Shown here piece after piece: positions 1 to 64,000 of a DNA stretch of 64,000 bases. The stretch comes from Sphingobacterium sp. PCS056. GTDB taxonomy: Bacteria > Bacteroidota > Bacteroidia > Sphingobacteriales > Sphingobacteriaceae. A program made the position numbers and the translations under genes. Position 1 is the first letter of the stretch. Each line of letters starts with the position of its first letter. The notes beneath the pieces were generated by a model. It had not been told where the DNA came from. It ran no database searches and was given only the letters and a program-made list of their open reading frames with translations. The stretch spans positions 1,550,001 through 1,614,000 of the forward strand of contig NZ_CP096883.1 in the NCBI RefSeq assembly GCF_023273895.1. The letters are read 5' to 3'.

Positions 1-255
1 CGCTAATAGCTCAACAGGTGTATAGTCGAAAGCGGCATCACCGTTCACTTGTTGAAAGGCGGATAACGTTTGGGAGGCGTTGAGAATCTTGATCTTCAAT
101 TGGTTTAGCGCAAAGCTTTTGGTCCCTTGTTCTATACCCAATGTCGCCGGCTGGCTTTTGGTCGCCTTCCATACAGGATGCTCATCCTGTTGGCTAAATG
201 CGGGATGGATATAGAATAAGGTTAATAGGAGGTAACAACTTTTCTTTAAATTCAT
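1..255 (-). CDS. Exported protein, N-terminal 85 residues only (partial)
   Basis: A reading frame on the minus strand starts with ATG at 253-255 and stays open to the left edge. It begins with a typical signal peptide (MNLKKSCYLLLTLFYIHPAF, then SQQ), so the product is exported to the periplasm or surface. The mature part contains a FALNQLKIKILNASQTL stretch followed by FDYTP. I recall this pattern near the N-terminus of DUF5695-type proteins, but this is a weak memory-based suggestion and the family is not established. It is divergent from the AraC gene at 459, so it may belong to the same regulon as the hydroxyproline locus. The rest of the gene lies outside the window. Confidence 0.7.
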   Translation of the reverse strand, partial: MNLKKSCYLLLTLFYIHPAFSQQDEHPVWKATKSQPATLGIEQGTKSFALNQLKIKILNASQTLSAFQQVNGDAAFDYTPVELLA

Positions 256-369
256 TTGGTAAGATTTAGAGATTATAATACTTCAACACATGATCAAGTG
301 CAACGATTACAAATTTGACTTATTAAGTCCTTTTTTAATTACCACATTTTAACCGAATATACCATGTTA

Positions 370-398
370 TTGATATAAAGTGATAAATATTTGCTTTG
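370..398 (+). promoter_or_regulatory. Candidate Bacteroidota-type promoter for the AraC gene
   Basis: In the divergent intergenic region (256-458), a TTG at 370-372 is followed after 18 bases by TTGCTTTG at 391-398. This is close to the Bacteroidota sigma-ABfr consensus (TTG, then TAnnTTTG), with one mismatch in the -7 box. It lies about 60 bases upstream of the ATG at 459. No experimental support; the rest of the gap is AT-rich without other clear signals. Confidence 0.3.
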
Positions 399-458
399 TG
401 AACCGCTAAATCCTAAATTTAATGTACTAATGACATTAATCGAAAAACCATTCTATTT

Positions 459-1322
459 ATGAAACCAATTCAATACCGAGTTCCTGTTCCCAAGGATAGG
501 ACCGTTTTTATTCAGGAGGATTTTTTGGATAAGTTTTATCCCCATATGCATTGTCATGAGGAGTATCAATTAATCTGGATCAAGGAGGGCAATGGACAGT
601 TGTTGGTTGATGATCATGTCCATGATTTTGAGCGCGGGGATATTTTCCTATTGGGATCAAACCAAGCTCATGTCTTTAAAAATGATTTTAGGGTTGGGTA
701 TGTGCAATCGGTATCTGTTTTTTTTAATGTGAAGGGGTCCTTGTCCGCGATTTTGAATATGCCTGAATTAAGTATGCTGTTGGATTTTATAGATAAAAAT
801 GGTCGCGGTTTTAAAGTTCCTACCATACACTTGGCACAGATCAGTAGAAGGATAGAGGCGCTTAAGAACTCCGATAGCTTAGGTCAGCTTGTCAGTTTTT
901 TTTATTTATTGAAATCTTTGAATCGACTTTCCCTCAAACTTAAACCGCTTTCGGGTGTCACTTCTGTTGATTTTGGTACGGGAGGTTCTTTTCGGATTAC
1001 GGCCTTATGTGATTTTCTTGAAAATAACTATAAGGAGAATATCGGCTTAAATGAAATCGCCGAAAGGGCAAATCTGACTCCGCAGGCTTTTTGTCGTTAT
1101 TTCAAAAAAAGTACAGGGAAGACTTTTGTTTCCTATCTGAATGAATTGCGCGTAAGAGAAGCTTGTCGCCTATTGGGAGGTCAAGATTATGATTGTATTT
1201 CCATCGTGGCTTATCATTCCGGGTTTAATAGCATCACCAATTTTAATCGGGTTTTTAGAAGCATTGTAGGTATATCGCCTAAAATGTATGTGGCAAATTA
1301 TAAAAATTTGCTCTATGAGTAG
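459..1322 (+). CDS. AraC-family transcriptional regulator with cupin sensor domain
   Basis: A 287-residue one-component regulator. The N-terminal part (about 20-100) is an AraC-type cupin barrel with the histidine cluster HMHCHEEYQL and the HDFERGDIFLLG strand motif. The C-terminal 100 residues (about 185-285) carry two helix-turn-helix units ending in the family pattern FNSITNFNRVFR. It sits directly upstream of, and codirectional with, the hydroxyproline catabolic genes, with a 112-bp gap that probably holds the operon promoter. Inference: it activates that operon in response to hydroxyproline, an arabinoside or a pathway intermediate. AraC regulators control hydroxyproline clusters in other bacteria, which supports the idea, but the ligand cannot be read from the sequence. 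Confidence 0.85.
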   Translation: MKPIQYRVPVPKDRTVFIQEDFLDKFYPHMHCHEEYQLIWIKEGNGQLLVDDHVHDFERGDIFLLGSNQAHVFKNDFRVGYVQSVSVFFNVKGSLSAILNMPELSMLLDFIDKNGRGFKVPTIHLAQISRRIEALKNSDSLGQLVSFFYLLKSLNRLSLKLKPLSGVTSVDFGTGGSFRITALCDFLENNYKENIGLNEIAERANLTPQAFCRYFKKSTGKTFVSYLNELRVREACRLLGGQDYDCISIVAYHSGFNSITNFNRVFRSIVGISPKMYVANYKNLLYE

Positions 1323-1434
1323 ACGGTGCAGGTTAATATCCAATAAGTAATGATTAAAACGCGGTTAGTTTAGTTGTTTAATAGTTCCTTTCTTTGATAA
1401 AGAAAATTATAAATTAATTAAGTAAAGAATAACT

Positions 1435-2337
1435 ATGGCTGAATTAAATTGGAAGGGCGTATATCCGGCAGTGCTGACCCCCTTCAAGGAGAATGGTGAG
1501 ATTGACTTTGATATGTTTGCTAAAAATACGGAAGCTCAGATCGAAGCGGGGGTACATGGTATTATCATTGCAGGATCATTGGGTGATGCAGCGGTGTTGG
1601 ATACAGATGAAAAATTTGAATTATTGACTTATGCCATTCAGGTGATTGCAGGCCGTGTACCGGTGATCTTGAACATTGCTGAAAATACCACTAAAAATGC
1701 CATTAATTTTGCAGTTAAAGCAAAAGAATTAGGTGCAGATGGTTTAATGTTATTGCCGCCAATGCGCTATAAAGCAGATGACCGTGAGGTCGTTACTTAT
1801 TTTAAAGCCGTGGCAAATGCGACAGACTTGCCTATTTTGATTTATAACAATCCGGTGGATTATTCGATTTTTGTGTCGACAGCTATGTTTGATGAATTGA
1901 AAGATTGTCCAACGATTGTGGCGGTTAAGGAGTCAACACGCGATCTGACAAATATAACACGAATGAAAAATAAATTTGGCGACAGATTTCATATCTTAGG
2001 TGGTGTAGATACCATCTCTTTGGAGGCGTTGGTTGTGGGTGCAGATGGTTGGGTTTTTGGATTAGTAGACGCTTTTCCAAAGGAGACAGTTGCGATGTAT
2101 AACCATGCGGTAAATGGTGAATACGATAAAGCTTTGGATATCTATCGCTGGTTTATGCCTTTGTTAGAATTGGATATTCACCCTAAGCTCATTCAATATA
2201 TTAAGCTGGCTGCAGCTGCCGAAGGAATATGTACGCCGCACCTACGTGCGCCGAGACTGCCATTGGTGGGTGAAGAAGCTGAAAAAATCAATCAGATTAT
2301 TGCTGATGGTATTGCTAATCGTCCTCAGTTAAATTAA
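1435..2337 (+). CDS. Dihydrodipicolinate synthase-family lyase, probable pyrroline-4-hydroxy-2-carboxylate deaminase
   Basis: A 300-residue class I aldolase-fold enzyme of the DapA/NAL family. The Schiff-base lysine is K165 in the VAVKEST motif and the partner tyrosine is Y137 in IYNNP; the early GSLGDAAVL segment replaces the usual GTTGE substrate loop, so the substrate is not the normal DapA one. In the hydroxyproline pathway a member of this family deaminates and dehydrates 1-pyrroline-4-hydroxy-2-carboxylate to 2-oxoglutarate semialdehyde. The assignment to that step rests on context: the aldehyde dehydrogenase, epimerase and oxidase of the same pathway follow immediately. No signal peptide, so cytoplasmic. 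First gene of the operon. A lone protein of this family could also be a sugar-acid aldolase, but the neighbours make that unlikely. Confidence 0.85.
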   Translation: MAELNWKGVYPAVLTPFKENGEIDFDMFAKNTEAQIEAGVHGIIIAGSLGDAAVLDTDEKFELLTYAIQVIAGRVPVILNIAENTTKNAINFAVKAKELGADGLMLLPPMRYKADDREVVTYFKAVANATDLPILIYNNPVDYSIFVSTAMFDELKDCPTIVAVKESTRDLTNITRMKNKFGDRFHILGGVDTISLEALVVGADGWVFGLVDAFPKETVAMYNHAVNGEYDKALDIYRWFMPLLELDIHPKLIQYIKLAAAAEGICTPHLRAPRLPLVGEEAEKINQIIADGIANRPQLN

Positions 2338-2364
2338 GATCTGCGGATCAAAAATAATTAAGGT

Positions 2365-2408
2365 ACTGTAGGCGATTGGTGGATACTATTCGCCTACAGT
2401 TCGTTTTG
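2365..2408 (+). terminator. Intra-operon hairpin between deaminase and dehydrogenase genes
   Basis: A perfect 11-bp stem (ACTGTAGGCGA at 2365-2375, TCGCCTACAGT at 2390-2400) is followed by the short T-rich run TCGTTTTG. It lies in the 93-bp gap between two genes of one pathway, so it is more likely a leaky attenuator or RNA-processing/stability element than a full stop. Confidence 0.5.
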
Positions 2409-2430
2409 TAAAGAAAAATTCCGATATATA

Positions 2431-3915
2431 ATGAATCAATCACAAGTATTTTTAGATGAGCGTGTTCGCATAGCGGCAGAAGCATTTCAATTTTTGAAAT
2501 CCACGACGATCGGTGAGCGTGCCGTATTTATGCATGCTGTTGCGGATAAAATTGAAAAGCTAGGACCGGAGCTGTTGGAGACTGCTCATGCAGAGACCGC
2601 ACTGCCTTTGGCCCGCCTCACAGGAGAGAAGGCGCGCACAGTAGGACAATGGCGCAGTTATGCCAATGCCGTAGCACTAGGGATTTACACCGAAGCTCGC
2701 ATTGATTTAGCAAATAGTGAAACAGGTAAAAATGATATTCGGAAATTTAATTTGGGTATAGGTCCAGTAGTTGTATTTGGAGCAAGTAACTTTCCATTTG
2801 CCTTTTCTACTGCCGGTGGAGATACCGCAAGTGCCATCGGTGCAGGTTGTCCAGTGATCGTGAAAGGCCATTCGGGACATACCCGTACGTCTACGATAAT
2901 GGCCGAAGCCATCGCTGCTGTTGTCAAAGAATTCGGCTGGCCAGAGGGGGTGTTTAGCCATATTCTTGGAGCCAATATCGAAGGAACTGATACCAAAATA
3001 GGGGCCTATCTCACGGGTCATCCTCTTGTAAAAGCGGTCGGTTTTACAGGATCTTATTGGGGCGGGAAAGCTTTGTTTGATATCGCCAATCAACGCGAAG
3101 AACCGATTCCGGTATTTGCCGAAATGGGCAGTATCAATCCGGTGTTTGCCTTTACGCATATGCTGCAAGAGCGTGCCGAAGCATTGGCTAAGGAATACGC
3201 GAGTTCACTCACCATGGGTGTGGGACAGTTTTGTACCAATCCAGGTGTATTTATCGCGGTTAAAGGCGATGGCTTAGATCGCTTCAAAAATGCACTGGCG
3301 CTAGAAATTGGGGCAATCGCACCAAGTACAATGCTTAATTCGGGTATCTATACGCATTTTGAAAAAAATAAGACAACATTAAGTAACCAAGAAGCGGTCA
3401 CGGTAATCGCCGAATCGGGGATAGAAGCTAGCCAGGGACAAGGTCGCGCAAGAATCATCAGTACCTCGGCAAGCAATTTTTTGAAAAATCAGGTATTGAG
3501 CGAGGAAGTGTTTGGTCCTTTTGCGGTATTGGTGGAAGCGGACAGTGCAAAAGAAGTACTGACTATTGCGCAGGAACTTAAAGGCCAATTGACCATTACC
3601 ATGGCGGGTACTGCGCAAGATGTGCAGGAGCATCAAGATGTTTTCAATGTCGTGAAAGATAAGGCGGGTCGACTTTTATTTAATGGAATGCCAACTGGAG
3701 TAGAGGTGGTTTATGCGATGCAGCATGGCGGTCCTTTTCCTTCCTGTACGGATCCTAGATTTACTTCTGTAGGACCAGATGCGGTGAAGCGTTTTGTCCG
3801 CCCTTTATCGTTTCAGAATTGGCCCGATGAATTTTTGCCTGTAGAGCTGAAAAATGAGAATACACTAGGCATTTCACGTATCGTAGATGGTAGTGCGACA
3901 AAAACAAGTATTTAG
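2431..3915 (+). CDS. Aldehyde dehydrogenase, probable 2-oxoglutarate semialdehyde dehydrogenase
   Basis: A 494-residue NAD(P)-dependent aldehyde dehydrogenase of the type annotated as aldehyde dehydrogenase (NADP+). The catalytic cysteine is C268 in GQFCTNPG and the general-base glutamate is E231 in FAEMGSINP; the cofactor-binding FGASNFPFAFS and the FTGS motif are also present. It would oxidise 2-oxoglutarate semialdehyde to 2-oxoglutarate, the last step of trans-4-hydroxyproline breakdown. The same enzyme group serves pentose-oxidation and glucarate pathways, so substrate is assigned from its place between the deaminase and the epimerase. Cytoplasmic. The gap to the next start is only 21 bases. 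Several antisense open frames over this gene are shadows. Confidence 0.88.
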   Translation: MNQSQVFLDERVRIAAEAFQFLKSTTIGERAVFMHAVADKIEKLGPELLETAHAETALPLARLTGEKARTVGQWRSYANAVALGIYTEARIDLANSETGKNDIRKFNLGIGPVVVFGASNFPFAFSTAGGDTASAIGAGCPVIVKGHSGHTRTSTIMAEAIAAVVKEFGWPEGVFSHILGANIEGTDTKIGAYLTGHPLVKAVGFTGSYWGGKALFDIANQREEPIPVFAEMGSINPVFAFTHMLQERAEALAKEYASSLTMGVGQFCTNPGVFIAVKGDGLDRFKNALALEIGAIAPSTMLNSGIYTHFEKNKTTLSNQEAVTVIAESGIEASQGQGRARIISTSASNFLKNQVLSEEVFGPFAVLVEADSAKEVLTIAQELKGQLTITMAGTAQDVQEHQDVFNVVKDKAGRLLFNGMPTGVEVVYAMQHGGPFPSCTDPRFTSVGPDAVKRFVRPLSFQNWPDEFLPVELKNENTLGISRIVDGSATKTSI

Positions 3916-3936
3916 CACATTTTTGTATAGCAATTG

Positions 3937-4935
3937 ATGAAGAAAACATTTTTTTGTATTGACTCCCACACCTGTGGTTGTCCAGTTAGGTTGGTAGCAG
4001 GAGGAGGACCGGTGCTGAACGGTCATTCGATGATGGAGCGCCGTCTGCATTTTATGGAAGAATATGACTGGATCCGTAAAGGATTGATGTTTGAACCCCG
4101 TGGTCATGATATGATGAGCGGGAGTATTCTTTATCCACCTACAGATCCCAATAATGATACCGGTGTCCTATATATTGAAACAAGCGGATGTCTTCCGATG
4201 TGTGGTCATGGTACCATTGGTACCGTGACGATTGCCATTGAAGAAGGATTGGTCATCCCCAAAGTACCGGGAAAGTTACGTCTGGAAACACCAGCCGGAT
4301 TGATCCTGATCGATTATGTGCAAGAAGGTCCAAAAGTAAAAACGGTCAAGCTGACCAATGTGAAATCTTTTCTTTATAAAGAAGGACTTACGGTGATGTG
4401 CCCAGATTTGGGAGAGATTGTAGCAGATGTAGCCTATGGTGGAAATTTCTATGCCATCGTTGATCCACAGAAAAATTTTAGAGATATCAGCGATTTTTCG
4501 GCTAGTCAGCTTATCCACTACGGTAAGATTATTCGCCGATTACTCAATGAGCAAACGGAATTTGTTCATCCTGAAAATGAAAATATCTATGGTCTCAGCC
4601 ATATTCAATGGACGGGAAAACCTACGCATGCTAATTCTACGGGACGCAATGCCGTGTTAGTAGGTGAGAATGCCTTGGATAGATCTCCTTGTGGTACCGG
4701 AACTTCTGCTCGTATGGCACAGTGGTATGCCAAAGGGAAGTTGAAAAAAGGCGAAGAGTTTGTGCATGAGAGTTATATCGGTTCGCAATTTGTCGGTCGT
4801 ATTGAGGACGAAACAGCCATAATCGGACAGCCTGCGATTATTCCTTCGGTAGAGGGATGGGCAAGAATTACGGGATATAGTCAGATCATTATTGACGATG
4901 ACGACCCATATAAAGAAGGATTTCAAGTTATGTAA
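3937..4935 (+). CDS. 4-hydroxyproline 2-epimerase (proline racemase family)
   Basis: A 332-residue proline-racemase-fold enzyme. Both catalytic cysteines are visible: C89 in PMCGHGT and C252 in DRSPCGTGTSA (numbered from the ATG at 3937; the frame also opens with a TTG one codon earlier). A Cys/Cys pair is diagnostic of epimerases or racemases. The related trans-3-hydroxyproline dehydratases carry Thr at the second position, so that function can be excluded here. The enzyme turns trans-4-hydroxy-L-proline into cis-4-hydroxy-D-proline in the cytoplasm, feeding the FAD oxidase encoded 23 bases downstream. Proline racemase activity itself is possible but is less likely in this operon. Confidence 0.9.
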   Translation: MKKTFFCIDSHTCGCPVRLVAGGGPVLNGHSMMERRLHFMEEYDWIRKGLMFEPRGHDMMSGSILYPPTDPNNDTGVLYIETSGCLPMCGHGTIGTVTIAIEEGLVIPKVPGKLRLETPAGLILIDYVQEGPKVKTVKLTNVKSFLYKEGLTVMCPDLGEIVADVAYGGNFYAIVDPQKNFRDISDFSASQLIHYGKIIRRLLNEQTEFVHPENENIYGLSHIQWTGKPTHANSTGRNAVLVGENALDRSPCGTGTSARMAQWYAKGKLKKGEEFVHESYIGSQFVGRIEDETAIIGQPAIIPSVEGWARITGYSQIIIDDDDPYKEGFQVM

Positions 4936-4958
4936 TTACTATTAAAACATCAAATAAC

Positions 4959-6218
4959 GTGTCAACACATAATAAAGGAAAAGTTGCTATCATAGGAGCT
5001 GGTATTGCAGGATTGTCTACCGCTTATTACCTGCTACAAGATGGTTGGGAAGTTCAAATTTTAGAGAAAAGTGACGGGCAGGACAATTGCTCTTATGGCA
5101 ATGCAGGAATGATCGTTCCTAGTCATTTTACTCCGCTGGCAGCTCCGGGTATCGTAGCGCAGGGGGTAAAATGGATGCTGAACAGTAAGAGCCCATTTTA
5201 CGTCAGACCCTCCTTGAATTTCTCCTTGATAGACTGGGGACTGAAGTTCTTGAAACATGCCAACGAAAAACATGTTAACCGAAATGCAGCGGCTATACGC
5301 GATTTGAATCTGGCGAGTAGCCGGTACTATGATCAACTAGCTCAACAGGAGGGTTTTGATTTCGAACTGAGGCAGAATGGGATCATGATGCTCTACAAAT
5401 CCAATCATGTGGCGCATGAAGAAATAGAATTGGCAGAAAAGGCTCAAAACTTGGGATTGGATGTGGAGGTTTTTGATCAAGCGGGTATCCAGGCCTTAGA
5501 GCCTAATCTCCGAATGGATACAATAGGTGGTATTTTATATAAATGTGATGGTATCCTGTATCCTCCCAAATTGATGAAAACATTAACAGATTACCTGCTC
5601 GCTCATGGTGTACAGTTTAACTATCAAACGGAAGTAACGGGATTCAAGTTTTCTGGCAAAAAAGTATCCGAAATCGTTACTTCAAAAGGAGCATTTCATG
5701 CGGATGAAGTAGTCGTAACTGGGGGAGCATCTCTACCCGCGTTAGCTTCTAAGTTGCAGTTGAAGTTGCCGTTAATGCCAGGGAAGGGGTATTCGTTCAT
5801 GCACCATACCACAGACAATAGCCAGATGGTTCATGCAGCCTTGTTGTTGGAAGCACGTGTAGCGGTGACGCCTATGAACAATCAGATTCGCTTTAGTGGA
5901 ACGATGGAATTAGGCCCTGCTAATGATAAAATATATACCAATCGGGTCAAAGGAATCGTCGAATCTATCCCGAAATATTTCCCTGACCTACAGGTAGACT
6001 ATCCGCAAGATATCTGGTTTGGCTACCGACCATGTTCGCCAGATGGGCTTCCTTATTTGGGCAGAACTTCAAAATACAGCAATGTTAGCATTGCTGGTGC
6101 AGGTGGTATGATGGGATTGAGTTTGGGCCCTGCTTACGGAAAAGCGATCACGGCTCTATTGTCCAATCAACCCACAGAAACGGATATCACAGGATTTAAT
6201 CCAGATCGATTCCAATAG
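4959..6218 (+). CDS. FAD-dependent D-amino-acid oxidoreductase, probable D-hydroxyproline dehydrogenase
   Basis: A 419-residue DadA/DAAO-family flavoprotein. The N-terminal Rossmann motif is VAIIGAGIAGLSTAYYLL, with the acidic residue ending the second strand (ILEKSDG). The C-terminal FAD-contact region contains GYRPCSPDGLPYLGRT and AGAGGMMGLSLGP. It should oxidise cis-4-hydroxy-D-proline to 1-pyrroline-4-hydroxy-2-carboxylate, passing electrons to the respiratory chain or oxygen. The start is GTG at 4959, with no ATG nearby that keeps the Rossmann strand. It follows the epimerase by 23 bases and completes the four-step pathway. Substrate assignment is from context; the family also includes D-alanine and other D-amino-acid dehydrogenases. 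Confidence 0.85.
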   Translation: MSTHNKGKVAIIGAGIAGLSTAYYLLQDGWEVQILEKSDGQDNCSYGNAGMIVPSHFTPLAAPGIVAQGVKWMLNSKSPFYVRPSLNFSLIDWGLKFLKHANEKHVNRNAAAIRDLNLASSRYYDQLAQQEGFDFELRQNGIMMLYKSNHVAHEEIELAEKAQNLGLDVEVFDQAGIQALEPNLRMDTIGGILYKCDGILYPPKLMKTLTDYLLAHGVQFNYQTEVTGFKFSGKKVSEIVTSKGAFHADEVVVTGGASLPALASKLQLKLPLMPGKGYSFMHHTTDNSQMVHAALLLEARVAVTPMNNQIRFSGTMELGPANDKIYTNRVKGIVESIPKYFPDLQVDYPQDIWFGYRPCSPDGLPYLGRTSKYSNVSIAGAGGMMGLSLGPAYGKAITALLSNQPTETDITGFNPDRFQ

Positions 6219-6234
6219 ACCATAATAAACCTAA

Positions 6235-8010
6235 ATGATGAAGAAAAACAACAATAACCCGAACGTAAAGAAATTTATTGTCATTGGCGTACTTTGTATG
6301 GCTTCTTCGCTAACAGATGCCCAAGATATGGATTTGTACCAACATACGACACCCATTGAGCCTTATATCATTCAATATCGTCATGACCTGCAGGCTGTCA
6401 ATTATTTCTACGGTCCAATGCCTAAAAACTGGGGCTTTCAGCAATCAGCAGCCTCACCCGAACAGATCAATCGACTGATATCGATAGATGACGATTATTT
6501 GGCGAAACTGAAAAACTTTGATTACAAACGGCTAAATACCAATGGTCAAGTTGATTATATTCTGTTGAACCAAAAAGTGCAGCGACATCAGGAAGAACTC
6601 AAAGAATCATTAGCATCTTATAACCACCTGAAGTCTTACTTACCATTTGCTGAAAATATTCTTCAATTTGAACAGAAACGTCGTCGAGGAGCTGCTGTTG
6701 TCGGAAAGGATGTCGCCATCGTGTTAGAAAAAACAACCGGTCAGGTCGAGGAAGCGATGCAGAATCTTGAAAATGGATCAGCGATTGAATATGCGGATGT
6801 CAATTTTTTGGTCAATATGGTCGAATCATTGCGAACCCGATTGGAAAGTTCATTTGACTTCTATAATGGATATGACCCGATGTTTACGTGGTGGGTGCCT
6901 AAATCTTACGAAAGGTTAAACGAAAAACTGATCCAGTACAAAGCTGCTCTGCAAGCGAAGAGCAACTGGAAAGTGTTTAATGATGGCAGCCATATCGGAG
7001 GCCACCCTATTGGAAAAGCGGCACTCAATAAAAAGCTGCGGGAAGAAATGATTGCTTATGATGCGGATGAGCTTTTGCGAATTGCTGATCAGGAATGGGA
7101 ATGGTGTGTGGCGGAGTTATTAAAAGCTTCTCGTGAGATGGGATTTGGAGACGATTGGAAAGCTGCGCAGGAAAAGGTTAAAAACACTTATGTACCGGAA
7201 GGTCGACAGCCCGACTTGATCAATGAACTGTACGACAGAGCCCAAACGTTTATCAAGCAGCATGATCTCATCGCGATTCCTGAATTGGCGGATGAGACTT
7301 GGGGGATGATTATGATGACTCCTGAACGGCAATTGGTCAATCCTTTTTTTACGGGAGGACGTGAGATCAGTATTTCCTATCCGACCAATACGATGACTTA
7401 TGAGCAGAAGATGATGAGCATGCGGGGCAATAACCCACACTTTTCATTGGGTACGGTTCAGCACGAACTTAATCCAGGCCATCATTTACAGTATTTTATG
7501 AATAAAAGGTATAAGCCTTATCGTGAGCAGAATTTCAATACACCATTCTGGACCGAAGGCTGGACCTTATATTGGGAATTACTTCTGTATAGAATGGGTT
7601 TTGCAAAGACTCCGGAAGAACGTATCGGAATGTTATTTTGGAGAATGCATCGCTGTGCGCGGATCACCTTTAGTATTAAATTTCATTTGGGCGAATGGAC
7701 ACCGCAGCAATGTATAGATTACTTAGTCAACAAGGTCGGTCATGAGCCTGCAAATGCACATGGCGAAGTGAAGCGATCTTTTGAAGGTTCTTATGATCCT
7801 TTATATCAGTTGGCTTATTTGATCGGTGGTTTACAGTTGCTGAGTATCAGCGATGAATTGGTAGGATCGGGGAAAATGTCCTATACCGAATTTCATGACC
7901 GTGTGATCAAGGAGAATTACTTGCCCATGGAGATGCTCAGGGCAATATTGACCAACCAGAAGCTTGAAGCTAACCATCAAGCGAAATGGAAATTTTATAA
8001 TTTTAAATAA
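6235..8010 (+). CDS. DUF885-family zinc metallopeptidase, exported
   Basis: A 591-residue DUF885 protein. An N-terminal basic-hydrophobic segment ending in TDA-QD looks like a signal peptide, so the enzyme is probably periplasmic. The family metal motif is HELNPGHHLQ (H410, E411, H416/H417), followed by the conserved FWTEGWTLYWE about 25 residues later, which supplies the next metal ligand or active-site acid. DUF885 members are related to M32-like gluzincins, and several cut short peptides or dipeptides. Located 16 bases after the oxidase gene and before the amino-acid permease, it most likely releases hydroxyproline or proline from short peptides. The exact specificity is inferred from the neighbours only. 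Confidence 0.8.
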   Translation: MMKKNNNNPNVKKFIVIGVLCMASSLTDAQDMDLYQHTTPIEPYIIQYRHDLQAVNYFYGPMPKNWGFQQSAASPEQINRLISIDDDYLAKLKNFDYKRLNTNGQVDYILLNQKVQRHQEELKESLASYNHLKSYLPFAENILQFEQKRRRGAAVVGKDVAIVLEKTTGQVEEAMQNLENGSAIEYADVNFLVNMVESLRTRLESSFDFYNGYDPMFTWWVPKSYERLNEKLIQYKAALQAKSNWKVFNDGSHIGGHPIGKAALNKKLREEMIAYDADELLRIADQEWEWCVAELLKASREMGFGDDWKAAQEKVKNTYVPEGRQPDLINELYDRAQTFIKQHDLIAIPELADETWGMIMMTPERQLVNPFFTGGREISISYPTNTMTYEQKMMSMRGNNPHFSLGTVQHELNPGHHLQYFMNKRYKPYREQNFNTPFWTEGWTLYWELLLYRMGFAKTPEERIGMLFWRMHRCARITFSIKFHLGEWTPQQCIDYLVNKVGHEPANAHGEVKRSFEGSYDPLYQLAYLIGGLQLLSISDELVGSGKMSYTEFHDRVIKENYLPMEMLRAILTNQKLEANHQAKWKFYNFK

Positions 8011-8031
8011 CCGCAATCTAACCCTCAATCT

Positions 8032-9453
8032 ATGAGTAGTCAAGAAAATAGTCAAGATTTCAAAAAGTCATTGGGTTTATTGGACGCCACGATGCTGGTT
8101 GCCGGAAGTATGATTGGTTCGGGGATCTTTATTGTATCGTCAGATATTGCCCGAAATACAGGTTCTGCTGGATGGTTGATGGTCGTATGGTTGATCTGCG
8201 GATTTATGACTTTAGCGGCAGCTTTGAGTTATGGCGAGCTCAGTGCCATGTTTCCGAAAGCTGGTGGTCAGTATGTTTATTTGAAAGAGGCCTATGGACA
8301 GGTGGTCAGTTTTACATTTGGATGGACTTTTTTTGCGGTTATCCAGACGGCCACGATTGCAGCTGTGGGGGTTGCTTTCTCTAAGTTTACGGCTTATCTG
8401 TTTCCGGTGCTGGATGAAGATGTTTATCTGCTGGTGATCGGAGATTATCATATATCATCTGCTCAGGTGTTGGCTATCGCTGTTATTTTACTGCTCACCT
8501 TGATCAATACCGGAGGGGTGAAAAATGGGAAAACGGTACAGACAGTGCTGACGCTGATCAAGATCTTAAGTTTGGTCTTATTGGTCATTTTTGGTTTTGC
8601 GGCTTTTGATCTGGAGGTGTGGAATCAAAACTGGTCTTCGGAGCATATGTGGAACCTGCATCGGTTAAATGTGGATGGATCGACAGCTGATTATGCTACG
8701 TTTGGTGCGTTTGGTGCGATGTCTGCAGCACTAGTAGGAGCATTATTTAGTAGCGATTCCTGGCACTCTTCTTCCGCTGTAGCGGGAGAAATCAAGAATC
8801 CGCAACGCAACATTGGTTTAAGTTTAGCTTTAGGAACCTTGATTGTGACGGTGATCTATATTTTAACCAATTTGATGTATACCGGTGTATTGACGATTGA
8901 GCAAATGGCCAGTGCTCCTAAAGATCGCGTGGCGATGCTTGTGGCACAGGAAATCTTTGGTCCCGTTGGAATCGCCATCTTGGCGATCATGATTATGGTC
9001 AGCACTTTTGGATGCAACAATGGATTGATTCTGGCTGGTGCAAGGATCTATTATTCGATGGCTAAGGATGGCTTGTTTTTTAAGAAAACGGGAACCTTAA
9101 ATAAGAATGCCGTACCGGCATATGCCTTGTGGTTGCAGGCAGTAATTGCCTCGATATGGTGCTTGACAGGTAAGTACGGGGATTTGTTGGATATGATTAC
9201 CTGTGTAGTTGTCATCTTTTATGTGTTGTGCATCATCGGCATATTTTGGTTAAGATATAAACGTCCCGAAGTACCAAGACCTTATAAAGCATTTGGCTAC
9301 CCATTTATACCGGCGATCTATATCGTGATGGGCTTATCGTTTATTATTTTGTTGGTCATCTATAAACCACAATTTACTTGGCCGGGCATCATCATTACCC
9401 TTTTGGGTATTCCGTTATACTATGTTGTGAAACAAAAGGAAGCGAAGACTTAA
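8032..9453 (+). CDS. APC-superfamily amino acid permease
   Basis: A 473-residue integral membrane protein with about 12 hydrophobic segments. The first helix carries the APC signature GSMIGSGIF, which forms the unwound substrate-binding region in this superfamily. Positive-inside loops and the C-terminal RYKRPEVPRPYKAFGYP motif are typical of the LAT/basic-neutral amino acid transporters. Here it should import free hydroxyproline, proline or related amino acids produced by the two peptidases around it. The gap to the peptidase upstream is 21 bases. Substrate cannot be read from sequence. A hairpin follows the gene (9468-9497). Confidence 0.88.
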   Translation: MSSQENSQDFKKSLGLLDATMLVAGSMIGSGIFIVSSDIARNTGSAGWLMVVWLICGFMTLAAALSYGELSAMFPKAGGQYVYLKEAYGQVVSFTFGWTFFAVIQTATIAAVGVAFSKFTAYLFPVLDEDVYLLVIGDYHISSAQVLAIAVILLLTLINTGGVKNGKTVQTVLTLIKILSLVLLVIFGFAAFDLEVWNQNWSSEHMWNLHRLNVDGSTADYATFGAFGAMSAALVGALFSSDSWHSSSAVAGEIKNPQRNIGLSLALGTLIVTVIYILTNLMYTGVLTIEQMASAPKDRVAMLVAQEIFGPVGIAILAIMIMVSTFGCNNGLILAGARIYYSMAKDGLFFKKTGTLNKNAVPAYALWLQAVIASIWCLTGKYGDLLDMITCVVVIFYVLCIIGIFWLRYKRPEVPRPYKAFGYPFIPAIYIVMGLSFIILLVIYKPQFTWPGIIITLLGIPLYYVVKQKEAKT

Positions 9454-9467
9454 TCTTACTTATTTTC

Positions 9468-9502
9468 ATCATGCCTGATTATGGATAAAGGCATGATCTA
9501 TA
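9468..9502 (+). terminator. Hairpin after the permease gene
   Basis: A 9-bp stem (ATCATGCCT at 9468-9476, AGGCATGAT at 9489-9497) with a 12-base loop lies in the 70-bp gap before the S9 peptidase gene. There is no strong T-run, so it is probably a partial terminator or transcript-stability element rather than an operon end. Confidence 0.4.
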
Positions 9503-9523
9503 CGATATAAAAAAATAATACAT

Positions 9524-11767
9524 ATGAAGTTAACATTAACCGCTGCTTTAGTGCTGCTCTTGCAGCTTACGACAATGGCGCAGGGGACATTGGACGATTA
9601 TAAACGAGCCAAAGACATCAGAAGTTCATTTGCTAAGGTGTACCAAGTACCGCAGCAGATTATCTGGTCTGAAAAAGGAGATAGTTTTTCCTACCGGGTC
9701 ACGCAGAAAGATGGCAAGAGGAGCTTATATCTGGTCGATGCGCTGAACAAGAAAAAAATAGATACCGATGTTGCCGCGATTGAAAAGCAGCTCTCATCGC
9801 AGTTGGGCAAAGAAGTGAAATTAGGCGTTTTGTGGGGGAGAGATCTGAAAGTGCTGACGGCAAACGAGGTGGAGTTTACCGAAGAGAAAGTGGTCTGGAA
9901 GTGGAATGCGCAGGAAAATAAACTGAGCAAGTTGCGGGATGTTCCTACAGCAGGTGCTGATCGGAGATCGGATGGCTATTGGGGAGCACGATGGGATGAT
10001 AGTAAGGGTGAGCCTGTGGATTCTCCCGATAAGGTCTATACCGCATATATTAAAAATAGTAATATTTACATCAGCAAAAAAGGCGATTCGAAAAGCGAGA
10101 AACAAATGACCTTTGATGGTAGCCCCGGAGCGTATTACAGTGCTCGTATCCAATGGTCCGATGATTCAAAAAAATTGGCCGCTTCCAAAGTACGAAAGGC
10201 AGAAATTAGGCAATTGACTTTATTGGAATCTTCTCCTGTCGATCAATTGCAACCTAAACTACAAACCAGAGACTATAATAAACCTGGAGATGCTTTATCA
10301 CAATATTATCCTACTATTGTTCATATAGCGGATGGTCGTGTGATATCGGTAGATCCAGCTCAGGTGGACAATCAATTTTCATTATCTGCGATCGCATGGA
10401 AGCAGGATAATAGTGGAATCACATTTGAATATAATCAACGTGGTCATCAACGTTATGATGTGATGGAGTTGAGTGCTGTAGACGGAAAAACCAAAGCAAT
10501 TATTTCTGAGCGCAGCGCTACATTCATTGATTATAGCGGAAAAAAATACCGGAATGATCTCAAAAAAACAGCCGACATCATTTGGGCCTCGGAACGTGAT
10601 GGATGGAACCATCTGTATCTGTTCGATGCCAGAACTGGAGCATTGAAACATCAGATTACCAAAGGAAACTGGGTGGTGCGTAAAGTCGTTAACGTCGATG
10701 AGGATAGCAAAAAAATTATTTTTGAGGCCAGTGGTATGGATAAAGGATCGGATCCCTATTTAATCCGTTATTATTCGATTGGCCTTGACGGTAAGGGAAT
10801 GAAAGAACTCACCCCCGAACCGGCTAATCACCAAGCAACATTTAATAACGATCAAACCTTATTTGTGGATCTCTATTCTCGTGTTGATCAAGCGCCAAAG
10901 ACAGTCTTACGACGCGCTGTAGATGGGCAGATCGTCATGGATTTGGAACAAGCTGATATTTCGGATCTGGAAGCTACGGGATGGCGCAAACCAGAGGTAT
11001 TTAAATCTCTTGCTAGAGATGGTAAAACCGATATTTGGGGGATTATTGTTCGTCCTAGAAATTTTGATCCCAACAAAAAATATCCAGTGATCGAATATAT
11101 CTATGCTGGTCCGCATAGCTCTTTTGTACCCAAGTCATTTTCCGCTAATCCTTCAGGACTTACTGAACTTGCGGAATTGGGATTTATTGTGGTGCAGATC
11201 GACGGAATGGGAACATCCAATCGTTCGAAAGCATTTCAAGATGTCGCTTGGAAAAATCTAAAAGATGCCGGCTTTCCTGATCGTATTGCCTGGATGAAAG
11301 CTGCCGCGCTTCAATATCCTTATATGGATATCGAAAAAGTTGGTATTTATGGTACTTCTGCCGGAGGACAATCTTCTGCTGGGGCACTGTTATTTCATCC
11401 TGAGTTTTACAAAGTGGGTGTTTCCTCTTGTGGTTGCCATGATAATCGTATGGACAAAATATGGTGGAATGAACAATGGATGGGCTGGCCCATCGGACCT
11501 GAATATGCGGCATGTTCCAATATCGAAAATGCGTATAAATTAGAAGGAAAGTTGCTATTGATCGTTGGCGAGTTGGATGATAATGTGGATCCGGCATCGA
11601 CTTATCAGTTCGTCAATCAGCTAATTAAGCATGGTAAAGATCACGACTTCATTATGGTTCCGGGTATGGGACATGCTTCTGGTGGTGATTTTGGTGAAAA
11701 GAAACGTCGCGATTATTTTGTCAAACACTTGCTTGGGGTAGAACCTCCAGCTTGGAACGCTTATTAA
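9524..11767 (+). CDS. S9-family dipeptidyl peptidase (DPP-IV-like), exported
   Basis: A 747-residue serine peptidase with a signal peptide (ending TTMAQG). The N-terminal part (about 30-510) is the beta-propeller of DPP-IV-type S9B enzymes and the C-terminal part (about 515-747) is the alpha/beta hydrolase. The triad is visible: S612 in GTSAGGQ, D685 (or D686) in GELDDNVDP, and H717 in GMGHASGG. The serine elbow GTSAGG differs from the GWSYGG common in classic DPP-IV. These enzymes remove X-Pro (and often X-Hyp or X-Ala) dipeptides from N-termini, which suits degradation of Pro/Hyp-rich peptides in the periplasm. It stands between the transporter gene and the glycosidases. Confidence 0.88.
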   Translation: MKLTLTAALVLLLQLTTMAQGTLDDYKRAKDIRSSFAKVYQVPQQIIWSEKGDSFSYRVTQKDGKRSLYLVDALNKKKIDTDVAAIEKQLSSQLGKEVKLGVLWGRDLKVLTANEVEFTEEKVVWKWNAQENKLSKLRDVPTAGADRRSDGYWGARWDDSKGEPVDSPDKVYTAYIKNSNIYISKKGDSKSEKQMTFDGSPGAYYSARIQWSDDSKKLAASKVRKAEIRQLTLLESSPVDQLQPKLQTRDYNKPGDALSQYYPTIVHIADGRVISVDPAQVDNQFSLSAIAWKQDNSGITFEYNQRGHQRYDVMELSAVDGKTKAIISERSATFIDYSGKKYRNDLKKTADIIWASERDGWNHLYLFDARTGALKHQITKGNWVVRKVVNVDEDSKKIIFEASGMDKGSDPYLIRYYSIGLDGKGMKELTPEPANHQATFNNDQTLFVDLYSRVDQAPKTVLRRAVDGQIVMDLEQADISDLEATGWRKPEVFKSLARDGKTDIWGIIVRPRNFDPNKKYPVIEYIYAGPHSSFVPKSFSANPSGLTELAELGFIVVQIDGMGTSNRSKAFQDVAWKNLKDAGFPDRIAWMKAAALQYPYMDIEKVGIYGTSAGGQSSAGALLFHPEFYKVGVSSCGCHDNRMDKIWWNEQWMGWPIGPEYAACSNIENAYKLEGKLLLIVGELDDNVDPASTYQFVNQLIKHGKDHDFIMVPGMGHASGGDFGEKKRRDYFVKHLLGVEPPAWNAY

Positions 11768-11938
11768 AGAAGGTCTAGGATAATCAGGGATTTAAACTGA
11801 TGTAAATAAAGAATAAACCGAGCTTGCGAGCTCACAAAGTAATGATATACCAATGAAACCATCATGAGCACCCACGCACAAAAAGCGATGAATATTGCTC
11901 ATGATCGCTTCATTACAGATAAAAAACAATTTATATCC

Positions 11939-14900
11939 ATGAAAAGTTATACAGTTTTTTTACGTTTTATCCTCGTCGCCACAATCCTAACCAAAGGGTT
12001 AAGCCCGGTACAGGCGCAAAGTGGTGATCAGATTTTGGATGGAATCGGTGAAACGGGCATGATCGCACGCTATGTATTTAATGGGGATCTGAAAGATTGG
12101 TCCCGCAACAATCTGCATGCAACCGCTGGTCGGAATGCGACATTTATCACCGATAAGCGGTTTGGAAAAGTATTGTCGTTGTCTGGCGAAAGCAATGATT
12201 TTATCCAGATTCCTGCTGATGCTTTGACCGATATGGAGTCGCTGAGTATTTCGGGCTGGGTGTATCTGCGTTCGGAAAAAAAGGGTCAAGTATTTTTTGA
12301 CTTTGGAAAGGATGCACGCAAACATTTCTTCGCTGCTCCTGTAGGAACAAAAAGTCAGGTTGGTTTTCAGAGTTTAATTACTTCAGGAAAAAACAACCAA
12401 AAAGGAGCAGTTTCTTCAGTGATCACGTTGAATAAATGGGTGTACCTGACTATTGTGGTGGATATCCCTTCCAAAACGATGTTGACTTATGTCGATGCTG
12501 TGCCCGTTGGTGAATCCAAACAGATTCCGCGTGAGTTGACGGAGGTTTTTGGATCTGCAGGAGAGAAGAATCAGTTGTATATCGGAAAATCACTTTTTGC
12601 AGGATCTCCTACGTTGGATGGGATGTTACATGATTTCCGGATCTATCGCGTTCCGTTGAGTAAAAATCAGCTTACCGGAATTTATACCAATTCACAGCGA
12701 GGTAGGAGCAACGTTGCTGTAAATGTAACCAAGGTGGAGGATAACCTGCCCGAGTTTCCTTTAACGCAAGCACAACTCTACAATGCGTACTTAATTGCTG
12801 TGCCAGATGTACAGGTGGAAACGGCATTAGGCGATTTGCCGCGGTTACCGAGTTATGTACAAGGAATGTATAAAGAGGATATGGTAGGGCCTAAAGTACG
12901 TGTCATTTGGCCTTCGCCAAATGATAATAGTACGGTTCTGGAAGCTGGTCGTTATACCATTACAGGGCGGGTCCCAGGTACAGATTTGCAACCTAAAGCG
13001 ATCGTGACTGTCAAAACAGGTACTGCAGCAGCGCCAAGCTTAAAATTGGAAAAATTTGATTTAAATCAAGTTTCATTGCAGGCCGATGCGCAGAACCAAG
13101 AAACAAAATTCATTGAAAATCGCGATAAATTTATCAGCACATTAGCAGTTACTGATCCTAACTCTTTTCTTTACATGTTTCGTGATGCGTTTGGGCAGCC
13201 ACAGCCTCCAGGAACTAAACCTTTGGGCGTATGGGATAGTCAGGATACCAAACTCAGAGGACATGCCACAGGTCATTACCTAACTGCTATTGCTCAGGCG
13301 TATGCCAGTACAGGATATGATAAAACCTTGCAAGCGAATTTTGCCGAGAAAATGAACTATATGGTGAATACCTTATACGAAATGGCACAATTGTCGGGTA
13401 AACCGCAACAAGCTGGAGGTACAGCTGTCGCTGATCCGACAGCAGTGCCTTATGGTCCTGGAAAATCAACCTACGACTCGGATCTGAGTCAGGAAGGTAT
13501 CCGTACAGACTATTGGAATTGGGGAGTAGGGTATATCAGTGCCTATCCACCGGACCAATTTATCATGTTGGAAAAGGGAGCGAAATACGGGGGACAGAAA
13601 ACGCAAGTTTGGGCTCCCTATTATACCTTGCATAAAATTTTGGCCGGTTTGATCGATATCTATGAAGTGAGTGGCAATGAAAAGGCACTTCAAGTGGCGA
13701 CCGGTATGGCAGATTGGGTACATGCACGTCTCAGCCAACTACCTAAGGAAACGCTGATACAAGTGTGGAGTACTTATATTGCCGGAGAATTTGGAGGAAT
13801 GAATGAGACTATGGCTCACCTCTACCGCATCACGAATAAAGAACACTATTTGAAGACTGCACAACTGTTTGACAACATCGATATGTTCTTTGGAAATGCG
13901 CAACATGCGCATGGATTGGCGAAAAATGTCGATACGTTTCGAGGATTGCATGCCAATCAACATATCCCTCAAATTGTAGGTAGCATCGAGATGTATCAAG
14001 CTTCCAATCTGCCTGAATACTATCGGGTAGCTGATAACTTTTGGTATAAGGCTGTCAACGATTATATGTATAGTATAGGAGGACTTGCAGGGGCTCGAAA
14101 TCCGGCTAATGCAGAAGTGTTCACAGCAGAACCTTCGACCCTATATGAAAATGGTTTTTCTGAAGGAGGACAGAATGAAACGTGTGGTACTTATAATATG
14201 CTGAAATTAACCAGTAACCTGTTTCTTTTTGATCAACGTGCAGCTTATATGGATTATTACGAACGCGGATTGTACAATCATATTTTGGCTTCTGTTGCTG
14301 AAAACTCAGCGGCTAATACCTATCACGTATCGCTAAGACCTGGCGTACAAAAGCAATTTAGCAACGCCAATATGACCGGTTTTACCTGCTGCAATGGTAC
14401 CGCGATCGAGAGTAGTACCAAATTGCAGAATAGTATTTATTTTAAAAGCAAAGATGATCAGGCTTTATATGTCAATCTATTTATTCCTTCAACTTTGGAA
14501 TGGACGGAACGTCAGGTGACTGTGGAGCAAAAGACTAGTTTTCCAAAGCAAGACGAGACGGAGCTGACCATAAAAGGGAATGGAATATTTGATCTACATG
14601 TGCGTGTGCCCAGCTGGGCAACCAACGGATTTTATGTCAACATCAATGGTCAAGATCAACAAGTGCAGGCTCAACCAGGTACTTATTTGAAATTGAGCCG
14701 TAATTGGAAAAATGGGGATCGTATCACCTTAAAAATGCCTTTCCAATTTCATTTAGATCCAGTGATGGATCAACAGAATGTTGCCAGTTTATTCTATGGC
14801 CCCATCTTATTAGCTGCTCAAGAACCCGAAGCGAGAAAAGATTGGCGTAAAGTAACTTTAGATGCGAAAGATATCAGCAAATCCATTTCAGGTGATCCAC

Positions 14901-14995
14901 AACGTTTGGAGTTTAAAATCGATGGGGTAGATTTTAAACCATTTTATGAGACCTACGGAAGACACTCGGTTTATCTGGATGTTACATTGAAATAA
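11939..14995 (+). CDS. LamG plus GH127/GH146 (DUF1680) enzyme, probable beta-L-arabinofuranosidase
   Basis: A 1018-residue exported enzyme. I start it at 11939, where a good signal peptide begins (MKSYTVFLRFILVATILTKG); an upstream in-frame ATG at 11864 would add 25 polar residues. Residues about 25-250 form a LamG/concanavalin-like domain, then a linker, then a DUF1680 (alpha/alpha)6 catalytic domain and C-terminal beta domains. The residues known from Bifidobacterium HypBA1 (GH127) can be matched: zinc ligands E747 and C749 in NETCGTYN, C817 (nucleophile) and C818 in FTCCNGT, and E731 sixteen residues before E747, as in HypBA1. GH127/146 enzymes remove beta-L-arabinofuranose, the sugar linked to hydroxyproline in extensin. 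GH127 and GH146 cannot be separated by eye. Confidence 0.88.
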   Translation: MKSYTVFLRFILVATILTKGLSPVQAQSGDQILDGIGETGMIARYVFNGDLKDWSRNNLHATAGRNATFITDKRFGKVLSLSGESNDFIQIPADALTDMESLSISGWVYLRSEKKGQVFFDFGKDARKHFFAAPVGTKSQVGFQSLITSGKNNQKGAVSSVITLNKWVYLTIVVDIPSKTMLTYVDAVPVGESKQIPRELTEVFGSAGEKNQLYIGKSLFAGSPTLDGMLHDFRIYRVPLSKNQLTGIYTNSQRGRSNVAVNVTKVEDNLPEFPLTQAQLYNAYLIAVPDVQVETALGDLPRLPSYVQGMYKEDMVGPKVRVIWPSPNDNSTVLEAGRYTITGRVPGTDLQPKAIVTVKTGTAAAPSLKLEKFDLNQVSLQADAQNQETKFIENRDKFISTLAVTDPNSFLYMFRDAFGQPQPPGTKPLGVWDSQDTKLRGHATGHYLTAIAQAYASTGYDKTLQANFAEKMNYMVNTLYEMAQLSGKPQQAGGTAVADPTAVPYGPGKSTYDSDLSQEGIRTDYWNWGVGYISAYPPDQFIMLEKGAKYGGQKTQVWAPYYTLHKILAGLIDIYEVSGNEKALQVATGMADWVHARLSQLPKETLIQVWSTYIAGEFGGMNETMAHLYRITNKEHYLKTAQLFDNIDMFFGNAQHAHGLAKNVDTFRGLHANQHIPQIVGSIEMYQASNLPEYYRVADNFWYKAVNDYMYSIGGLAGARNPANAEVFTAEPSTLYENGFSEGGQNETCGTYNMLKLTSNLFLFDQRAAYMDYYERGLYNHILASVAENSAANTYHVSLRPGVQKQFSNANMTGFTCCNGTAIESSTKLQNSIYFKSKDDQALYVNLFIPSTLEWTERQVTVEQKTSFPKQDETELTIKGNGIFDLHVRVPSWATNGFYVNINGQDQQVQAQPGTYLKLSRNWKNGDRITLKMPFQFHLDPVMDQQNVASLFYGPILLAAQEPEARKDWRKVTLDAKDISKSISGDPQRLEFKIDGVDFKPFYETYGRHSVYLDVTLK

Positions 14996-15018
14996 TTGCA
15001 ATTTATACTGAAAACTTG

Positions 15019-15053
15019 GAGGGGTACTTTGTTTGTCGAGGTACCCCTCTTTG
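15019..15053 (+). terminator. Hairpin between the two glycosidase genes
   Basis: A 9-bp GC-rich stem (GAGGGGTAC at 15019-15027, GTACCCCTC at 15041-15049) followed by TTTG lies in the 71-bp gap between the GH127-type and GH43 genes. It could act as a partial terminator. Confidence 0.5.
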
Positions 15054-15066
15054 ATACATACTGATC

Positions 15067-18000
15067 ATGAAAAAATTATTCTTTTTAGTACTCTTTGCTT
15101 GCTCAATAGGTTCAGTGCCTGCTCAATCGTTGAAAAAGCATGAAATGCCAAATACCTTAAATCCATTATTGCCCGGATATTTTGCAGACCCAACGATAAA
15201 AAAAATAGGAGATACCTATTATATCTATGCCACGACAGATGGTAACGGTTGGGGAGCAGGACCATCGCAGGTATGGACTTCCACAGATTTTAAGAATTGG
15301 ACCATACAACCCATGAACTGGCCCAATACCCATTGGTATTGGGCTCCCGATATGACTAAAGGATACGACGGAAGATATTATTTATATTATAGTCAACCGG
15401 TCGAAATATTTGGTGCGGTATCGGAGACACCGATAGGGCCTTGGCAGTCCCTGGCTGATGATCATCAATCGATTATACCCAATTATATGATTCCGGGTGT
15501 GATTACCTTGGATGGTCAAACGTTCACCGATCATGACGGACTCATGTATATGTATTGGGGCACCTGGGGGATTTATCCAGACCACGGGTGTGCCGTGGGG
15601 TTAATGAATCCGGATATGAAGAGTTTTAAAAAGATCGAATTGATTCCCAATACCGTGGCAAAGGATTTTTTTGAAGCTCCGTATATGTTTGAACGCAATG
15701 GTATATATTACCTCATGTATTCTTCTGGTCATTGTGAAGATCATACTTATCGTGTCCAATATGTCAAGAGTACAGTTGGCCCTATGGGACCCTTTGAATA
15801 TCCTGCTGATAACCCCATCTTAGTAACCAATGAAGATGGTACGATCCATGGACCGGGGCATCATAGTGTGCTGGAGGAGGATGGCCGGTATTATATCGTT
15901 TACCACAGGCACAATAATCCGCATTCGGGTGGTGGTTTTCATCGTCAGGTTGCAGTAGATGAATTATTTTTTACTGCTGACGGAAATATTCAAAAAGTAG
16001 TTCCCACACATCAAGGGATTGCTGATCTCATCAAACCGAAACCTTATCCCGAAGATCTAGCGTTCGGAAAACCTGTGCAGGTGTCTTCTTCTTATCATGC
16101 TGATTTTAGAGCGTCTTTTTTGGTGGATGACAATAACGGAACTTTATGGCGAGCAAAAGAAAACCATCAGCCAGCATGGTTAACGATCGATCTGGAAAAG
16201 ATAACAGATGTACAAACTGTCGCCATCCAATTTGAATATCCTACTTATGCGTATCAATATCGGATCGAAACATCAACAGATGCTAAAACCTGGACGACAT
16301 ATGATGACCAGTCCAATAATAATCGTTGGGCAAGTCCGGTCTTGGCCCACGGAAAGGTGAAGGCACGCTATGTACGCTTGCATCTCTTGCAGACACAATT
16401 GCCGGGGCTACCTCGTGGAGTATGGAATATCAAGGTCTATGGTAAGTCGCTGGACCAGCAAACGGTCTGGTCAGCTCCGCAAATTATGCCTCCTGAAGAA
16501 ACCATTTTTGGTCCTTTGATCCACATGGATGCGGAGGACTATCAGGAAGGGGAGCGTATCACAACGATTCAGAATAAAGGTTTACTGCAAGGAACCCTAG
16601 ATAGTGAAAAGCCTATTTATGTGAAAAACTATCAAGGGAAAAAAGCATTTTTCTTGAATGGTTCAGTTTCCCTTCGTTCGACATTTAAAGTGCCCCAATC
16701 ACTCGCGGGCAACAGCCCCTATACAGTCTCCATGTGGATCAATAATCCACGAATCGATCGTTTTGAAAGTGTGGTTGCTTGGTCTAAAGGTAATCAGGAT
16801 ATCAGCAAAGCGATCGTTGGCTACGGCAAAGATGCGCAGCGAGGAGCTATTACACATGGTGCCTGGCCAGATATGGGTTTTAAGACGCTACCGCAGGAGG
16901 ATCAATGGCATCATATAATAATCTCATTTGACGGTTATATGGAACGTATATATGTTGACGGAAAGCTGCAACGTGAAGAAAATCGCATGTTATTTGTTCA
17001 TCCTGCCGATTATTTTGTGGTAGGTGCTTCTGATTTATTGGATCAGCATTTTTCAGGTTATATCGCAGATATTAAGATGGCCAATATCGACTTATCTGCT
17101 GATATAATAAATGAAGAAAAGAATTTCTCCAATCCAAAAAAATTATTTTTTGCTATACAGACCGATAATCTTGCTACAGGAAAAATCAGCAAAGTGCGCA
17201 ATCATGGTGCGATCATGGCTCATGAGGTTGCGGTTGATCGAGGAGAGGTTATCATACAGGGTAACCGTACTGCACTGAAAATGGATACATGGAAAGATCC
17301 CATTTTGACCAGCATTCTTACTCAGCCGTCCTACACCTTAGCTTTTGATTGGTTTGATGGCCACCGTTGGAATCATGGTTTGGCACTGTATGATCAGGGC
17401 AAGACGGTGTTTTATAAGAACAGTAAGCAAGATCAGGTACAAAATATCAATAAATTACTTCGGATAAAGGATGGTGAAGTTGTTTTTCAGCACGCTTTTC
17501 ATTTTTTTCGTGCATATCCTAAAAAATTTAATATAGATCAGATAGAGGAAAATTATCAGATCTGGAAAGCAAAAAGTGCAGCTGATTTGAACAGGTATAC
17601 GCCTAATATCGCGGTGAAGCCGTATTGGATTAACGATGACGATTTCTTTGTCCAGATCCGTGCAGATCAAGCAGACCTGATGTATCTATTTTCGACAGAT
17701 CAATATGATTCGGGTTGGATTCAAGAGCCTTACTATTTGTTTAATCGTGCGCATTTGGGTAAGACCATTTCGGTTTTTGCGAAAGATGAGTTTGGAAATG
17801 TGAGTGAAGCACAGCTGATCGCTGTGCCGAAGCAGAAATCATCTTTACGGGTAAAGGATTTCGATCAAAACTTTACGTTAGGAGAGGAAGAAATTCCGGA
17901 TTGGGACGGCTATCAAGTCGGTGTATATCCCGATAGTACACATGTGGGGATTAAGGGTGTAGATGGGCAATGGACCTTGAGCTCTAAGCATACAAAATGG

Positions 18001-18465
18001 GGTGATGCATCCTTGTTACCACCTTTTATATATAAAGAATTGGAGGGGGATTTCACCTTAGAAGTTCAGGTAAAAGATGTCGCGGGATTAACTTCTAAAA
18101 CCCGCACCTCGAGTGAAGCTGGTATTATGATACAGGCTATAGGAAACCCAAATGCTTACATGAATAATACCGTGTTAACGGGTTGGAATTTGGGTAATCT
18201 TGCCAGAAGTATAGGGGATCAGATCCATCAGGAAGGAAATAATGGAACGGGATTGCAGTATTCACCTTATATCCAGGTACAAAAAGTGGGTAGTTATTTC
18301 TTCTTGCGCAGTTCTCAGGATGGAATCACATGGATCGATCTTCCGAATACACCCTTTCTGCGTGAAGATCTGAAAGGACAGAAGTTGCGTGTGGGGCTGT
18401 ATCAGATTGCGACCAATAATCAGGAAGGTTATGGTGTATTTGAGCAGTTCAAGATATGGCAATAA
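15067..18465 (+). CDS. Multidomain GH43-family glycosidase with F5/8-type and LamG domains
   Basis: An 1132-residue exported enzyme (signal peptide to PAQS). The N-terminal five-bladed propeller (about 30-330) has the GH43 catalytic triad: base D41 in YFADPT, pKa modulator D149 in LDGQTF, and acid E203 in FFEAPYMF. Next come an F5/8-type C (discoidin, CBM32-like) domain (about 335-475), a LamG-like domain (about 490-680), a beta-rich region, and a C-terminal jelly-roll resembling DUF1349 (about 930-1130). GH43 members are alpha-L-arabinofuranosidases, arabinanases, xylosidases or galactanases. Next to a GH127-type enzyme, an exo-alpha-arabinofuranosidase or arabinogalactan-trimming role is plausible. 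The many sugar-binding-type modules suggest action on polymeric plant material. Confidence 0.88.
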   Translation: MKKLFFLVLFACSIGSVPAQSLKKHEMPNTLNPLLPGYFADPTIKKIGDTYYIYATTDGNGWGAGPSQVWTSTDFKNWTIQPMNWPNTHWYWAPDMTKGYDGRYYLYYSQPVEIFGAVSETPIGPWQSLADDHQSIIPNYMIPGVITLDGQTFTDHDGLMYMYWGTWGIYPDHGCAVGLMNPDMKSFKKIELIPNTVAKDFFEAPYMFERNGIYYLMYSSGHCEDHTYRVQYVKSTVGPMGPFEYPADNPILVTNEDGTIHGPGHHSVLEEDGRYYIVYHRHNNPHSGGGFHRQVAVDELFFTADGNIQKVVPTHQGIADLIKPKPYPEDLAFGKPVQVSSSYHADFRASFLVDDNNGTLWRAKENHQPAWLTIDLEKITDVQTVAIQFEYPTYAYQYRIETSTDAKTWTTYDDQSNNNRWASPVLAHGKVKARYVRLHLLQTQLPGLPRGVWNIKVYGKSLDQQTVWSAPQIMPPEETIFGPLIHMDAEDYQEGERITTIQNKGLLQGTLDSEKPIYVKNYQGKKAFFLNGSVSLRSTFKVPQSLAGNSPYTVSMWINNPRIDRFESVVAWSKGNQDISKAIVGYGKDAQRGAITHGAWPDMGFKTLPQEDQWHHIIISFDGYMERIYVDGKLQREENRMLFVHPADYFVVGASDLLDQHFSGYIADIKMANIDLSADIINEEKNFSNPKKLFFAIQTDNLATGKISKVRNHGAIMAHEVAVDRGEVIIQGNRTALKMDTWKDPILTSILTQPSYTLAFDWFDGHRWNHGLALYDQGKTVFYKNSKQDQVQNINKLLRIKDGEVVFQHAFHFFRAYPKKFNIDQIEENYQIWKAKSAADLNRYTPNIAVKPYWINDDDFFVQIRADQADLMYLFSTDQYDSGWIQEPYYLFNRAHLGKTISVFAKDEFGNVSEAQLIAVPKQKSSLRVKDFDQNFTLGEEEIPDWDGYQVGVYPDSTHVGIKGVDGQWTLSSKHTKWGDASLLPPFIYKELEGDFTLEVQVKDVAGLTSKTRTSSEAGIMIQAIGNPNAYMNNTVLTGWNLGNLARSIGDQIHQEGNNGTGLQYSPYIQVQKVGSYFFLRSSQDGITWIDLPNTPFLREDLKGQKLRVGLYQIATNNQEGYGVFEQFKIWQ

Positions 18466-18490
18466 TCCGGTGATATCAACGGAAAATATA

Positions 18491-18533
18491 AACCGTGATC
18501 GTCTAATCTTCGGAAGGCGATCACGGTTTTATC
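18491..18533 (+). terminator. Strong rho-independent-type terminator after GH43
   Basis: A perfect 11-bp stem (AACCGTGATCG at 18491-18501, CGATCACGGTT at 18518-18528) is followed by TTATCTTT. It separates the enzyme operon (1435-18465) from the susC transcription unit. Confidence 0.75.
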
Positions 18534-18608
18534 TTTAATAAGGGGCTATGATTAAGTATAATACGATTTTTTTTGATCATAATATAAGTGTTATTGGTTA
18601 AATTCGGA

Positions 18609-18640
18609 TTGAATTCAAACCTGATTCTCCTTTACCTTCG
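18609..18640 (+). promoter_or_regulatory. Candidate promoter for the susC operon
   Basis: TTG at 18609-18611 and TACCTTCG at 18633-18640, 21 bases apart, approximate the Bacteroidota -33/-7 boxes (TTG and TAnnTTTG, one mismatch). They lie between the terminator at 18491 and the susC start at 18687, where a promoter is needed. Not tested. Confidence 0.35.
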
Positions 18641-18686
18641 AGTATCTATTAAACAACTAATATTAACTAACCAAATTAATTAATTT

Positions 18687-21600
18687 ATGAAAAACGTAGG
18701 TCTTTTATTAGTCCTCGTGGTTCTCCTTTCGTTTGATGTATTTGCTCAACAGGTAACAGGTGTGGTCCGGGATGTATCGGGAAGTACCATGGTCGGAGCG
18801 ACGCTGAGAAATTTATCTACCCAGATAAGTGCACAAACCAATAGCAAAGGAGAGTTTACGATGGTCGCAAAGCCGGGAGATATGGTCGAGGCAAGCTTGC
18901 TTGGATACGAATCAAAAAGGCTAAAAGTGGAGGCACAGTCGCCGCTCAATTTTGAACTGAATACGACTTTCTCCACTTTAGATGAAACGGTCGTCATCGG
19001 TTATCAAAAAATCTCTAGAAAGAAAACTACCGCAGCCATTTCCAGTATTTCGGGTAAAGAATTGGCTAATCTTCCCGCGGCAAGTTTTGATCAATTGCTG
19101 CAGGGACGCCTATCGGGTGTAAATGTACAGAATTTTACAGGTGAACCAGGGGCATCTCCTACCGTTCAAGTACGTGGAAATACAAGCTTAAATCGAGAGT
19201 ATGATGAGTTTAGCGTCGGTAATGCCCCGCTGTATGTTGTAGATGGAGTACCTCAGCCTCCGCAACAATACACTTCTCCAGTGACAGGTACAGGTACAAA
19301 TTTTATCGCAGGTATTAATCCGCAGGATATTGAAAGTATTGATGTGCTGAAAGATGCTTCTGCTGCCGCTATCTATGGATCGAGAGCATCAAGCGGTGTC
19401 ATCCTGATCACCACGAAAAAGGGTATCAGTCGTGAACCACAGGTGATGGTTTCGGCATATTCAGGCTTGACACAGCGCCCTGAGTTGCGAGATGTAGCGA
19501 TAGGAGCTGAAGAGAGACGTCAAAAAATGCGCATTTTAGAAGAATTACAGCAATATCGACCTGATATTGATAATCGAAACATATCTTTTCTGCTTACGGA
19601 TAGCTTAAATCCAGCTTTTAACGGTGCTACCGATTGGCAGGATATGTACTACCGAAAAGGAATGGTCAATAATGCTGATCTGAGCCTAAGTGGAGGGGGA
19701 TTTGGGGGATCAAATTATCGTTTCAGTGCCGGCTTATACGACGAGAAAGGAATTGTGAAAGCCACCGGATTTAAGCGCTATTCAACACGGCTAAACTTAA
19801 TGTCCAAGGCACTGAATGAACGGTTGATGATCAATCCGATTGTTGCTTATTCGCGTACAGAGCGCACGCGAGCTGGTGGTGGCGGAGTGGGGGTAACAGC
19901 TAGATACACCCCTGCATCTTATTTCAACCTTAGTGAAACCCGAAAAAATTATCTTTTGGGAATGTATAATGATGATTCGGATGTCAATACCGGTAATCAG
20001 TTTACTTTCAACCTGAATCTGGGGTATGATTTTTCAAAAGCGTTAAAATTTACCTCTCAAACTTCTTATATCTATTCCAACAGTAGACGTGATGTGAGTA
20101 CACCCTCATCAGTGGCTAATTTTACAGGAAACAGACAAGATGTCTTTTCAGATAATCAGGTCAACGTGTTGTCTTCTAATTATTTCAGTTATACTAAAGA
20201 ATTTAACAAACATAGCCTGAGCATGATCTTGGGAAGTGACCTGGAATATAATCAATACCGGTCAGTGGGGGCGGGTGCTTCGAATGGTTCTTCAGACCAA
20301 ATCAAAGTCATACAAGGATTTCAGCAACGTTATCTGACGGCTTGGTCCGATTATCAGGCTTATAGTATGGCTTCATTTTATTCGCGACTGGCATATGACT
20401 ATGATTCTAGGTATCTCGTTTCTGCCAGTATCCGTGGCGATGGATCATCCCGCTTTGGCGTCGGTAATAAATGGGGTTATTTTCCGTCGGCTTCCGTAGC
20501 ATGGCTCGTTTCGGAAGAATCCTTTATGAAAGACAAAGAGTCTTTGTTTTCGATGTTAAAACTGCGTGCTAGTTTGGGTACAACGGGTGGACTACCCGGG
20601 AATAATTACTTGCAATATAATCTTTATCGGGTCAATGCTGGAAATTTCTGGGGAAATAACAATGCAACCTCTTATAATGGTGTCACCGCGATAACGCCCA
20701 ATCTGGTAGATGGGGTCGCACAGCCTAATATCAGCTGGGAGCGCTCGACACAGTGGAATATTGGTGTGGATGGAGAAATTGCTAATGGTCGTTTTTCTTT
20801 TGCACTGGACGTCTTTAACAAGGAAAATAAACAATCCTTGTTTGATGTTGCATTGCCGGTCACAACGGGGTATGATCGCGCATTGACCAATTCGGTGGGC
20901 GTAAGGAACTATGGTGCTGAAGTGGTGCTGATGGCTAATCCGCTTCCAAGAACAAGTCCTGTTCAGTGGTTTAGCCGATTGAATGTCTCCTATGTGAAAA
21001 ATAAAATCATGAATCTGCCTAATTCGGGTCGCGATTTGGTGGTCGCCGGTTCCCGTTTTGATAAAACACATATTCTATCCGTCGGTAGCCCGATCAATAC
21101 TTTTTACTTGTACCAAACTTTAGGGATTTTCTCAAATCCTAATGAGATTCCAATCAATCCGCTGACAGGTGACCGCTATAATTCTGGAGGAAGCCCCTTT
21201 GCTCCGGGTGATATGTGGATCAGAGATGTGGATGGAGACTACATGATTGATCCCTTCAATGATGGCATCAATCCAGACAAGCTTCCGATCGGCGATCCGA
21301 ATCCTAAATTTACGGGTGGCTGGACAAATAATGTGACTTGGAAGAATTTCAATGTTGGGGTACTCTTCACCTTTTTGTTTGACAGGGATGTGCTCAATCT
21401 ATATCAATCTGATTTATTTGAGAATGGTGCAGCGACCAATTCAACCGATGGTTTTGCGCAGTATGCGACACCTGATTTTAGTAAGATCAATATCTGGCGT
21501 AAACCGGGAGATCGAGCCGATTATCCAGCCTATCCTTTAGGATCTTGGCGCTATTATACCGTTGCTGGTCAAACATTTTTCATGGATAAAGGTGATTATT

Positions 21601-21824
21601 TCAGAGTGAAGAGTGTGAGTCTTTCTTACAGTCTGCCCAATCGTTTAGTCTCGGGATGGGGGATGAAAAGTATTCGCATGTATGGTATCGTAGATAATTT
21701 AATGATGTTCCAGCGTTCGAAAAGATTACCGGATGCCGAGGCTGTAAATTATTACGGTGAATATGAGGGTAATGGTTATCCGATCCCGAGCAAGTTTACT
21801 TTTGGTGTTGAATTACAATTTTAA
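18687..21824 (+). CDS. SusC-like TonB-dependent outer-membrane transporter
   Basis: A 1045-residue SusC/RagA-family protein. After the signal peptide (to VFAQ) comes a carboxypeptidase-D regulatory-like domain (about 20-95), then the SusC signature around STLDETVVIGYQK, the plug (about 110-215, ending with DASAAAIYGSRASSGVI) and a 22-stranded barrel ending in the aromatic FTFGVELQF needed for BAM assembly. There is no N-terminal STN domain, so it is not a FecI-type signalling transducer, unlike the second SusC in the window. With SusD 10 bases downstream it should import oligosaccharides or glycopeptides across the outer membrane. Context suggests arabinosylated, Hyp-rich fragments as ligands; this is inference. 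Confidence 0.92.
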   Translation: MKNVGLLLVLVVLLSFDVFAQQVTGVVRDVSGSTMVGATLRNLSTQISAQTNSKGEFTMVAKPGDMVEASLLGYESKRLKVEAQSPLNFELNTTFSTLDETVVIGYQKISRKKTTAAISSISGKELANLPAASFDQLLQGRLSGVNVQNFTGEPGASPTVQVRGNTSLNREYDEFSVGNAPLYVVDGVPQPPQQYTSPVTGTGTNFIAGINPQDIESIDVLKDASAAAIYGSRASSGVILITTKKGISREPQVMVSAYSGLTQRPELRDVAIGAEERRQKMRILEELQQYRPDIDNRNISFLLTDSLNPAFNGATDWQDMYYRKGMVNNADLSLSGGGFGGSNYRFSAGLYDEKGIVKATGFKRYSTRLNLMSKALNERLMINPIVAYSRTERTRAGGGGVGVTARYTPASYFNLSETRKNYLLGMYNDDSDVNTGNQFTFNLNLGYDFSKALKFTSQTSYIYSNSRRDVSTPSSVANFTGNRQDVFSDNQVNVLSSNYFSYTKEFNKHSLSMILGSDLEYNQYRSVGAGASNGSSDQIKVIQGFQQRYLTAWSDYQAYSMASFYSRLAYDYDSRYLVSASIRGDGSSRFGVGNKWGYFPSASVAWLVSEESFMKDKESLFSMLKLRASLGTTGGLPGNNYLQYNLYRVNAGNFWGNNNATSYNGVTAITPNLVDGVAQPNISWERSTQWNIGVDGEIANGRFSFALDVFNKENKQSLFDVALPVTTGYDRALTNSVGVRNYGAEVVLMANPLPRTSPVQWFSRLNVSYVKNKIMNLPNSGRDLVVAGSRFDKTHILSVGSPINTFYLYQTLGIFSNPNEIPINPLTGDRYNSGGSPFAPGDMWIRDVDGDYMIDPFNDGINPDKLPIGDPNPKFTGGWTNNVTWKNFNVGVLFTFLFDRDVLNLYQSDLFENGAATNSTDGFAQYATPDFSKINIWRKPGDRADYPAYPLGSWRYYTVAGQTFFMDKGDYFRVKSVSLSYSLPNRLVSGWGMKSIRMYGIVDNLMMFQRSKRLPDAEAVNYYGEYEGNGYPIPSKFTFGVELQF

Positions 21825-21834
21825 TCAGAGCGTC

Positions 21835-23457
21835 ATGAAAATATTATTTATAAGCAATTATTGGAAATGGGTACTTCTTTTAGCTATTGGCATGAGTGCC
21901 CTGTCGTGCAACAAATTTTTGCAAGAGGAACCTCAAAATTCCACTTATAAGGAGGTCTACTGGAAAGATCCAAAAGCAGGAGAAACTGCGATCGCTGGTA
22001 ATTATTCCTTATTGAGAAATGCCTTGATGGACGGTTTTTATGGAGTTGGAAATCGCTATTATATCTATGGGGATATGACTCCTGATATTTATATCGGCAT
22101 CAATCGGGATAGTTACAGTCATCCCGAAATCGGAAAAGGAAATTGGACCAGCAATTATTTTGCACATTCTTATGGCAATTGGACCGTATTTTATAAAACA
22201 ATAGCCATGTCCAATATCATTCTCAAAGAAATGCCGTTGGTCTCAAATGATATCTTGATCTTAGAGCAGGCAGATCCAGAAGCTTTCCGTAAAAAAATTA
22301 TGGGACAAGCTTATTTTATTCGGGCTTTTTCTTATTTCATGTTGACTAAAATATGGGGAGATGTTCCTTTAGTAACAGAGTCTTATGATGATCCGATCAG
22401 TGCGCCTCATCTGGGTCGTACTCCTAGAGTTGAGATCATGAAACAGATCGAGGAGGATTGTCGCCATGCGATAAACTTGTTAAGCTGGGGCTATAAAACA
22501 GTCGCAGAACGAGCTGTTACAGCAAATAGAGGTTCGGCTTATGCCCTATTGGCACACTTGTATCTTTGGCGTGCGACGACAACTGATCTCTCATCGAACA
22601 ATCCGATCATGAATGATGTGAGTAGTGCGGATACGACGATCAATACTTTACTCGCTCAAGGGGGGTACACACTTGCAGATACCGCTAAATATGGTGATAT
22701 TTTTAAAGGAAGATCGAGCGAAGGTATTTTTGAATTGAATGTAAGTGAAAATACATTAGAGGGGTCGAGCGCACATATTGGGATGAAATTTTTGAACAAT
22801 AGCTATATCCCAACGTATGGTGCAGTGGCCGATTTCTTTACCAAACCAGCGTATTTAAGTAGTCATTTTTACAAGATCGAAGAGAAAGAGGATTGGGTCT
22901 GGCATCAAGATATAGGGCAATGGGTCTGGGAAAATGTACAAACTCGGGTGCTTGATACATTGGATGTACGCTTCAAAAATAATTTTGTCAATTATACAAC
23001 GGATGTACCCGTATGCATTAAATATAGCAATATTGTCTTTAGAAATCCAGGACAGCAACTTGAACCCTATAACAGTAATAACTTAATCTTATTTAGGTTG
23101 AGCGATATCAAATTGTTGCAGGCGGAAATAGCGCTCTACCAAAATAATCCGAGTCGGGCGATTACCATTATCAATGCCTCAAGAACGCGATATGGAGGTG
23201 ATCCGTCGATTTTATTAAAACCGGGTCTAGCAAAAACCGAAGTGATGAAAGAATATATGATCGAACGCGGAAAAGAGCTGTATCTGGAAGGTCATCTATT
23301 TTTTGATATGATCCGCACCCGGACCTACTCAGATCATATCGCCTGGTTAAGCGAGGCTCGTTTTAAACAGGGTGGTTTTTTCTGGCCTGTAGATCCTCGT
23401 TTATTTAGTGAAAATAGACTTTTGGTACAGACAGAATACTGGCGTGGAAAGATTTAA
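21835..23457 (+). CDS. SusD-like surface lipoprotein
   Basis: A 540-residue SusD/RagB protein. I start it at 21835, where the signal peptide MKILFISNYWKWVLLLAIGM leads into the lipobox SALSC; the frame opens 78 bases earlier inside susC, but that extension has no signal character. The N-terminal SusD-like TPR region and the C-terminal part ending with the family motif (ERGKELYLEGHLFFDMIRT, then FFWPVDPRLFSEN) are intact. As the lipid-anchored lid of the SusC barrel it captures substrate at the cell surface. It lies 10 bases after susC and is presumably co-transcribed. Confidence 0.92.
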   Translation: MKILFISNYWKWVLLLAIGMSALSCNKFLQEEPQNSTYKEVYWKDPKAGETAIAGNYSLLRNALMDGFYGVGNRYYIYGDMTPDIYIGINRDSYSHPEIGKGNWTSNYFAHSYGNWTVFYKTIAMSNIILKEMPLVSNDILILEQADPEAFRKKIMGQAYFIRAFSYFMLTKIWGDVPLVTESYDDPISAPHLGRTPRVEIMKQIEEDCRHAINLLSWGYKTVAERAVTANRGSAYALLAHLYLWRATTTDLSSNNPIMNDVSSADTTINTLLAQGGYTLADTAKYGDIFKGRSSEGIFELNVSENTLEGSSAHIGMKFLNNSYIPTYGAVADFFTKPAYLSSHFYKIEEKEDWVWHQDIGQWVWENVQTRVLDTLDVRFKNNFVNYTTDVPVCIKYSNIVFRNPGQQLEPYNSNNLILFRLSDIKLLQAEIALYQNNPSRAITIINASRTRYGGDPSILLKPGLAKTEVMKEYMIERGKELYLEGHLFFDMIRTRTYSDHIAWLSEARFKQGGFFWPVDPRLFSENRLLVQTEYWRGKI

Positions 23458-23488
23458 TGACGCATTTAGAAACTTAAATTCTTTAGAA

Positions 23489-24196
23489 ATGATGATTAAA
23501 ATAATAAAAAAAACTGGTGCATATCTATCATTTGCCTTGTTGTTTTTTCACATATTGACCTCATGCAAGAAAGATGATTATATCAACGATGGCGGTATTC
23601 ATCAAGCGAAAGTGAATATGACCACCTATGATTTTCTGGCATCGCACCCAAAATTTGATTCTTTGGTGCGGATCATCGATCGGGCTAACTTAAAAGAGCT
23701 GGTGAACAGTGACATCACTTTTTATGCAACAACAAATTGGGGCGTAGCAGAATATGTGAGTGCAAAAAAGCAACAGCGTATCGCAGAGGTAGGGGATGAA
23801 AATATTTCTTTTACTATTGATGATATTGATCCAAAACGATTGGATTCATTGAAGATCTATATGTTTAAAGGAAAGGTCGAGCGTGATAAGCTGGATATTA
23901 ATGGCGCATATTTTACTAATTTGTTTGGACCCATTAATGGTGTGCGATTTCAGTTGGGATTGAGGCGAACAAGAGATTATAGCTCATATGTCGATTATGT
24001 GGATTATTTATATTACACAAAAGTGAATGGAACGCTGGATTCGGAAGAACCAAACCCAAATGCGATCCCGGAAGCACAACGAGATGCGCGCGTAGATGTA
24101 CAGACTTCAGGAATTATTACGACTACAGGTATCATACACGTACTGCACGGTGGCCATCGTTTGTTTTTTAATAAAGAAAAAATGGCTGCCAATTAA
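23489..24196 (+). CDS. Fasciclin (FAS1)-domain lipoprotein
   Basis: About 235 residues from the ATG at 23489 (a second ATG follows directly). The signal peptide ends with the lipobox ILTSC, so it is a lipoprotein. Residues about 45-230 resemble a FAS1 domain: TTYDFLASHPKFDSLVRIID, the ANLKELVNSDITFYAT stretch near its start, and the C-terminal TTGIIHVLHG strand that marks the end of FAS1 folds. FAS1 lipoproteins are common companions of SusC/SusD in Bacteroidota loci and may help hold ligands at the surface. The gene sits 31 bases after susD in the same orientation. Specific ligand unknown. Confidence 0.75.
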   Translation: MMIKIIKKTGAYLSFALLFFHILTSCKKDDYINDGGIHQAKVNMTTYDFLASHPKFDSLVRIIDRANLKELVNSDITFYATTNWGVAEYVSAKKQQRIAEVGDENISFTIDDIDPKRLDSLKIYMFKGKVERDKLDINGAYFTNLFGPINGVRFQLGLRRTRDYSSYVDYVDYLYYTKVNGTLDSEEPNPNAIPEAQRDARVDVQTSGIITTTGIIHVLHGGHRLFFNKEKMAAN

Positions 24197-24326
24197 TTTG
24201 AAGATCATCTTCAAGATTGGTAGCTTAAAATGCTGTGTTTATAAAATTATGAGGAGTAAAAACTCAACAAAGTGATCTATACTGCTCATGATAGCATTAT
24301 GACCGATAAAAATAAAATATATTCCA

Positions 24327-25352
24327 ATGAAAAAGAATAATATAACCAGATATACGATCCTTTTATGCGTGATGGCCGGTATGATCCTCTCCTCCTGTTC
24401 GAAGATCGAGGAAGGATTTTTGAGTGATACCATTCGGTATCGGGACAGTGTGATTTACTGTAAGCGGGGAATGACACTTACGGTTTCGGACCGCATAAAT
24501 GCAGATGGATCGACTCCTCCATTTGATTTTAAGATGATCAACCTGCGCAATAAATTGACGGGAGAACCTGCTCCGGCAGAATTTTCAAAGACCTACGAAA
24601 TTGAAGTTTTTAAAGAAGGAATGACGTTTAATGCTGCCACTGATACCACTGTCGCTCTTCTGAAAGCAAAGCGGGAGTTGAAGCAGGTAACACCAATGGA
24701 ATTTAACCCGATCAGCGGGCAGATCAGTTTTAATCGCGCATCTGCAAATCTACCTTTAGGGGTCTATACTTTTGATTTGCAGGCAACGAATCGCAAGGGC
24801 ACCAAAATCTATAAAGCATTTGCCGAGATACATGTGATCGAACCATTTTTCGAGGACGTTTTTGCAATAACGTATGCCTCGCTTACGGGATCAAATGCAT
24901 CAGAAACTTTTACACCGGCTTATAATAGTAATATCAAATTGACCTGTAAAAAGGTTTCTGATGAAGGTGCACGTGTGATCCTAAAAGTTGTTGATAAAAA
25001 TGGTCGCGCATGGGACCCAAGTGCGGGACAGGTCATCAAGCGTGGAGATCGTCCTACGTTTGAATCGCACGTTCGTTTCAATCCGGTTGTTGCCACAAAC
25101 AACGCATTGGTATGTGATTATGAAGTAGCTCCGTTTCCCCTAACAAAATTCAATGATGGGAAGACAAATTGGGAGTACAATATTTATTACCGTATACCGA
25201 TGCGCTTTGCAGCGATGGATGGACATCCTAACCATAATATCAATCCTGTATTTGGATTTCGTGTTTTGATGGAAGGAACATTTGAAGTGGAAGTGAAGTT
25301 AACGAATGTCGCGGCGATCAATTCATCAGGAACGCCTACGACAGGAAATTAA
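24327..25352 (+). CDS. SusD-associated lipoprotein, DUF5007-like
   Basis: A 341-residue protein with a signal peptide and lipobox MILSSC. After this comes KIEEGFLSDTIRYRDSVIYC and an Ig-like beta-rich middle (PLGVYTFDLQATNRKG), a pattern I associate with DUF5007 lipoproteins encoded next to SusC/SusD genes; the family number is from memory. It is likely a surface glycan- or ligand-binding protein of the system. Last gene of the susC operon, followed by a strong terminator at 25446. The 130-bp gap upstream has a leader resembling that of the GH127-type gene. Confidence 0.65.
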   Translation: MKKNNITRYTILLCVMAGMILSSCSKIEEGFLSDTIRYRDSVIYCKRGMTLTVSDRINADGSTPPFDFKMINLRNKLTGEPAPAEFSKTYEIEVFKEGMTFNAATDTTVALLKAKRELKQVTPMEFNPISGQISFNRASANLPLGVYTFDLQATNRKGTKIYKAFAEIHVIEPFFEDVFAITYASLTGSNASETFTPAYNSNIKLTCKKVSDEGARVILKVVDKNGRAWDPSAGQVIKRGDRPTFESHVRFNPVVATNNALVCDYEVAPFPLTKFNDGKTNWEYNIYYRIPMRFAAMDGHPNHNINPVFGFRVLMEGTFEVEVKLTNVAAINSSGTPTTGN

Positions 25353-25445
25353 GTCAATCACACATGCTGCGCAGATATAACAATAATGAGAAGTGATGGA
25401 GAATGTCTCCAGCATGGTCATCACTAAATAGATCGCATCATATCC

Positions 25446-25489
25446 AAGAGCTGAGGAAAGTTAATTATTTAACTTCCCTCAGCTCTTTT
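25446..25489 (+). terminator. Terminator at the end of the susC operon
   Basis: A 17-bp stem with one mismatch (left arm 25446-25462, right arm 25471-25487, loop AATTATTT) followed by TTG. It carries the A/T flanks of a bidirectional intrinsic terminator and separates the DUF5007-like gene from the reductase gene. Confidence 0.8.
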
Positions 25490-25581
25490 GGGTAAAAAAC
25501 GGTTATCAAAAGGTAGTTTACAAGGACTGGACTTCTTTATTTTTAGTTATGTTTAGGGTTTTACCAAATGCTGTGGAACAT

Positions 25582-26520
25582 ATGAAAATTATTGAAAAAG
25601 AAACGATTGATGCGATACTTAAATACGATAAATTGATTGAAGCGCTGCGCCAGATTTTTCAATCAACATTCACGATGCCAGTTCGGCATCATCACTTTTA
25701 TCAAAATGCTGAGGGAACTGAAAATACCCTTATTTTAATGCCTTGCTGGACGGACAATTATATTGGAATCAAACAAGTTGTTGTCGCTCCTGATAACCAT
25801 ACCAAACAACTACCGGCTATTCATGCCTTATATACCTTATTGGATGCGGTCACGGGACAACCTTTAGCTCAGATGGATGCTGCAGGGTTGACTTCCCGAA
25901 GAACAGCCTGCACTTCTGCTTTAGCGGCATCTTATTTAGCTCGAGAAGATTCAAAAACTCTGTTAATTGTTGGAGGAGGGAAAGTTGCTCAACATCTTTT
26001 GCAAGCGCATTCGGCGGTACGTCACTATAGTCAAGTATTTATCTGGACACGTAATCCATCGAAAGGCGCGACATTGGTATCCGACTTGCAAAAGGCAGGA
26101 TTTGATCACGTGACCTATGTCGATAATTTGAAGGAAGCAGTGGGGCAGGCAGATGTGATCTCCTGCGCTACGCTGAGTCATGAACCTTTGATACTAGGAG
26201 AATGGATTAAGGCGGGTGCCCACTTGGATCTAATCGGGTCTCATACGCCTAAAACACGCGAAGTAGATGATACAGCCATTATGAAGAGTAGCATCTTTGT
26301 CGATTCGCGAGCAGGTGCGCTTCATGAAACAGGGGAACTAGCGATTCCAATTGCTACAGGAGTATTGGATCCGCAAAGTATAAAAGGGGATATCAAAGAA
26401 CTCTGCTGTGGGGAGATTAAAGGGAGATCATCATCGACTGAAATTACACTCTTTAAATCGGCGGGACTGGCTATCGAGGATCTCGCGGCGGCTTTGCTCG
26501 TGTATCAGTCCGTTGTTTGA
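25582..26520 (+). CDS. Ornithine cyclodeaminase/mu-crystallin family protein, possible pyrroline-2-carboxylate reductase
   Basis: About 312 residues from the ATG at 25582; the frame also has an ATG at 25549 adding 11 residues, but the family normally starts near MKIIEKETIDAIL. The NAD(P)-binding site is LLIVGGGKVAQHLLQAH and the family motif AGLTSRRTACTSALAASYLA precedes it. Members are ornithine cyclodeaminases, alanine dehydrogenases, or ketimine reductases that turn 1-pyrroline-2-carboxylate into L-proline. Beside a hydroxyproline locus the last is the best guess, salvaging imino acid produced when the D-amino-acid oxidase acts on D-proline. It is separated from the susC operon by a strong terminator, so it has its own promoter. 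Confidence 0.75.
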   Translation: MKIIEKETIDAILKYDKLIEALRQIFQSTFTMPVRHHHFYQNAEGTENTLILMPCWTDNYIGIKQVVVAPDNHTKQLPAIHALYTLLDAVTGQPLAQMDAAGLTSRRTACTSALAASYLAREDSKTLLIVGGGKVAQHLLQAHSAVRHYSQVFIWTRNPSKGATLVSDLQKAGFDHVTYVDNLKEAVGQADVISCATLSHEPLILGEWIKAGAHLDLIGSHTPKTREVDDTAIMKSSIFVDSRAGALHETGELAIPIATGVLDPQSIKGDIKELCCGEIKGRSSSTEITLFKSAGLAIEDLAAALLVYQSVV

Positions 26521-26854
26521 TCTTCTGGTATCTGAATCATAACGGATGCTGATGCTTGAAAATCGTAGGTCCCTGAATAGCAAGTTTTAATATGAGATGA
26601 GTGATTATCTTGGATTGCGGTAGTACCATGGGTCATCATTTTAAAATAAATAGGTTTAATTCCACGGTCGTTCATATCATCGGAATGGATATATTTTTGC
26701 TCATTTTTCTTCCTTTTTTAAAATAAAAGAATACTAAAAATACTTCCAAGAGCAAGATAGTTAAAAACGATTGTAAATAAGGCGTTTACAGTCGTTTTTC
26801 ATTTTTAGGTAGCGAAACAAGAAGCGGCAAAAAGCGATAAAAAGCATAAGTTTA
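26521..26854. other. Gap between the reductase gene and the island's left end
   Basis: 334 bases of chromosomal DNA without a convincing gene. A 56-codon minus-strand frame (26505-26675) overlaps the reductase 3' end and has no recognisable features, so it is not called. The only clear structure is the terminator hairpin at 26763-26799. Confidence 0.6.
26763..26804 (+). terminator. Terminator hairpin left of the island
   Basis: A 15-bp stem with one mismatch (AAAAACGATTGTAAA at 26763-26777, TTTACAGTCGTTTTT at 26785-26799) and a 7-base loop, flanked by A- and T-runs. It lies 56 bases left of the island's left repeat. Confidence 0.7.
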
Positions 26855-26873
26855 GTTACTAAATCGTTACCTA
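26855..26873. repeat. Left attachment-site repeat (attL)
   Basis: The 19-bp repeat GTTACTAAATCGTTACCTA, identical to 47009-47027. Similarity extends leftwards: ATAAG precedes both copies at the same spacing, giving 25 of 28 matching bases. Just inside the element, GTTACC (26866-26871) and GGTAAC (26884-26889) form an inverted pair 12 bases apart, as expected for recombinase core-binding sites. Confidence 0.75.
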
Positions 26874-26985
26874 TTCCGATTTTGGTAACGGGTTTACAAG
26901 TGTTTGTTTTTCAATATATTGCATCATTCTTCATCTTGATTTCGAACTCACTAAGTTTTAATTTTAACACTAAGTGTAGCGAGTT

Positions 26986-28236
26986 ATGGAGAAGACAAGA
27001 AGATCAACGTTTAAGGTATTATTCTACCTTAAAAAAAATGCACCAAAAAAAGATGGAACAGTACCTGTTATGTGCCGGGTTACTGTCAATGGAAAGCAGT
27101 CGGCTTTCAGTGCAAAACTGGATGTTTCACCATCCAACTGGGATTTAAAGTTTGGTAGGGTTTCCGGGAAAAGTAAACAAGCCAATAGCCTTAATGCCGA
27201 ACTTGATAACATCCGTTTGAATCTGGAACAGTGCCACGCCAAACTACTAAAAGAATCGGTAACCCTAAGCAGTGAGAAACTCAAAAATGCCTATCTAGGA
27301 CTGAGCAGCGACGAGCTGACGTTTTTCAAATTCTTTGACCAGTACAATGCCGATTTTAAGAAAAAAGTAGCTAACGGGATCAGGAGTAGTCAAACGTTAA
27401 GCAAGTACGAAGTATTGTTGCGGCATCTTCGATCCTTTGCAAAAAAAAAGTACGGTTGTTCTGATTTAGGCTTTACCGATCTAAGCTGCGATATGGTACA
27501 AGAGTTTGATTATTACCTTCGTAACGAGAAAGGTCTACAACCAAACAGCGTTTGGCTGTATATGATTGCTTTTACAACAATATGCCGACTGGCAATCAGT
27601 AGAAAGCACCTTGTTTTTAATCCATTTTCCGAGTATAAAAATGCGAAAGAGGATAAAGATCGTGGCTATCTTTTGCGCAGTGAACTGGAAGAAATAATCA
27701 GTTACCAATGTAAAAGACGTAACGATATTCTGATGAAAGACCTGTTTCTGTTCAGTTGCTTTACTGGGCTTTCCTATTCGGACATAAAACGTCTGGAACC
27801 CGGACATATACAACAGTTCTTTGATGGCAATCAATGGATTATCATTCGCCGAAAAAAAACTACCACATCCTCAAATGTTATGCTGCTGCATATGCCTAAA
27901 ATGATCTTAGAAAAGTATGCCGGACTGACGCGAAACGGCAGGGTATTTCCCGTACCGTGCAATAAATCTTGTAATGATTTCCTAAAGCGCTTATCCGAAG
28001 CTATTCCGTGTCTAAATGGCAAAAAAGTTACGTTCCATTTGGCACGTCACACATTCGGAACATTGTTTTTGAGTGAGGGGGTTCCCCTTGAAAGTCTTAG
28101 CAAAATGATGGGACACAAGAACATTGCTACGACACAGATTTACGCAAAGGTTCTTAACGAAAAGGTTGGAAAGGATATGCAGCAAGTTGCGCACAGATTT
28201 GAGACAATGGAACGCGCATTTGTACCTACCCTTTAA
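26986..28236 (+). CDS. Tyrosine recombinase, IntDOT-like integrase
   Basis: A 416-residue integrase of the Bacteroidota conjugative-transposon type. The N-terminal part (about 1-95) is the arm-binding domain (KKNAPKKDGTVPVMCRVTV), the middle (about 105-205) a SAM-like core-binding domain, and the C-terminal part the catalytic domain. Catalytic residues seen: H351 and R354 in HLARHTFGT, H377 in MGHKNIATT and the nucleophile Y386. At the position of the first catalytic arginine there is S263 (TGLSYSDI). The CTnDOT integrase IntDOT is known to carry Ser there as well, so this is a subfamily feature and not decay. It is transcribed into the element from the left repeat and probably catalyses insertion and excision of the 20-kb island. 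Confidence 0.93.
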   Translation: MEKTRRSTFKVLFYLKKNAPKKDGTVPVMCRVTVNGKQSAFSAKLDVSPSNWDLKFGRVSGKSKQANSLNAELDNIRLNLEQCHAKLLKESVTLSSEKLKNAYLGLSSDELTFFKFFDQYNADFKKKVANGIRSSQTLSKYEVLLRHLRSFAKKKYGCSDLGFTDLSCDMVQEFDYYLRNEKGLQPNSVWLYMIAFTTICRLAISRKHLVFNPFSEYKNAKEDKDRGYLLRSELEEIISYQCKRRNDILMKDLFLFSCFTGLSYSDIKRLEPGHIQQFFDGNQWIIIRRKKTTTSSNVMLLHMPKMILEKYAGLTRNGRVFPVPCNKSCNDFLKRLSEAIPCLNGKKVTFHLARHTFGTLFLSEGVPLESLSKMMGHKNIATTQIYAKVLNEKVGKDMQQVAHRFETMERAFVPTL

Positions 28237-28351
28237 AATTCAGCTAATGTGCTGCAATGAATTTATGTATTTAATGGGATGTGCTTTATTATTAACTATA
28301 TTTATGAATTGAAATCGAAAATTAGATTTTAAATCCGTAAATAATCAACTT

Positions 28352-28446
28352 ATGAAGCCAATCATAGAAACGGAGCGATTGATTACGAAGGAGATCTAAC
28401 CGATTGGTTTGAGTTAAAAAAGCAGACTTGGGAAAATAAAATCTAA
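28352..28446 (+). pseudogene. Remnant of a GNAT acetyltransferase N-terminus
   Basis: An ATG at 28352 reads MKPIIETERLITKEI and then stops. The opening (I-E-T-E-R-L-I plus basic residue) is the usual start of RimJ/RimL-type GNAT acetyltransferases. After a frame change the DNA continues LTDWFELKKQTWENKI, also acceptable for such a protein, before stopping at 28446. No catalytic domain follows. Probably debris of a former cargo gene; it is very short, so chance resemblance is possible. Confidence 0.35.
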
Positions 28447-28468
28447 ATCACTGACTATAAATGATAGT

Positions 28469-28500
28469 AGCCCATTGGCATAGGCCAATGGGCTTACTTT
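28469..28500. terminator. Bidirectional terminator between integrase and HTH genes
   Basis: A perfect 10-bp stem AGCCCATTGG (28469-28478) and CCAATGGGCT (28485-28494), 6-base loop, followed by TACTTTT. It lies between the convergent integrase (plus) and HTH pair (minus). Confidence 0.7.
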
Positions 28501-28560
28501 TAACCGGACAAGCAGGCACGGAGAAACCCTAAAAAAGTTCAACCAATCGCCAAAAAGAAA

Positions 28561-28851
28561 TCACCTCTTATAGTTTTCTTCCAGTACCTTTACTATATCC
28601 GTTTCGCGGAACAGGATTTTCCTTTCCAGTTTGATAAACGGGATCAGGCCATCGTCCCGGTACTGTTGCAGTGTACGTCTGCTGATATGCAGCATAGCAC
28701 ACACCTGATCGCCAGTCAGGTAGATTTCTCCCCTTAACAGCGGGTGAAAATTTTCCCGAATAAATAACAGTTCATTTTTGATACGCACCAGTAATTCCAG
28801 TAATGCCAGTACATCGTCGTTTGAGTTTCCGATATGTTTCATGGCGTTCAC
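28561..28851 (-). CDS. Small helix-turn-helix protein, excisionase-like (second of pair)
   Basis: 96 residues. An N-terminal coiled-coil-like helix (about 8-40) is followed by an HTH_17/excisionase-type winged helix: YLTGDQVCAMLHISRRTLQQ, then YRDDGLIPFIKLERKILFRE. Such small proteins act as recombination directionality factors or regulators in Bacteroides elements (Xis2c/Xis2d of CTnDOT are known examples). It overlaps its upstream partner by 4 bases (ATGA), showing translational coupling, and converges on the integrase gene. Its role in excision is inferred from family and place. Confidence 0.8.
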   Translation of the reverse strand: MNAMKHIGNSNDDVLALLELLVRIKNELLFIRENFHPLLRGEIYLTGDQVCAMLHISRRTLQQYRDDGLIPFIKLERKILFRETDIVKVLEENYKR

Positions 28852-29135
28852 TTTTTTGATGCGGTATCCGACTGCATTAACCTTTCAATATCAGCCATCC
28901 GAAAGAAGTTTTTCCGGTTGATCCGGGTAGCTTCGAGAAGTCCTTTTGCACAGTAAGTCTGCACCGTTCTTTTGCTCACACCCAATAGCTGACACACTTC
29001 CTGCTGATCCAACCACCTACTTTTTTGTTGTAGCGAGCGGTACGGCCGCGTTATTTCACTGACCAATTCACCCACTGCCTTTAATTCCCTACTCAGTGTA
29101 CTTATTACCTGAACATCCAAAACCGTTAATTCCAT
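28848..29135 (-). CDS. Small helix-turn-helix protein, excisionase-like (first of pair)
   Basis: 95 residues with the same architecture as its downstream neighbour: an N-terminal helix, then WLDQQEVCQLLGVSKRTVQT and YCAKGLLEATRINRKNFFRM, an HTH_17 fold. The two proteins are clearly paralogous and probably work together at the element ends. The gene is transcribed away from the sigma-factor gene at 29397, so the 261-bp intergenic region between them holds two divergent promoters. Confidence 0.8.
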   Translation of the reverse strand: MELTVLDVQVISTLSRELKAVGELVSEITRPYRSLQQKSRWLDQQEVCQLLGVSKRTVQTYCAKGLLEATRINRKNFFRMADIERLMQSDTASKK

Positions 29136-29396
29136 ATTTCCTCATTTTAATCCTACTTCGCGTTCTTACTCGATTTTTGGTACATGTTGTGAACCATAAA
29201 TTTACGTATTAAAAGCGTTGATGACCCATACAAAATATAATGAGGTCATTCTGTCTGCCCATCGGTACAGGTTGGCATCGCTCACGGATCAAAAAAGAAG
29301 CTGCTTACCGATGCGGCACGGAAAAGCTTTATCCCGAAAACAGAAAATTGAACTAACCACAATAATTTTATATATTTACCCCGAAGCCAGAAAGAA

Positions 29397-29999
29397 ATGA
29401 TAACCAATAAGCCACTGAATGATACGGCGCTGCTCTTTGACCTAAAGAACGGCAGCGTAAAGGCTTTTGACGAAATCTACGGCCGTTACAAACGTCCGAT
29501 TACCATAAACCTTTTTGCCCTTTTAAAAGACCGTGATCTGGTCGAAGAAACCTTGCAGGAATTATTCTGCCGTCTATGGGAAAAGCGCGGGAATATTGAT
29601 CCGCAGCAATCCGTACAGGCATACCTATACCGCATTGCGGGCAATCTGGTAAACGATCATTTTAGGAACATAGCCAAAAACCGTCGCTTGGCAGCAAGAT
29701 TCTGGGAAGTCATACAGGCGCAGACACAGAGCCAACCCGAAGCCGACATACAAAAGGCAATGGACGAAGCCCTGTTCAGAACCATCGAACAGCTACCCCC
29801 ACAATGTCAGCGCGTATTTAAACTTTGCAAGATCGAAGGCAAAAGCTACGAGGAAGTAAGTACGATACTGGGCATTTCCGTTTCCGCGGTCAAGGACAAT
29901 ATCATTCGGGCAAACCGTTTTCTGCACGCCCATTACAGCTACGAAGCGGTTACAGCCGTATTTCTGGTCACTTCATACGTCCTTAAAGACCTGAACTGA
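29397..29999 (+). CDS. FecI-like ECF sigma factor
   Basis: A 200-residue RNA polymerase sigma-70 factor of the Bacteroidota FecI type. Region 2 is at about 20-95 (DEIYGRYKRPITINLFALLK, LEELFCRLWEKR-like segment, then AYLYRIAGNLVNDHFR) and region 4 at about 125-180 (LPPQCQRVFKLCKIEGKSYE, VSAVKDNIIRA). The protein ends with a short hydrophobic tail. It is followed by an anti-sigma FecR and a SusC with an STN signalling domain, so the three form a cell-surface signalling system in which ligand binding at the outer membrane frees this sigma factor to transcribe the transport genes. Confidence 0.9.
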   Translation: MITNKPLNDTALLFDLKNGSVKAFDEIYGRYKRPITINLFALLKDRDLVEETLQELFCRLWEKRGNIDPQQSVQAYLYRIAGNLVNDHFRNIAKNRRLAARFWEVIQAQTQSQPEADIQKAMDEALFRTIEQLPPQCQRVFKLCKIEGKSYEEVSTILGISVSAVKDNIIRANRFLHAHYSYEAVTAVFLVTSYVLKDLN

Positions 30000-30075
30000 T
30001 CTATATTTTTCAAAAAAAACATTTTCCCACCTGCCCGAAAGCTGACCATGCGCGTATTACGACAAAAAACACACC

Positions 30076-31257
30076 GTGGCAGAAAAAGAACATATCCAAA
30101 AGCTGTTTAACCGATACCTGGCAAACACCATTACACGTGAGGAATACGGCGAACTGCTCAATCATTTTAATATCGATGCCCATGCAGAAGATACCCGCGA
30201 CCTACTGTTCACGGCCGTCCATGCAGAGGGCTTAAATCCCGGTGTCAGCGAGGATACCATTACCGAGGTCACCGATCTGGTACACGGACGTTTACACGGG
30301 CATATAGCCGCGCAGCGTACACGTAGGATCAGACTGTACCGATGGTTGCCCTATGCAGCAGCCGTGGTGCTTATTGTCGCATGGTATGCACTACGTGAAG
30401 GTCAAAAAGCCGAAAGCATACAAGAGCCTGTTATAGCAACTACCGATACCAAATCACCACAAGACCTGCCACCCGGAACCAATAGGGCAAGCATCACATT
30501 TGACAACGGAAAAAGTATCGCTTTAAACGAAGATGAAAGCGGCATCACCAGTACGGCCGATGGTATAAGCTATGCCGATGGCAAAGAACTGACCAAACTG
30601 GACGAAATAAGATACGCAACCCTGATCACGCCACGAGCCGGACAGTACAGCCTGACCCTACCCGATGGCAGTAAGATATGGCTTAATTCGGCATCATCAC
30701 TACGCTATCCCGTACAGTTCGGCGGAGCGCAGCGAAAGGTCGAACTTACAGGCGAAGCCTATTTTGAAGTCGCCAAAAATACCACGCAGCCCTTTATTGT
30801 AGTCTCGGCAACACAACAGGTACAGGTACTCGGTACGCACTTCAATATCAAGAGCTATGGCGACGAGCCGCAGACCATCACCACACTGGCCGAAGGATCG
30901 GTAAAGGTAATCCCTAGCCCCGAAAGCCACAGGCAACCGATTATCATAAAGCCCAATGAGCAGGTCATAAACGGCGGAAATACATTCAGAAAGCAGGCCG
31001 CCAATATGGGCGTGGCACTGGCATGGAAAAACGATCAGCTCTATTTTGAAGATGCTGACCTATCAAGCGTATTGCGCGAGGTATCACGGTGGTACGATGT
31101 GGACATCGAGTATCAGGGCAGCCCGGATGGCGAACGTTTTACCGGAGGGGTAAAACGCCAGTCCAACCTATCGACCATGCTGAAAATACTAAGGCTAAGC
31201 GGTGTGGATGCCACGCTGAAAACGGACGGAAACAACCGCAGGCTGATCGTTAAATAA
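30076..31257 (+). CDS. FecR-family anti-sigma factor/signal transducer
   Basis: A 393-residue inner-membrane protein starting at a GTG codon. The cytoplasmic N-terminal part (about 1-85) would bind the sigma factor; one membrane helix follows (WLPYAAAVVLIVAWYAL, about 90-106). The periplasmic FecR domain (about 170-270) has TPRAGQYSLTLPDGSKIWLN and the GEAYFEVAKN motif, and the C-terminal DUF4974 domain (about 315-390) resembles an STN fold and probably contacts the SusC STN domain. It lies 76 bases after the sigma-factor gene. Codon choice here is GC-richer than in the SusD and TlpA genes of the same cluster. Confidence 0.92.
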   Translation: MAEKEHIQKLFNRYLANTITREEYGELLNHFNIDAHAEDTRDLLFTAVHAEGLNPGVSEDTITEVTDLVHGRLHGHIAAQRTRRIRLYRWLPYAAAVVLIVAWYALREGQKAESIQEPVIATTDTKSPQDLPPGTNRASITFDNGKSIALNEDESGITSTADGISYADGKELTKLDEIRYATLITPRAGQYSLTLPDGSKIWLNSASSLRYPVQFGGAQRKVELTGEAYFEVAKNTTQPFIVVSATQQVQVLGTHFNIKSYGDEPQTITTLAEGSVKVIPSPESHRQPIIIKPNEQVINGGNTFRKQAANMGVALAWKNDQLYFEDADLSSVLREVSRWYDVDIEYQGSPDGERFTGGVKRQSNLSTMLKILRLSGVDATLKTDGNNRRLIVK

Positions 31258-31352
31258 CAGAAATATACTAACCCCTAAAAACCAAAATGATATGATGCAA
31301 AAGCGAGAATGAAAATAACAGGATAGATGCATTACTACCTATGAATAAAAAG

Positions 31353-31380
31353 GCCGGCAACGTTGACGGACGTTACCGGC
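31353..31380. terminator. Hairpin between fecR and susC genes
   Basis: An 11-bp stem with one mismatch (GCCGGCAACGT at 31353-31363, ACGTTACCGGC at 31370-31380). A-rich DNA precedes it and no T-run follows on the plus strand, so it looks more like a stability element, or a terminator for the minus strand. It separates the regulators from the transport genes. Confidence 0.5.
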
Positions 31381-31545
31381 TGAATAGGATTAATGAAACA
31401 GAACTATTTGTCTAATTCGATTTATTATTAAACCCACAGCTAAAGTATGATTTTTTTCATAAAAAGCCCGTATGCCCATTGGCGTAGCAGGGCAAGGCAT
31501 CTGCTTTCTGTTATTGTGCAGCAAGCATTTAAGAACAAGATTATC

Positions 31546-34500
31546 ATGCGCCTGAATATCATTATACTTACGGTCATACTGGCCTGTCTGAATCTAAAGG
31601 CAGAAATTTCAAGTGCGCAGACCATTTCACTGACCGTAAAGGACAAGCCCATCACCACGGTATTCAACCAGATCAGGCAGCAGACCGGATATATGTTCTT
31701 TTATAAAAATTCGCAGTTGAAAGACGCGGCAAATGTAACACTAGAGATCAAGAATACCCCCTTAAAGGAAGCCCTTGACCGTGTAATGGACAATCAGCCC
31801 TTTACCTATGAGATATTGGATAAGACGATCGTTATTAAGGAAAAAGAGAAGGCAACCAGAATACAGCAGGGCATCGATGTACAGGGAACGGTACTCCATG
31901 CCAATGGAGAGCCGTTGATCGGCGCGACAATCAGAACCCAAAGCGGTAGCGCTATCACGCAGAGCAATAACAGAGGGCAGTTTACCCTAAAAAATGTAAC
32001 CGAGGGTGAAACCTTATTTATCGCCTATCTTGGACACACCACGGCCGAGGTTGCAGCAAAGCCTAACATTGGTACAGTACGCTTGCAGCCCACCACGGAC
32101 GAACTGGAAGCGGTAAACGTCAGTGTTTCCACAGGTTACCAAAGCCTACCCAAAGAACGGGCTACAGGTAGCTTTACGCAGGTGGACAGCAGCCTGCTAA
32201 GCCGTACACCCAGTACCAATATCATTGACCGCCTGAACGGTGTTGCAAACGGGCTTTTGATACATAGCGGTCGAAGCTATAATTCTACCGGGATCAGTAT
32301 CCGTGGGCGTAGTTCTATTTTAGGAAATACAAACCCTTTAATTGTTGTCGATAATTTTCCTTACGGAGGTGATCTGAGTGCCATAAATCCCAATGATGTA
32401 GAAACCGTTACACTGCTCAAAGATGCCGCAGCAGCTTCGATCTGGGGTACGCAGGCCGGAAACGGCGTTATCGTCATCACGACCAAAAGTGGAAAATACA
32501 ATCAAAAAGCGACAATAAACCTGACTAGCAATGTGACCATCGGACAAAAGCCGCGGCTGTTTACCCAACGGCAGATGAGCAGTGCCGAGTATATCGAGGT
32601 CGAAACCAAGATGTTCGAGATCGGCAGATATAACTCCGCGATCAATAACGGCTATGCCGCCCTATCGCCCGCAGTCGAAATCCTGTTACAGCACCGGAAC
32701 AATAAAATAAACCTTGACCGGCGTAACGCTATGCTCGATAGTCTGGCGCAATATGATACGCGCCATGATAGGCTAAAGTACCTGTACCGCGTTCCGATAA
32801 ACCAACAGTACAACCTCAGTATAAGTGGTGGTACGACCGTACAGAAATACTACCTATCTGCCGGTTACGATAAGAACCTGCTTACCGAGGTCGGCAATAG
32901 TTTTGAACGGTTCAGCCTGAACGGGCAGAACACGTTCAATCTGCTCAATGACCGACTACAACTGGTCAGTGGTATGCAGTTCACCGGTAATCAGAATGAT
33001 GCTTCCAAAGGAGCCAACGCAGCCGCTTATAAATGGCCATATTTAAGACTGGCAGATGATGCTGGAAATGCCCTTCCAGTGGCAAATGATCTGCGTTTCT
33101 CCTATATCGAAGCCCAAAACGGCAAAGGGCTTTTGGACTGGTATTACCGCCCTTTGGACGAACTGGAACCCAGTAGTTTTACGAATGGACTTAATTTCAG
33201 GTTACAGAATACGCTGAGCTACCGGATCATCCCCCAGTTAAGTATTACCGCTTTCCATACCTACCAAAAGGGCGTGAGCAACACGGATAACTACAATTAT
33301 GCAAATTCGTATTTCACGCGCAATATGATCAACAGCATCACCAGTATCAACAATACGACAGGTGTGGTCACGCGCCCCATTGCCGAGGGTGACATATTGA
33401 ACAATAGCCGTAGCACCCTGACCGGGCAGTACGGCAGGTTGCAGGCTGCTTTCGATCAGACCTTTGCGCAAAGGCACAGTATCAACGCCATTGCCGGGGC
33501 TGAGATCAGCGAGTTTAAAAGCGATAATGCAGCTTATACCCTGTACGGGTACAATCCTGAAACCGGAGCCAATGCCAATGCAGCCATTAACTATACCCAG
33601 AGTTACACCAAATATACCGCAGGTACTTTTATCGTTCCAAATGGAATTAGTAACGGTGGTTTGGTCGATCATAATGTCAGCTACTATGCCAATGGGGCTT
33701 ATACCTACGACAATCGGTACACCCTATCGGCAAGTGCACGCAAAGACCAGAGCAATATATTTGGTGTGAAGTCCAACCAAAAAGGCGTACCACTATGGAG
33801 CGTAGGCGGGCTTTGGCATATCGGGCGCGAATCGTTTTATCAGGTAGACTGGCTGCCTACTTTAGCCCTGCGCAGCACCTATGGGTACAATGGCAATGTA
33901 GATAAGGCCACATCGGCTTATTTCACAATGCAACTAATCGGCTTTGCGAACGATTACGGCTTTCCTCAATACTATATAAATACTCCGCCGAACCCTTCCT
34001 TACGTTGGGAAAAAGTAAGCAATCTTAATTTTGCGATTGAATTTGCCACCGCTAAAAATCGTTTAAGTGGCAGTATAGAATATTACCAAAAGAACGGAAA
34101 GGATCTGATCGGGCTTTCTCCGCTTGCCACTCAAACCGGGGCAAACAGTTACAGGGGCAATAATGCCAACCTGCAAACCCACGGGTTAGATGTGCGACTT
34201 ACTAGCCAAAACCTCACAGGTTCCGGCCTGCAATGGCAGACCACATTCCTGCTAAACTATGTAAAGGATAAGGTAACGGCGTATATGGCAAAGCCAGGCA
34301 GCAATAACGATATTGTAGGTAACAATGCCAATCAAACGCCATTAGAGGGTTATCCCTATAGCGCATGGTTTGCGTACCGATGGGCAGGACTGGACGATAC
34401 GGGCGCACCGCAAAGTTACCTGAATGGCGAGGTTAGCAAAGATTATGGCGCAATGGTAAGCTCAACCAATAGGGATGACATTCTGTATATGGGTTCCCGT

Positions 34501-34995
34501 GTACCTACTTTGTTCGGTTCTTTGCTCAATACCTTTACATACAAAAACTGGCAGCTTAGCTGTCTACTTACCTACAAAACAGGATATGTATTTAAAAATT
34601 CAAATTCATTGAGTAACTCCAACCTGTATGCAACCAGTAATGTAAGTTATACATTAAGTCCCGACTATGCAAACCGTTGGCAGAACCCCGGTGACGAACT
34701 ATATACCGATGTCCCGGCATTGATCTATCCAACGAATACCAATAGAGATGTAATTTATACAAATTCCGAACTCCACATTTATAAGGGCGATCATTTTCGT
34801 CTGCAAGATGCCCGATTGAGTTACAGCTTACAAAAGAGTGCTTTAAATAAACTTCCTTTTAAGCAGTTAAGTCTTTTTGCTTATGGTAGCAATCTAGGCA
34901 TACTATGGCAGGCAAATAAAGCAGGGTTTGATCCAGATGGTCTGGCTATACAGCAGACACGAAGTTTAGCTTTTGGTCTTAATGCACAGTTTTAG
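31546..34995 (+). CDS. SusC-like TonB-dependent transducer with N-terminal STN domain
   Basis: About 1149 residues from the ATG at 31546, where the signal peptide starts (MRLNIIILTVILACLNLK); the frame is open 99 bases further upstream. Domains in order: STN (about 30-85, TISLTVKDKPITTVFNQIRQ), carboxypeptidase-regulatory-like (about 115-190), plug (about 195-300, with DAAAASIWGTQAGNGVIVI) and a barrel ending LAFGLNAQF. The STN domain marks a signalling transporter that reports to the FecR encoded upstream. FecI-FecR-SusC(STN)-SusD sets serve glycans, glycopeptides or peptides; the ligand here is unknown. A TlpA-like gene downstream is common in such clusters. Confidence 0.92.
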   Translation: MRLNIIILTVILACLNLKAEISSAQTISLTVKDKPITTVFNQIRQQTGYMFFYKNSQLKDAANVTLEIKNTPLKEALDRVMDNQPFTYEILDKTIVIKEKEKATRIQQGIDVQGTVLHANGEPLIGATIRTQSGSAITQSNNRGQFTLKNVTEGETLFIAYLGHTTAEVAAKPNIGTVRLQPTTDELEAVNVSVSTGYQSLPKERATGSFTQVDSSLLSRTPSTNIIDRLNGVANGLLIHSGRSYNSTGISIRGRSSILGNTNPLIVVDNFPYGGDLSAINPNDVETVTLLKDAAAASIWGTQAGNGVIVITTKSGKYNQKATINLTSNVTIGQKPRLFTQRQMSSAEYIEVETKMFEIGRYNSAINNGYAALSPAVEILLQHRNNKINLDRRNAMLDSLAQYDTRHDRLKYLYRVPINQQYNLSISGGTTVQKYYLSAGYDKNLLTEVGNSFERFSLNGQNTFNLLNDRLQLVSGMQFTGNQNDASKGANAAAYKWPYLRLADDAGNALPVANDLRFSYIEAQNGKGLLDWYYRPLDELEPSSFTNGLNFRLQNTLSYRIIPQLSITAFHTYQKGVSNTDNYNYANSYFTRNMINSITSINNTTGVVTRPIAEGDILNNSRSTLTGQYGRLQAAFDQTFAQRHSINAIAGAEISEFKSDNAAYTLYGYNPETGANANAAINYTQSYTKYTAGTFIVPNGISNGGLVDHNVSYYANGAYTYDNRYTLSASARKDQSNIFGVKSNQKGVPLWSVGGLWHIGRESFYQVDWLPTLALRSTYGYNGNVDKATSAYFTMQLIGFANDYGFPQYYINTPPNPSLRWEKVSNLNFAIEFATAKNRLSGSIEYYQKNGKDLIGLSPLATQTGANSYRGNNANLQTHGLDVRLTSQNLTGSGLQWQTTFLLNYVKDKVTAYMAKPGSNNDIVGNNANQTPLEGYPYSAWFAYRWAGLDDTGAPQSYLNGEVSKDYGAMVSSTNRDDILYMGSRVPTLFGSLLNTFTYKNWQLSCLLTYKTGYVFKNSNSLSNSNLYATSNVSYTLSPDYANRWQNPGDELYTDVPALIYPTNTNRDVIYTNSELHIYKGDHFRLQDARLSYSLQKSALNKLPFKQLSLFAYGSNLGILWQANKAGFDPDGLAIQQTRSLAFGLNAQF

Positions 34996-35011
34996 AAAGG
35001 AGAAATACGAG

Positions 35012-36385
35012 ATGAAACAATTTTTTACCCTATTTATAGTACTGACAGCCTTATTATCAGGCTGCAAGGAGGATTTTTTAGACACCAAGCCCAATACCAA
35101 TCTGGTGATACCCCAACGGGTGGAAGATATAGAGATTCTACTGGACAACACTTCGATAAATAAAACCGGTGGTTTAGGACACATGGGCGCGGATGAATAT
35201 GTATTTGTAGATTACGCGGCTTGGCAGGGAACATTTACAGCTACAGAGCGTAATGCCTATATCTGGGCAAAAGATATTTATGATGGATTGATGACGGTTA
35301 GAGACTGGGAACAGCTTTACCTTTCTATTTCATTTGCCAACAATGCACTAAATAGTTTAGATGATTTAAAGCTACCTGTAAATTCCCGAACCAATAATGC
35401 CAAAGGTTGGGCGTTGTTTTTGCGCGCCTATGCCTATGCTGACCTGCTTAAAAATTTCTGTCTGACGTATGATGAAGTAACTGCGCAGACAGACTTAGGC
35501 TTGCCTATCCGGTTAAGCCCTGCCATTGACGAGATACAGCCCCGCGCCAATTTAGCGGACACCTACACGCAGGTAATTACTGATCTCAAACAGGCGGCCG
35601 CTTTGCTGACATCACAGTTTCCGGAAAAGAACAGAAATCGTCCCTATAAAGGCGCCGCATACGCGATGCTTGCACGGGTATATCTGAGTATGAATAAATA
35701 CACCGATGCGGAAAAGTATGCGGACAGTGCCTTAAATCTTTACAATAAGTTGATTGATTACAATATGGTTTCAACAACCAGTGCCACACCGTTTACCCGT
35801 ACAAATGATGAAGCTATATTTCAGACCACCACGGTCGGTTATAACATAGTAGCAAATGCAGTATGGAACACCGAGGTGACGGTAAATCCTGATATTATAA
35901 ATAGCTACAAACCTAATGATTTGCGTTTACAGATTTTTTTTGCAAAAAATCCACAAGGAAATTATTATGTAAAGACAGGGTATTTTGGTGCGGGAGCCTA
36001 TCCCTTTTCAGGCTTATCAGTTGACGAGCTATACCTGATCAAAGCGGAGTGCCTGGCACGTGCGGGAAAGACAAGCGATGCTATGCAATGGCTTAATAAT
36101 TTACTGGTAAAGCGTTTTAAAAATACCGTACCCTACGTGCCGCTAACTGCTACCAATCCCGACCAAGCTTTGCAATTAGTATTAGCCGAGAGAAAGAAGG
36201 AATTGATCTGGCGCGGCCAACGTTGGAGCGATATTAAACGCTTAAATAAAATTGGTGCAAATATTACATTAAAAAGAGTATTAAACGGTAAAGAATATTT
36301 GTTACCGCCAAATGATCTGCGTTATGCATATCCAATCCCGGCCGATGAGATTACATACAGTAACCTAATACAGAATCCCCGTTAA
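35012..36385 (+). CDS. SusD-like surface lipoprotein of the FecIR-linked system
   Basis: About 457 residues from the ATG at 35012, preceded by a rare good Shine-Dalgarno (AAAGGAG). The signal peptide MKQFFTLFIVLTALLSGC ends in a lipobox. The SusD-like helical N-terminal region and RagB/SusD C-terminal region (ERKKELIWRGQRWSDIKRLN) are complete, and the protein ends as usual with a YPIPADEI motif. It is 16 bases after susC. Base composition drops towards AT in this gene compared with fecI, fecR and susC. Confidence 0.92.
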   Translation: MKQFFTLFIVLTALLSGCKEDFLDTKPNTNLVIPQRVEDIEILLDNTSINKTGGLGHMGADEYVFVDYAAWQGTFTATERNAYIWAKDIYDGLMTVRDWEQLYLSISFANNALNSLDDLKLPVNSRTNNAKGWALFLRAYAYADLLKNFCLTYDEVTAQTDLGLPIRLSPAIDEIQPRANLADTYTQVITDLKQAAALLTSQFPEKNRNRPYKGAAYAMLARVYLSMNKYTDAEKYADSALNLYNKLIDYNMVSTTSATPFTRTNDEAIFQTTTVGYNIVANAVWNTEVTVNPDIINSYKPNDLRLQIFFAKNPQGNYYVKTGYFGAGAYPFSGLSVDELYLIKAECLARAGKTSDAMQWLNNLLVKRFKNTVPYVPLTATNPDQALQLVLAERKKELIWRGQRWSDIKRLNKIGANITLKRVLNGKEYLLPPNDLRYAYPIPADEITYSNLIQNPR

Positions 36386-36398
36386 AACCTAATAACAT

Positions 36399-37943
36399 AT
36401 GAAACAATATATTGTCATCATACTGTCCATAATTTGGACAGCATTTCTGCACGCGCAGACAGATACCAACTACCTGAATGGTAGAATTACCGGTAAAAAA
36501 TTTAGCCCCGGTAGCAAAATAGATTTTTTGATTTTTAATCCAAATCATATCAATGTATCTCTCAAACCTGATACAGTTCTTACCACAACGATAGATAGTA
36601 CGGGTAATTTTAATTTAAAATACATTCCCCCTCAACCATTATTTTATATGGGAATGGATTTTTATAACGGAACAGATAGCTTGTTATCATCTTTAAGAAA
36701 GGAATTTTTAATCGATCCCTTTATTTGTCAGTCTGGTGATAGTGTGTCTCTTAGCCTGAAAATAATTTCCACTCAAAATAACGGTGGAGGTTTGAGCAAT
36801 ATTGGATGGTTTAGCGGTAAGGGAGCAGACAAGTATAATGTACAATACCTGATAAACCATTATGAAGAAGCAAGCGAACTAAGTGGCCCATATTATTACT
36901 ACGGAGCATTAAGTAAGGATGAACCAATATTCAACAAAGAAAAGTTTTATTTATTACAGCAAGAGTACCGTTTACATATAGCAGATGCCTTTAAAGGCCA
37001 TGTCCCCGATACCATACTGACACGAATAAAACGGAACCTTATAGCGATGTCAAAATATCGGTTTACGAGTACATTCTTACATGGCCGATATTCATGGGGC
37101 ATTAAGGAACATAAGCAAAAAATCATTGATTTTGTCAATGCAGCTCATAGTAGCAAAAGTTTATTTTCGCGTGATGATGAATTAACAGGATCACGCGGAT
37201 ACGCCGATTTTATTTTATTGGCAGATGAACTACGTTACCGTATAAAACATAATATCAGTTATACTGGCGAGGTTAAGTATCTGCACAATAGTGATTTTGC
37301 TTCATGGATGTATAATAATATTAAAACTAACTATAGTGGTTCGTTAAGAGAAATATTACTAACCGAATGGTTCAGCAATGGCTATATGCTTAAATATTTT
37401 TTTAAAAAAATGGAACCTTTCTTACAGGAAGCGAAAGCAATGCTAAAGCTGGAGGATAACAGGACATTATTAGATAAAATTGCCGAACAGAGCGAAGGAA
37501 AAAAAGCATTTCCTTTTAAATTTATTGATGAGAAGGGTAAGATACACACCTTAGAAGACTATAAGGATAAGATTTATGTATTAGATTTTTGGTACACAGG
37601 TTGTTTAGGTTGTACGGGTATTCCACCTGTAATGAAAATTATCATGGAAGAATTTAAAAGCAGAAAGGATGTCGTTTTTTTAAGCATAAGTGTGGATCGC
37701 TCTATTAAATGGTGGGAATATGGCTTATCTACCGGACTTTATACACTACCCGGTCAAATCCATTTAAAAACCATAGATAGAGGAAAGAACGATCCTTTTA
37801 TACTGAATTATCAAATTGGTGGTTATCCCAAAGTTATGGTCATAGGTAAAAATGGAGAGCTATTAGCCGTAAATCCTACTGATCCGAGAATTGATAAAGG
37901 GAAGGACATTATTGACATGATAAAGATGGCGCTTAAAAATTAA
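36399..37943 (+). CDS. TlpA-like thiol-disulfide oxidoreductase, exported
   Basis: 514 residues with a signal peptide (to LHAQ). The first 350 residues are a poorly conserved domain typical of Bacteroidota TlpA-like proteins encoded behind SusC/SusD. The C-terminal thioredoxin domain (about 370-510) contains the active site C402-L-G-C405 within FWYTGCLGCTGIPP, and the cis-proline segment GGYPKVMVI. The CxxC is intact, so redox activity in the periplasm is expected, perhaps on the transporter or imported peptides. It begins 13 bases after susD and ends in a terminator. Confidence 0.88.
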   Translation: MKQYIVIILSIIWTAFLHAQTDTNYLNGRITGKKFSPGSKIDFLIFNPNHINVSLKPDTVLTTTIDSTGNFNLKYIPPQPLFYMGMDFYNGTDSLLSSLRKEFLIDPFICQSGDSVSLSLKIISTQNNGGGLSNIGWFSGKGADKYNVQYLINHYEEASELSGPYYYYGALSKDEPIFNKEKFYLLQQEYRLHIADAFKGHVPDTILTRIKRNLIAMSKYRFTSTFLHGRYSWGIKEHKQKIIDFVNAAHSSKSLFSRDDELTGSRGYADFILLADELRYRIKHNISYTGEVKYLHNSDFASWMYNNIKTNYSGSLREILLTEWFSNGYMLKYFFKKMEPFLQEAKAMLKLEDNRTLLDKIAEQSEGKKAFPFKFIDEKGKIHTLEDYKDKIYVLDFWYTGCLGCTGIPPVMKIIMEEFKSRKDVVFLSISVDRSIKWWEYGLSTGLYTLPGQIHLKTIDRGKNDPFILNYQIGGYPKVMVIGKNGELLAVNPTDPRIDKGKDIIDMIKMALKN

Positions 37944-37948
37944 TACAT

Positions 37949-37974
37949 AAAGGGACAGCGAACCGTCCCTTTAC
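37949..37974. terminator. Bidirectional terminator after the TlpA gene
   Basis: A perfect 8-bp stem AAAGGGAC (37949-37956) and GTCCCTTT (37965-37972) between the convergent TlpA (plus) and DUF6520 (minus) genes, with A and T runs on either side. Confidence 0.65.
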
Positions 37975-37989
37975 TATTTAATACATAAA

Positions 37990-38313
37990 TTAAAGGCCGG
38001 TATATTTAGCAGATCCTGAACCGGGTACAGGTGTTGCGTCTGTTGGTTTCTCAGGAGAATTTATACCAAAACCTTCTTCAATCAGTTCGGAAGACATCAA
38101 TACACAGATATTGGGATCTTCTGTCTGACAGTCCTCAAGATTCACCGGATTGGTAAGTAATTCATAATTCCCACCACCACGGTTACCGTAGTAATAGGTT
38201 GTCACTTCTTTTTTCACAGGTTCTTTTTTGTCAAAAGCTGCGTTTACGGTAAAGATACCACCAACACATAAAGTGGTTACGATGGCCATTAGGCCGATAG
38301 TCTTTTTGTTCAT
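37990..38313 (-). CDS. DUF6520-family small exported protein
   Basis: 107 residues: a signal peptide (MNKKTIGLMAIVTTLCVGGI, then FTVNAAF), a TYYYGNRGGGNYELLTNP strand region, two cysteines (DCQTEDPNICVL) likely to form a disulfide, and a Pro/Gly-rich tail. The layout matches DUF6520 proteins, which are frequent, multi-copy and of unknown function in Bacteroidota. It converges on the TlpA gene, and a disulfide-forming small protein beside a thiol oxidoreductase may be meaningful. Upstream (on its strand) lie a 500-bp leader and a candidate LytTR-type operator. Confidence 0.75.
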   Translation of the reverse strand: MNKKTIGLMAIVTTLCVGGIFTVNAAFDKKEPVKKEVTTYYYGNRGGGNYELLTNPVNLEDCQTEDPNICVLMSSELIEEGFGINSPEKPTDATPVPGSGSAKYTGL

Positions 38314-38814
38314 AATCTTAGTTGCTTTTTACGATTTCAAAAAGCATAAAGTATTAATTAGATGCCTACTCTGATCTGGGGTTTTCGGCTTCTCCCTAAC
38401 AATATTTCAGGCCTAAAATATATGCGGTATATCGATGGCATTGCTGCCAGTGAAAAGAAAGATAAGTTTGTGCTGTTTTCAGAACCTTTAAAAAAAACGT
38501 TCTGTTGTCCGTCGGTATGTAATGATACATTTTTAATAACAGCCCGAAGTTTAAAAAAGAGGATGATAAAGTGCAAAGAAAAAACTATCGGGCTGTTTTG
38601 CTAACCAGTCTAAAACTTTATAAAATGAACAATGAAAAATTTTAATTTACTTCTAGCATTCAGTAACATGATAAAGTTAAAATGATTTTCTAATACCAGT
38701 CAAGAGGGCTGATTTTCAAAACTGTAAGATAAGTCACCATTTCGGTATAAGTCCGCAATTTTTTGGTATAATTCCGCAAATTTTTGGCCTTATTTTGATA
38801 AAATTTATCATAAT
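38314..38814. other. Leader/regulatory region between DUF6520 and LytTR genes
   Basis: 501 bases without a convincing gene; frames on both strands (38358-38604) have no recognisable motif. It contains a 10-bp inverted repeat AACAGCCCGA/TCGGGCTGTT with a 40-base loop (38538-38547 and 38588-38597), and the 21-bp-period direct repeat at 38744-38779. On the minus strand this is the upstream region of the DUF6520 gene. Confidence 0.5.
38744..38779. promoter_or_regulatory. Direct repeat with 21-bp period, candidate LytTR-binding site
   Basis: GGTATAAGTCCGCAA (38744-38758) and GGTATAATTCCGCAA (38765-38779) differ at one base and are spaced exactly 21 bp, two helical turns. LytTR-domain regulators are known to bind two direct repeats about two turns apart. 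The site lies just beyond the 3' end of the LytTR gene and upstream of the DUF6520 gene. The link to this regulator is inference. Confidence 0.4.
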
Positions 38815-39678
38815 TTAGAACGGTTCTAAGTGTTTTTTAGCATTATTTATATATTCTCTTGTGATAATTAGTAAGAAATTTCTGTTTTCCCCTATTATGT
38901 TTTGATACTTTTTGCGAACTTCCACTAATAAAGTATCACGCTTTTCGCCACTTTTATACCCTTCGATAATTGTTTTATTGATCAAAACACCGGGATTGAT
39001 CTGTATAAATCCGTATGTCGAATAGCGTATTGCTAGATTACCGATACTGTCATTTGCTTTATAAAGATTACCTTCCATACTATTAAAGTAAACCTGTTTA
39101 CCTGAACGGAAAAAACAAAGTACATCTTTAGCGACATTGAACCTGATAACATCATCTTTCCATTTTATTTCAAGATCGCCATTATCCAAATTGGGACTGG
39201 ATTCATCTATTTTGAGATTTTGATGCTCAATTTCCCGGTATATTTCTTTTTCACTAGCCAAAATATAATATAACCAGTAATACACACTTAGCAGCGTAAA
39301 TAGCCCACCTACGATGGGTAGATCAATCCATACAAAGCCGTTCTCAAATATGCTTTGCCCGTTTTCTTTAAAATAGAAATAGAAAAATAAAGCATCGATA
39401 AACGAAGGAAGTATAACGCAAAGTATAAATTGCATATACATACGTTTAATTCGTTGTGTACGCCAGTCACAATGCCTGTCAAGTCGTTTGGTAAAGTAAT
39501 GTACCAGATAAATCAATCCTAATGCGATCGAAAAACTAAGTGCCAACTGGAAATAAAATTCCGGTGAGGTAAAGGCATCCGCAAAATCGGGCGGACGGCC
39601 ATGAAAAAGAATATAGAGCGCAGCGAAAAGCGCGGCAAATACCCGGAATTTAAGGTTATGGTAGGAAACTGTTGTCAT
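38815..39678 (-). CDS. Membrane-bound LytTR-type regulator
   Basis: About 287 residues from the ATG at 39676-39678 (an upstream ATG at 39717 adds 13 residues). Four hydrophobic helices (about 15-150) are followed by a LytTR DNA-binding domain (about 175-285): LEIKWKDDVIRFNVAKDVLC, the QVYFNSMEGN turn, YSTYGFIQINPGVLINKTII. Such membrane-LytTR proteins are common in Sphingobacteria and act as one-component regulators of unknown signal. It is the only DNA-binding regulator in this part of the island, next to the DUF6520 gene and a repeat that suits LytTR binding. Confidence 0.8.
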   Translation of the reverse strand: MTTVSYHNLKFRVFAALFAALYILFHGRPPDFADAFTSPEFYFQLALSFSIALGLIYLVHYFTKRLDRHCDWRTQRIKRMYMQFILCVILPSFIDALFFYFYFKENGQSIFENGFVWIDLPIVGGLFTLLSVYYWLYYILASEKEIYREIEHQNLKIDESSPNLDNGDLEIKWKDDVIRFNVAKDVLCFFRSGKQVYFNSMEGNLYKANDSIGNLAIRYSTYGFIQINPGVLINKTIIEGYKSGEKRDTLLVEVRKKYQNIIGENRNFLLIITREYINNAKKHLEPF

Positions 39679-40208
39679 ATGCAATGGTTTTAGGGTTAAG
39701 CATGGATCACAGTTCATTCAATTTTGGGATAGTCAAGTTACTGAAACCTGACGTAATGTGCAAAAGGATTTCCGTAATGATCGAAAGGGATTGGTTCGGT
39801 GCTTACCAAAAAGGAATACGCAAAAAGGAAAGTAAATTTACTTGGACGGTGCAGGTAAACCGGACAAAAGACTACGCCATAATGGGTTGCTCGTAAACTC
39901 ACAACCCACCCCGGAGGGGACTTATTGCGTTTCCTTTTGCCGGCCTGCCCCTGTCCAAGTGGTTGAAAAGACTTTCTTTTTCCGTTTTCTTTTGGAAAAC
40001 AGTTTTTTGTGCTTATACGTTTGGGCATTCAAGCGTTCGTACGTGCAAACGCTGAAACGCACGCGCGTACCTGCACAGGACTACAAAACTGATCAACGGG
40101 TTTGAAAGCTACATCACCGCGTAAACGATCCGCCTACAAAGCCCGGTTTTTGTCGAGGTCATTTTTCCCGATCACATCTTCGTAAAAAGCTTGGTGTTAA
40201 TCCATAAA

Positions 40209-40318
40209 AAAACGGATCGCTGTCTGTCAATAGTGAGGTCAAGTTGTCCGAACTCAGCTTCCTAAAAAACTGTCGCGTCCGACACCGAAAACAGATTGCC
40301 GTCTGTCAATAGCAAGGT
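40209..40318. repeat. 31-bp direct repeat, two copies 79 bp apart
   Basis: Copies at 40209-40239 and 40288-40318 match at 26 of 31 positions, sharing the core GTCTGTCAATAG. They abut the long inverted repeat at 40312-40365. Not part of any recognisable gene. Confidence 0.7.
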
Positions 40319-40365
40319 GTGTTTTTGTCATACAAAAACCTTTTTGTATGACGAAAACCCTTGCC
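40312..40365. repeat. Long inverted repeat (candidate oriT or protein-binding site)
   Basis: An 18-bp arm at 40321-40338 pairs with 40341-40358 with one mismatch and only two bases between the arms (core GTCATACAAAAA). After a short bulge the symmetry extends to GCAAGG at 40312-40317 and CCTTGC near 40360-40365. No T-run follows and no gene ends here, so it is not an ordinary terminator. Confidence 0.7.
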
Positions 40366-40503
40366 ACTATCGTGGTACAGTTTGGCTCCGAAGTCGCTAA
40401 CCATATTGGTTTGTAACGTTTTAGTCATCAAGGATACTTACTGTAAGAAAAGTAATATAGTTTATGTACGTATTTACACTGCTTTTTGGGACAAACTGCC
40501 TTA

Positions 40504-40539
40504 ATTACGGTTTTACCGTAATGCTGTTGAATTTAACAG
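40504..40539. promoter_or_regulatory. Two adjacent palindromes upstream of the JAMM-like lipoprotein gene
   Basis: ATTACGGT-TTT-ACCGTAAT (40504-40522) is followed at once by CTGTT-GAATTT-AACAG (40524-40539), about 35 bases before the ATG at 40573. The position fits an operator or a structured leader. No regulator is identified. Confidence 0.35.
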
Positions 40540-40572
40540 GGCAATATTTGCAAACGCATTTTAAGATCAATT

Positions 40573-42024
40573 ATGAAAACAATTTTTAAAGTATGGATTT
40601 TTATCATCCTGGTGATGCTTGCTGGTTGTGAGCTTAACGAGGAAGTTATCCGCAATGAAAAATATGCGGAAAAAATCAAAATAAGAGAATCATCGCTAGA
40701 TGTTTTACTTGGAGAAAATAAGTTTGTAGCTGCCTATAATAAAGTTTATGCTACCCGCGATAAATCGCGTACTGTAATGGAACAACAGTACAATTTTACA
40801 ATCGTACCATATGGCGCAAAAGTTATAGACGATGGTAATAATACTTCCTATACCTTTAAGATTACACGGGAAATTAATAACCCAGATTATTTTGAGAACC
40901 TTGTAATTAACGTAGATAGTTTGGGACAAACAAGTGCTTATATTCTAAAATATACACCAAGTGAACCGTTAGCGCCTGCCGCGCATAATTCTTTTAATTT
41001 TAAAGGGCAAGTAAAAATAACACCGATTGTGTACAATACTACGGAAACGGGTAAAACAACAATCTGTGTTACGGCGCAAATTTTGATGTGCGATCAGGCA
41101 TGGAGTTCAACAAACACCGGTGTACACGTTGCTACCAATGACTGTCAGGATCAAAATCACTTATTTTATTCTCCTGTTACAACCTGTTATACTGTTAATG
41201 GAGATATTGGCGGTGGCGATTTTGGTGATGACCCTGTTGTTATTGCTCCAATTGGCGGCGGGGGCGGTGACCCTCCGGCAGAAGGCACACCTCCTAATAA
41301 TTGTCATCGATGCCCGGTTATTATTACTGCACCTGTAGAGGAATGGGTAGAACCGCCTTTACATTGCGAAAAGTTAAATGAACTCCTTAAAAGCTTTAAT
41401 TTTAAAGAAGCAATAAAAAAATTAAAAACAGAACAGGCTTTAACCGGCGTTAAAGAGCAAGGGTATAATTTATCATATAATGCAAAAGGAAATTTAGTCG
41501 TGTCAGAAGTTCCCGAAGCAAATACAGGTGAAAATAACGTAAATTATTCCACTTTCCCATTAGTTTTTGGCGGCATACATTGTCACCTAAACGGTCATTT
41601 CTCATTGTTTTCCGGCGCTGATCTGTTTTTATTGGAAAAATTTTATCAAAGGCATAATTACGTTTCAAACGGCGGTGTTTCCAACCCATTAATACCGGTT
41701 CATTTACTTGTTTCTAATATGGGCGTATATGCGATATCTGCCGACAATGTTCAAGCGATGGAAAAACTAAGAGAAATTTATTCAAATAATAAAAAACGTG
41801 AAAGCTTTGTGAGAGCGTTAGAAAAAAATTATCAAAAAATTGATAACAGTAGTTTTGCATTAGCAAATTATCAAAAAATATTTTTAGAGTTCCTAAAAGA
41901 CAATGGTTTACAACTTTCATTGTATAAAGCTGACGATAATCTAACAAAATGGACTAAATTAGCTCTCAACGATAATCCTGAGACTAATACAAACAAACCT
42001 ATTAATGAAATAACCTGTAACTAA
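40573..42024 (+). CDS. Lipoprotein with C-terminal JAMM/JAB-like metalloprotease motif
   Basis: 483 residues. The signal peptide ends in the lipobox VMLAGC. The N-terminal domain (about 25-225) is unknown and beta-rich; a Gly/Pro hinge follows (about 213-245, GGGGGDPPAEGTPPNN), then a Cys-containing linker and a C-terminal domain (about 265-483). In that domain GGIHCHLNGHFSLFSGADL resembles the JAMM motif HxH...SxxD: H336, H338, S347, D350. Spacing is one residue longer than in AMSH or RadC, and the usual Pro after the second His is Leu. The hinge followed by an enzyme-like tip suggests a surface-displayed hydrolase or toxin. Context: 7 bases before a DUF6705 lipoprotein gene. The AT-rich codons differ from the fecI-susC genes. 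The fold is inferred from the motif alone. Confidence 0.6.
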   Translation: MKTIFKVWIFIILVMLAGCELNEEVIRNEKYAEKIKIRESSLDVLLGENKFVAAYNKVYATRDKSRTVMEQQYNFTIVPYGAKVIDDGNNTSYTFKITREINNPDYFENLVINVDSLGQTSAYILKYTPSEPLAPAAHNSFNFKGQVKITPIVYNTTETGKTTICVTAQILMCDQAWSSTNTGVHVATNDCQDQNHLFYSPVTTCYTVNGDIGGGDFGDDPVVIAPIGGGGGDPPAEGTPPNNCHRCPVIITAPVEEWVEPPLHCEKLNELLKSFNFKEAIKKLKTEQALTGVKEQGYNLSYNAKGNLVVSEVPEANTGENNVNYSTFPLVFGGIHCHLNGHFSLFSGADLFLLEKFYQRHNYVSNGGVSNPLIPVHLLVSNMGVYAISADNVQAMEKLREIYSNNKKRESFVRALEKNYQKIDNSSFALANYQKIFLEFLKDNGLQLSLYKADDNLTKWTKLALNDNPETNTNKPINEITCN

Positions 42025-42031
42025 TATTGAT

Positions 42032-42640
42032 ATGAAAATAATTCTTAAATTTTTCCTGTTAGTAGCTTGCTTATCGTGTAAGGCGCAAGTCATAGTACCA
42101 ATTGCCAGTGATAGTGATGCAGCATACGGAAACAATACTTATAATAAAGATGTTGATAATGATTTTGCTAAATATATTGGTACATGGAAATACCAAAACG
42201 GAAATACATCACTTACAATTTCTTTTGCGAAGAAAACATTCGAGTACTTCGAATATAAAAATTACTATCAGGATTTGTTAATTGGTGAATACAAATACAT
42301 CAGTAACGGGACTGAAATTATAAATACATTATCATTACTTGCTGATAATTCACTAAGTGGTGACGATCATAATATTTCCGGAAATTTAATTTGGAAAAAA
42401 AATACTTACCCGGTATGTAATGATTGTACGCAGAATGAACGCAGAATTAAGCTTTCGTTTTATGATCCAGATAGAAGATATTTAAGCAGCTCTATTATTT
42501 TACGATATAAAAATGACAACGGTACCGAAAAAATAATTGTTAAAATATATAAAAGCGATAACTCCATTATGCAACCGGATGGGTCTCCGGATGAAATGCG
42601 CCTTCCTTATGGAGAGTACATTTTGACGAAGCAACCTTAG
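42032..42640 (+). CDS. DUF6705-like lipoprotein
   Basis: 202 residues with a lipoprotein signal (VACLSC, then KAQ). The mature part follows the DUF6705 pattern: an NTYNKDVDNDFAKYIGTWKY segment, then alternating beta strands like a small lipocalin-type barrel (LIGEYKYISNGTEI, INTLSLLADN), ending LPYGEYILTKQ. DUF6705 proteins are common, often in tandem copies, and uncharacterised in Bacteroidota. The gene starts 7 bases after the JAMM-like lipoprotein gene, so the two are co-expressed and could form an effector/protector pair. A structured 145-bp repeat begins 13 bases after its stop. Confidence 0.65.
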   Translation: MKIILKFFLLVACLSCKAQVIVPIASDSDAAYGNNTYNKDVDNDFAKYIGTWKYQNGNTSLTISFAKKTFEYFEYKNYYQDLLIGEYKYISNGTEIINTLSLLADNSLSGDDHNISGNLIWKKNTYPVCNDCTQNERRIKLSFYDPDRRYLSSSIILRYKNDNGTEKIIVKIYKSDNSIMQPDGSPDEMRLPYGEYILTKQP

Positions 42641-42652
42641 AATATCTTAGGA

Positions 42653-42797
42653 AGTTTGCCACGTTCCTGCAAACGGCCAGATGTCCGGTTGTATCACAAA
42701 CCGATTTTTCAAGCCCCCTACTCGAATCTCGTGGGCTTAGCTGAAACAAAGATTTATACCTGCTAACTAGTCCAAAAGTTAGCAGGTATTTTTTATA
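42653..42797 (+). repeat. 145-bp structured repeat, copy 1
   Basis: This 145-bp segment matches 42920-43064 at 133 positions with no gaps. It contains short inverted repeats (GTTTGC/GCAAAC, GGTTTGT-type arms, AAGCCC/GGGCTT) and ends in a perfect terminator (CCTGCTAAC and GTTAGCAGG, followed by T-rich DNA). It directly follows the DUF6705 gene, so at least the last part is that operon's terminator. Confidence 0.85.
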
Positions 42798-42919
42798 CTA
42801 CCCCATAAATATCCTTCTTACTGTAAAATATTGAAGTACCCAATTATTACCTTCCATAATAACTAAATAGTAGAATTTTGGTAGATAGATTTTGATTAGG
42901 TGAATTAATACATCTTACC

Positions 42920-43064
42920 AGTTTGCCACGTTCCTGCAAACGGCCAGATGAACGGTTGTATCACAAACCGATTTTTCTAGCCCTTCACTCGTTACTCGTG
43001 GGCTTAGTTGAAACAAAGATTTATACCTGCTAACTAGTTCAAAAGTTAGCAGGAATTTTTTATA
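42920..43064 (+). repeat. 145-bp structured repeat, copy 2
   Basis: Second copy of the repeat at 42653-42797, 267 bp downstream, in the same orientation and of identical length. Only 122 bp separate the copies and no gene precedes this one. Differences cluster in loops and spacers, while the terminator arms are intact. It could be the leftover 3' end of a deleted second gene cassette, or an RNA element. Confidence 0.85.
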
Positions 43065-43606
43065 AAAGGGATTTTGATAAAAGTATTTAAAGTCTCAGTA
43101 TTTCTCTGGATTTGAGTTGTGCACAACCGATAGATAATTTTTCACTGAGTTCTTTTATCCGTATTGCTTCCCTTATTTAATTGATATGTTGAACCGCTTT
43201 AACAAGAAGCTTACCCGTTTCAAAATCTTTAAGTTGAGAAAGTAAAAAGACGTAGAAAATACTTGACGAATTTCATTTAAGCAATAAATATCAGTATTTT
43301 CTACAAAATCATAAATAACTAGCTTGTTATACGCTTTATAAAACTCAACTTTAAGGCTTCTAAATATTTTACAGGATAGATTTTGATGATAAATCCTAAC
43401 TTTTACAGCTTTAATCTATTGTAATACAATGAGTAGGATTAAAATTAAACAATAAATTCCTGACATCATCATTTGGGAATCAAAAAATAGGTTAAACAGA
43501 AATCGAATTTTAACTCATCAGATACCTAGGACTAGCTATAATTGATGTTTTTGTTATCTTAGCCGCAAATCTTTTTCTGCTAACAGTAAACATTTTTGAA
43601 TTAAAT
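43065..43606. other. AT-rich gap before the PAS sensor gene
   Basis: 542 bases with no called gene. On the minus strand a frame of about 70 codons without an ATG (ending at 43173) reads EFYKAYNKLVIYDFVENTDI and further protein-like sequence; it may be a decayed gene but I do not recognise a family. The final bases hold the presumed promoter of the sensor gene. Confidence 0.4.
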
Positions 43607-46600
43607 ATGAAACGCGGCACTTGTAATGGTTGTAATTATGATCAAACGATTTTTGACCTTGCTCCTTTCCCCATGTGGATATATGAGATGGAAACTTTTC
43701 GTTTTCTCGCAGTAAACAAAGAAGCGATTCGCCAATATGGTTACAGTGAGAGTGAATTTATGATGATGACAATTAAGGATATTCGTCCGGAAGAAGACAT
43801 TCCGAAACTTGAAATAGCAGTAAAGAAAGCTAAGACACGTACTGAGATTTATAAGGAAAGTCTTTTTAGACACAAGAAACGTAATGGAGATATCCTTTAT
43901 GTTCAGATCAAAAGTAATCTTATAAATTTTCGAGGTAAGAAAGCAGAGATCGTCACGGCGATTGACCTCACTGAGCGTTATAAAAAGGAGCGAGAAATTT
44001 TGGCTCAACAATATTATCTGAAAGCCATTGGTAATATCAATAAGATATTGCTTAAATCCAATGACTGGATCAGATCACTTAGTACCTGTTTCAAAATCAT
44101 AGGTAATACAATAGATATAGATCGTATATACTTCTTTCAGAATAACTTAAAGAATAAGACTACTTTTCAAAGGTTAGAATGGAATCGAAATTGTATTGAG
44201 TCTCAAATTGATAATCCTATGCTTCAGAGTGTACCTCTTTCTAAATTTCCATTATTCATGAGGCCTCTTAGAAAGAAAAAGCATTTTGAAGCTATAGTCG
44301 ACGAGCTTCCCCCTTCACCCACCAAAAGTATTCTGGAGTCACAAGACATTCAATCGATACTTGTTTTACCAGTATGGGTAGATGAAGATTTTTATGGTTT
44401 TATAGGATTCGATGATTGTAAACAGAGAAAAAAATTTTCAGATAATGAATTTCAATTATTATATGCCTTGACATCCAATCTCGCTCATGTGCTTAAAGAA
44501 CATAAAGCATATCAGGAATTGTCATTTAGTGAAGGGAGGTATAAATCGTTAATCGAAAATGGCAGAGATCTGGTCGCTATTATAGATGAAAGCGGAAATT
44601 ACAAATATGTTGCTCCCACTTCAAAAACTGTACTTGGAATCGATTCTGAAGAATTCTTAGGCAAAAATGCTTTTGATTTTATTTATGAAAAAGATATACC
44701 TCGCTTAAAACGTCAGTTGGCTAAAATTCAAAATTCAAATTACGTGTCTATTGAACCCTATCGCTTTCCGGATGCCAATGGTAATTTGCGTTGGATACGA
44801 ACCGAGCTATCAAATCACGTTAACACGCCCTTAATTGAGGGTATTGTAGCTAATACACATGAGGTTACAGCAGAAATAGAGCAAAAAATTGTTAACGAGC
44901 TGGTTACAGAAATAACTTTAGCTGTAGCCAGACCTAACTCCTTAGTAGTATGTCTTAATGAAGCATTAAAAAAGTTGGTAAAGCTCCCCAAAATAATTGT
45001 AAGCGAAATTTGGTTGTTGGCTCCGGATAGCAGTCACTTAAATCTCGTTTCAAAAGCTTGTAAGGAAATTAGCCTAAATGCTTTTTATCAACATACATTG
45101 AACGTAACTTCCTGTAATAAGAAAGAATGTTTACCAGGTACGGTCTGGGATGAAAAAAAAAGCATAATCTGGAAAAACCTTTCTAACCACAAATATTTCG
45201 TTCGTGCAGAAGCTGCTAAACCTGTTAAGCTTTCAACTGGTATTGGCCTTCCTATAATTTATGCTGACCAATTTCTCGGCTGCATCGTATGTTTCTCGCA
45301 AGATACCGTTGACCAACTTTCCGAACAGATTAACCTACTAACCAATGTCAGCGAAAAGTTGGGGGCTCTTGTTAAGCAAAAGATCACTGAGGAAGAATAT
45401 CGTAACTTTTTTAATATTTCTCCGGATCCACATTGCATAGTTGGTTTTGATGGCTATATAAAAAAATGTAACAAAGCGTTTATTTCTTTGATTGGGTATC
45501 AAAAGAAATATTTGTATACAACATCGATTTTTGATATCATACACAAAGACGATAAAGATAAGGCTGCTAAAAGTTTGATATCATTGATTAATCGCCGTTT
45601 GACGGAGCCTTTTAAAGGAAGATTTATGACCTCAAAGGGAGAGGTAAAATGGTTGTTGTGGTCAGCAACAGTTGCTTCCGAATCTAAAACTATAGTTGCT
45701 GTTGGAAAGGATATTACCGAACAGACAATAGCTGAGCAGGAATTACAAACAGCATACGAACGTTTAAAGACAGCTCAAAAAATTGCTAAACTGGGTTATT
45801 GGTATAGAGACATCAATTCAGATATTTCGATATGGAGTGAGGAAACCTATAAGATTTACGAATGTTCACCAGATACTTTTAAACCTACTATAGAGAATTT
45901 AATTCGAACTTTCCAACCGGCCGATAGATTTTTAATTGAGGGTAACCCTACAATGTACCTTATACCCGGAGAAGCAAAGAGCTTTGAGCACGAAATTATG
46001 ACACTGTCGGGTAAAATGAAATGGGTTCGTCAGGAGGTAAGACTCTTGACAAATGAACACGGAACGCCTGTTCAGATTGAGGGTACAATACAAGATATAA
46101 CTGAAAGGAAAGGATATGAAAAGCAATTATATTTAAGCAACGAAGTATTTAAACTTGCAATGCAAGCCAGTAATGAAATGATCTGGGATGTAGACCTTAT
46201 AACTAACCAACTCACCAGAAGAAAGGATCACAATCAGACTTTTGATTGTAATTTAAGTGAAAGGTTTTCCTTAGATAATTCTTGGTTCAGTGCGATAGAA
46301 CCCGGCGATCGAAAAAAAGTTTGGGATTCTCTTGAAAGATCTCTCGAGGATAGCAATGAAAAATCGTGGCGTGCAGAGTATAGGGTCATATCACAAGATG
46401 GAGTTATATCTTATTTTGTAGATAGGTGCAATATATTGAGAGATGAAAAAGGTAAAGCTGTAAGGCTTGTTGGAGCAGCGTTGGATGTCTCAGCTTCGCG
46501 TCGGTATATAGAAAGAATTAAGAAGCAAAATGAAAACCTTCGTGAAATTGCCTGGATACAATCTCATGTAATACGTGGGCCGCTTACAAGAATCATGGCT

Positions 46601-46759
46601 TTAGTTTACCTTTCAAAAGAACTTGGAGGAGGAGGCATGTCCACTGATGAAATAATGGAACTAATTATGGAATCAGCCAACGAGTTAGATAAGGTAATAT
46701 ACCAAATTACGGATAAAACAAACTCGATAAATGATGAAAATGCCAAAGATACTCAATGA
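43607..46759 (+). CDS. Multi-PAS/GAF sensor protein with a lone dimerisation-type helix and no ATPase domain
   Basis: 1050 residues, no signal peptide or obvious membrane helix, so cytoplasmic. Domains in order: PAS (about 10-130), GAF-like (about 140-300), PAS (about 315-430), GAF-like (about 435-600), then three PAS domains with PAC tails (about 605-725, 735-855, 865-980; for example IQDITERK and ALDVSASRRY). The end (about 975-1050) resembles a HisKA helix: IQSHVIRGPLTRIMALVYLS with H987. Only 63 residues follow, so there is no HATPase_c domain. It cannot autophosphorylate in the usual way. It may work by binding a partner, or be phosphorylated by another kinase. Last gene before the island's right repeat. 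Confidence 0.85.
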   Translation: MKRGTCNGCNYDQTIFDLAPFPMWIYEMETFRFLAVNKEAIRQYGYSESEFMMMTIKDIRPEEDIPKLEIAVKKAKTRTEIYKESLFRHKKRNGDILYVQIKSNLINFRGKKAEIVTAIDLTERYKKEREILAQQYYLKAIGNINKILLKSNDWIRSLSTCFKIIGNTIDIDRIYFFQNNLKNKTTFQRLEWNRNCIESQIDNPMLQSVPLSKFPLFMRPLRKKKHFEAIVDELPPSPTKSILESQDIQSILVLPVWVDEDFYGFIGFDDCKQRKKFSDNEFQLLYALTSNLAHVLKEHKAYQELSFSEGRYKSLIENGRDLVAIIDESGNYKYVAPTSKTVLGIDSEEFLGKNAFDFIYEKDIPRLKRQLAKIQNSNYVSIEPYRFPDANGNLRWIRTELSNHVNTPLIEGIVANTHEVTAEIEQKIVNELVTEITLAVARPNSLVVCLNEALKKLVKLPKIIVSEIWLLAPDSSHLNLVSKACKEISLNAFYQHTLNVTSCNKKECLPGTVWDEKKSIIWKNLSNHKYFVRAEAAKPVKLSTGIGLPIIYADQFLGCIVCFSQDTVDQLSEQINLLTNVSEKLGALVKQKITEEEYRNFFNISPDPHCIVGFDGYIKKCNKAFISLIGYQKKYLYTTSIFDIIHKDDKDKAAKSLISLINRRLTEPFKGRFMTSKGEVKWLLWSATVASESKTIVAVGKDITEQTIAEQELQTAYERLKTAQKIAKLGYWYRDINSDISIWSEETYKIYECSPDTFKPTIENLIRTFQPADRFLIEGNPTMYLIPGEAKSFEHEIMTLSGKMKWVRQEVRLLTNEHGTPVQIEGTIQDITERKGYEKQLYLSNEVFKLAMQASNEMIWDVDLITNQLTRRKDHNQTFDCNLSERFSLDNSWFSAIEPGDRKKVWDSLERSLEDSNEKSWRAEYRVISQDGVISYFVDRCNILRDEKGKAVRLVGAALDVSASRRYIERIKKQNENLREIAWIQSHVIRGPLTRIMALVYLSKELGGGGMSTDEIMELIMESANELDKVIYQITDKTNSINDENAKDTQ

Positions 46760-47169
46760 TTAATACTATTTATTCACGCAGGATAATGCAAAATGTATAA
46801 TTGTAATTTGTACTTTTATATATGGTGAAAAGAGTTAATAGAAACTGAGACAAAAATTAATTTGTATAAGATTTTTTCATTTGATGTATGCCATAAGAAT
46901 ACATCATGATTACATTTCTTAGTCTCAAAACAGAATTTTGCGACGAGATAATATTATATTTGTAATGAGTTATACGGAAACAGATTGAAGTATAGTGCAA
47001 TAAGAATCGTTACTAAATCGTTACCTAACTACTTCTCAAGTCAGTATAAGATGTTGATTTTAAATAATAAGCATTTATTAGCAATCTTTTAAAATAAAAC
47101 AAACGTTACGCTCTGCAGACCGTTATATAGGTAGAGAATAAGAGTGGTTAGCATAAAAAATGAAAAATA
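46760..47169. other. Gap holding the island's right junction
   Basis: 410 bases. The left part is AT-rich island DNA without a gene. The 19-bp repeat lies at 47009-47027, and beyond it is chromosomal DNA with the presumed MscS promoter. No tRNA gene or fragment was seen at either junction. Confidence 0.6.
47009..47027. repeat. Right attachment-site repeat (attR)
   Basis: GTTACTAAATCGTTACCTA, identical to 26855-26873 and in the same orientation. ATAAG lies four bases before it, as at the left copy. It is 142 bp upstream of the MscS gene, so integration was intergenic and did not break a gene. Confidence 0.75.
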
Positions 47170-48264
47170 ATGATGAACGAAGAATTAATTCAACTTTCAC
47201 AAAAATTTCCCGCCTGGTTATGGAATACAGCATTTATCCTATTTTCTTTTCTGATCGGTATTCTGATAAAAATTCTATTTATCCCCATTTTACGTTATCA
47301 GGCAATAGCACAGTCTTCCTACTCTTTATTTCGATCTTTTATACGTCGATTTAACAAGATTTTGAGCCTATTTATTCCGCTCGTTGTCTTTAATGGTCTG
47401 TTGCCTTTGAGTCGATTCAATACGTCAACACTTCATATCGTCAGTAAAATTAACGAAATCTTATTGGTCAGTTTTTTTGCTGTAGTTTTGATTCAGGCCA
47501 TTAAAGTTTTTGAAGATTACCTGTATCATCGCTTCGATATCAATAAGGAGAATAATCTACGTGAACGGAAAATTAGAACGCAGATTGTATTTATCCGAAA
47601 GGTTTTTGTTGCGATCATTATTGTCGTATGTTTTGCCATTATCTTATTGAGTTTTGAAAGCATGCAAAAAATCGGAGCTGGATTATTAACAGGTGTTGGT
47701 GTTGGAGGTATTATCATCGGTTTTGCTGCACAGAAGTCGCTTGGCAATTTATTGGCAGGTTTTCAAATTGCGTTTACACAACCGATCCGCATGGATGATG
47801 TATTGGTGGTAGAAGGGGAGTGGGGCAAAGTGGAAGAGATCAATCTGACCTATGTCGTGGTCAATATTTGGGACAAGCGACGCTTGGTCTTGCCGATCAC
47901 CTATTTTATTGAAAAGCCTTTCCAAAATTGGACGAGGTCTACCGCGGAGATATTAGGAACTGCTTTTATTTATGTTGATTTTGCTATTCCTGTACAACAG
48001 TTGCGGGAGAAATTAACCTCATTGCTTGAGCATCATCCTTTATGGGATGGGAAAGTCAATGTATTGCAGGTGACAGACCTGAAAGAAAAGACGATGGAGA
48101 TTCGCTGTTTGATGAGCTGTCGCAATTCAGGACAGGCTTTCGATCTGCGTTGTTATATACGCGAAGAGATGATCAACTATATTCGAACAACTTTTCCAGA
48201 ATGCTTGTCGAAAACGAGAGTGAATTATCAACCGGATGCGATTGGAATAAAATATGAAGTATAA
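47170..48264 (+). CDS. MscS-family mechanosensitive channel
   Basis: 364 residues. Four to five hydrophobic helices lie in the first 190 residues. The pore-lining TM3 region is rich in Gly/Ala (GAGLLTGVGVGGIIIGFAAQ) and leads into KSLGNLLAGFQIAFTQPI, the MscS signature joining TM3 to the beta domain (RMDDVLVVEGEWGKVEEI). The C-terminal cytoplasmic alpha/beta cage follows. It releases solutes during hypo-osmotic shock or acts as a related small-conductance channel. Chromosomal gene just right of the island. A hairpin terminates it. Confidence 0.9.
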   Translation: MMNEELIQLSQKFPAWLWNTAFILFSFLIGILIKILFIPILRYQAIAQSSYSLFRSFIRRFNKILSLFIPLVVFNGLLPLSRFNTSTLHIVSKINEILLVSFFAVVLIQAIKVFEDYLYHRFDINKENNLRERKIRTQIVFIRKVFVAIIIVVCFAIILLSFESMQKIGAGLLTGVGVGGIIIGFAAQKSLGNLLAGFQIAFTQPIRMDDVLVVEGEWGKVEEINLTYVVVNIWDKRRLVLPITYFIEKPFQNWTRSTAEILGTAFIYVDFAIPVQQLREKLTSLLEHHPLWDGKVNVLQVTDLKEKTMEIRCLMSCRNSGQAFDLRCYIREEMINYIRTTFPECLSKTRVNYQPDAIGIKYEV

Positions 48265-48277
48265 TGCTATGCGAATA

Positions 48278-48306
48278 GGAATAGGTCATTGACCTATTCC
48301 TGTATT
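48278..48306. terminator. Bidirectional terminator between convergent genes
   Basis: GGAATAGGTCA (48278-48288) and TGACCTATTCC (48290-48300) form a stem with a minimal loop; T-rich DNA follows on the plus strand (TGTATTCTTTT). The right arm overlaps the stop codon of the minus-strand gene at 48294. Confidence 0.65.
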
Positions 48307-48509
48307 CTTTTGATCGCTTCTTCGGTGTCTAAGGATTGATGATTTTCGTCATAAAATACCTCAGCAATATCTGCTTTTGAAATCAGAAAGAATTTTTCAT
48401 TTTTTGAATTGATAAATGTTGTCTTGACCACATTTTGTCCATCTTCCATTAAATTTTCACTAAATGTGGGACTCAGGTCATATGTCTGTTCATTTAAAAT
48501 ATAGAGCAT
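48294..48509 (-). CDS. Small conserved-type hypothetical protein
   Basis: 71 residues, acidic, no signal peptide or membrane segment. Beta-strand-like stretches (NVVKTTFINSKNEKFFLISK) are followed by a short helix (SLDTEEAIKRIQE). I do not recognise a family. It lies 24 bases after a second minus-strand hypothetical gene, so the two are probably one transcript. Short, but the coding look and tight spacing make it credible. Confidence 0.6.
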   Translation of the reverse strand: MLYILNEQTYDLSPTFSENLMEDGQNVVKTTFINSKNEKFFLISKADIAEVFYDENHQSLDTEEAIKRIQE

Positions 48510-48533
48510 AGTTAAATCGTATAAAATGAATGT

Positions 48534-49043
48534 TTAAGGTCTCACATTTTTAGCGTAGGCTGAGCTTTTATTCAACCAAACTCGGAACGGGAGATCGACT
48601 ATTTTTAATGGTGAAATATTTTTCAGGATAAACCCACCCTCTTCTTCTAGGTACGCATCTGGATTTTCGCCGTCTGCAATATGTAATACTTTAAAAATGG
48701 CATCTTTGTCCGTTTCATTAATATCCGATTGGAGCAACTTAACATGATTTTCCACTAACCAAATACTTACATCTTTATTGCTGAGTGCCACAACATGTGT
48801 AATTTCGGAATCAAAATTAGCTAATTCCTGTGCTGCTTCGTTCGGAAAAAAATCATTTAGGTAATTTTCATAGATCTTTCGGTCTTTATTGCGTAATGCA
48901 TAATTTTTGATGATCAATCGATGTGGATGTCGATCAAAACTAAAATTTGTTGGATTTTCTAAAAATCCATAATGCTGATTATACAATATAATCCTAGCTT
49001 CCATATTATTTTTTTCTTCTTCCATAAGAGTCTTTTTAATCAA
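48534..49043 (-). CDS. Hypothetical cytoplasmic protein
   Basis: Up to 169 residues; internal ATGs at the 7th and 14th codons are alternative starts. No signal peptide, membrane helix or known motif. The middle (FFPNEAAQELANFDSEITHV) and the end (IVDLPFRVWLNKSSAYAKNV) look like a normal globular alpha/beta protein. Co-oriented with the 71-residue gene downstream, perhaps a two-gene unit. Function unknown. Confidence 0.65.
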   Translation of the reverse strand: MIKKTLMEEEKNNMEARIILYNQHYGFLENPTNFSFDRHPHRLIIKNYALRNKDRKIYENYLNDFFPNEAAQELANFDSEITHVVALSNKDVSIWLVENHVKLLQSDINETDKDAIFKVLHIADGENPDAYLEEEGGFILKNISPLKIVDLPFRVWLNKSSAYAKNVRP

Positions 49044-49607
49044 TAAATTGCTATGAGTGCCTTATAACCAAAGGCTTAATCTGGCATACTTAAATCTAAC
49101 GATCGGTGCTTTTTTTGTTATGGATACGGCAAGCTATCGTTTTATTTAATCGATGTCTTAATTTTAACAATTTAACTTCCATTAAGTTCAGTTTAGGATG
49201 AATATAGATGATGTTTTGATTTCCATTCAAATGTTGTGCAAGTATAGCTTTTGTTCTTAGACATTATGATGATCCAAGAGTGTTTATTCGGAATTATGAG
49301 TAGGTATCGTTCTTTTGCCATAGTCCGCATTCACGGTATGCTACTTTTGTTTAACTCATTTTGACTTTTATATAAACAAGATAGGTATATGATGGCGAAG
49401 GCAGCTTTTTATACTTAAATCCTAGATAACCATAATGCGCTATGATTTGTAGTTTATTGACTACAAGTATAAAGAATGCCCTTACTCAAAGCAAATTGTA
49501 TATATTTTTAGAGTAGATTTGAGTATAAATTATAATAGCTAGATAAGAAATTAAAATTAATTCTAGGTTCTGCTATTGGACGAAATTAATCTTAACCTGA
49601 TTAACAT
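49044..49607. other. AT-rich intergenic region
   Basis: 564 bases between divergent genes. No open frame of interest, hairpin or repeat stands out. It must hold the promoters of both flanking genes. Confidence 0.5.
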
Positions 49608-50714
49608 ATGTTATTGACCGTTTTCACTTTACTGGTGTTATGCTTAGATACCATTTATATATTTGTAGATCTGAAAAAGGAAAATAGAGCATTTCGTCGG
49701 CATCTAAAAATAATACTATTTTTAGGTATAGTACAATTGGTATTTGTATTTATGTCAAGTATGCTTTATTCACATCGGTTTTATCTGATCTTGTCCTTTC
49801 CATTTGGTTTACTTTATGGACCGTCACTCTTATTAGCGATAAAACACAGGGGATTAACAAAATCAAGTCTTAATTTTTGGAAACACTGTATCCCATTTTT
49901 TTGTTTTTGTTTTGCTTTTATTTTGCTGATATTCAATAATTCTCTACGGTATCAGTATCATCTTGAGTATGTGGTTTTTTTACATTTTTTTACGATTGTC
50001 CAGATGATAGGTTATAGTATCTGGGTGTGGACTCTAGTTTCATCGACTTTAATCGGATTATCAAAACAAGGCGGACGAAAGTTATTTTGTTCTGTTTTAT
50101 TTTGTGTGATGTCGGGTTTATCCATGCGATCATTAATGGAAATGATCGAAAATGGAGCCAATATTAATCTCCATAGTGAAGTAACGATTCTTTTATATCT
50201 CATTTTTCTTTTTTTTATTACATTTTTATTGGTCATCTGTAGTCAAGATAAAGGTTATGGTCCAACTCAAATGGAAGGTCATGTAAGTAAACAAAGTCGT
50301 ATTCTTTCCATTCCAACTCCTTCAAAAAAAAGAACTGTCAGGAGAAAATCAACCGCATTGACAAGAGAACAGCAAATTGCCTATAGGTCTAGTATTGAGT
50401 TTTTTATAGAGACATTGGCATTCCTTGATAGTGATATGAATAAAGAAAAGTTTTGTAATGTCGTGGAAATACCTAGTGCGCATGTCGCTTCTTTTTTAAA
50501 GCAGGAATTTAATAAGGGTTTTAATGGATTTATTAATCAGTTGCGCTTGAATTATGCTGCTAGACAGTTGAAATCGGATCACTTTATATATACAATAGAA
50601 GATCTTTCATTGATATGTGGTTTTAGCTCAAGAGCATCGTTTTATCGAAATTTTCAAACGGAGTTTGGATGTTCTCCACATCAATTCAGATTTGAAAAAA
50701 AGCAGGTGATTTAA
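49608..50714 (+). CDS. Membrane-anchored AraC-family regulator
   Basis: 368 residues. The first 210 residues carry six or seven hydrophobic helices (for example IILFLGIVQLVFVFMSSML, HCIPFFCFCFAFILLIFN). After a basic linker (SKKRTVRRKS) comes an AraC DNA-binding domain (about 260-365) with FNKGFNGFINQLRLNYAARQ and the second helix-turn-helix pattern ICGFSSRASFYRNFQTEFGC. This 7TM-like-AraC form is common in Bacteroidota and would sense a membrane or periplasmic signal. It precedes the putative exopolysaccharide operon by 572 bp and may regulate it. Confidence 0.85.
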   Translation: MLLTVFTLLVLCLDTIYIFVDLKKENRAFRRHLKIILFLGIVQLVFVFMSSMLYSHRFYLILSFPFGLLYGPSLLLAIKHRGLTKSSLNFWKHCIPFFCFCFAFILLIFNNSLRYQYHLEYVVFLHFFTIVQMIGYSIWVWTLVSSTLIGLSKQGGRKLFCSVLFCVMSGLSMRSLMEMIENGANINLHSEVTILLYLIFLFFITFLLVICSQDKGYGPTQMEGHVSKQSRILSIPTPSKKRTVRRKSTALTREQQIAYRSSIEFFIETLAFLDSDMNKEKFCNVVEIPSAHVASFLKQEFNKGFNGFINQLRLNYAARQLKSDHFIYTIEDLSLICGFSSRASFYRNFQTEFGCSPHQFRFEKKQVI

Positions 50715-51286
50715 ATCGTTTTTTGAACGGTATGTATCATGCTCTCTGAAAAATTTTTATAAATATTTTTGCTGTTGAATTGATTATTAGAAAAATCTAA
50801 AATTATCCTCCACTGCAGGTGTACCTCTTCATGATGTCAATATCGGAATCTTAATGATCTGTTTTTGATCCACGCTTTATAGTGATTTTTGAAGAAGATC
50901 ATGGTGATCTAATCGAAGGCACTCTCTTGATGCTTGATCTTGTTTTATGCTATTTTTTTAATGTATAAGATAATCTCGTTGTCTTATTTTAGAGATACAC
51001 TTGTAGTTTATAATTTCAAAAACATTTTCGTTTAATGGTAAAACGTCATTTGATTAATGTTGTGATCGATCTTATTTTATTTGTTAAGTGGTTGATTTTG
51101 AGTGTTTTTTTTATTTTTTTTATAATTTGAGATAGTCAAAATAACCTTGTCAGCTTAAATTGAGACATATAAAATCGAAACTAAATATAAACTTTGTCGT
51201 AGAGCGCTTCAGGTAAATTTGGCTAACTGCTGAGAGAATCGGATGTGTGATATAACATAAATTTCACCAACTATAAAGATCATTTT
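50715..51286. other. Long AT-rich leader region before the exopolysaccharide-like operon
   Basis: 572 bases, no gene. Very T/A-rich around 51,100-51,130. No clear hairpin or repeat. Its length and place suggest it holds the operon promoter and possibly a long 5' leader. Confidence 0.5.
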
Positions 51287-52453
51287 ATGTACTACGATTA
51301 TTATCTATATTATTTGAGTTATTTAAACTCCCTGTATAATGGTTATCCTTTGATTGTCAGAATGACCGTATTTATGGTCATGGGCCTGACTTTGATAATC
51401 GTTTCTGGTATGCTTCGATTGTTTTATGTGGGGTTAATGATCCATCTGAAATCAAAACGTGTGGCAAAAACGGAAATACATTTTGAGGATAAGCTCCTAT
51501 TTGTCATGAAAAATAAAGCGAATTATGATGTTGAAGAGATCCAGCAGCTTTTGGAATATGATGCCGCTAACACAAAACGGTGGAAACCTGAAATTGTAAC
51601 TGATGTCGTTTTGTCGGCCAAGAATCAGCTATTGCAAAGGGGTGAACTTAATGAAATCAATTATAAAAACTGTTTGTTAGCGCTCAATCTGATGGGATTT
51701 TGGGAAAAACGAATTCGTACTTCAGGGGTTGAGAAACGAAGAGCTGCTTTGCAGATTGTGGGCGATATGGATAATGGGGTGAATAGTGGTATTCTTTCGA
51801 AATCAACTTTTCATAAGAATCGTTATATCCGTAAAACAGCGCGTGATTTATATACCAGTCAAGACACGTATCATCCTTTTCGATTTATGGAAGAGAATTT
51901 TGATGATGAATTTACACAGCTGGATAAGCTAAGATTGCATGCTACACTGATCAAAAGGTCCAATGAAGGAAAACTACCCAACCTCATGCGCTGGGTGAAT
52001 AGCTCGAGAAATCCAAATTATATCATTTTTATATTGAAGGAAATAGGATATTTCAAACAATATGAAGTCGCTGAGACTTTGATGACATTTCTTGAGAAAC
52101 ATGAAAATCGAGAAGTTAGGGCGCAAGCGGTGCTGACTTTAGGAGAACTGAATGATCATGCTTGTGCGTTGGATTTAATTGCAAGATACGCGTTGGAATC
52201 TACTGTGGTCAGGATCGCGATCATTAAAACGATGGGTAAATTAAAAAGTAAGGTGACACTGTCATTTCTTGTTGATGCTTATCGAGCAACAGAGGACGCT
52301 AATACGAAGCTTCTAATAGCGCGTGCTATTAAAAATCATGATCAAGAAGGAGATCTTGTACTCAGACAGCTGCAAGGAGAATTGCATGGAAATGAAAAGG
52401 AGCATGTTCTATTCAATCAGGTCTTGGCCGAGAAAACACTTGTTTCACTCTAA
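51287..52453 (+). CDS. Membrane-anchored HEAT-repeat protein
   Basis: 388 residues. A Tyr-rich N-terminus is followed by one strong membrane helix (about 24-55, MTVFMVMGLTLIIVSGMLRL). The rest is helical, with HEAT-like repeats most visible at about 230-370 (REVRAQAVLTLGELNDHACA, VVRIAIIKTMGKLKSKVTLS). HEAT scaffolds bind proteins, so this could organise the synthase complex at the inner membrane. First gene of a tight operon, 12 bases before the glycosyltransferase. No counterpart exists in the textbook Pga, Bcs or Pel systems. Confidence 0.8.
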   Translation: MYYDYYLYYLSYLNSLYNGYPLIVRMTVFMVMGLTLIIVSGMLRLFYVGLMIHLKSKRVAKTEIHFEDKLLFVMKNKANYDVEEIQQLLEYDAANTKRWKPEIVTDVVLSAKNQLLQRGELNEINYKNCLLALNLMGFWEKRIRTSGVEKRRAALQIVGDMDNGVNSGILSKSTFHKNRYIRKTARDLYTSQDTYHPFRFMEENFDDEFTQLDKLRLHATLIKRSNEGKLPNLMRWVNSSRNPNYIIFILKEIGYFKQYEVAETLMTFLEKHENREVRAQAVLTLGELNDHACALDLIARYALESTVVRIAIIKTMGKLKSKVTLSFLVDAYRATEDANTKLLIARAIKNHDQEGDLVLRQLQGELHGNEKEHVLFNQVLAEKTLVSL

Positions 52454-52465
52454 ATCTTAATAGAA

Positions 52466-53902
52466 ATGGTTTATTTTTTTACTTATATCATCTATTTTTA
52501 TGCTACTGCCCTTGCTCTTCTCTACATCTTATTGATGTTTATGAGCTATTATAAAACGAGAAGGTATCGGTATCAATATTCGGCAAGAGAGGAAAATTAT
52601 CTGAAAAAATTTCCAGATGAAGCTCCTGGAATTTCAATCGTTGCCCCAGCATTTAATGAGGAGGTGATTATATATGATAGTGTTAACTCCCTTTTGAATC
52701 TTGATTATCCGAAATTTGAGGTTATCATCGTAAACGATGGTAGCAAGGATAAAACCTTAGATATTTTGATTCAAGAATTTGATTTAGAAGAAGTCCCTTA
52801 TTATTATGTTTACAAAGTTTACTGTAAGCCTGTTTACCGTGTCTTGCGCTCTACGAATCCGGCTTTCAGTAAGTTGATCGTAGTGGATAAACAAAATGGG
52901 GGTACTAAAGCCGATGCCATGAATGCGGGTGTAAATATGGCCCAATATGATTATTTTATCAATACTGATGTAGATTGCATCCTTGCGGAAGATACGCTGT
53001 CAAAGATAATACTTCCGGTATTGGACTCAGATAAACAGGTGATTGCGGTGGGAGCGACTATGCGTATGGTCAATAGCTGTACAATAGAACGAGGTCGTAT
53101 AACCCGTGTAAAACCTCCGAATAGATTAATTCCTCTGTTTCAGGAAACGGAATACCTCCGGTCTTATCTGGTAGCAAAAATGGGCTGGTCTATGATCAAT
53201 GCAGTACCAAATGTCTCGGGAGGATTTGGACTTTTTGATACTCAAGTAGTAGTTTCTACCGGCGGATTTGACTCTGCTTCCCATGCCGAAGATATGGACA
53301 TGACCGCTAGAATGGTCGCATTTATGCGGGAAAATAAGCGTGCTTATCGTATTGCGCAATGTCCTTATAGTCTTTGCTGGACAGAAGGGCCACCAAATAT
53401 AAAAGTATTAAGTAGGCAGCGTACCCGCTGGGGGCGTGGTATGCTGCAATTTATCATCGACCACCGTAAATTTTTTCTGAATAAGGATTATGGAAGGTTA
53501 GGATTTTTGGTGATGCCTTACATTGTTTTCTTTGAATTTCTTGCTCCAATAATTGAATTTTTCGGCTTCTTGTTTTTGCTGTTTTTGCTCCTGACAGATC
53601 AGGTAAATTATGATACTTTTTGGATGATGCTACTCTACGTTTACTTGCTTGGATTAGCGGTATCAATCATCACCATATCGTATGATCTCATTTTGGAAAA
53701 ATTATATAAAAACTTTTCCGAGTATTTAAAGTTGGTGTTTTTTGCGGCTTTTGAGGCAATTTTTTATCATCCATTGATCGTTATCTTCACATTAAGGGGA
53801 TATATTCAATATTTAACTCGGAGAAACTTTAAATGGGGGCAAATGACAAGACAGGGCTTTTCTCCATCCAATAACGCTAATACTGTAAAAAATAATGCTT
53901 AA
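52466..53902 (+). CDS. Processive family-2 glycosyltransferase (membrane polysaccharide synthase)
   Basis: 478 residues. One N-terminal membrane helix, a GT-A domain (about 55-310) and three to four C-terminal helices (about 340-440). Motifs: ISIVAPAFNEE at the first strand, VNDGS, the metal-binding DVD in FINTDVDC, the ED base in SHAEDMDMTA, and the processivity motif QRTRWGRG (the QxxRW of cellulose, chitin and PNAG synthases). It should polymerise a nucleotide-sugar at the inner membrane and push the chain into the periplasm. Its stop overlaps the next gene by 8 bases, indicating coupled translation with the outer-membrane partner. Confidence 0.9.
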   Translation: MVYFFTYIIYFYATALALLYILLMFMSYYKTRRYRYQYSAREENYLKKFPDEAPGISIVAPAFNEEVIIYDSVNSLLNLDYPKFEVIIVNDGSKDKTLDILIQEFDLEEVPYYYVYKVYCKPVYRVLRSTNPAFSKLIVVDKQNGGTKADAMNAGVNMAQYDYFINTDVDCILAEDTLSKIILPVLDSDKQVIAVGATMRMVNSCTIERGRITRVKPPNRLIPLFQETEYLRSYLVAKMGWSMINAVPNVSGGFGLFDTQVVVSTGGFDSASHAEDMDMTARMVAFMRENKRAYRIAQCPYSLCWTEGPPNIKVLSRQRTRWGRGMLQFIIDHRKFFLNKDYGRLGFLVMPYIVFFEFLAPIIEFFGFLFLLFLLLTDQVNYDTFWMMLLYVYLLGLAVSIITISYDLILEKLYKNFSEYLKLVFFAAFEAIFYHPLIVIFTLRGYIQYLTRRNFKWGQMTRQGFSPSNNANTVKNNA

Positions 53903-56714
53903 AAGATTTAAATATTTTAGACTACTGATCGTTCTCTTTGGATCTCTATATGTCAGTCAGCCGATCTATGCTCAGCGTGCAGGTACCACAATAGACCGAA
54001 ATGAGGAGGCTTACCAGATCAATGAGCTTTACAAACAAGGAAAGTGGGAGGAAGGTAAGAAACGCGCTGATGAAACTTTAAAAAAGAATCCAAAGGATGG
54101 GGATATGAGAATGCTTGTAGGTAAATACCATCTTCACCATCAGCAATATGAACACGCGCGATATGAATTGGCTAAGTCCTTAATGTATGCTCCTGCTAAT
54201 GTGGATGCCAAGCATATGTTGATCGCGGTAGAGACGAAAACAAAGCGGTATTCAAGCGCAATCTGCTATATCAATGAACTGTTAGAAATCAATCCTTACT
54301 GGAAAGGGTTATGGCGTAAAAAGATCGATCTATACCGAAAAATGGGTAATCATGTTGAGGCAGACCGATTGCTAAAACGCATCGCACAGATTTATCCGGA
54401 AGATAAAGAACTAAAAAAAGATCAAATCTATATCGTGGACCAGCGCATTGCTGAGGTGAAAAAATCTGGAAAAATTGATGAGACAATTCAAATATCTAAA
54501 CAACTAATTGATGATCAACCTCGCCAAACGGAAACTTATTTGTCACTGGTCGATCATTATATTAAAGCGGGTGATTATAACAATGCATTGGTTTATGCTG
54601 AAAGAGGATTAAACCAGTTTGCTGGAAATACAAATTTTGTGCAAAAGAAAATTGCCATATTGGATCATCAGCAACGATATTCAGAGCTTCTGAGTTTTTT
54701 GGATATGGAAATGAAAAATGGCAGGGCCAGCAATTTGCGCTCCCAGTATAACTATTTTTTATTGGAGGCTGCGCGAAATGCGAAAAATAATGATCCCTTA
54801 AATTTATATGGAAAGATATTCATGGGTTCTCCCGGAAATCGGGAAGCATTTGACTATGTGTTTAATGAATTGCTTGCGAAAGAACAATATGAGGAAGCTC
54901 TGGCGACTTTAATAAAGCATAGAAGAAGTGTAGGAGCAAGAAAGGATCTGGACATGAAAGAACTCGCTGTTTACCAAAAAATGAATGCGTCGGGTAAAGT
55001 GGCCGCATTAACTCGCGAATACATGGTAAAGTATCCGGGTGACTCTGACCTGAAAGAATCTTATGTCAAGATGATGCTCCAGCAGGCAAAAGCCAATATG
55101 TTGGATGGAAAAATTTCGTTGGCGATCTCTGATTGGCAGCAAATCTTGCTTTATGGTGATAGGGAAGCGATAGAAATAGCACAACAAGGTCTCTATAATG
55201 CCTTTGTGACAGAGAAAAACTATCCGGATGCGCTTACTATTTTGGATGAGATGTTGCTCAATAGTCCAAAAGAAGTGAATCTTATGATAAAAAAAGCGGA
55301 CTTATATAATAAACAGGAGCGTTATGAGGATGCACTTACTCTATACGAAGAAATCATGGAGACGTCTCAACAGGTAGAAAGGGAGCGACTTATTGGCGGG
55401 TATGGTGAAATGATTGCACCATGGATCAAGAAATTTAAAGAGAGCTACAACCTGACGATAGCTAGGAGTTTAACTGAAAGATGGCTTTCTTTGGATGAGA
55501 GTAATCAGGATGCCTTAATGTATGGGATCAATCTTGCTGACCAACTAAAGGACTATCATGCCATGTTTAGCTATGCAGAAAAAGGTGTTAAATATCATGA
55601 ATCGGATCTGACTTTTACCATTAAATTGGCTGAGGCGATGAACCACATGGCAGATAAATTGGGGGATTCTTGGAACTTATTGCACCGTCAAGTCCAACTG
55701 AATCCTTTTCATGAACCGTTAGTCAATACGTTTATACATACAACTGAACAATATGCTGGAAGGTTATTGAAAACGAAAGATCATCATAGGGCCTTACTCA
55801 CCATTGATACGGGACTCCATTATAATGAGAATTATAAAATGTTGAAATATATGAAAGGATTGGCGTATGAGGGACTTAGACAGTATGACTCTGCATATCA
55901 TTATCAACAATTTTATGAACCTTCGCTTTTGGAATTTAAAGATTTCAAAAGCCATCTAAATTATATTGGGCAAAAATCGCTTCGAAACTATATTGGAATT
56001 TCACATTTAAGAGCGAGATTTGGAGATGACTATGTGATATCATCGATCTCAACAGCGGAATATACGAGATTGGCTCGCTCAGGAGCTGCTTATACCGGTA
56101 GAATTAACTATGCTGGTAGAGATGAAGGTAAGGGAATTCAAGGTCAAGTAGAATGGTCTAATCCTTGGACTGATAAACTGTCAACTCGAATAGATCTCGC
56201 ACTTTCAAATAAATTCTTTGCAAAAATAGCGCTTAATGCAGCAGCCCTATACGAATGGAAGCCGACTTGGGAAGGAGAGTTAGGAGTAGGCTATAGACGA
56301 TTCTTTTCCGATCAGAATTTACTTAATCTGAATGTTGGAATCACCAAAGAAATTGATGATTTCCGATTGGGAGCAAAATTAAGTAATTTTTTTCTTGACA
56401 GTGAAGGGGAACGTTTTTACCTCTACAGTGTTGTTGCCAGAGCACAATATCTAATGAATAATCCAAGAAATTATATATTAGTTCTTGGAAGCATTGGCAA
56501 TTCACCTGATATCGACTTAGTCAATAATCAATTGTATAATAGTTTCAATGTGTTGAATGCGATGGTTGGTGCCGGAATAGGGAGATCGATAACCAAAAAT
56601 GTGGGAGCAAGTGTGATCGGAACTTGGTATAATTTCCAAACCGACCGATCAGTCATCGCTACCTCGTACCGAAATTTGTATAACCTATATGTTCAGCTTC
56701 ATGTTTCATTCTAA
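53895..56714 (+). CDS. TPR-rich protein with C-terminal YaiO-like outer-membrane beta-barrel
   Basis: 939 residues. Signal peptide (to PIYAQ), then a long series of TPR-type helical repeats (about 35-690; for example GDYNNALVYAERGLNQFAGN, EQYEEALATLIKHRRSVGAR), then a beta-barrel domain (about 700-939) of the YaiO kind that ends in the BAM-type aromatic terminus LYVQLHVSF. The TPR-plus-barrel plan equals that of PgaA, BcsC and PelB/AlgK-AlgE exporters, which guide a polymer through the periplasm and outer membrane. It overlaps both neighbours (8 and 26 bases). In E. coli yaiO is also beside a GT2 gene (yaiP). Its export role is inferred. Confidence 0.85.
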   Translation: MLKRFKYFRLLIVLFGSLYVSQPIYAQRAGTTIDRNEEAYQINELYKQGKWEEGKKRADETLKKNPKDGDMRMLVGKYHLHHQQYEHARYELAKSLMYAPANVDAKHMLIAVETKTKRYSSAICYINELLEINPYWKGLWRKKIDLYRKMGNHVEADRLLKRIAQIYPEDKELKKDQIYIVDQRIAEVKKSGKIDETIQISKQLIDDQPRQTETYLSLVDHYIKAGDYNNALVYAERGLNQFAGNTNFVQKKIAILDHQQRYSELLSFLDMEMKNGRASNLRSQYNYFLLEAARNAKNNDPLNLYGKIFMGSPGNREAFDYVFNELLAKEQYEEALATLIKHRRSVGARKDLDMKELAVYQKMNASGKVAALTREYMVKYPGDSDLKESYVKMMLQQAKANMLDGKISLAISDWQQILLYGDREAIEIAQQGLYNAFVTEKNYPDALTILDEMLLNSPKEVNLMIKKADLYNKQERYEDALTLYEEIMETSQQVERERLIGGYGEMIAPWIKKFKESYNLTIARSLTERWLSLDESNQDALMYGINLADQLKDYHAMFSYAEKGVKYHESDLTFTIKLAEAMNHMADKLGDSWNLLHRQVQLNPFHEPLVNTFIHTTEQYAGRLLKTKDHHRALLTIDTGLHYNENYKMLKYMKGLAYEGLRQYDSAYHYQQFYEPSLLEFKDFKSHLNYIGQKSLRNYIGISHLRARFGDDYVISSISTAEYTRLARSGAAYTGRINYAGRDEGKGIQGQVEWSNPWTDKLSTRIDLALSNKFFAKIALNAAALYEWKPTWEGELGVGYRRFFSDQNLLNLNVGITKEIDDFRLGAKLSNFFLDSEGERFYLYSVVARAQYLMNNPRNYILVLGSIGNSPDIDLVNNQLYNSFNVLNAMVGAGIGRSITKNVGASVIGTWYNFQTDRSVIATSYRNLYNLYVQLHVSF

Positions 56715-58827
56715 GATCATCATACTGTTTTTGTTTTTTCACCTTTTTAATAGCTGTGAGAGCAAGGGTTTTGATTTTTCTTCGACACAATTGCTGATCG
56801 CTTCTAATGGGGATAAGGAGAGTTCCGAAGCCGCAGATTATTTTCATCAGCACCTTATGAAGCGAAATGTATCTAATAATGGGTTATGGATTGAACGATC
56901 TGATGTACAACGTAAGCCTGCATCGGGAACTATCATTTATTTTGAAGTGGTACCAGATTTAGGAAGTGATTATGAAATTATTAATGAGGAGAGAAAGTTA
57001 TCGTTGTTTGCGCAAGATCGATCAACACTTAGATGGCTGTCTTATCTTCTAATGGATAAATTGGGTAATGAACATCCTATAAATGTGGCTGATCTACCTC
57101 CCAACTACCTTGATTTTAAAAGTGGGAAGGTTCATTTTGATATGAAATATCGTGAACCACATCTTCGACCGAACCTAGAAGTTGATTATGCAGGAATTAT
57201 ACTTACGCATAGTATCGAAAAAGATTGGGGATTGTGGGGACATCACTTGGAACGTGTGTTTTTGGAAGGTGTGCCAGAAGAATCTCATGCAGAAGTGCAC
57301 GGGAAAAGAACGCAAGATCAGTTTTGTTTCACTTCGGATCAAACTTTTAAAGCTATTTGCAATTTTATCATCGATGGATATGGACGTGGTGAAGAAGAAT
57401 CGAAATGGTTTATGATAAATCCCAATGACAATGATCTGGTCTGCACCTGTGCTACGTGTCGTACGCAGGGAAATGCAGATGGAAACGCTACAGGAGCGAT
57501 AGCTTATCTATTAAACAAACTTGCGGCTGAATATCCAAGGCATTATTTTTTTACGACTGCTTATAAGACTTCTCGAAAGGCTCCAATGAAAAAACTGGCT
57601 ACCAATGCAGGTGTATTTGTGAGTACAATTGACCTCCCTAAAAACCCAATGTTGAATAAGAATCAACAGAAGGTCATAGGTTTTACACGTACAGTTAAAG
57701 AGTGGAAGGATAAAACGGATCATGTCTATGTATGGGATTATATTTCAAATTTTGACGATTATATCACGCCTGCCCCTGTTCTGCAACGTGTGAAGAAACA
57801 CATCAATTATTTTTCAGAAATGGGTGTGGACGGAATTTTTTTTAATGGAAGTGGCTATGATTATGCGCCTTTTGATGATATGAAGACGTATGTTCTTAGT
57901 GCATTAATGATTGATAATACGCTGGATATACATAAACTGATGGAAGATTATTATAAAAAATTTTATCCCGTCACTGGTCGCCTGATATCATCTTATTTAT
58001 TGGAGATGGAAGATGTGGCACTACAGAAGAATACTGCTTCTGATGTGTATGTCCCTTTTCGGTCGGCAATTGCAACTTATTTTGATGCGAAAAAGTTTGA
58101 GGATTTTTATTCGAAACTTATTAAATCTAAACCTCAGCTGTCTGGGCAAGAAGACGTGAAAATAGATCAACTATTGACAGCTTTGAGTTTTACGCAACTG
58201 CAGATTATATATGATCAAGGTTTTTTGAAAAGTGGAGTGAGGAATCGAGCGAATAGTAATAGTCTTGTAATGGAACAAGATCTATTGAGCATATTGGCAA
58301 AATATAATAACTATGCAGGGTTATCCAAATATAAAGAGGAGAATGGAAGTTTTGAAACTTACTTATCTGAATGGAAAGCGCTGATAAAAGCTGATTTAAA
58401 AACAAATCATTTTATCAATCTAGAGGCAACGGGATTGATGTCTGGAGAAATTTATGCGGATACTAGGTTATTGACTGACAACTTGCCTGGATTTACGAGT
58501 GATTTTAATCAAGGTTGGTTTTTAGCAGGTGAAGATATTCAGATAGCAGGTTTAACACATTTGAAAGCTGGAAAATCAGAACGGATTTCCATACGCTTTT
58601 TGATCAATGATAAACATCGAATGGCTATTCCTGATCGGGTTGAAATATTTGCAAACGAAAAAAAGATATTGACCTGTAGAGGTGAAGATTTCAGTGTGGG
58701 AACAACTACAGCACTGTTGGATAAAAAATTGATCATGCCGGAAAATGCCGCGGTAAAGGTGAGGATTTATAGTAATAAAGTAATAAAAAAATCAGTAATA
58801 GCTTGCGATGAAATACAATTATACTAA
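56689..58827 (+). CDS. DUF4838-like lipoprotein, possible polysaccharide-active enzyme
   Basis: 712 residues, lipoprotein (lipobox FNSC, C23). The N-terminal region (about 30-140) resembles the alpha/beta domain that precedes catalytic barrels in GH20/GH84/GH67-like enzymes. The middle (about 150-450) resembles DUF4838: a CxCxxC cluster (C252, C254, C257 in LVCTCATC) followed by HYFFTTAYKTSRKAP and VYVWDYISNFDDY, a TIM-barrel-like layout. The C-terminal part is helical, then beta-rich. In this operon it takes the place of a periplasmic glycosidase or deacetylase such as PgaB or PelA, trimming or modifying the polymer. The catalytic residues are not identified. Confidence 0.7.
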   Translation: MFSFMFHSKIIILFLFFHLFNSCESKGFDFSSTQLLIASNGDKESSEAADYFHQHLMKRNVSNNGLWIERSDVQRKPASGTIIYFEVVPDLGSDYEIINEERKLSLFAQDRSTLRWLSYLLMDKLGNEHPINVADLPPNYLDFKSGKVHFDMKYREPHLRPNLEVDYAGIILTHSIEKDWGLWGHHLERVFLEGVPEESHAEVHGKRTQDQFCFTSDQTFKAICNFIIDGYGRGEEESKWFMINPNDNDLVCTCATCRTQGNADGNATGAIAYLLNKLAAEYPRHYFFTTAYKTSRKAPMKKLATNAGVFVSTIDLPKNPMLNKNQQKVIGFTRTVKEWKDKTDHVYVWDYISNFDDYITPAPVLQRVKKHINYFSEMGVDGIFFNGSGYDYAPFDDMKTYVLSALMIDNTLDIHKLMEDYYKKFYPVTGRLISSYLLEMEDVALQKNTASDVYVPFRSAIATYFDAKKFEDFYSKLIKSKPQLSGQEDVKIDQLLTALSFTQLQIIYDQGFLKSGVRNRANSNSLVMEQDLLSILAKYNNYAGLSKYKEENGSFETYLSEWKALIKADLKTNHFINLEATGLMSGEIYADTRLLTDNLPGFTSDFNQGWFLAGEDIQIAGLTHLKAGKSERISIRFLINDKHRMAIPDRVEIFANEKKILTCRGEDFSVGTTTALLDKKLIMPENAAVKVRIYSNKVIKKSVIACDEIQLY

Positions 58828-59356
58828 TTACATATTTTTAGCAGGAATAATTTTCCTGTTCGGTTCGTGTTTAGATATTGCCAATAGGAAGACAACTATG
58901 GAAATTCAAGATAATCATAGACATTATTTTCCTGTATTGGCGGGACAGGAAAAGGATCTATCTTTTAAATTGAAAAATACGGGTCTTAATCCACTTATGA
59001 TTACGGATATTATCACTTCATGTGGATGTCTTAAATTGGGGGATGGGGTCGGTACATTCTCGGTTCCGCCAGGAAAAGAAAGAATACTGACCTTGAGCTA
59101 CAATAGTTCCAAAAATGTCGGATATGTCAAACATTATATAGCGCTTTACGGAAACTTTGAAAAATCGCCCTATCAGGAGATCGTATTTGATATTCATGTA
59201 GTACCAAATGCTCTTTATACGCAAGACTATGAAGAACTGTATGCTGATGAAATAAAACGACAGGGGGACTTAAAAGTTCTCGTTGATGGAGCTGAAAACA
59301 ATAAAGGATATTATATGGATCAAGATTTAAATAAAAACATCGAGTCCGATAAGTAA
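58808..59356 (+). CDS. DUF1573-type lipoprotein
   Basis: 182 residues, lipobox FGSC. Residues about 35-135 are a DUF1573 Ig-like domain with its hallmark ITDIITSCGCLKLG preceded by LKNTGLNPLM and followed by VPPGKERILTLSYNSS. The C-terminal 40 residues are charged and probably flexible. DUF1573 proteins are periplasmic or surface beta-sandwiches of unknown role. It overlaps the preceding gene by 20 bases, so it is the last gene of the five-gene operon and presumably an accessory of the complex. Confidence 0.85.
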   Translation: MKYNYTNYIFLAGIIFLFGSCLDIANRKTTMEIQDNHRHYFPVLAGQEKDLSFKLKNTGLNPLMITDIITSCGCLKLGDGVGTFSVPPGKERILTLSYNSSKNVGYVKHYIALYGNFEKSPYQEIVFDIHVVPNALYTQDYEELYADEIKRQGDLKVLVDGAENNKGYYMDQDLNKNIESDK

Positions 59357-59500
59357 TAGGGGGTAATCGTTACTTTGATATGAATATATTGCGCTGATTA
59401 TTAATTTGTTATTTTGTTTTATGATTTGTATTATTGAGGGGTAAATATAAAATACGCATATTTAGCAATAGGTTAACAAAACTTAGTTGCTATTATAAAT

Positions 59501-59920
59501 ATGATGGATTCGGTATCTTATGACCCAAAAGAACTGTTAATTACGTTGATGGAGATGAAAGAAAAACTTAAATCTACCATTGCAAAACATTGCCCAGATC
59601 ATGATATGTCCATATGTGATGATTTGGACAAAGCATTGGAAGATTTTTTTCAGCTTCAGCATGTAGGAAATAATGAAATAGGGTATTTATCGTCACAATT
59701 GGCACTTCTACATTTATTTAGGGAAGTTGAGAGGACGATGGAAGTTGTGGTCAATACCAATAACCTAAGGGCATACTATGATTTTAAACTAGCGATTGAA
59801 GGGGAAAATCGAAAAGCTCCTACTCTGATTCGTCATTGGAAATCGAGCGATTTAATCCTTGCGGCTGTTTTAGGAGGTCTATTGGCAGCAGCTCTTTCAT
59901 TATTTTTTGTGCTTCCATAA
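59501..59920 (+). CDS. Tail-anchored hypothetical protein
   Basis: 139 residues: a helical, acidic cytoplasmic part (about 1-110) and one C-terminal membrane helix (LILAAVLGGLLAAALSLFFV). No signal peptide or known motif; YLSSQLALLHLFREVERTME suggests a coiled-coil or helical bundle. It lies 144 bp after the DUF1573 gene and before a TPR-AraC regulator. Function unknown; it could be an adaptor at the inner membrane. Confidence 0.65.
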   Translation: MMDSVSYDPKELLITLMEMKEKLKSTIAKHCPDHDMSICDDLDKALEDFFQLQHVGNNEIGYLSSQLALLHLFREVERTMEVVVNTNNLRAYYDFKLAIEGENRKAPTLIRHWKSSDLILAAVLGGLLAAALSLFFVLP

Positions 59921-60003
59921 GTTACGCTGAAATTCCTACCTTTTTTCTAAGGCATACTTTCTTTTAAAAAAGATAAGTAGGGCTTATTATTAACCATTTT
60001 CTT

Positions 60004-61599
60004 ATGAAATCACTAAGTATTTTTATTTTTATGCTTTTTGTTTTGTGCAAGACGAGCGCTGCACAGAGCGGGAGCAATAGCAATTTTAATAAACGTTACC
60101 TTGACGTCGTAGTTTCACTTGTCGCCTCAGATAGGAAAGAAGCTCGTAGAATTGCTGATTCCTTGGCACATGTAGCCAATACTGATGAACAAAAGATCAA
60201 AGCTTATATGTTACTGGCCAAGTTGGATGAAAATGCGGGTAATATGAAAGGTTGTATATGGTATGCTATGCGAGCTGATACGATTGCAAATGCTACTTTC
60301 AACTTTTCATGGCAGGCTTCTACTGCAGGTTTTTTGGCCACATCTTTTCGACAGTTGGGTTTATTAAAAGTGTCTGAACGATATCTGTCTAAAGCAGAAA
60401 TCGCAAATGAAAATCAATTGGACGCGCATATGAAAATGCTCACGAAGATTAATATTTTGCATGAACGTGCATTTCATTGTTTTGAACTAGATCACTATAC
60501 GGATGCAAAAAAATATCTGAATTCGGCAGCCTCGCTAATCCATATAGATGGTAACGAGGATAAGAAAGCGCTACTGATAAAAGCTACTAATGATCAATTG
60601 ATGGGGATATGTGAATTGAAACTAGGAAATTTAATCAGCGCCGAATCATATCTAGATGCTTCTCTCGAAAAGATAAAAAATGTGGAAAGTAATTTGAAGC
60701 CCTACATCATCCGTGCAAAAGCGGAATTAGAGCTGGAAAGAAATAATCTGACTGCAGCTTTTAAGTATCTAAATATGATAAAACCATATCTGATAAATGG
60801 CGATGTGGAAGAATTGAAGATGTTGACTTATGAATCTTTGGCAGCATATTATCAGAAGGATGGTGATATGACAAAATTTTTAGAATTCCGTGAGAAAGCT
60901 ATTGATCTTAAGGCTCATAGAGATGAGGTGGCTAAAGGTATATCGGATGATCTCATTGAAATATTTAATGTAAGGAAGCAATATTATAAAAATAGATATA
61001 TGCTGTCAATCGGTGTTGTGCTTATGATCGGAATGTTTGCAGCGGTTGGTACATTATATTACTTTCGACTGCAATCTTCTTATAAGAGTCAATATCATGT
61101 TCTTACTGATAAACAAGAAGGGGTGACCCCGGTTGTTGCCCCTTTAACTGAAATAAGTGATAATTTTTCAATGGTTATCAATGAGTTGGAAAATAGTAGC
61201 GCGATTAAAGCTAAGGGAATTAATATTGCAAAAGATACTGAGGAAAGACTATACCAGGAGTTTGTTAAACAGGAGGAGGCGAATTTCTATTTAGAAAAAA
61301 GTGTGACCTTACAGCAACTGGCTACGAATATGGGAACAAACATGCGTTATGCTAGCTATATTCTTCAAAAATTTAGAGGTAAGGACTTCTATGACTATAT
61401 CCAGTCGAGCCGGATTGAATTTATCATCGCAAAATTAAAAACTTCACCGGAACTTTTCGACTATAAAATTTCATATTTGGCTGAAATGAGCGGATTCTCT
61501 TCATTGAGTAGATTTTCTAGCGCTTTTAAAGAAGTTACAGGAATTCCTCCGTCGGCATTTATTCATTTTATGAAAAAAGAAATGAATCAAAAAAGATAA
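60004..61599 (+). CDS. TPR-transmembrane-AraC regulator
   Basis: 531 residues. Signal peptide (to TSAAQ), a periplasmic helical TPR-like sensor (about 25-330), one membrane helix (MLSIGVVLMIGMFAAVGTLY, about 336-357) and a cytoplasmic AraC DNA-binding domain (about 420-528) with MSGFSSLSRFSSAFKEVTGI. This is a one-component transmembrane regulator typical of Bacteroidota, able to pass a periplasmic signal to DNA. Its place right behind the exopolysaccharide-like operon suggests it senses its assembly or product, but this is a guess. Confidence 0.85.
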   Translation: MKSLSIFIFMLFVLCKTSAAQSGSNSNFNKRYLDVVVSLVASDRKEARRIADSLAHVANTDEQKIKAYMLLAKLDENAGNMKGCIWYAMRADTIANATFNFSWQASTAGFLATSFRQLGLLKVSERYLSKAEIANENQLDAHMKMLTKINILHERAFHCFELDHYTDAKKYLNSAASLIHIDGNEDKKALLIKATNDQLMGICELKLGNLISAESYLDASLEKIKNVESNLKPYIIRAKAELELERNNLTAAFKYLNMIKPYLINGDVEELKMLTYESLAAYYQKDGDMTKFLEFREKAIDLKAHRDEVAKGISDDLIEIFNVRKQYYKNRYMLSIGVVLMIGMFAAVGTLYYFRLQSSYKSQYHVLTDKQEGVTPVVAPLTEISDNFSMVINELENSSAIKAKGINIAKDTEERLYQEFVKQEEANFYLEKSVTLQQLATNMGTNMRYASYILQKFRGKDFYDYIQSSRIEFIIAKLKTSPELFDYKISYLAEMSGFSSLSRFSSAFKEVTGIPPSAFIHFMKKEMNQKR

Positions 61600-62014
61600 T
61601 ACCATCTCGACTAAAATGAAAAAAAATTTAGTTTAATCGAAAATTGTATTCATTCTTCTAAGAACGCAATGTTGTTCTAACATTCTCTAAAGCGGTATCT
61701 TTTACTAAAATCATGATCTATAGTTTATATGCAATACAAATTGAGACAATTTATATGTTTCTGTTTTTAAGTAAAAGTATTTGTTTTGTAAGATCATGAA
61801 AGTGAAAATAGGATCATGATCTAAAAACTTAAATGATAAAAAAGTATCTGTAGAAATTGAATGAGGTATTGTTGCTGTGATCGCATGTGTAATGCTGTTG
61901 GCGAGGGAAAGTATGCGTCTACATCATTACCCAGATATTCTTGAAAAATCTCATTTTACTTAAGAAGTTTAGTACATGTTGCCATTTAGTGGATAAATAA
62001 ATTAAAAAATACAT
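61600..62014. other. AT-rich intergenic region
   Basis: 415 bases between co-oriented genes, no open frame of interest. A small GAACGCAATGTTGTTC-type imperfect palindrome is near 61,660. Promoter of the CotH-like gene is expected here; no box is convincing. Confidence 0.45.
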
Positions 62015-63274
62015 ATGAAGAAATTCAACGCAATGATTATTGGCTTGTTAATCTGGATGTGTCTGATCTTAGTCCTGTCTTCCTGTACCAAAAAGCCTGT
62101 TGATACTACTGAAATTGCTCCTATTGAAGAGCTCCCAATATTAGATGAAAGTGTCAGAGCTTTGGTACCCCATATTTTTATCAATATTGATGATAAACAA
62201 GAAGTGATGGATAAAGATGTGTATCTGAGTGCTGAAATATATATTGAGGGAAATGATAAATTTAAGAATGTTGACAAGATAAAAACAAGAATTAAAGGGC
62301 GGGGAAATTCGACATGGAGTAAGCCTAAGAAGCCATTTCGATTGAAGTTGGATAAAAAAGCATCACTTTTAAATTTGCCAGATGCAAAAGATTGGGTTCT
62401 ATTAGCTAATTATAATGACTATACCTTAATGACAAACGCCGTTGCAATGAAAATTGGGAAGCAATTGGGTATGCCTTATACTCACGATATTGTATCTGTG
62501 GATTTGACTATAAATGGTGTATATCGAGGAAATTATAATTTGACACAACAAGTTGAAATTCATGAGAATAGAGTAAATGTTGGTGATGATGGTATTTTGT
62601 GGGAGCTTGACAGTTACTTTGATGAAGAATGGAAGTTTAAGACAAAATATTTTGATTTGCCTGTTATGTTGAAAGATCCAGATCCTGAATCTGGATTTCA
62701 ATTTGAAACATGGAAGTTGGATTTTCAAAATTTTGAAAAATTGTTGTATGCTAAAGAATTTCCTAAGAATTCTTATGGTAATATATTTGATAAGCAGCAG
62801 TTTGTCAATTTTCTCATTGTAAATATGTTGGTGGCAAACCATGAGGTTTGTCATCCTAAAAGTGTTTATATGCATAAAAGATCGGGCGGGAAATATACAA
62901 TGGGGCCCATCTGGGATTTTGATTTTGGCTTCGGCTTTAGTGAAGAACATCATCGAACTTACTTCAACAATGTCACACTGGATTTGATTAGAGAGAATGA
63001 TGACAGAATTGGAGCAGAATTGTACAAGAAAATTCTTAAAGATCCTGAAGTAAGAGTCTTGTTAAATAAAACTTGGCAGGCCTATAAAAGTAATAAGTTT
63101 AACGAGCTGATGCAATTTGTTGAAATCTTCGCTGCAGAAATACGTGATTCTCAAAAGCGAGATTTTGAAAAATGGAAAATTGGGAACAATAATTTGGGAG
63201 CAAATAAGGCTAGCATGAAAATATTTCTTCGAAGTCGTGCGCAAGTGATAGATCGATTTATTTCAAAATTATAG
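62015..63274 (+). CDS. CotH-like kinase-family lipoprotein
   Basis: 419 residues, lipobox LSSC (C24). The CotH family signatures are present: KTRIKGRGNSTWSKPKKPFR near residue 90, DWVLLANYNDYTLMTNAVA, and GPIWDFDFGFGF in the C-terminal half, where the DFDFG acidic residues would bind metal as in CotH and other atypical kinases. The Bacillus CotH protein phosphorylates spore-coat proteins. Bacteroidota lipoprotein versions are common near surface polysaccharide genes and uncharacterised. Substrate unknown. It is monocistronic, with long gaps on both sides. Confidence 0.85.
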   Translation: MKKFNAMIIGLLIWMCLILVLSSCTKKPVDTTEIAPIEELPILDESVRALVPHIFINIDDKQEVMDKDVYLSAEIYIEGNDKFKNVDKIKTRIKGRGNSTWSKPKKPFRLKLDKKASLLNLPDAKDWVLLANYNDYTLMTNAVAMKIGKQLGMPYTHDIVSVDLTINGVYRGNYNLTQQVEIHENRVNVGDDGILWELDSYFDEEWKFKTKYFDLPVMLKDPDPESGFQFETWKLDFQNFEKLLYAKEFPKNSYGNIFDKQQFVNFLIVNMLVANHEVCHPKSVYMHKRSGGKYTMGPIWDFDFGFGFSEEHHRTYFNNVTLDLIRENDDRIGAELYKKILKDPEVRVLLNKTWQAYKSNKFNELMQFVEIFAAEIRDSQKRDFEKWKIGNNNLGANKASMKIFLRSRAQVIDRFISKL

Positions 63275-63577
63275 CACATGATTTCATGCGACGAGATTCT
63301 GTAATTGTTTAGATATAATTTAAAGCTTTTGATGAATTATTGCTTTGTGATTACGATAGGTAATTTTCTCTTATAGGCGATTTTATCTCTATCCAGAGAA
63401 CAGGATCCCCTCATCCTCAGCATTGTTATTAACGGAGATGCTTATGATCGTGATCAATGGATGATCCTTATTTATTTAGACATTTATTCTTTCGCTATCG
63501 CGATTCATGTTGATATCCTGGTTTTGTTATTTCCCTAACCGAATAATTAGGCCGTCTTTATTGTATTGTCAGCAACT
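63275..63577. other. Gap before the right-edge recombinase
   Basis: 303 bases between convergent genes. No gene, strong terminator or att-like repeat matching other sequence in the window was seen. Confidence 0.45.
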
Positions 63578-64000
63578 TTAGGTGGTAAGAAACTTTTCCT
63601 TGTATGATTTTTCAAAATAGTTACCTAATGAGCGTGTTCTTTCGGTGTCTACGCTATTAATATAGCGATGAAACATTTGCTCTGTACTGTGTCCCGTAGC
63701 CTCCATTAAAAGTGGAGTGGGGATCTTACCGTAGAAATTTGAAGCAAAGCTTCTGCGTCCGATATGGCTTGTAATCGCTTCCCATTTTTGTACCATCATC
63801 TCGTATGCTCTGAATCCACAGCGCTTATGTACTTTTACTAAACTTTTTATACCTGCTAAACGTACAACTTCTTTAATCTGATCGTTATATTTCTGAATGG
63901 GTAATCGAGCTGGAAATGAATCACTATTTTTTGACATAATTACCAAAGCTGCAGGGTGAAGCGGTAATAGGATATCCTTTTGCGTCTTTTGTTGAACAAA
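63578..64000 (-). CDS. Tyrosine recombinase/phage integrase, C-terminal part (runs off the edge)
   Basis: The last 140 codons of an integrase whose start lies beyond the right edge; the frame is open to base 64000 with no stop. Visible residues include the conserved strand KTQKDILLPLHPAAL, the HxxR motif SHIGRRSFASN, the GHS box and the nucleophile Tyr in FHRYI. The first catalytic arginine is outside the window. It differs in sequence from the IntDOT-like enzyme at 26986. Pointing left, it may lie at the end of another mobile element to the right, or be a stand-alone recombinase. Confidence 0.85.
   Translation of the reverse strand, partial: FVQQKTQKDILLPLHPAALVIMSKNSDSFPARLPIQKYNDQIKEVVRLAGIKSLVKVHKRCGFRAYEMMVQKWEAITSHIGRRSFASNFYGKIPTPLLMEATGHSTEQMFHRYINSVDTERTRSLGNYFEKSYKEKFLTT

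Follow-up and report, generated by a model that had tools for sequence, protein, structure and literature searches.

A probable relaxase-less mobilisable island with putative MobA/MobB-type transfer origins in Sphingobacterium sp. PCS056

The closest described counterparts of the island analysed here are the mobilisable genomic islands (MGIs) that are mobilised by SXT/R391 ICEs (MGIVflInd1 type, mainly found in Vibrio): according to the relevant passages of PMC5704250 these measure 18-33 kb, possess a tyrosine integrase, an excisionase and an ICE-like oriT, and carry no conjugation protein. The same passages report relaxase-less IMEs from Firmicutes and Proteobacteria, voice the expectation that an oriT will be present in many genomic islands lacking conjugation proteins, and tabulate the Bacteroides elements NBU1, NBU2, Tn4555, cLV25 and Tn4399 all with a MobP relaxase (PMC5704250). 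An integrated element that has an oriT and no relaxase is called an iOriT, and some plasmids carry several oriTs, which widens their range of helpers (both in passages of PMC11389934).

The island that we describe lies within a stretch of 64,000 nt of the Sphingobacterium sp. PCS056 chromosome (1550001-1614000), the window, to which all positions refer unless stated otherwise. It follows the same plan as the MGIs of SXT/R391, but the latter belong to Gammaproteobacteria and combine an SXT-type oriT with a MobH helper relaxase, whereas the island resides in a member of the Bacteroidota, relates to PF03432 (MobA/MobB) lineages and has two putative oriT types in three copies. It also fits the definition of an iOriT, a class of which it is a putative member and for which the cited passages name no Bacteroidota case (PMC11389934). 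Like NBU1, NBU2, Tn4555, cLV25 and Tn4399 it would be an integrated passenger of helper elements in Bacteroidota, unlike them it bears no relaxase; like the multi-oriT plasmids it has more than one oriT per element, from which it differs by being integrated and relaxase-less. With the MobA-MobB-MobC and Tra-encoding ICEs of Bacteroidota it has in common the order attL-integrase-HTH_17-hairpin-oriT and the oriT itself, but their mob/tra genes were not found in it. No relaxase-less oriT island from Bacteroidota occurred among the literature matches listed, which cover open papers only and are weak evidence of absence; the class itself is known, and its Bacteroidota version appears to be new.

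The limits of the island follow from the relative G152, where the site is empty and the counterparts of window positions 24402-26731 and 47087-48266 are joined directly (90-92% identity), and TTTTAAAATAAAA occurs exactly twice in the window, at 26716 and 47087. On the basis of this empty site and these repeats the island spans approximately 26.73-47.09 kb, i.e. ~20.4 kb, and runs from the integrase through a multi-PAS protein. A right end inside 40400-43700 had been considered and was rejected: an att search of 26450-28600 against that interval gave only 11-12-mers, since the real right end lies farther out, where the empty site placed it. The ends, the main genes and a conserved hairpin are:

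26716-26728, unstranded: left att repeat TTTTAAAATAAAA, left island end (one of two window copies; empty site of G152)
26986-28236, plus strand: tyrosine recombinase (integrase) of 416 aa (Pfam Arm-DNA-bind_5, Phage_int_SAM_5, Phage_integrase)
28561-28851, minus strand: HTH_17 excisionase-like protein (Pfam HTH_17)
28848-29135, minus strand: second HTH_17 protein (Pfam HTH_17; 56-57% amino-acid identity with its ICE counterparts)
29397-37943, plus strand: cargo, comprising ECF sigma factor, FecR, TonB-dependent receptor, SusD-like and thioredoxin-like proteins (Pfam)
39866-39938, plus strand: conserved imperfect hairpin AAAAGACTACG...CTTATTGCGTTTCCTTTT, common to ICEs (relaxase-locus comparison)
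42032-42640, plus strand: DUF6705 protein, between oriT-B and oriT-A, the putative transfer origins described below (Pfam PF20448)
43607-46759, plus strand: multi-PAS/GAF domain protein, final island gene (Pfam; within the island per the empty-site comparison)
47087-47099, unstranded: right att repeat TTTTAAAATAAAA, right island end (second window copy; empty site of G152)

Inside the island an Rfam DUF805b motif is also present on the minus strand (38363-38398).

An initial annotation, made from the sequence only, had supposed an integrative element without mobilisation genes, and this was borne out. Pfam detected no relaxase, coupling or secretion gene among all 22 island ORFs of at least 80 aa (13 main ORFs and 9 shadow or short ones, of which the 9 gave no match at all), and tblastn with the ORFs of three ICE stretches, two ICE mob loci and the mob region resident elsewhere in the genome recovered neither a relaxase, coupling or secretion protein nor any mob/tra fragment from the island. 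The island proteins common to ICEs are the integrase and the two HTH_17 proteins (Pfam, tblastn); tblastn further paired the island gene 38815-39717 with one of the genes in the resident region. An autonomous ICE encodes a relaxase and type IV secretion, neither of which was found in the island; as in an iOriT or MGI there are defined ends and a recombinase of its own, a putative helper-related oriT, and no relaxase, coupling or secretion gene. Because an integrase and three oriT-like sites are present but no gene for cutting or moving the DNA was found, the island probably hitch-hikes on other conjugative elements, and we hold it with considerable confidence to be a relaxase-less mobilisable island (iOriT/MGI) that carries a MobA/MobB-type oriT, with oriTs for two relaxase lineages.

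The island has its backbone order in common with ICEs. The order attL-integrase-HTH_17 pair-hairpin is identical in three ICE stretches (L129, L130 and L131), at ~70-75% DNA identity to the island; the oriT and then the relaxase come next in L129 and L130, and L131 has its integrase split in two. The island integrase is uninterrupted, shares 67% and 65% amino-acid identity with those of L129 and L130, respectively, and contains the HLARHT and IYAK stretches that these also possess. The first HTH_17 protein is 81-83% identical to its ICE counterparts and scores 25.9 with the NCBIfam excise model TIGR01764, slightly below the cut-off of 28.8. In the island the HTH_17 pair is separated from the hairpin by the sigma/FecR/Sus cargo, and neither mobA nor anything after it is present. 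Most likely, an ICE of this kind lost its mob/tra genes, kept the cis sites and so became the island; a chimeric origin is also possible.

The first putative transfer origin, oriT-B, is located in the non-coding block between the genes ending at 39717 and starting at 40573, and consists of the following parts:

40209-40239, plus strand: direct repeat, copy 1 (26/31, 84%, versus copy 2)
40288-40318, plus strand: direct repeat, copy 2, continuing into the oriT-B stem (26/31, 84%, versus copy 1)
40309-40400, plus strand: oriT-B, putative, of MobA/MobB type, with a two-tier hairpin and a nic-like box (model R2, pattern match, pairing)
40385-40396, plus strand: GCTCCGAAGTCG box, inferred nic region (exact in the window)

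The initial annotation had described the direct repeat as well as an inverted repeat with an 18-bp arm, a two-base spacer and one mismatch, extended by GCAAGG/CCTTGC, and all three were recovered in place. None of 200 dinucleotide-shuffled versions of the 855-bp block 39718-40572 contained an arm as long as that of the inverted repeat (40321-40338 / 40341-40358; 94% complementary), their best measuring 14 nt, and the 26/31 of the direct repeat were not reached in 200 further shuffles (best 23); the outer stem extension is read from the sequence at 40312-40317 / 40359-40364. The extent of the structured element had been set too short, as these repeats form the left half of a conserved unit that is longer, runs to 40400 and includes the box. 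Folded as DNA, 40300-40385 reaches -19.6 kcal/mol, whereas its shuffles average -7.3 (z -6.1, 0/200 shuffles). The hairpin at 39866-39938 is another structured element of the block. As a whole the block occurs once in the 5.2-Mb single-contig genome, and BLAST of the block, taken at 873 bp, against plasmid and phage collections gave no match. The two-tier hairpin and the GCTCCGAAGTCG box are those of the MobA/MobB-type oriT of Bacteroidota ICEs, but the position directly upstream of mobA and relaxase is not: the next downstream gene, at 40573, has no Pfam match, and we therefore consider oriT-B an orphan copy of this oriT type, outside any mob module.

Relatives of the block were found beside relaxase genes. 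BLAST against 399 genomes of the family matched 9 other genomes, in 6 of which (L035, L036, L037, L038, L040, L041) mobA and relaxase genes come directly downstream of the hairpin; of the other three, L031 is at a contig end, and L039 and L042 are without mobA/relaxase, L042 matching a different part of the block. The mobA-upstream DNA of Sphingobacterium ICEs follows the same plan in other letters (GCAAG, inner hairpin, CTTGC, ~20 bases, GCTCCGAAGTCG), which was written as the search pattern GCAAGN{28,58}CTTGCN{8,38}GCTCCGAAGTCG. This pattern matched once in the window and never in 100 shuffles; across 93 genomes of the genus it matched 30 sites in 20 genomes, and the reversed control pattern none. 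At all 29 sites outside the window a relaxase gene (one broken) follows in the same orientation, a number that is partly non-independent because the pattern was devised after several of these loci had been seen. The relaxase starts 470-507 nt past the motif in 27/29 sites and at +1039 in L115; that of L106 is in pieces. The relaxases at these sites, and at the oriT-A loci treated below, were recognised by their N-terminal sequence, and those of L104, L035 and the resident element were tested by profile.

The reverse approach started from MobB-like loci (the best 80 of 93) that were picked by relaxase protein alone in named genomes, in part the same as those of the pattern search. The exact motif was present within 1100 nt upstream of the relaxase in 74/80, and CTCCGAAGTCG, with at most one mismatch, within the same distance in 78/80. 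The six misses comprise three boxes with one mismatch (L140, L199, L200), motifs situated ~1.1 kb (L179) and 4.1 kb (L204) upstream, and a locus cut by the contig end (L148); elsewhere in the 847 kb of these loci only 2 motif copies occur, namely these more distant upstream motifs of L179 and L204. A search for similar sequences near relaxase genes, the check put forward in the initial annotation, thus gave the opposite of the outcome that would have spoken against a transfer origin, and from these comparisons the identity of oriT-B as an oriT appears well supported.

A further test used a model (R2) derived from 14 diverse ICE sites, with the window left out; these 14 were retained by a similarity cut from 109 motif entries, among which 58 sequences were distinct and some sites stood twice. 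In 284 kb R2 found one significant match, window 40309-40400 (44.9 bits, E 1.8e-7; next E 0.51). The ICE sites score 86-111 bits and antisense readings of ICE hairpins alone reach up to 39.1 bits, so that much of the window's score derives from the palindrome itself. Five of the six relaxase-side BLAST relatives (L035, L036, L037, L038, L040), whose sites have a different letter set and box, are missed by R2 and thus constitute another subtype; the sixth, L041, scores 35.5. The set scored later with R2 omits L144 and L197 (whose bit scores equal those of L142 and L195), L035-L038, L040 and L041, and antisense matches were removed from it by an E-value limit. In an alignment of 31 sites, which had been fitted to the structure, 95.5% of the pair cells hold standard pairs versus 27-52% in slid versions, and double changes occur in 12/20 pairs. 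The window forms 20/20 model pairs, in 8 of which both bases differ from the commonest pair; given these paired changes, the hairpin of oriT-B has been maintained while its letters changed.

The second type, oriT-A, is present in tandem:

42648-42748, plus strand: oriT-A copy 1, putative (R1 75.5 bits, E 2.7e-20)
42915-43015, plus strand: oriT-A copy 2, putative (R1 72.6 bits, E 2.1e-19)

Both lie in a 145-nt repeat behind the DUF6705 gene (two copies, 92% identical, starts 267 nt apart). The model R1 was built from the site resident elsewhere in the genome and 19 relatives, the window being left out and the rows L055, L065 and L066 (box not found) and L070 (copy of L051) being dropped; as RNAalifold gave just two small helices in oriT-A, what R1 captures is mainly sequence. 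The copies fold slightly better than shuffles (z -1.6 and -1.7). The segment 42646-42709 has a 92% match to the resident site, which lies ~0.5 kb upstream of the genome's only PF03432 relaxase and is the sole other match of the island copies in the genome. The third stem has other letters in the resident site than in the island copies and pairs in each; the resident site differs from the copies in the nic-side stem and the box, and therefore recognition of the island oriT-A by the resident relaxase is not assured. Behind each copy, and still within the 145-nt repeat, come a 13-bp stem-loop and a run rich in T (42756-42789 and 43023-43056) that look terminator-like by eye.

Outside this genome, 23 oriT-A-like sites were found family-wide, and a relaxase gene or its N-terminus adjoins 17 of them: in 16 the gene is complete or truncated by the limit of the locus, and in L055 there are 61 residues next to the edge of the contig. 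In L049 the contig ends just past the expected mobA start. The sites L051/L070 (in the last ~2 kb of L228/L229; G103, identical sequences at two contig ends) adjoin a shortened mobA of 89 aa; L228/L229 encode an integrase 32% identical to that of the island and show no relaxase match in ~20 kb on that side, and are possibly another relaxase-less element. The site L071 (L221 9121-9882) stands beside a broken mobA/relaxase pair, a possible intermediate toward an oriT-only state, and the sites L053 and L067 (L222 9743-9843, L223 9548-9647) have no relaxase within ~10 kb. As judged from gene names read by eye, the L222 site adjoins an apparent sigma/FecR/SusC/SusD set.

A candidate helper seems to be present in the same genome. 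The PF03432 profile search of the genome gave a single match, the relaxase at chromosome position 4951598, which is not of the B lineage; the PF03432 model scores above its cut-off there, the MobB model below (297.9; cut-off 400). A MobC coupling protein (above the NCBIfam cut-off) follows it, and TraG, TraJ, TraK, TraM and TraN are encoded ~37-47 kb away on the same chromosome. Since the genome has both the island and this putative ICE region with a matching oriT-A, the helper relation is testable in one strain. The resident region also contains genes that resemble the sigma/FecR/Sus cargo of the island by length and order (chromosome 4932011-4940336; L225 10012-18337), and a relative of the island gene 38815-39717 lies near that set.

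Under the reading as a relaxase-less mobilisable island, the island would excise via its own integrase, after which the MobA/MobB relaxosome of a co-resident ICE would bind the hairpin and nick near GCTCCGAAGTCG (oriT-B) or near the matching box of oriT-A; the strand would then exit by way of the MobC coupling protein and the Tra channel of the ICE, and the island would re-integrate in the recipient. Of the two types, oriT-A would suit the lineage of the ICE resident in the genome, and oriT-B ICEs of other Sphingobacterium, Flavobacterium, Chryseobacterium and relatives. More tentatively, the island may be a passenger of multiple helpers, which has kept or gathered oriTs for two MobB-like lineages, one of them duplicated, together with a possible single-strand-promoter hairpin, and which could be carried by many common ICEs of the phylum. 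The signature for two Bacteroidota oriT types makes the genomes of the phylum searchable for silent passengers of this kind, whose cargo is a sigma/FecR/Sus set here and may be another elsewhere.

The alternative to this probable mobilisable island that survives best is a dead relic, i.e. a decayed ICE with leftover oriTs that are out of use; the initial annotation had spoken of a relic transfer origin. The genome is without a B-lineage PF03432 relaxase, oriT-B is far diverged (44.9 versus 86-111 bits) and decay is seen among the relatives, in the broken mobA/relaxase pair of L221 and in the shortened mobA and the integrase of L228/L229 with no relaxase match; a relic is nevertheless unlikely, as the stems are intact with paired changes (20/20), the integrase is uninterrupted with its motifs present, no mob/tra fragment is left in the island, and the two extra oriT-A copies are unexplained by simple loss. 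That the block has a regulatory role for the gene at 40573, as its terminator, attenuator or RNA leader, would agree with a strong hairpin upstream of an ORF, but is highly improbable: the hairpin has no terminator-like match (the block has 1 elsewhere versus a shuffle mean of 0.9), no Rfam family reaches its gathering threshold there, and the relatives are found upstream of relaxase genes. Arm sites of an integrase or excisionase typically have direct and inverted repeats, which are indeed present, but the distance of the block to the left (13.6 kb) and right (6.7 kb) ends and the adjoining relaxase genes of its relatives render this explanation barely credible.

In the island, the hairpin at 39866-39938 is a further element common to ICEs: it was found in 50/80 relaxase loci (L134-L213), in one copy each and on the strand of the relaxase. 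The DNA fold of window 39855-40020 has a z of -3.25, with 3/200 shuffles equally good. As to genes behind the hairpin, there was no enrichment of a start codon at a fixed distance in general (12/68 distinct copies, including that of the window, versus 251/1360 random positions). In ten other loci (L005-L013, L021) the hairpin ends 121-134 nt before a start codon, and besides those only L137 (132 nt) and L153 (125 nt) have one at such a distance. The downstream genes of L006 and L021 match Pfam SSB, and those of L005, L007, L008 and L011 have similar N-termini. The Frpo sequences of the F plasmid are single-strand promoters, some of which lie upstream of ssb (passages of PMC11541004), and by analogy the 39866-type hairpin might be such a promoter, which we offer as a lead.

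Follow-up and report, generated by a model that had tools for sequence, protein, structure and literature searches.

A conserved five-gene HEAT-GT2-TPR/YaiO-DUF4838-DUF1573 cassette of Bacteroidota with the predicted parts of a synthase-dependent polysaccharide system

The window, i.e. the whole 64-kb stretch of Sphingobacterium sp. PCS056 DNA that was analyzed, carries a cassette of five open reading frames (ORFs) at 51287-59356, all on the + strand. The ORFs lie where the original prediction had placed them, with the following features in and around them:

49608..50714, + strand: AraC-type regulator, upstream; kept there in close Sphingobacterium relatives, outside the core
51193..51221, + strand: promoter-like site of Bacteroidota type (TTTG-N17-TAAATTTG), a weak candidate, lying 65 bases 5' of the start of HEAT
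51287..52453, + strand: HEAT-repeat protein, 388 aa (Pfam, topology); adjoins the 5' side of GT2 in nearly all loci
52466..53902, + strand: putative GT2 processive-type polysaccharide synthase, 478 aa (Pfam, NCBIfam, motifs, C-terminal TM segments)
53895..56714, + strand: predicted TPR/YaiO outer-membrane protein, 939 aa, with signal peptide, ~18 TPRs and C-terminal barrel (Pfam, NCBIfam, model)
55986..56711, + strand: YaiO-type beta-barrel domain of this protein, residues 698-938, 14 predicted strands (PF19413, TIGR04390, AlphaFold2)
56701..58827 (ORF opens at 56689), + strand: DUF4838 lipoprotein, ~708 aa (Pfam, alignment, model)
58808..59356, + strand: DUF1573 Ig-like lipoprotein, 182 aa (Pfam, invariant residues, lipobox)
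59501..59920, + strand: 139-aa protein with C-terminal TM; accessory, found right behind the cassette and only in close Sphingobacterium relatives
60004..61599, + strand: TPR-AraC regulator, downstream; kept in most close Sphingobacterium relatives

Intergenic spacings as annotated were +12 (HEAT/GT2), -8 (GT2/TPR-YaiO), -26 (TPR-YaiO/DUF4838) and -20 bases (DUF4838/DUF1573), the range of -26 to +12 given earlier. Residue 5 of the DUF4838 ORF, a Met, does not vary in the alignment and is the start in most orthologs, so the start is likelier at 56701 than at 56689; the overlap with TPR-YaiO would then be 14 bases in place of 26. Each of the five claimed domains was matched by Pfam: HEAT_2 (1.6e-13), Glycos_transf_2 (4e-22), TPRs with YaiO (PF19413, 4.8e-18), DUF4838 (PF16126, 146.8 bits against a gathering cut-off of 26.6, 1.1e-42) and DUF1573 (9e-14). 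The assignment of two lipoproteins was borne out by a lipobox-like Cys in 56/56 DUF1573 and 48/56 DUF4838 proteins.

Gene order was surveyed around the best 80 GT2 relatives in a scan of public genomes, a comparison that had been proposed with the original prediction. The full five-gene order recurred in 70 of these loci, beyond PCS056 and across Sphingobacteriales, Flavobacteriales and Bacteroidales; S. faecium and P. montanisoli are among the carriers of the cassette. Median identity of the relatives to the window proteins was 26-57%, varying by protein, and the divergence of all five proteins was correlated (r 0.84-0.92). The arrangement is far beyond chance and, being conserved across orders, identifies the cassette as a genuine system; a chance or single-strain arrangement was thereby ruled out. 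Cassette GT2s formed one clade within a larger GT2 family. In three relatives galE lay 8-13 bases downstream, and in three a GH9-deacetylase fusion followed directly; both neighborhoods count in favor of a polysaccharide system. Flanking genes were rejected as parts of the system, since they are mostly housekeeping genes and differ from lineage to lineage.

Five TM-like segments were found in the GT2 protein, and D91, D168-V-D170, E275-D276 and Q318-R319-x-R321-W322 were invariant across 18 homologs, in agreement with the DVD, ED and QRTRW motifs read previously. Motifs and TM topology together point to the inner-membrane processive synthase of synthase-dependent systems. The best NCBIfam match was PgaC_IcaA (123 bits, cut-off 422), and the GT2 profile covered most of PgaC (26% identity over 336 residues). 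Identity as a PNAG or cellulose synthase was rejected, as equivalog cut-offs were not reached.

In the TPR/YaiO protein, the barrel is preceded by ~36 helices (~18 TPRs), and these helices supply the periplasmic TPR domain of such systems. The YaiO match exceeded the curated cut-off (TIGR04390, 36.5 bits against 32) and AlphaFold2 modeled the barrel with 14 strands (local pLDDT mostly 80-90; whole-chain pTM only 0.44), consistent with the TPR plus outer-membrane barrel originally claimed and with a predicted outer-membrane exporter; Foldseek with this model returned generic TPR proteins only. The protein is proposed as a periplasmic conduit and exporter. PelB and BcsC are predicted with 19 TPRs, and a long TPR region with a barrel is the exporter plan in BcsC, PelB and PgaA (PMC9384988). 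This plan argues against an alternative that we consider improbable, in which the GT2 product is not a secreted polymer but a short glycan attached to a lipid or a surface protein, and TPR/YaiO serves as a scaffold for assembly and not as a polymer channel. The alternative draws on the strongest solved-structure matches of the GT2, which were confined to the N-terminal nucleotide-binding part, and on the small barrel (14 predicted strands, below the 16 of PgaA); set against it are also the QxxRW motif and the C-terminal bundle of TM segments that processive synthases have as well, the long PgaC match, and the finding that no acceptor-related gene or flippase is among the cassette genes. The cassette probably encodes a machine that makes and exports a polysaccharide in the synthase-dependent way.

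Structure prediction, likewise suggested beforehand, gave a DUF4838 model (pLDDT 89, pTM 0.87) with an alpha/beta domain, a TIM barrel, a helical region and a C-terminal beta-domain; conserved polar residues lie where its strands end. The nearest folds were GH138, GH20, GH115, GH67 and GH84 enzymes, so the predicted fold is of the glycosidase-type TIM-barrel kind noticed from the sequence. The best profile match was weak (beta-hexosaminidase BT0459, E 0.008), and a PDB sequence search with DUF4838 alone as query gave no match. R155, H185, Q211, D247, Y292 and D350 were retained in almost every one of 86 DUF4838 proteins, from cassettes and from elsewhere, which suggests a shared active site and speaks against DUF4838 being a catalytically dead, polymer-binding chaperone or scaffold of the periplasm. 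Where barrel strand 4 ends, GH20 hexosaminidases carry an Asp-Glu pair and DUF4838 has D247-N248 (strand placed from the model), with D247 invariant and N or D next to it in most proteins; DUF4838 may therefore not hydrolyze. A structural role is possible for the C-x-C-x-x-C motif next to D247, and four relatives keep the other cassette genes without DUF4838, which is thus not strictly essential. However, inverting enzymes with the neighboring GH67/GH115 folds are not known to rely on the GH20 pair, and a dead DUF4838, a variant of our explanation, is possible but less likely than an active one. In the reading that we prefer, DUF4838 probably processes the polymer. In the DUF1573 protein, the lipobox C21, C72-x-C74 and D140-Y141-E142 were invariant, and the probable role of this protein is to aid assembly of the periplasmic complex or to keep it together.

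Searches of the whole PCS056 genome gave no GGDEF and no PilZ match, and positive controls were found; c-di-GMP control of the cassette is thus very unlikely and was set aside. The lack of PilZ, claimed before for the cassette, therefore extends to the genome and to GGDEF, supporting the claim that control differs. The HEAT protein has the membrane character ascribed to it, with a single N-terminal TM-like segment (~22-40), and the HEAT repeats behind this segment are predicted to be cytoplasmic; it is probably a control or assembly subunit of the synthase. A HEAT-GT2 family of Bacteroidota was defined here by a HEAT gene immediately 5' of a GT2 from this clade, as in the window, the 70/80 complete-order loci and 51/53 loci of family members outside the cassette. 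A GT2 of this family was carried by ~24% of 395 sampled Bacteroidota species. Among the 53 non-cassette loci, YaiO was nearby in 40 and a single-domain response regulator stood just before HEAT in 31; some sister loci have HK-RR-HEAT-GT2 consecutively, and their receivers have no output domain of their own. PCS056 itself has a sister-type paralog locus (C1:3526277), to whose GT2 the cassette GT2 is 40% identical.

We tentatively propose that the HEATs are control subunits of a Bacteroidota-wide synthase family and that phosphorylated CheY-like receivers switch them where c-di-GMP would do so in other systems. The cassette would be a branch of this family that spread horizontally, lost its receiver and carries glycosidase-fold and DUF1573 lipoproteins. 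Since no response regulator gene is present in the cassette itself, HEAT-mediated control is read across from the sister loci. The output-less receivers directly before HEAT and the HK-RR-HEAT-GT2 rows speak against a HEAT that serves GT2 only in assembly or stability, with no signaling and with the response regulators acting elsewhere; this variant of the explanation nonetheless has a substantial chance of being right, as the cassette has HEAT and no receiver gene, some lineages encode the TM part and the HEAT part in separate ORFs, and PgaD, the small obligate partner of PgaC, is a precedent. Several relatives have split HEAT ORFs, which raised the idea of a programmed frameshift; this was rejected because the junctions resemble overlapping or separate genes; one split case looks like a partial duplication. 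The flanking AraC-type and TPR-AraC genes are possible local regulators. The promoter-like pattern had 5 matches in the window vs. 4.5 expected by chance and is suggestive by position only.

In the mechanism that we favor, the inner-membrane GT2 would polymerize a UDP-hexose-type sugar and push the chain through its own TM pore, and the TPR superhelix would lead it over the periplasm to the outer-membrane YaiO barrel. In the periplasm the DUF4838 lipoprotein would trim or remodel the chain, taking the place that PgaB, PelA and BcsZ have in other systems. The membrane-anchored HEAT would dock on the cytoplasmic face of GT2 and gate or assemble it, replacing c-di-GMP/PilZ control; its probable input is the CheY-like receiver in sister systems, and in the receiver-less cassette the input would likely be transcriptional, via the flanking AraC regulators. 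For Bacteroidota, which abound in gut, soil and sea, the cassette offers a bounded gene set and a concrete model for possible control of a polysaccharide synthase without c-di-GMP, with testable roles for three poorly characterized parts (HEAT beside GT2, DUF4838 and DUF1573).

No published description of the gene set was found in the open-access literature, and a description elsewhere is possible; sister RR-HEAT-GT2 loci are, as far as found there, also undescribed. A survey of synthase-dependent operons (PMC7112194) does not mention HEAT, YaiO or Bacteroidetes, and PMC10434189, considered as a description of the cluster, concerns something else. The cassette is best read as a mobile variant of synthase-dependent polysaccharide secretion that is undescribed and independent of c-di-GMP.

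Of the closest known systems, the sister RR-HEAT-GT2-(sulfatase-fold)-YaiO loci of Bacteroidota share HEAT directly 5' of a same-family GT2 and YaiO nearby. They differ from the cassette in having a response regulator, often a hybrid kinase and in many cases a fused or adjacent PF00884-domain protein, and their TPR region is usually short and DUF1573 absent, whereas the cassette has ~18 TPRs and DUF1573. The E. coli yaiS-yaiP-yaiX-yaiO locus is alike in its GT2 (YaiP, 25% identity over 261 residues) and YaiO-domain barrel, but YaiO (257 aa) is too short for a long TPR region, there is no HEAT, and a putative deacetylase (YaiS) and acyltransferase (YaiX) stand in place of DUF4838/DUF1573. The description of yaiP-yaiO as a GT2-barrel pair only was thus incorrect, as the K-12 locus adds yaiS and an IS2-broken yaiX. 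Cellulose (Bcs) systems share a GT2 with D, DxD, ED and QxxRW and a comparable number of exporter TPRs; the cassette differs in its CelA score (32.8 bits of 699), its barrel family and the lack of a PilZ domain and a BcsB-type gene. Pel has a long TPR protein with an outer-membrane barrel and a partner enzyme with glycoside hydrolase activity (PMC9384988), but differs in synthase, partner proteins and gene order, and family searches of the cassette found no Pel-type proteins. Pga (pgaABCD) is alike in a PgaC-related GT2, a TPR-barrel exporter and a periplasmic lipoprotein of glycosidase-type fold; the cassette differs in its scores (123 of 422 bits for PgaC, 32 of 366 for PgaA), in having no PgaD match and no de-N-acetylase domain, in the additional HEAT and DUF1573 and in a genome free of GGDEF/PilZ. 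The parallel drawn to Pga, Bcs and Pel in the original prediction (synthase, TPR-barrel exporter, periplasmic enzyme) was upheld as a plan, but the DUF4838-like part is not foreign to it, as glycoside hydrolase activity is present in both PgaB and PelA (PMC9384988), and DUF4838, as modeled, fits the slot of the glycosidase-type periplasmic proteins of synthase-dependent systems.

Five ORFs were present on the + strand at the positions stated in the original prediction, spaced as annotated by +12, -8, -26 and -20 bases, and the domains assigned to them (HEAT repeats, GT2, TPR with YaiO, DUF4838 and DUF1573) were matched by Pfam and NCBIfam. The features in the window are as follows.

51287-59356, + strand: cassette HEAT-GT2-TPR/YaiO-DUF4838-DUF1573, proposed polysaccharide synthesis and export
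56701, + strand: favoured start of the DUF4838 gene
58808-59356, + strand: DUF1573 lipoprotein gene
62015-63274: CotH-kinase gene, downstream of the cassette
63578-64000, - strand: ORF continuing past the window end

The DUF4838 start is preferred because Met5 of the annotated ORF was the common start in the ortholog alignment; the overlap with TPR/YaiO would then be 14 bases. The window genome was a single contig of 5.2 Mb, and the closest named GT2 relative in a search of public genome contigs was Sphingobacterium faecium (94% identity).

Public genomes were scanned with a GT2 profile and the best 80 loci retained. The gene order proved to extend beyond one strain, with all five genes in 70 of the 80; the others comprised 4 loci without DUF4838 alone, 1 without DUF1573 alone, 2 scored without HEAT, 2 with HEAT-GT2 only and 1 in which automatic calling overlooked the GT2 frame. 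Median intergenic spacings were -14 to +16 bases, and the order was kept within genus and family, down to ~24-30% identity for most proteins. Pairwise distances of the five proteins (56 complete sets) were correlated at 0.84-0.92, which shows co-inheritance, not contact, as shared ancestry was not corrected for. Flanks were mostly unrelated from lineage to lineage (lepA, yidC, lpd, others), which fits a self-contained cassette, and the intermixing of Sphingobacterium, Pedobacter, Flavobacteriaceae and Bacteroidales rows in the GT2 tree suggests that it may have spread horizontally.

Cassettes were also seen in MAGs labelled Gastranaerophilales and Limnohabitans (loci L081 and L096, the latter with a gene order of Flavobacterium columnare type); these contigs are likely mis-binned. 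The C-terminus of the ORF at the window end (GHSTEQMFHRYI) resembles a tyrosine recombinase, possibly a mobile element beside the cassette. The CotH-kinase gene was likewise found in close Sphingobacterium genomes, and in Alistipes montrealensis (L107:16962-18533) one shares 35 bases with DUF1573; a functional tie is possible, given this linkage in distant lineages.

For the synthase, the claimed DVD, ED and QRTRW motifs corresponded in the homolog alignment to invariant D168, D170, E275-D276 and Q318-R319-x-R321-W322, and D91 was likewise invariant. The GT2 profile (56 sets) matched E. coli PgaC with 102 bits and E. coli YaiP with 41 bits, and the window GT2 fell far under the PgaC equivalog cut-off. 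In Mesonia, Myroides and one Flavobacteriaceae MAG, DUF1573 was followed after 8-13 bases by galE, suggesting for these three lineages a donor of UDP-hexose type.

The AlphaFold2 model of the TPR/YaiO protein had ~36 helices followed by 14 strands, with mostly good local confidence in the barrel and a pTM of 0.44, so that placement of the helical part against the barrel is not fixed.

The DUF4838 model was confident (pLDDT 89, pTM 0.87), and its Foldseek neighbours were GH138, GH20, GH115, GH67 and GH84 enzymes. The best match of the profile to PDB sequences was beta-hexosaminidase BT0459 (E 0.008); it took in the N-terminal domain as far as the first strand of the barrel, together with a portion of the C-terminal domain. 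Across 66 cassette and 20 other DUF4838 proteins, R155, H185, Q211, D247, Y292, W349-D350-Y351 and C252/C254/C257 were invariant or nearly so, several conserved residues lying at barrel-strand ends predicted by the model; the GH20 Asp-Glu pair is unmatched, D247 preceding N or D. A catalytic role appears somewhat more probable than a non-catalytic one. In four Bacteroidales MAG loci (L127, L128, L137, L138) the order was HEAT-GT2-TPR/YaiO-DUF1573, and in three of these a protein of 423-447 aa directly downstream possibly stands in for DUF4838; a Pfam scan of one such protein gave 0 matches.

In DUF1573, the lipobox Cys, C72-x-C74 and D140-Y141-E142 were invariant (56 complete sets). The invariant C-x-C and a weak match (33/100 bits) to OS_HP2, a (seleno)protein family, make a role involving redox chemistry or a metal conceivable.

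By profile search, 94 of 395 Bacteroidota genomes contained a GT2 of this family. Among 53 GT2s outside the complete cassette whose neighbours were inspected, HEAT was directly upstream in 51, a single-domain response regulator directly before HEAT in 31, YaiO nearby in 40 and DUF4838 in 13, the last count being inflated by nine GT2s that entered via a DUF4838 match; minus those nine, HEAT was upstream in 43/44 and the receiver present in 24/44. Some sister loci carried hybrid kinase, receiver, HEAT and GT2 consecutively. Cassette GT2s formed one clade (47 rows, SH-aLRT 99), nested in a DUF4838-rich clade (63 rows, support 100) itself nested in the receiver-HEAT family; support and rooting need caution, the tree having been built by a quick method with a distant outgroup. 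The window genome itself holds a sister system at C1:3526277 (locus L040, G000:C1:3518000-3536000), with hybrid kinase, receiver, HEAT, a 1140 aa fusion of GT2 to a PF00884 (sulfatase-fold) domain, and YaiO on the opposite strand. This domain is possibly a phosphotransferase and not a true sulfatase, because several TM segments precede it and it carries a GRTF motif.

The absence of a visible PilZ domain, noted originally, held genome-wide: GGDEF and PilZ each gave 0 matches in the window genome, the same searches detecting GGDEF in 8/14 and PilZ in 5/14 control genomes. Some other control is therefore required, and HEAT would be the natural candidate, supported by the receiver linkage in sister loci. 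It has a single TM-like segment near the N-terminus, no catalytic signature was seen in it, and it was the fastest-diverging cassette protein (mean pairwise identity 29%, 56 complete sets). At loci L070, L077, L086, L102 and L105, and also L074, L083 and L085, a TM ORF and a HEAT ORF stood in place of the single HEAT gene, overlapping in some genera and lying apart in others, a pattern that suggests fission of the gene or a partial duplication.

The reading as synthase, exporter and periplasmic enzyme was supported, the product being a predicted polysaccharide; no description of the cassette was found in the open-access literature searched. Synthase-dependent systems combine an inner-membrane polymerase, a periplasmic enzyme, an alpha/alpha-repeat domain and an outer-membrane barrel (PMC9384988), a general definition that the predicted plan of the cassette fits. 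The TPR number of its exporter is similar to the 19 predicted in BcsC and PelB (PMC9384988). A GH9 and polysaccharide-deacetylase fusion directly after DUF1573 in three relatives (domains scanned in one, the other two being 71% identical to it) recalls PgaB and PelA, which pair a deacetylase with a hydrolase (PMC9384988). Identity with Pga or Bcs was ruled out by curated cut-offs, and only the GT2 and YaiO-domain parts are common to E. coli yaiSPXO. The cassette is best read as a new form of synthase-dependent polysaccharide secretion, not as a separate category.
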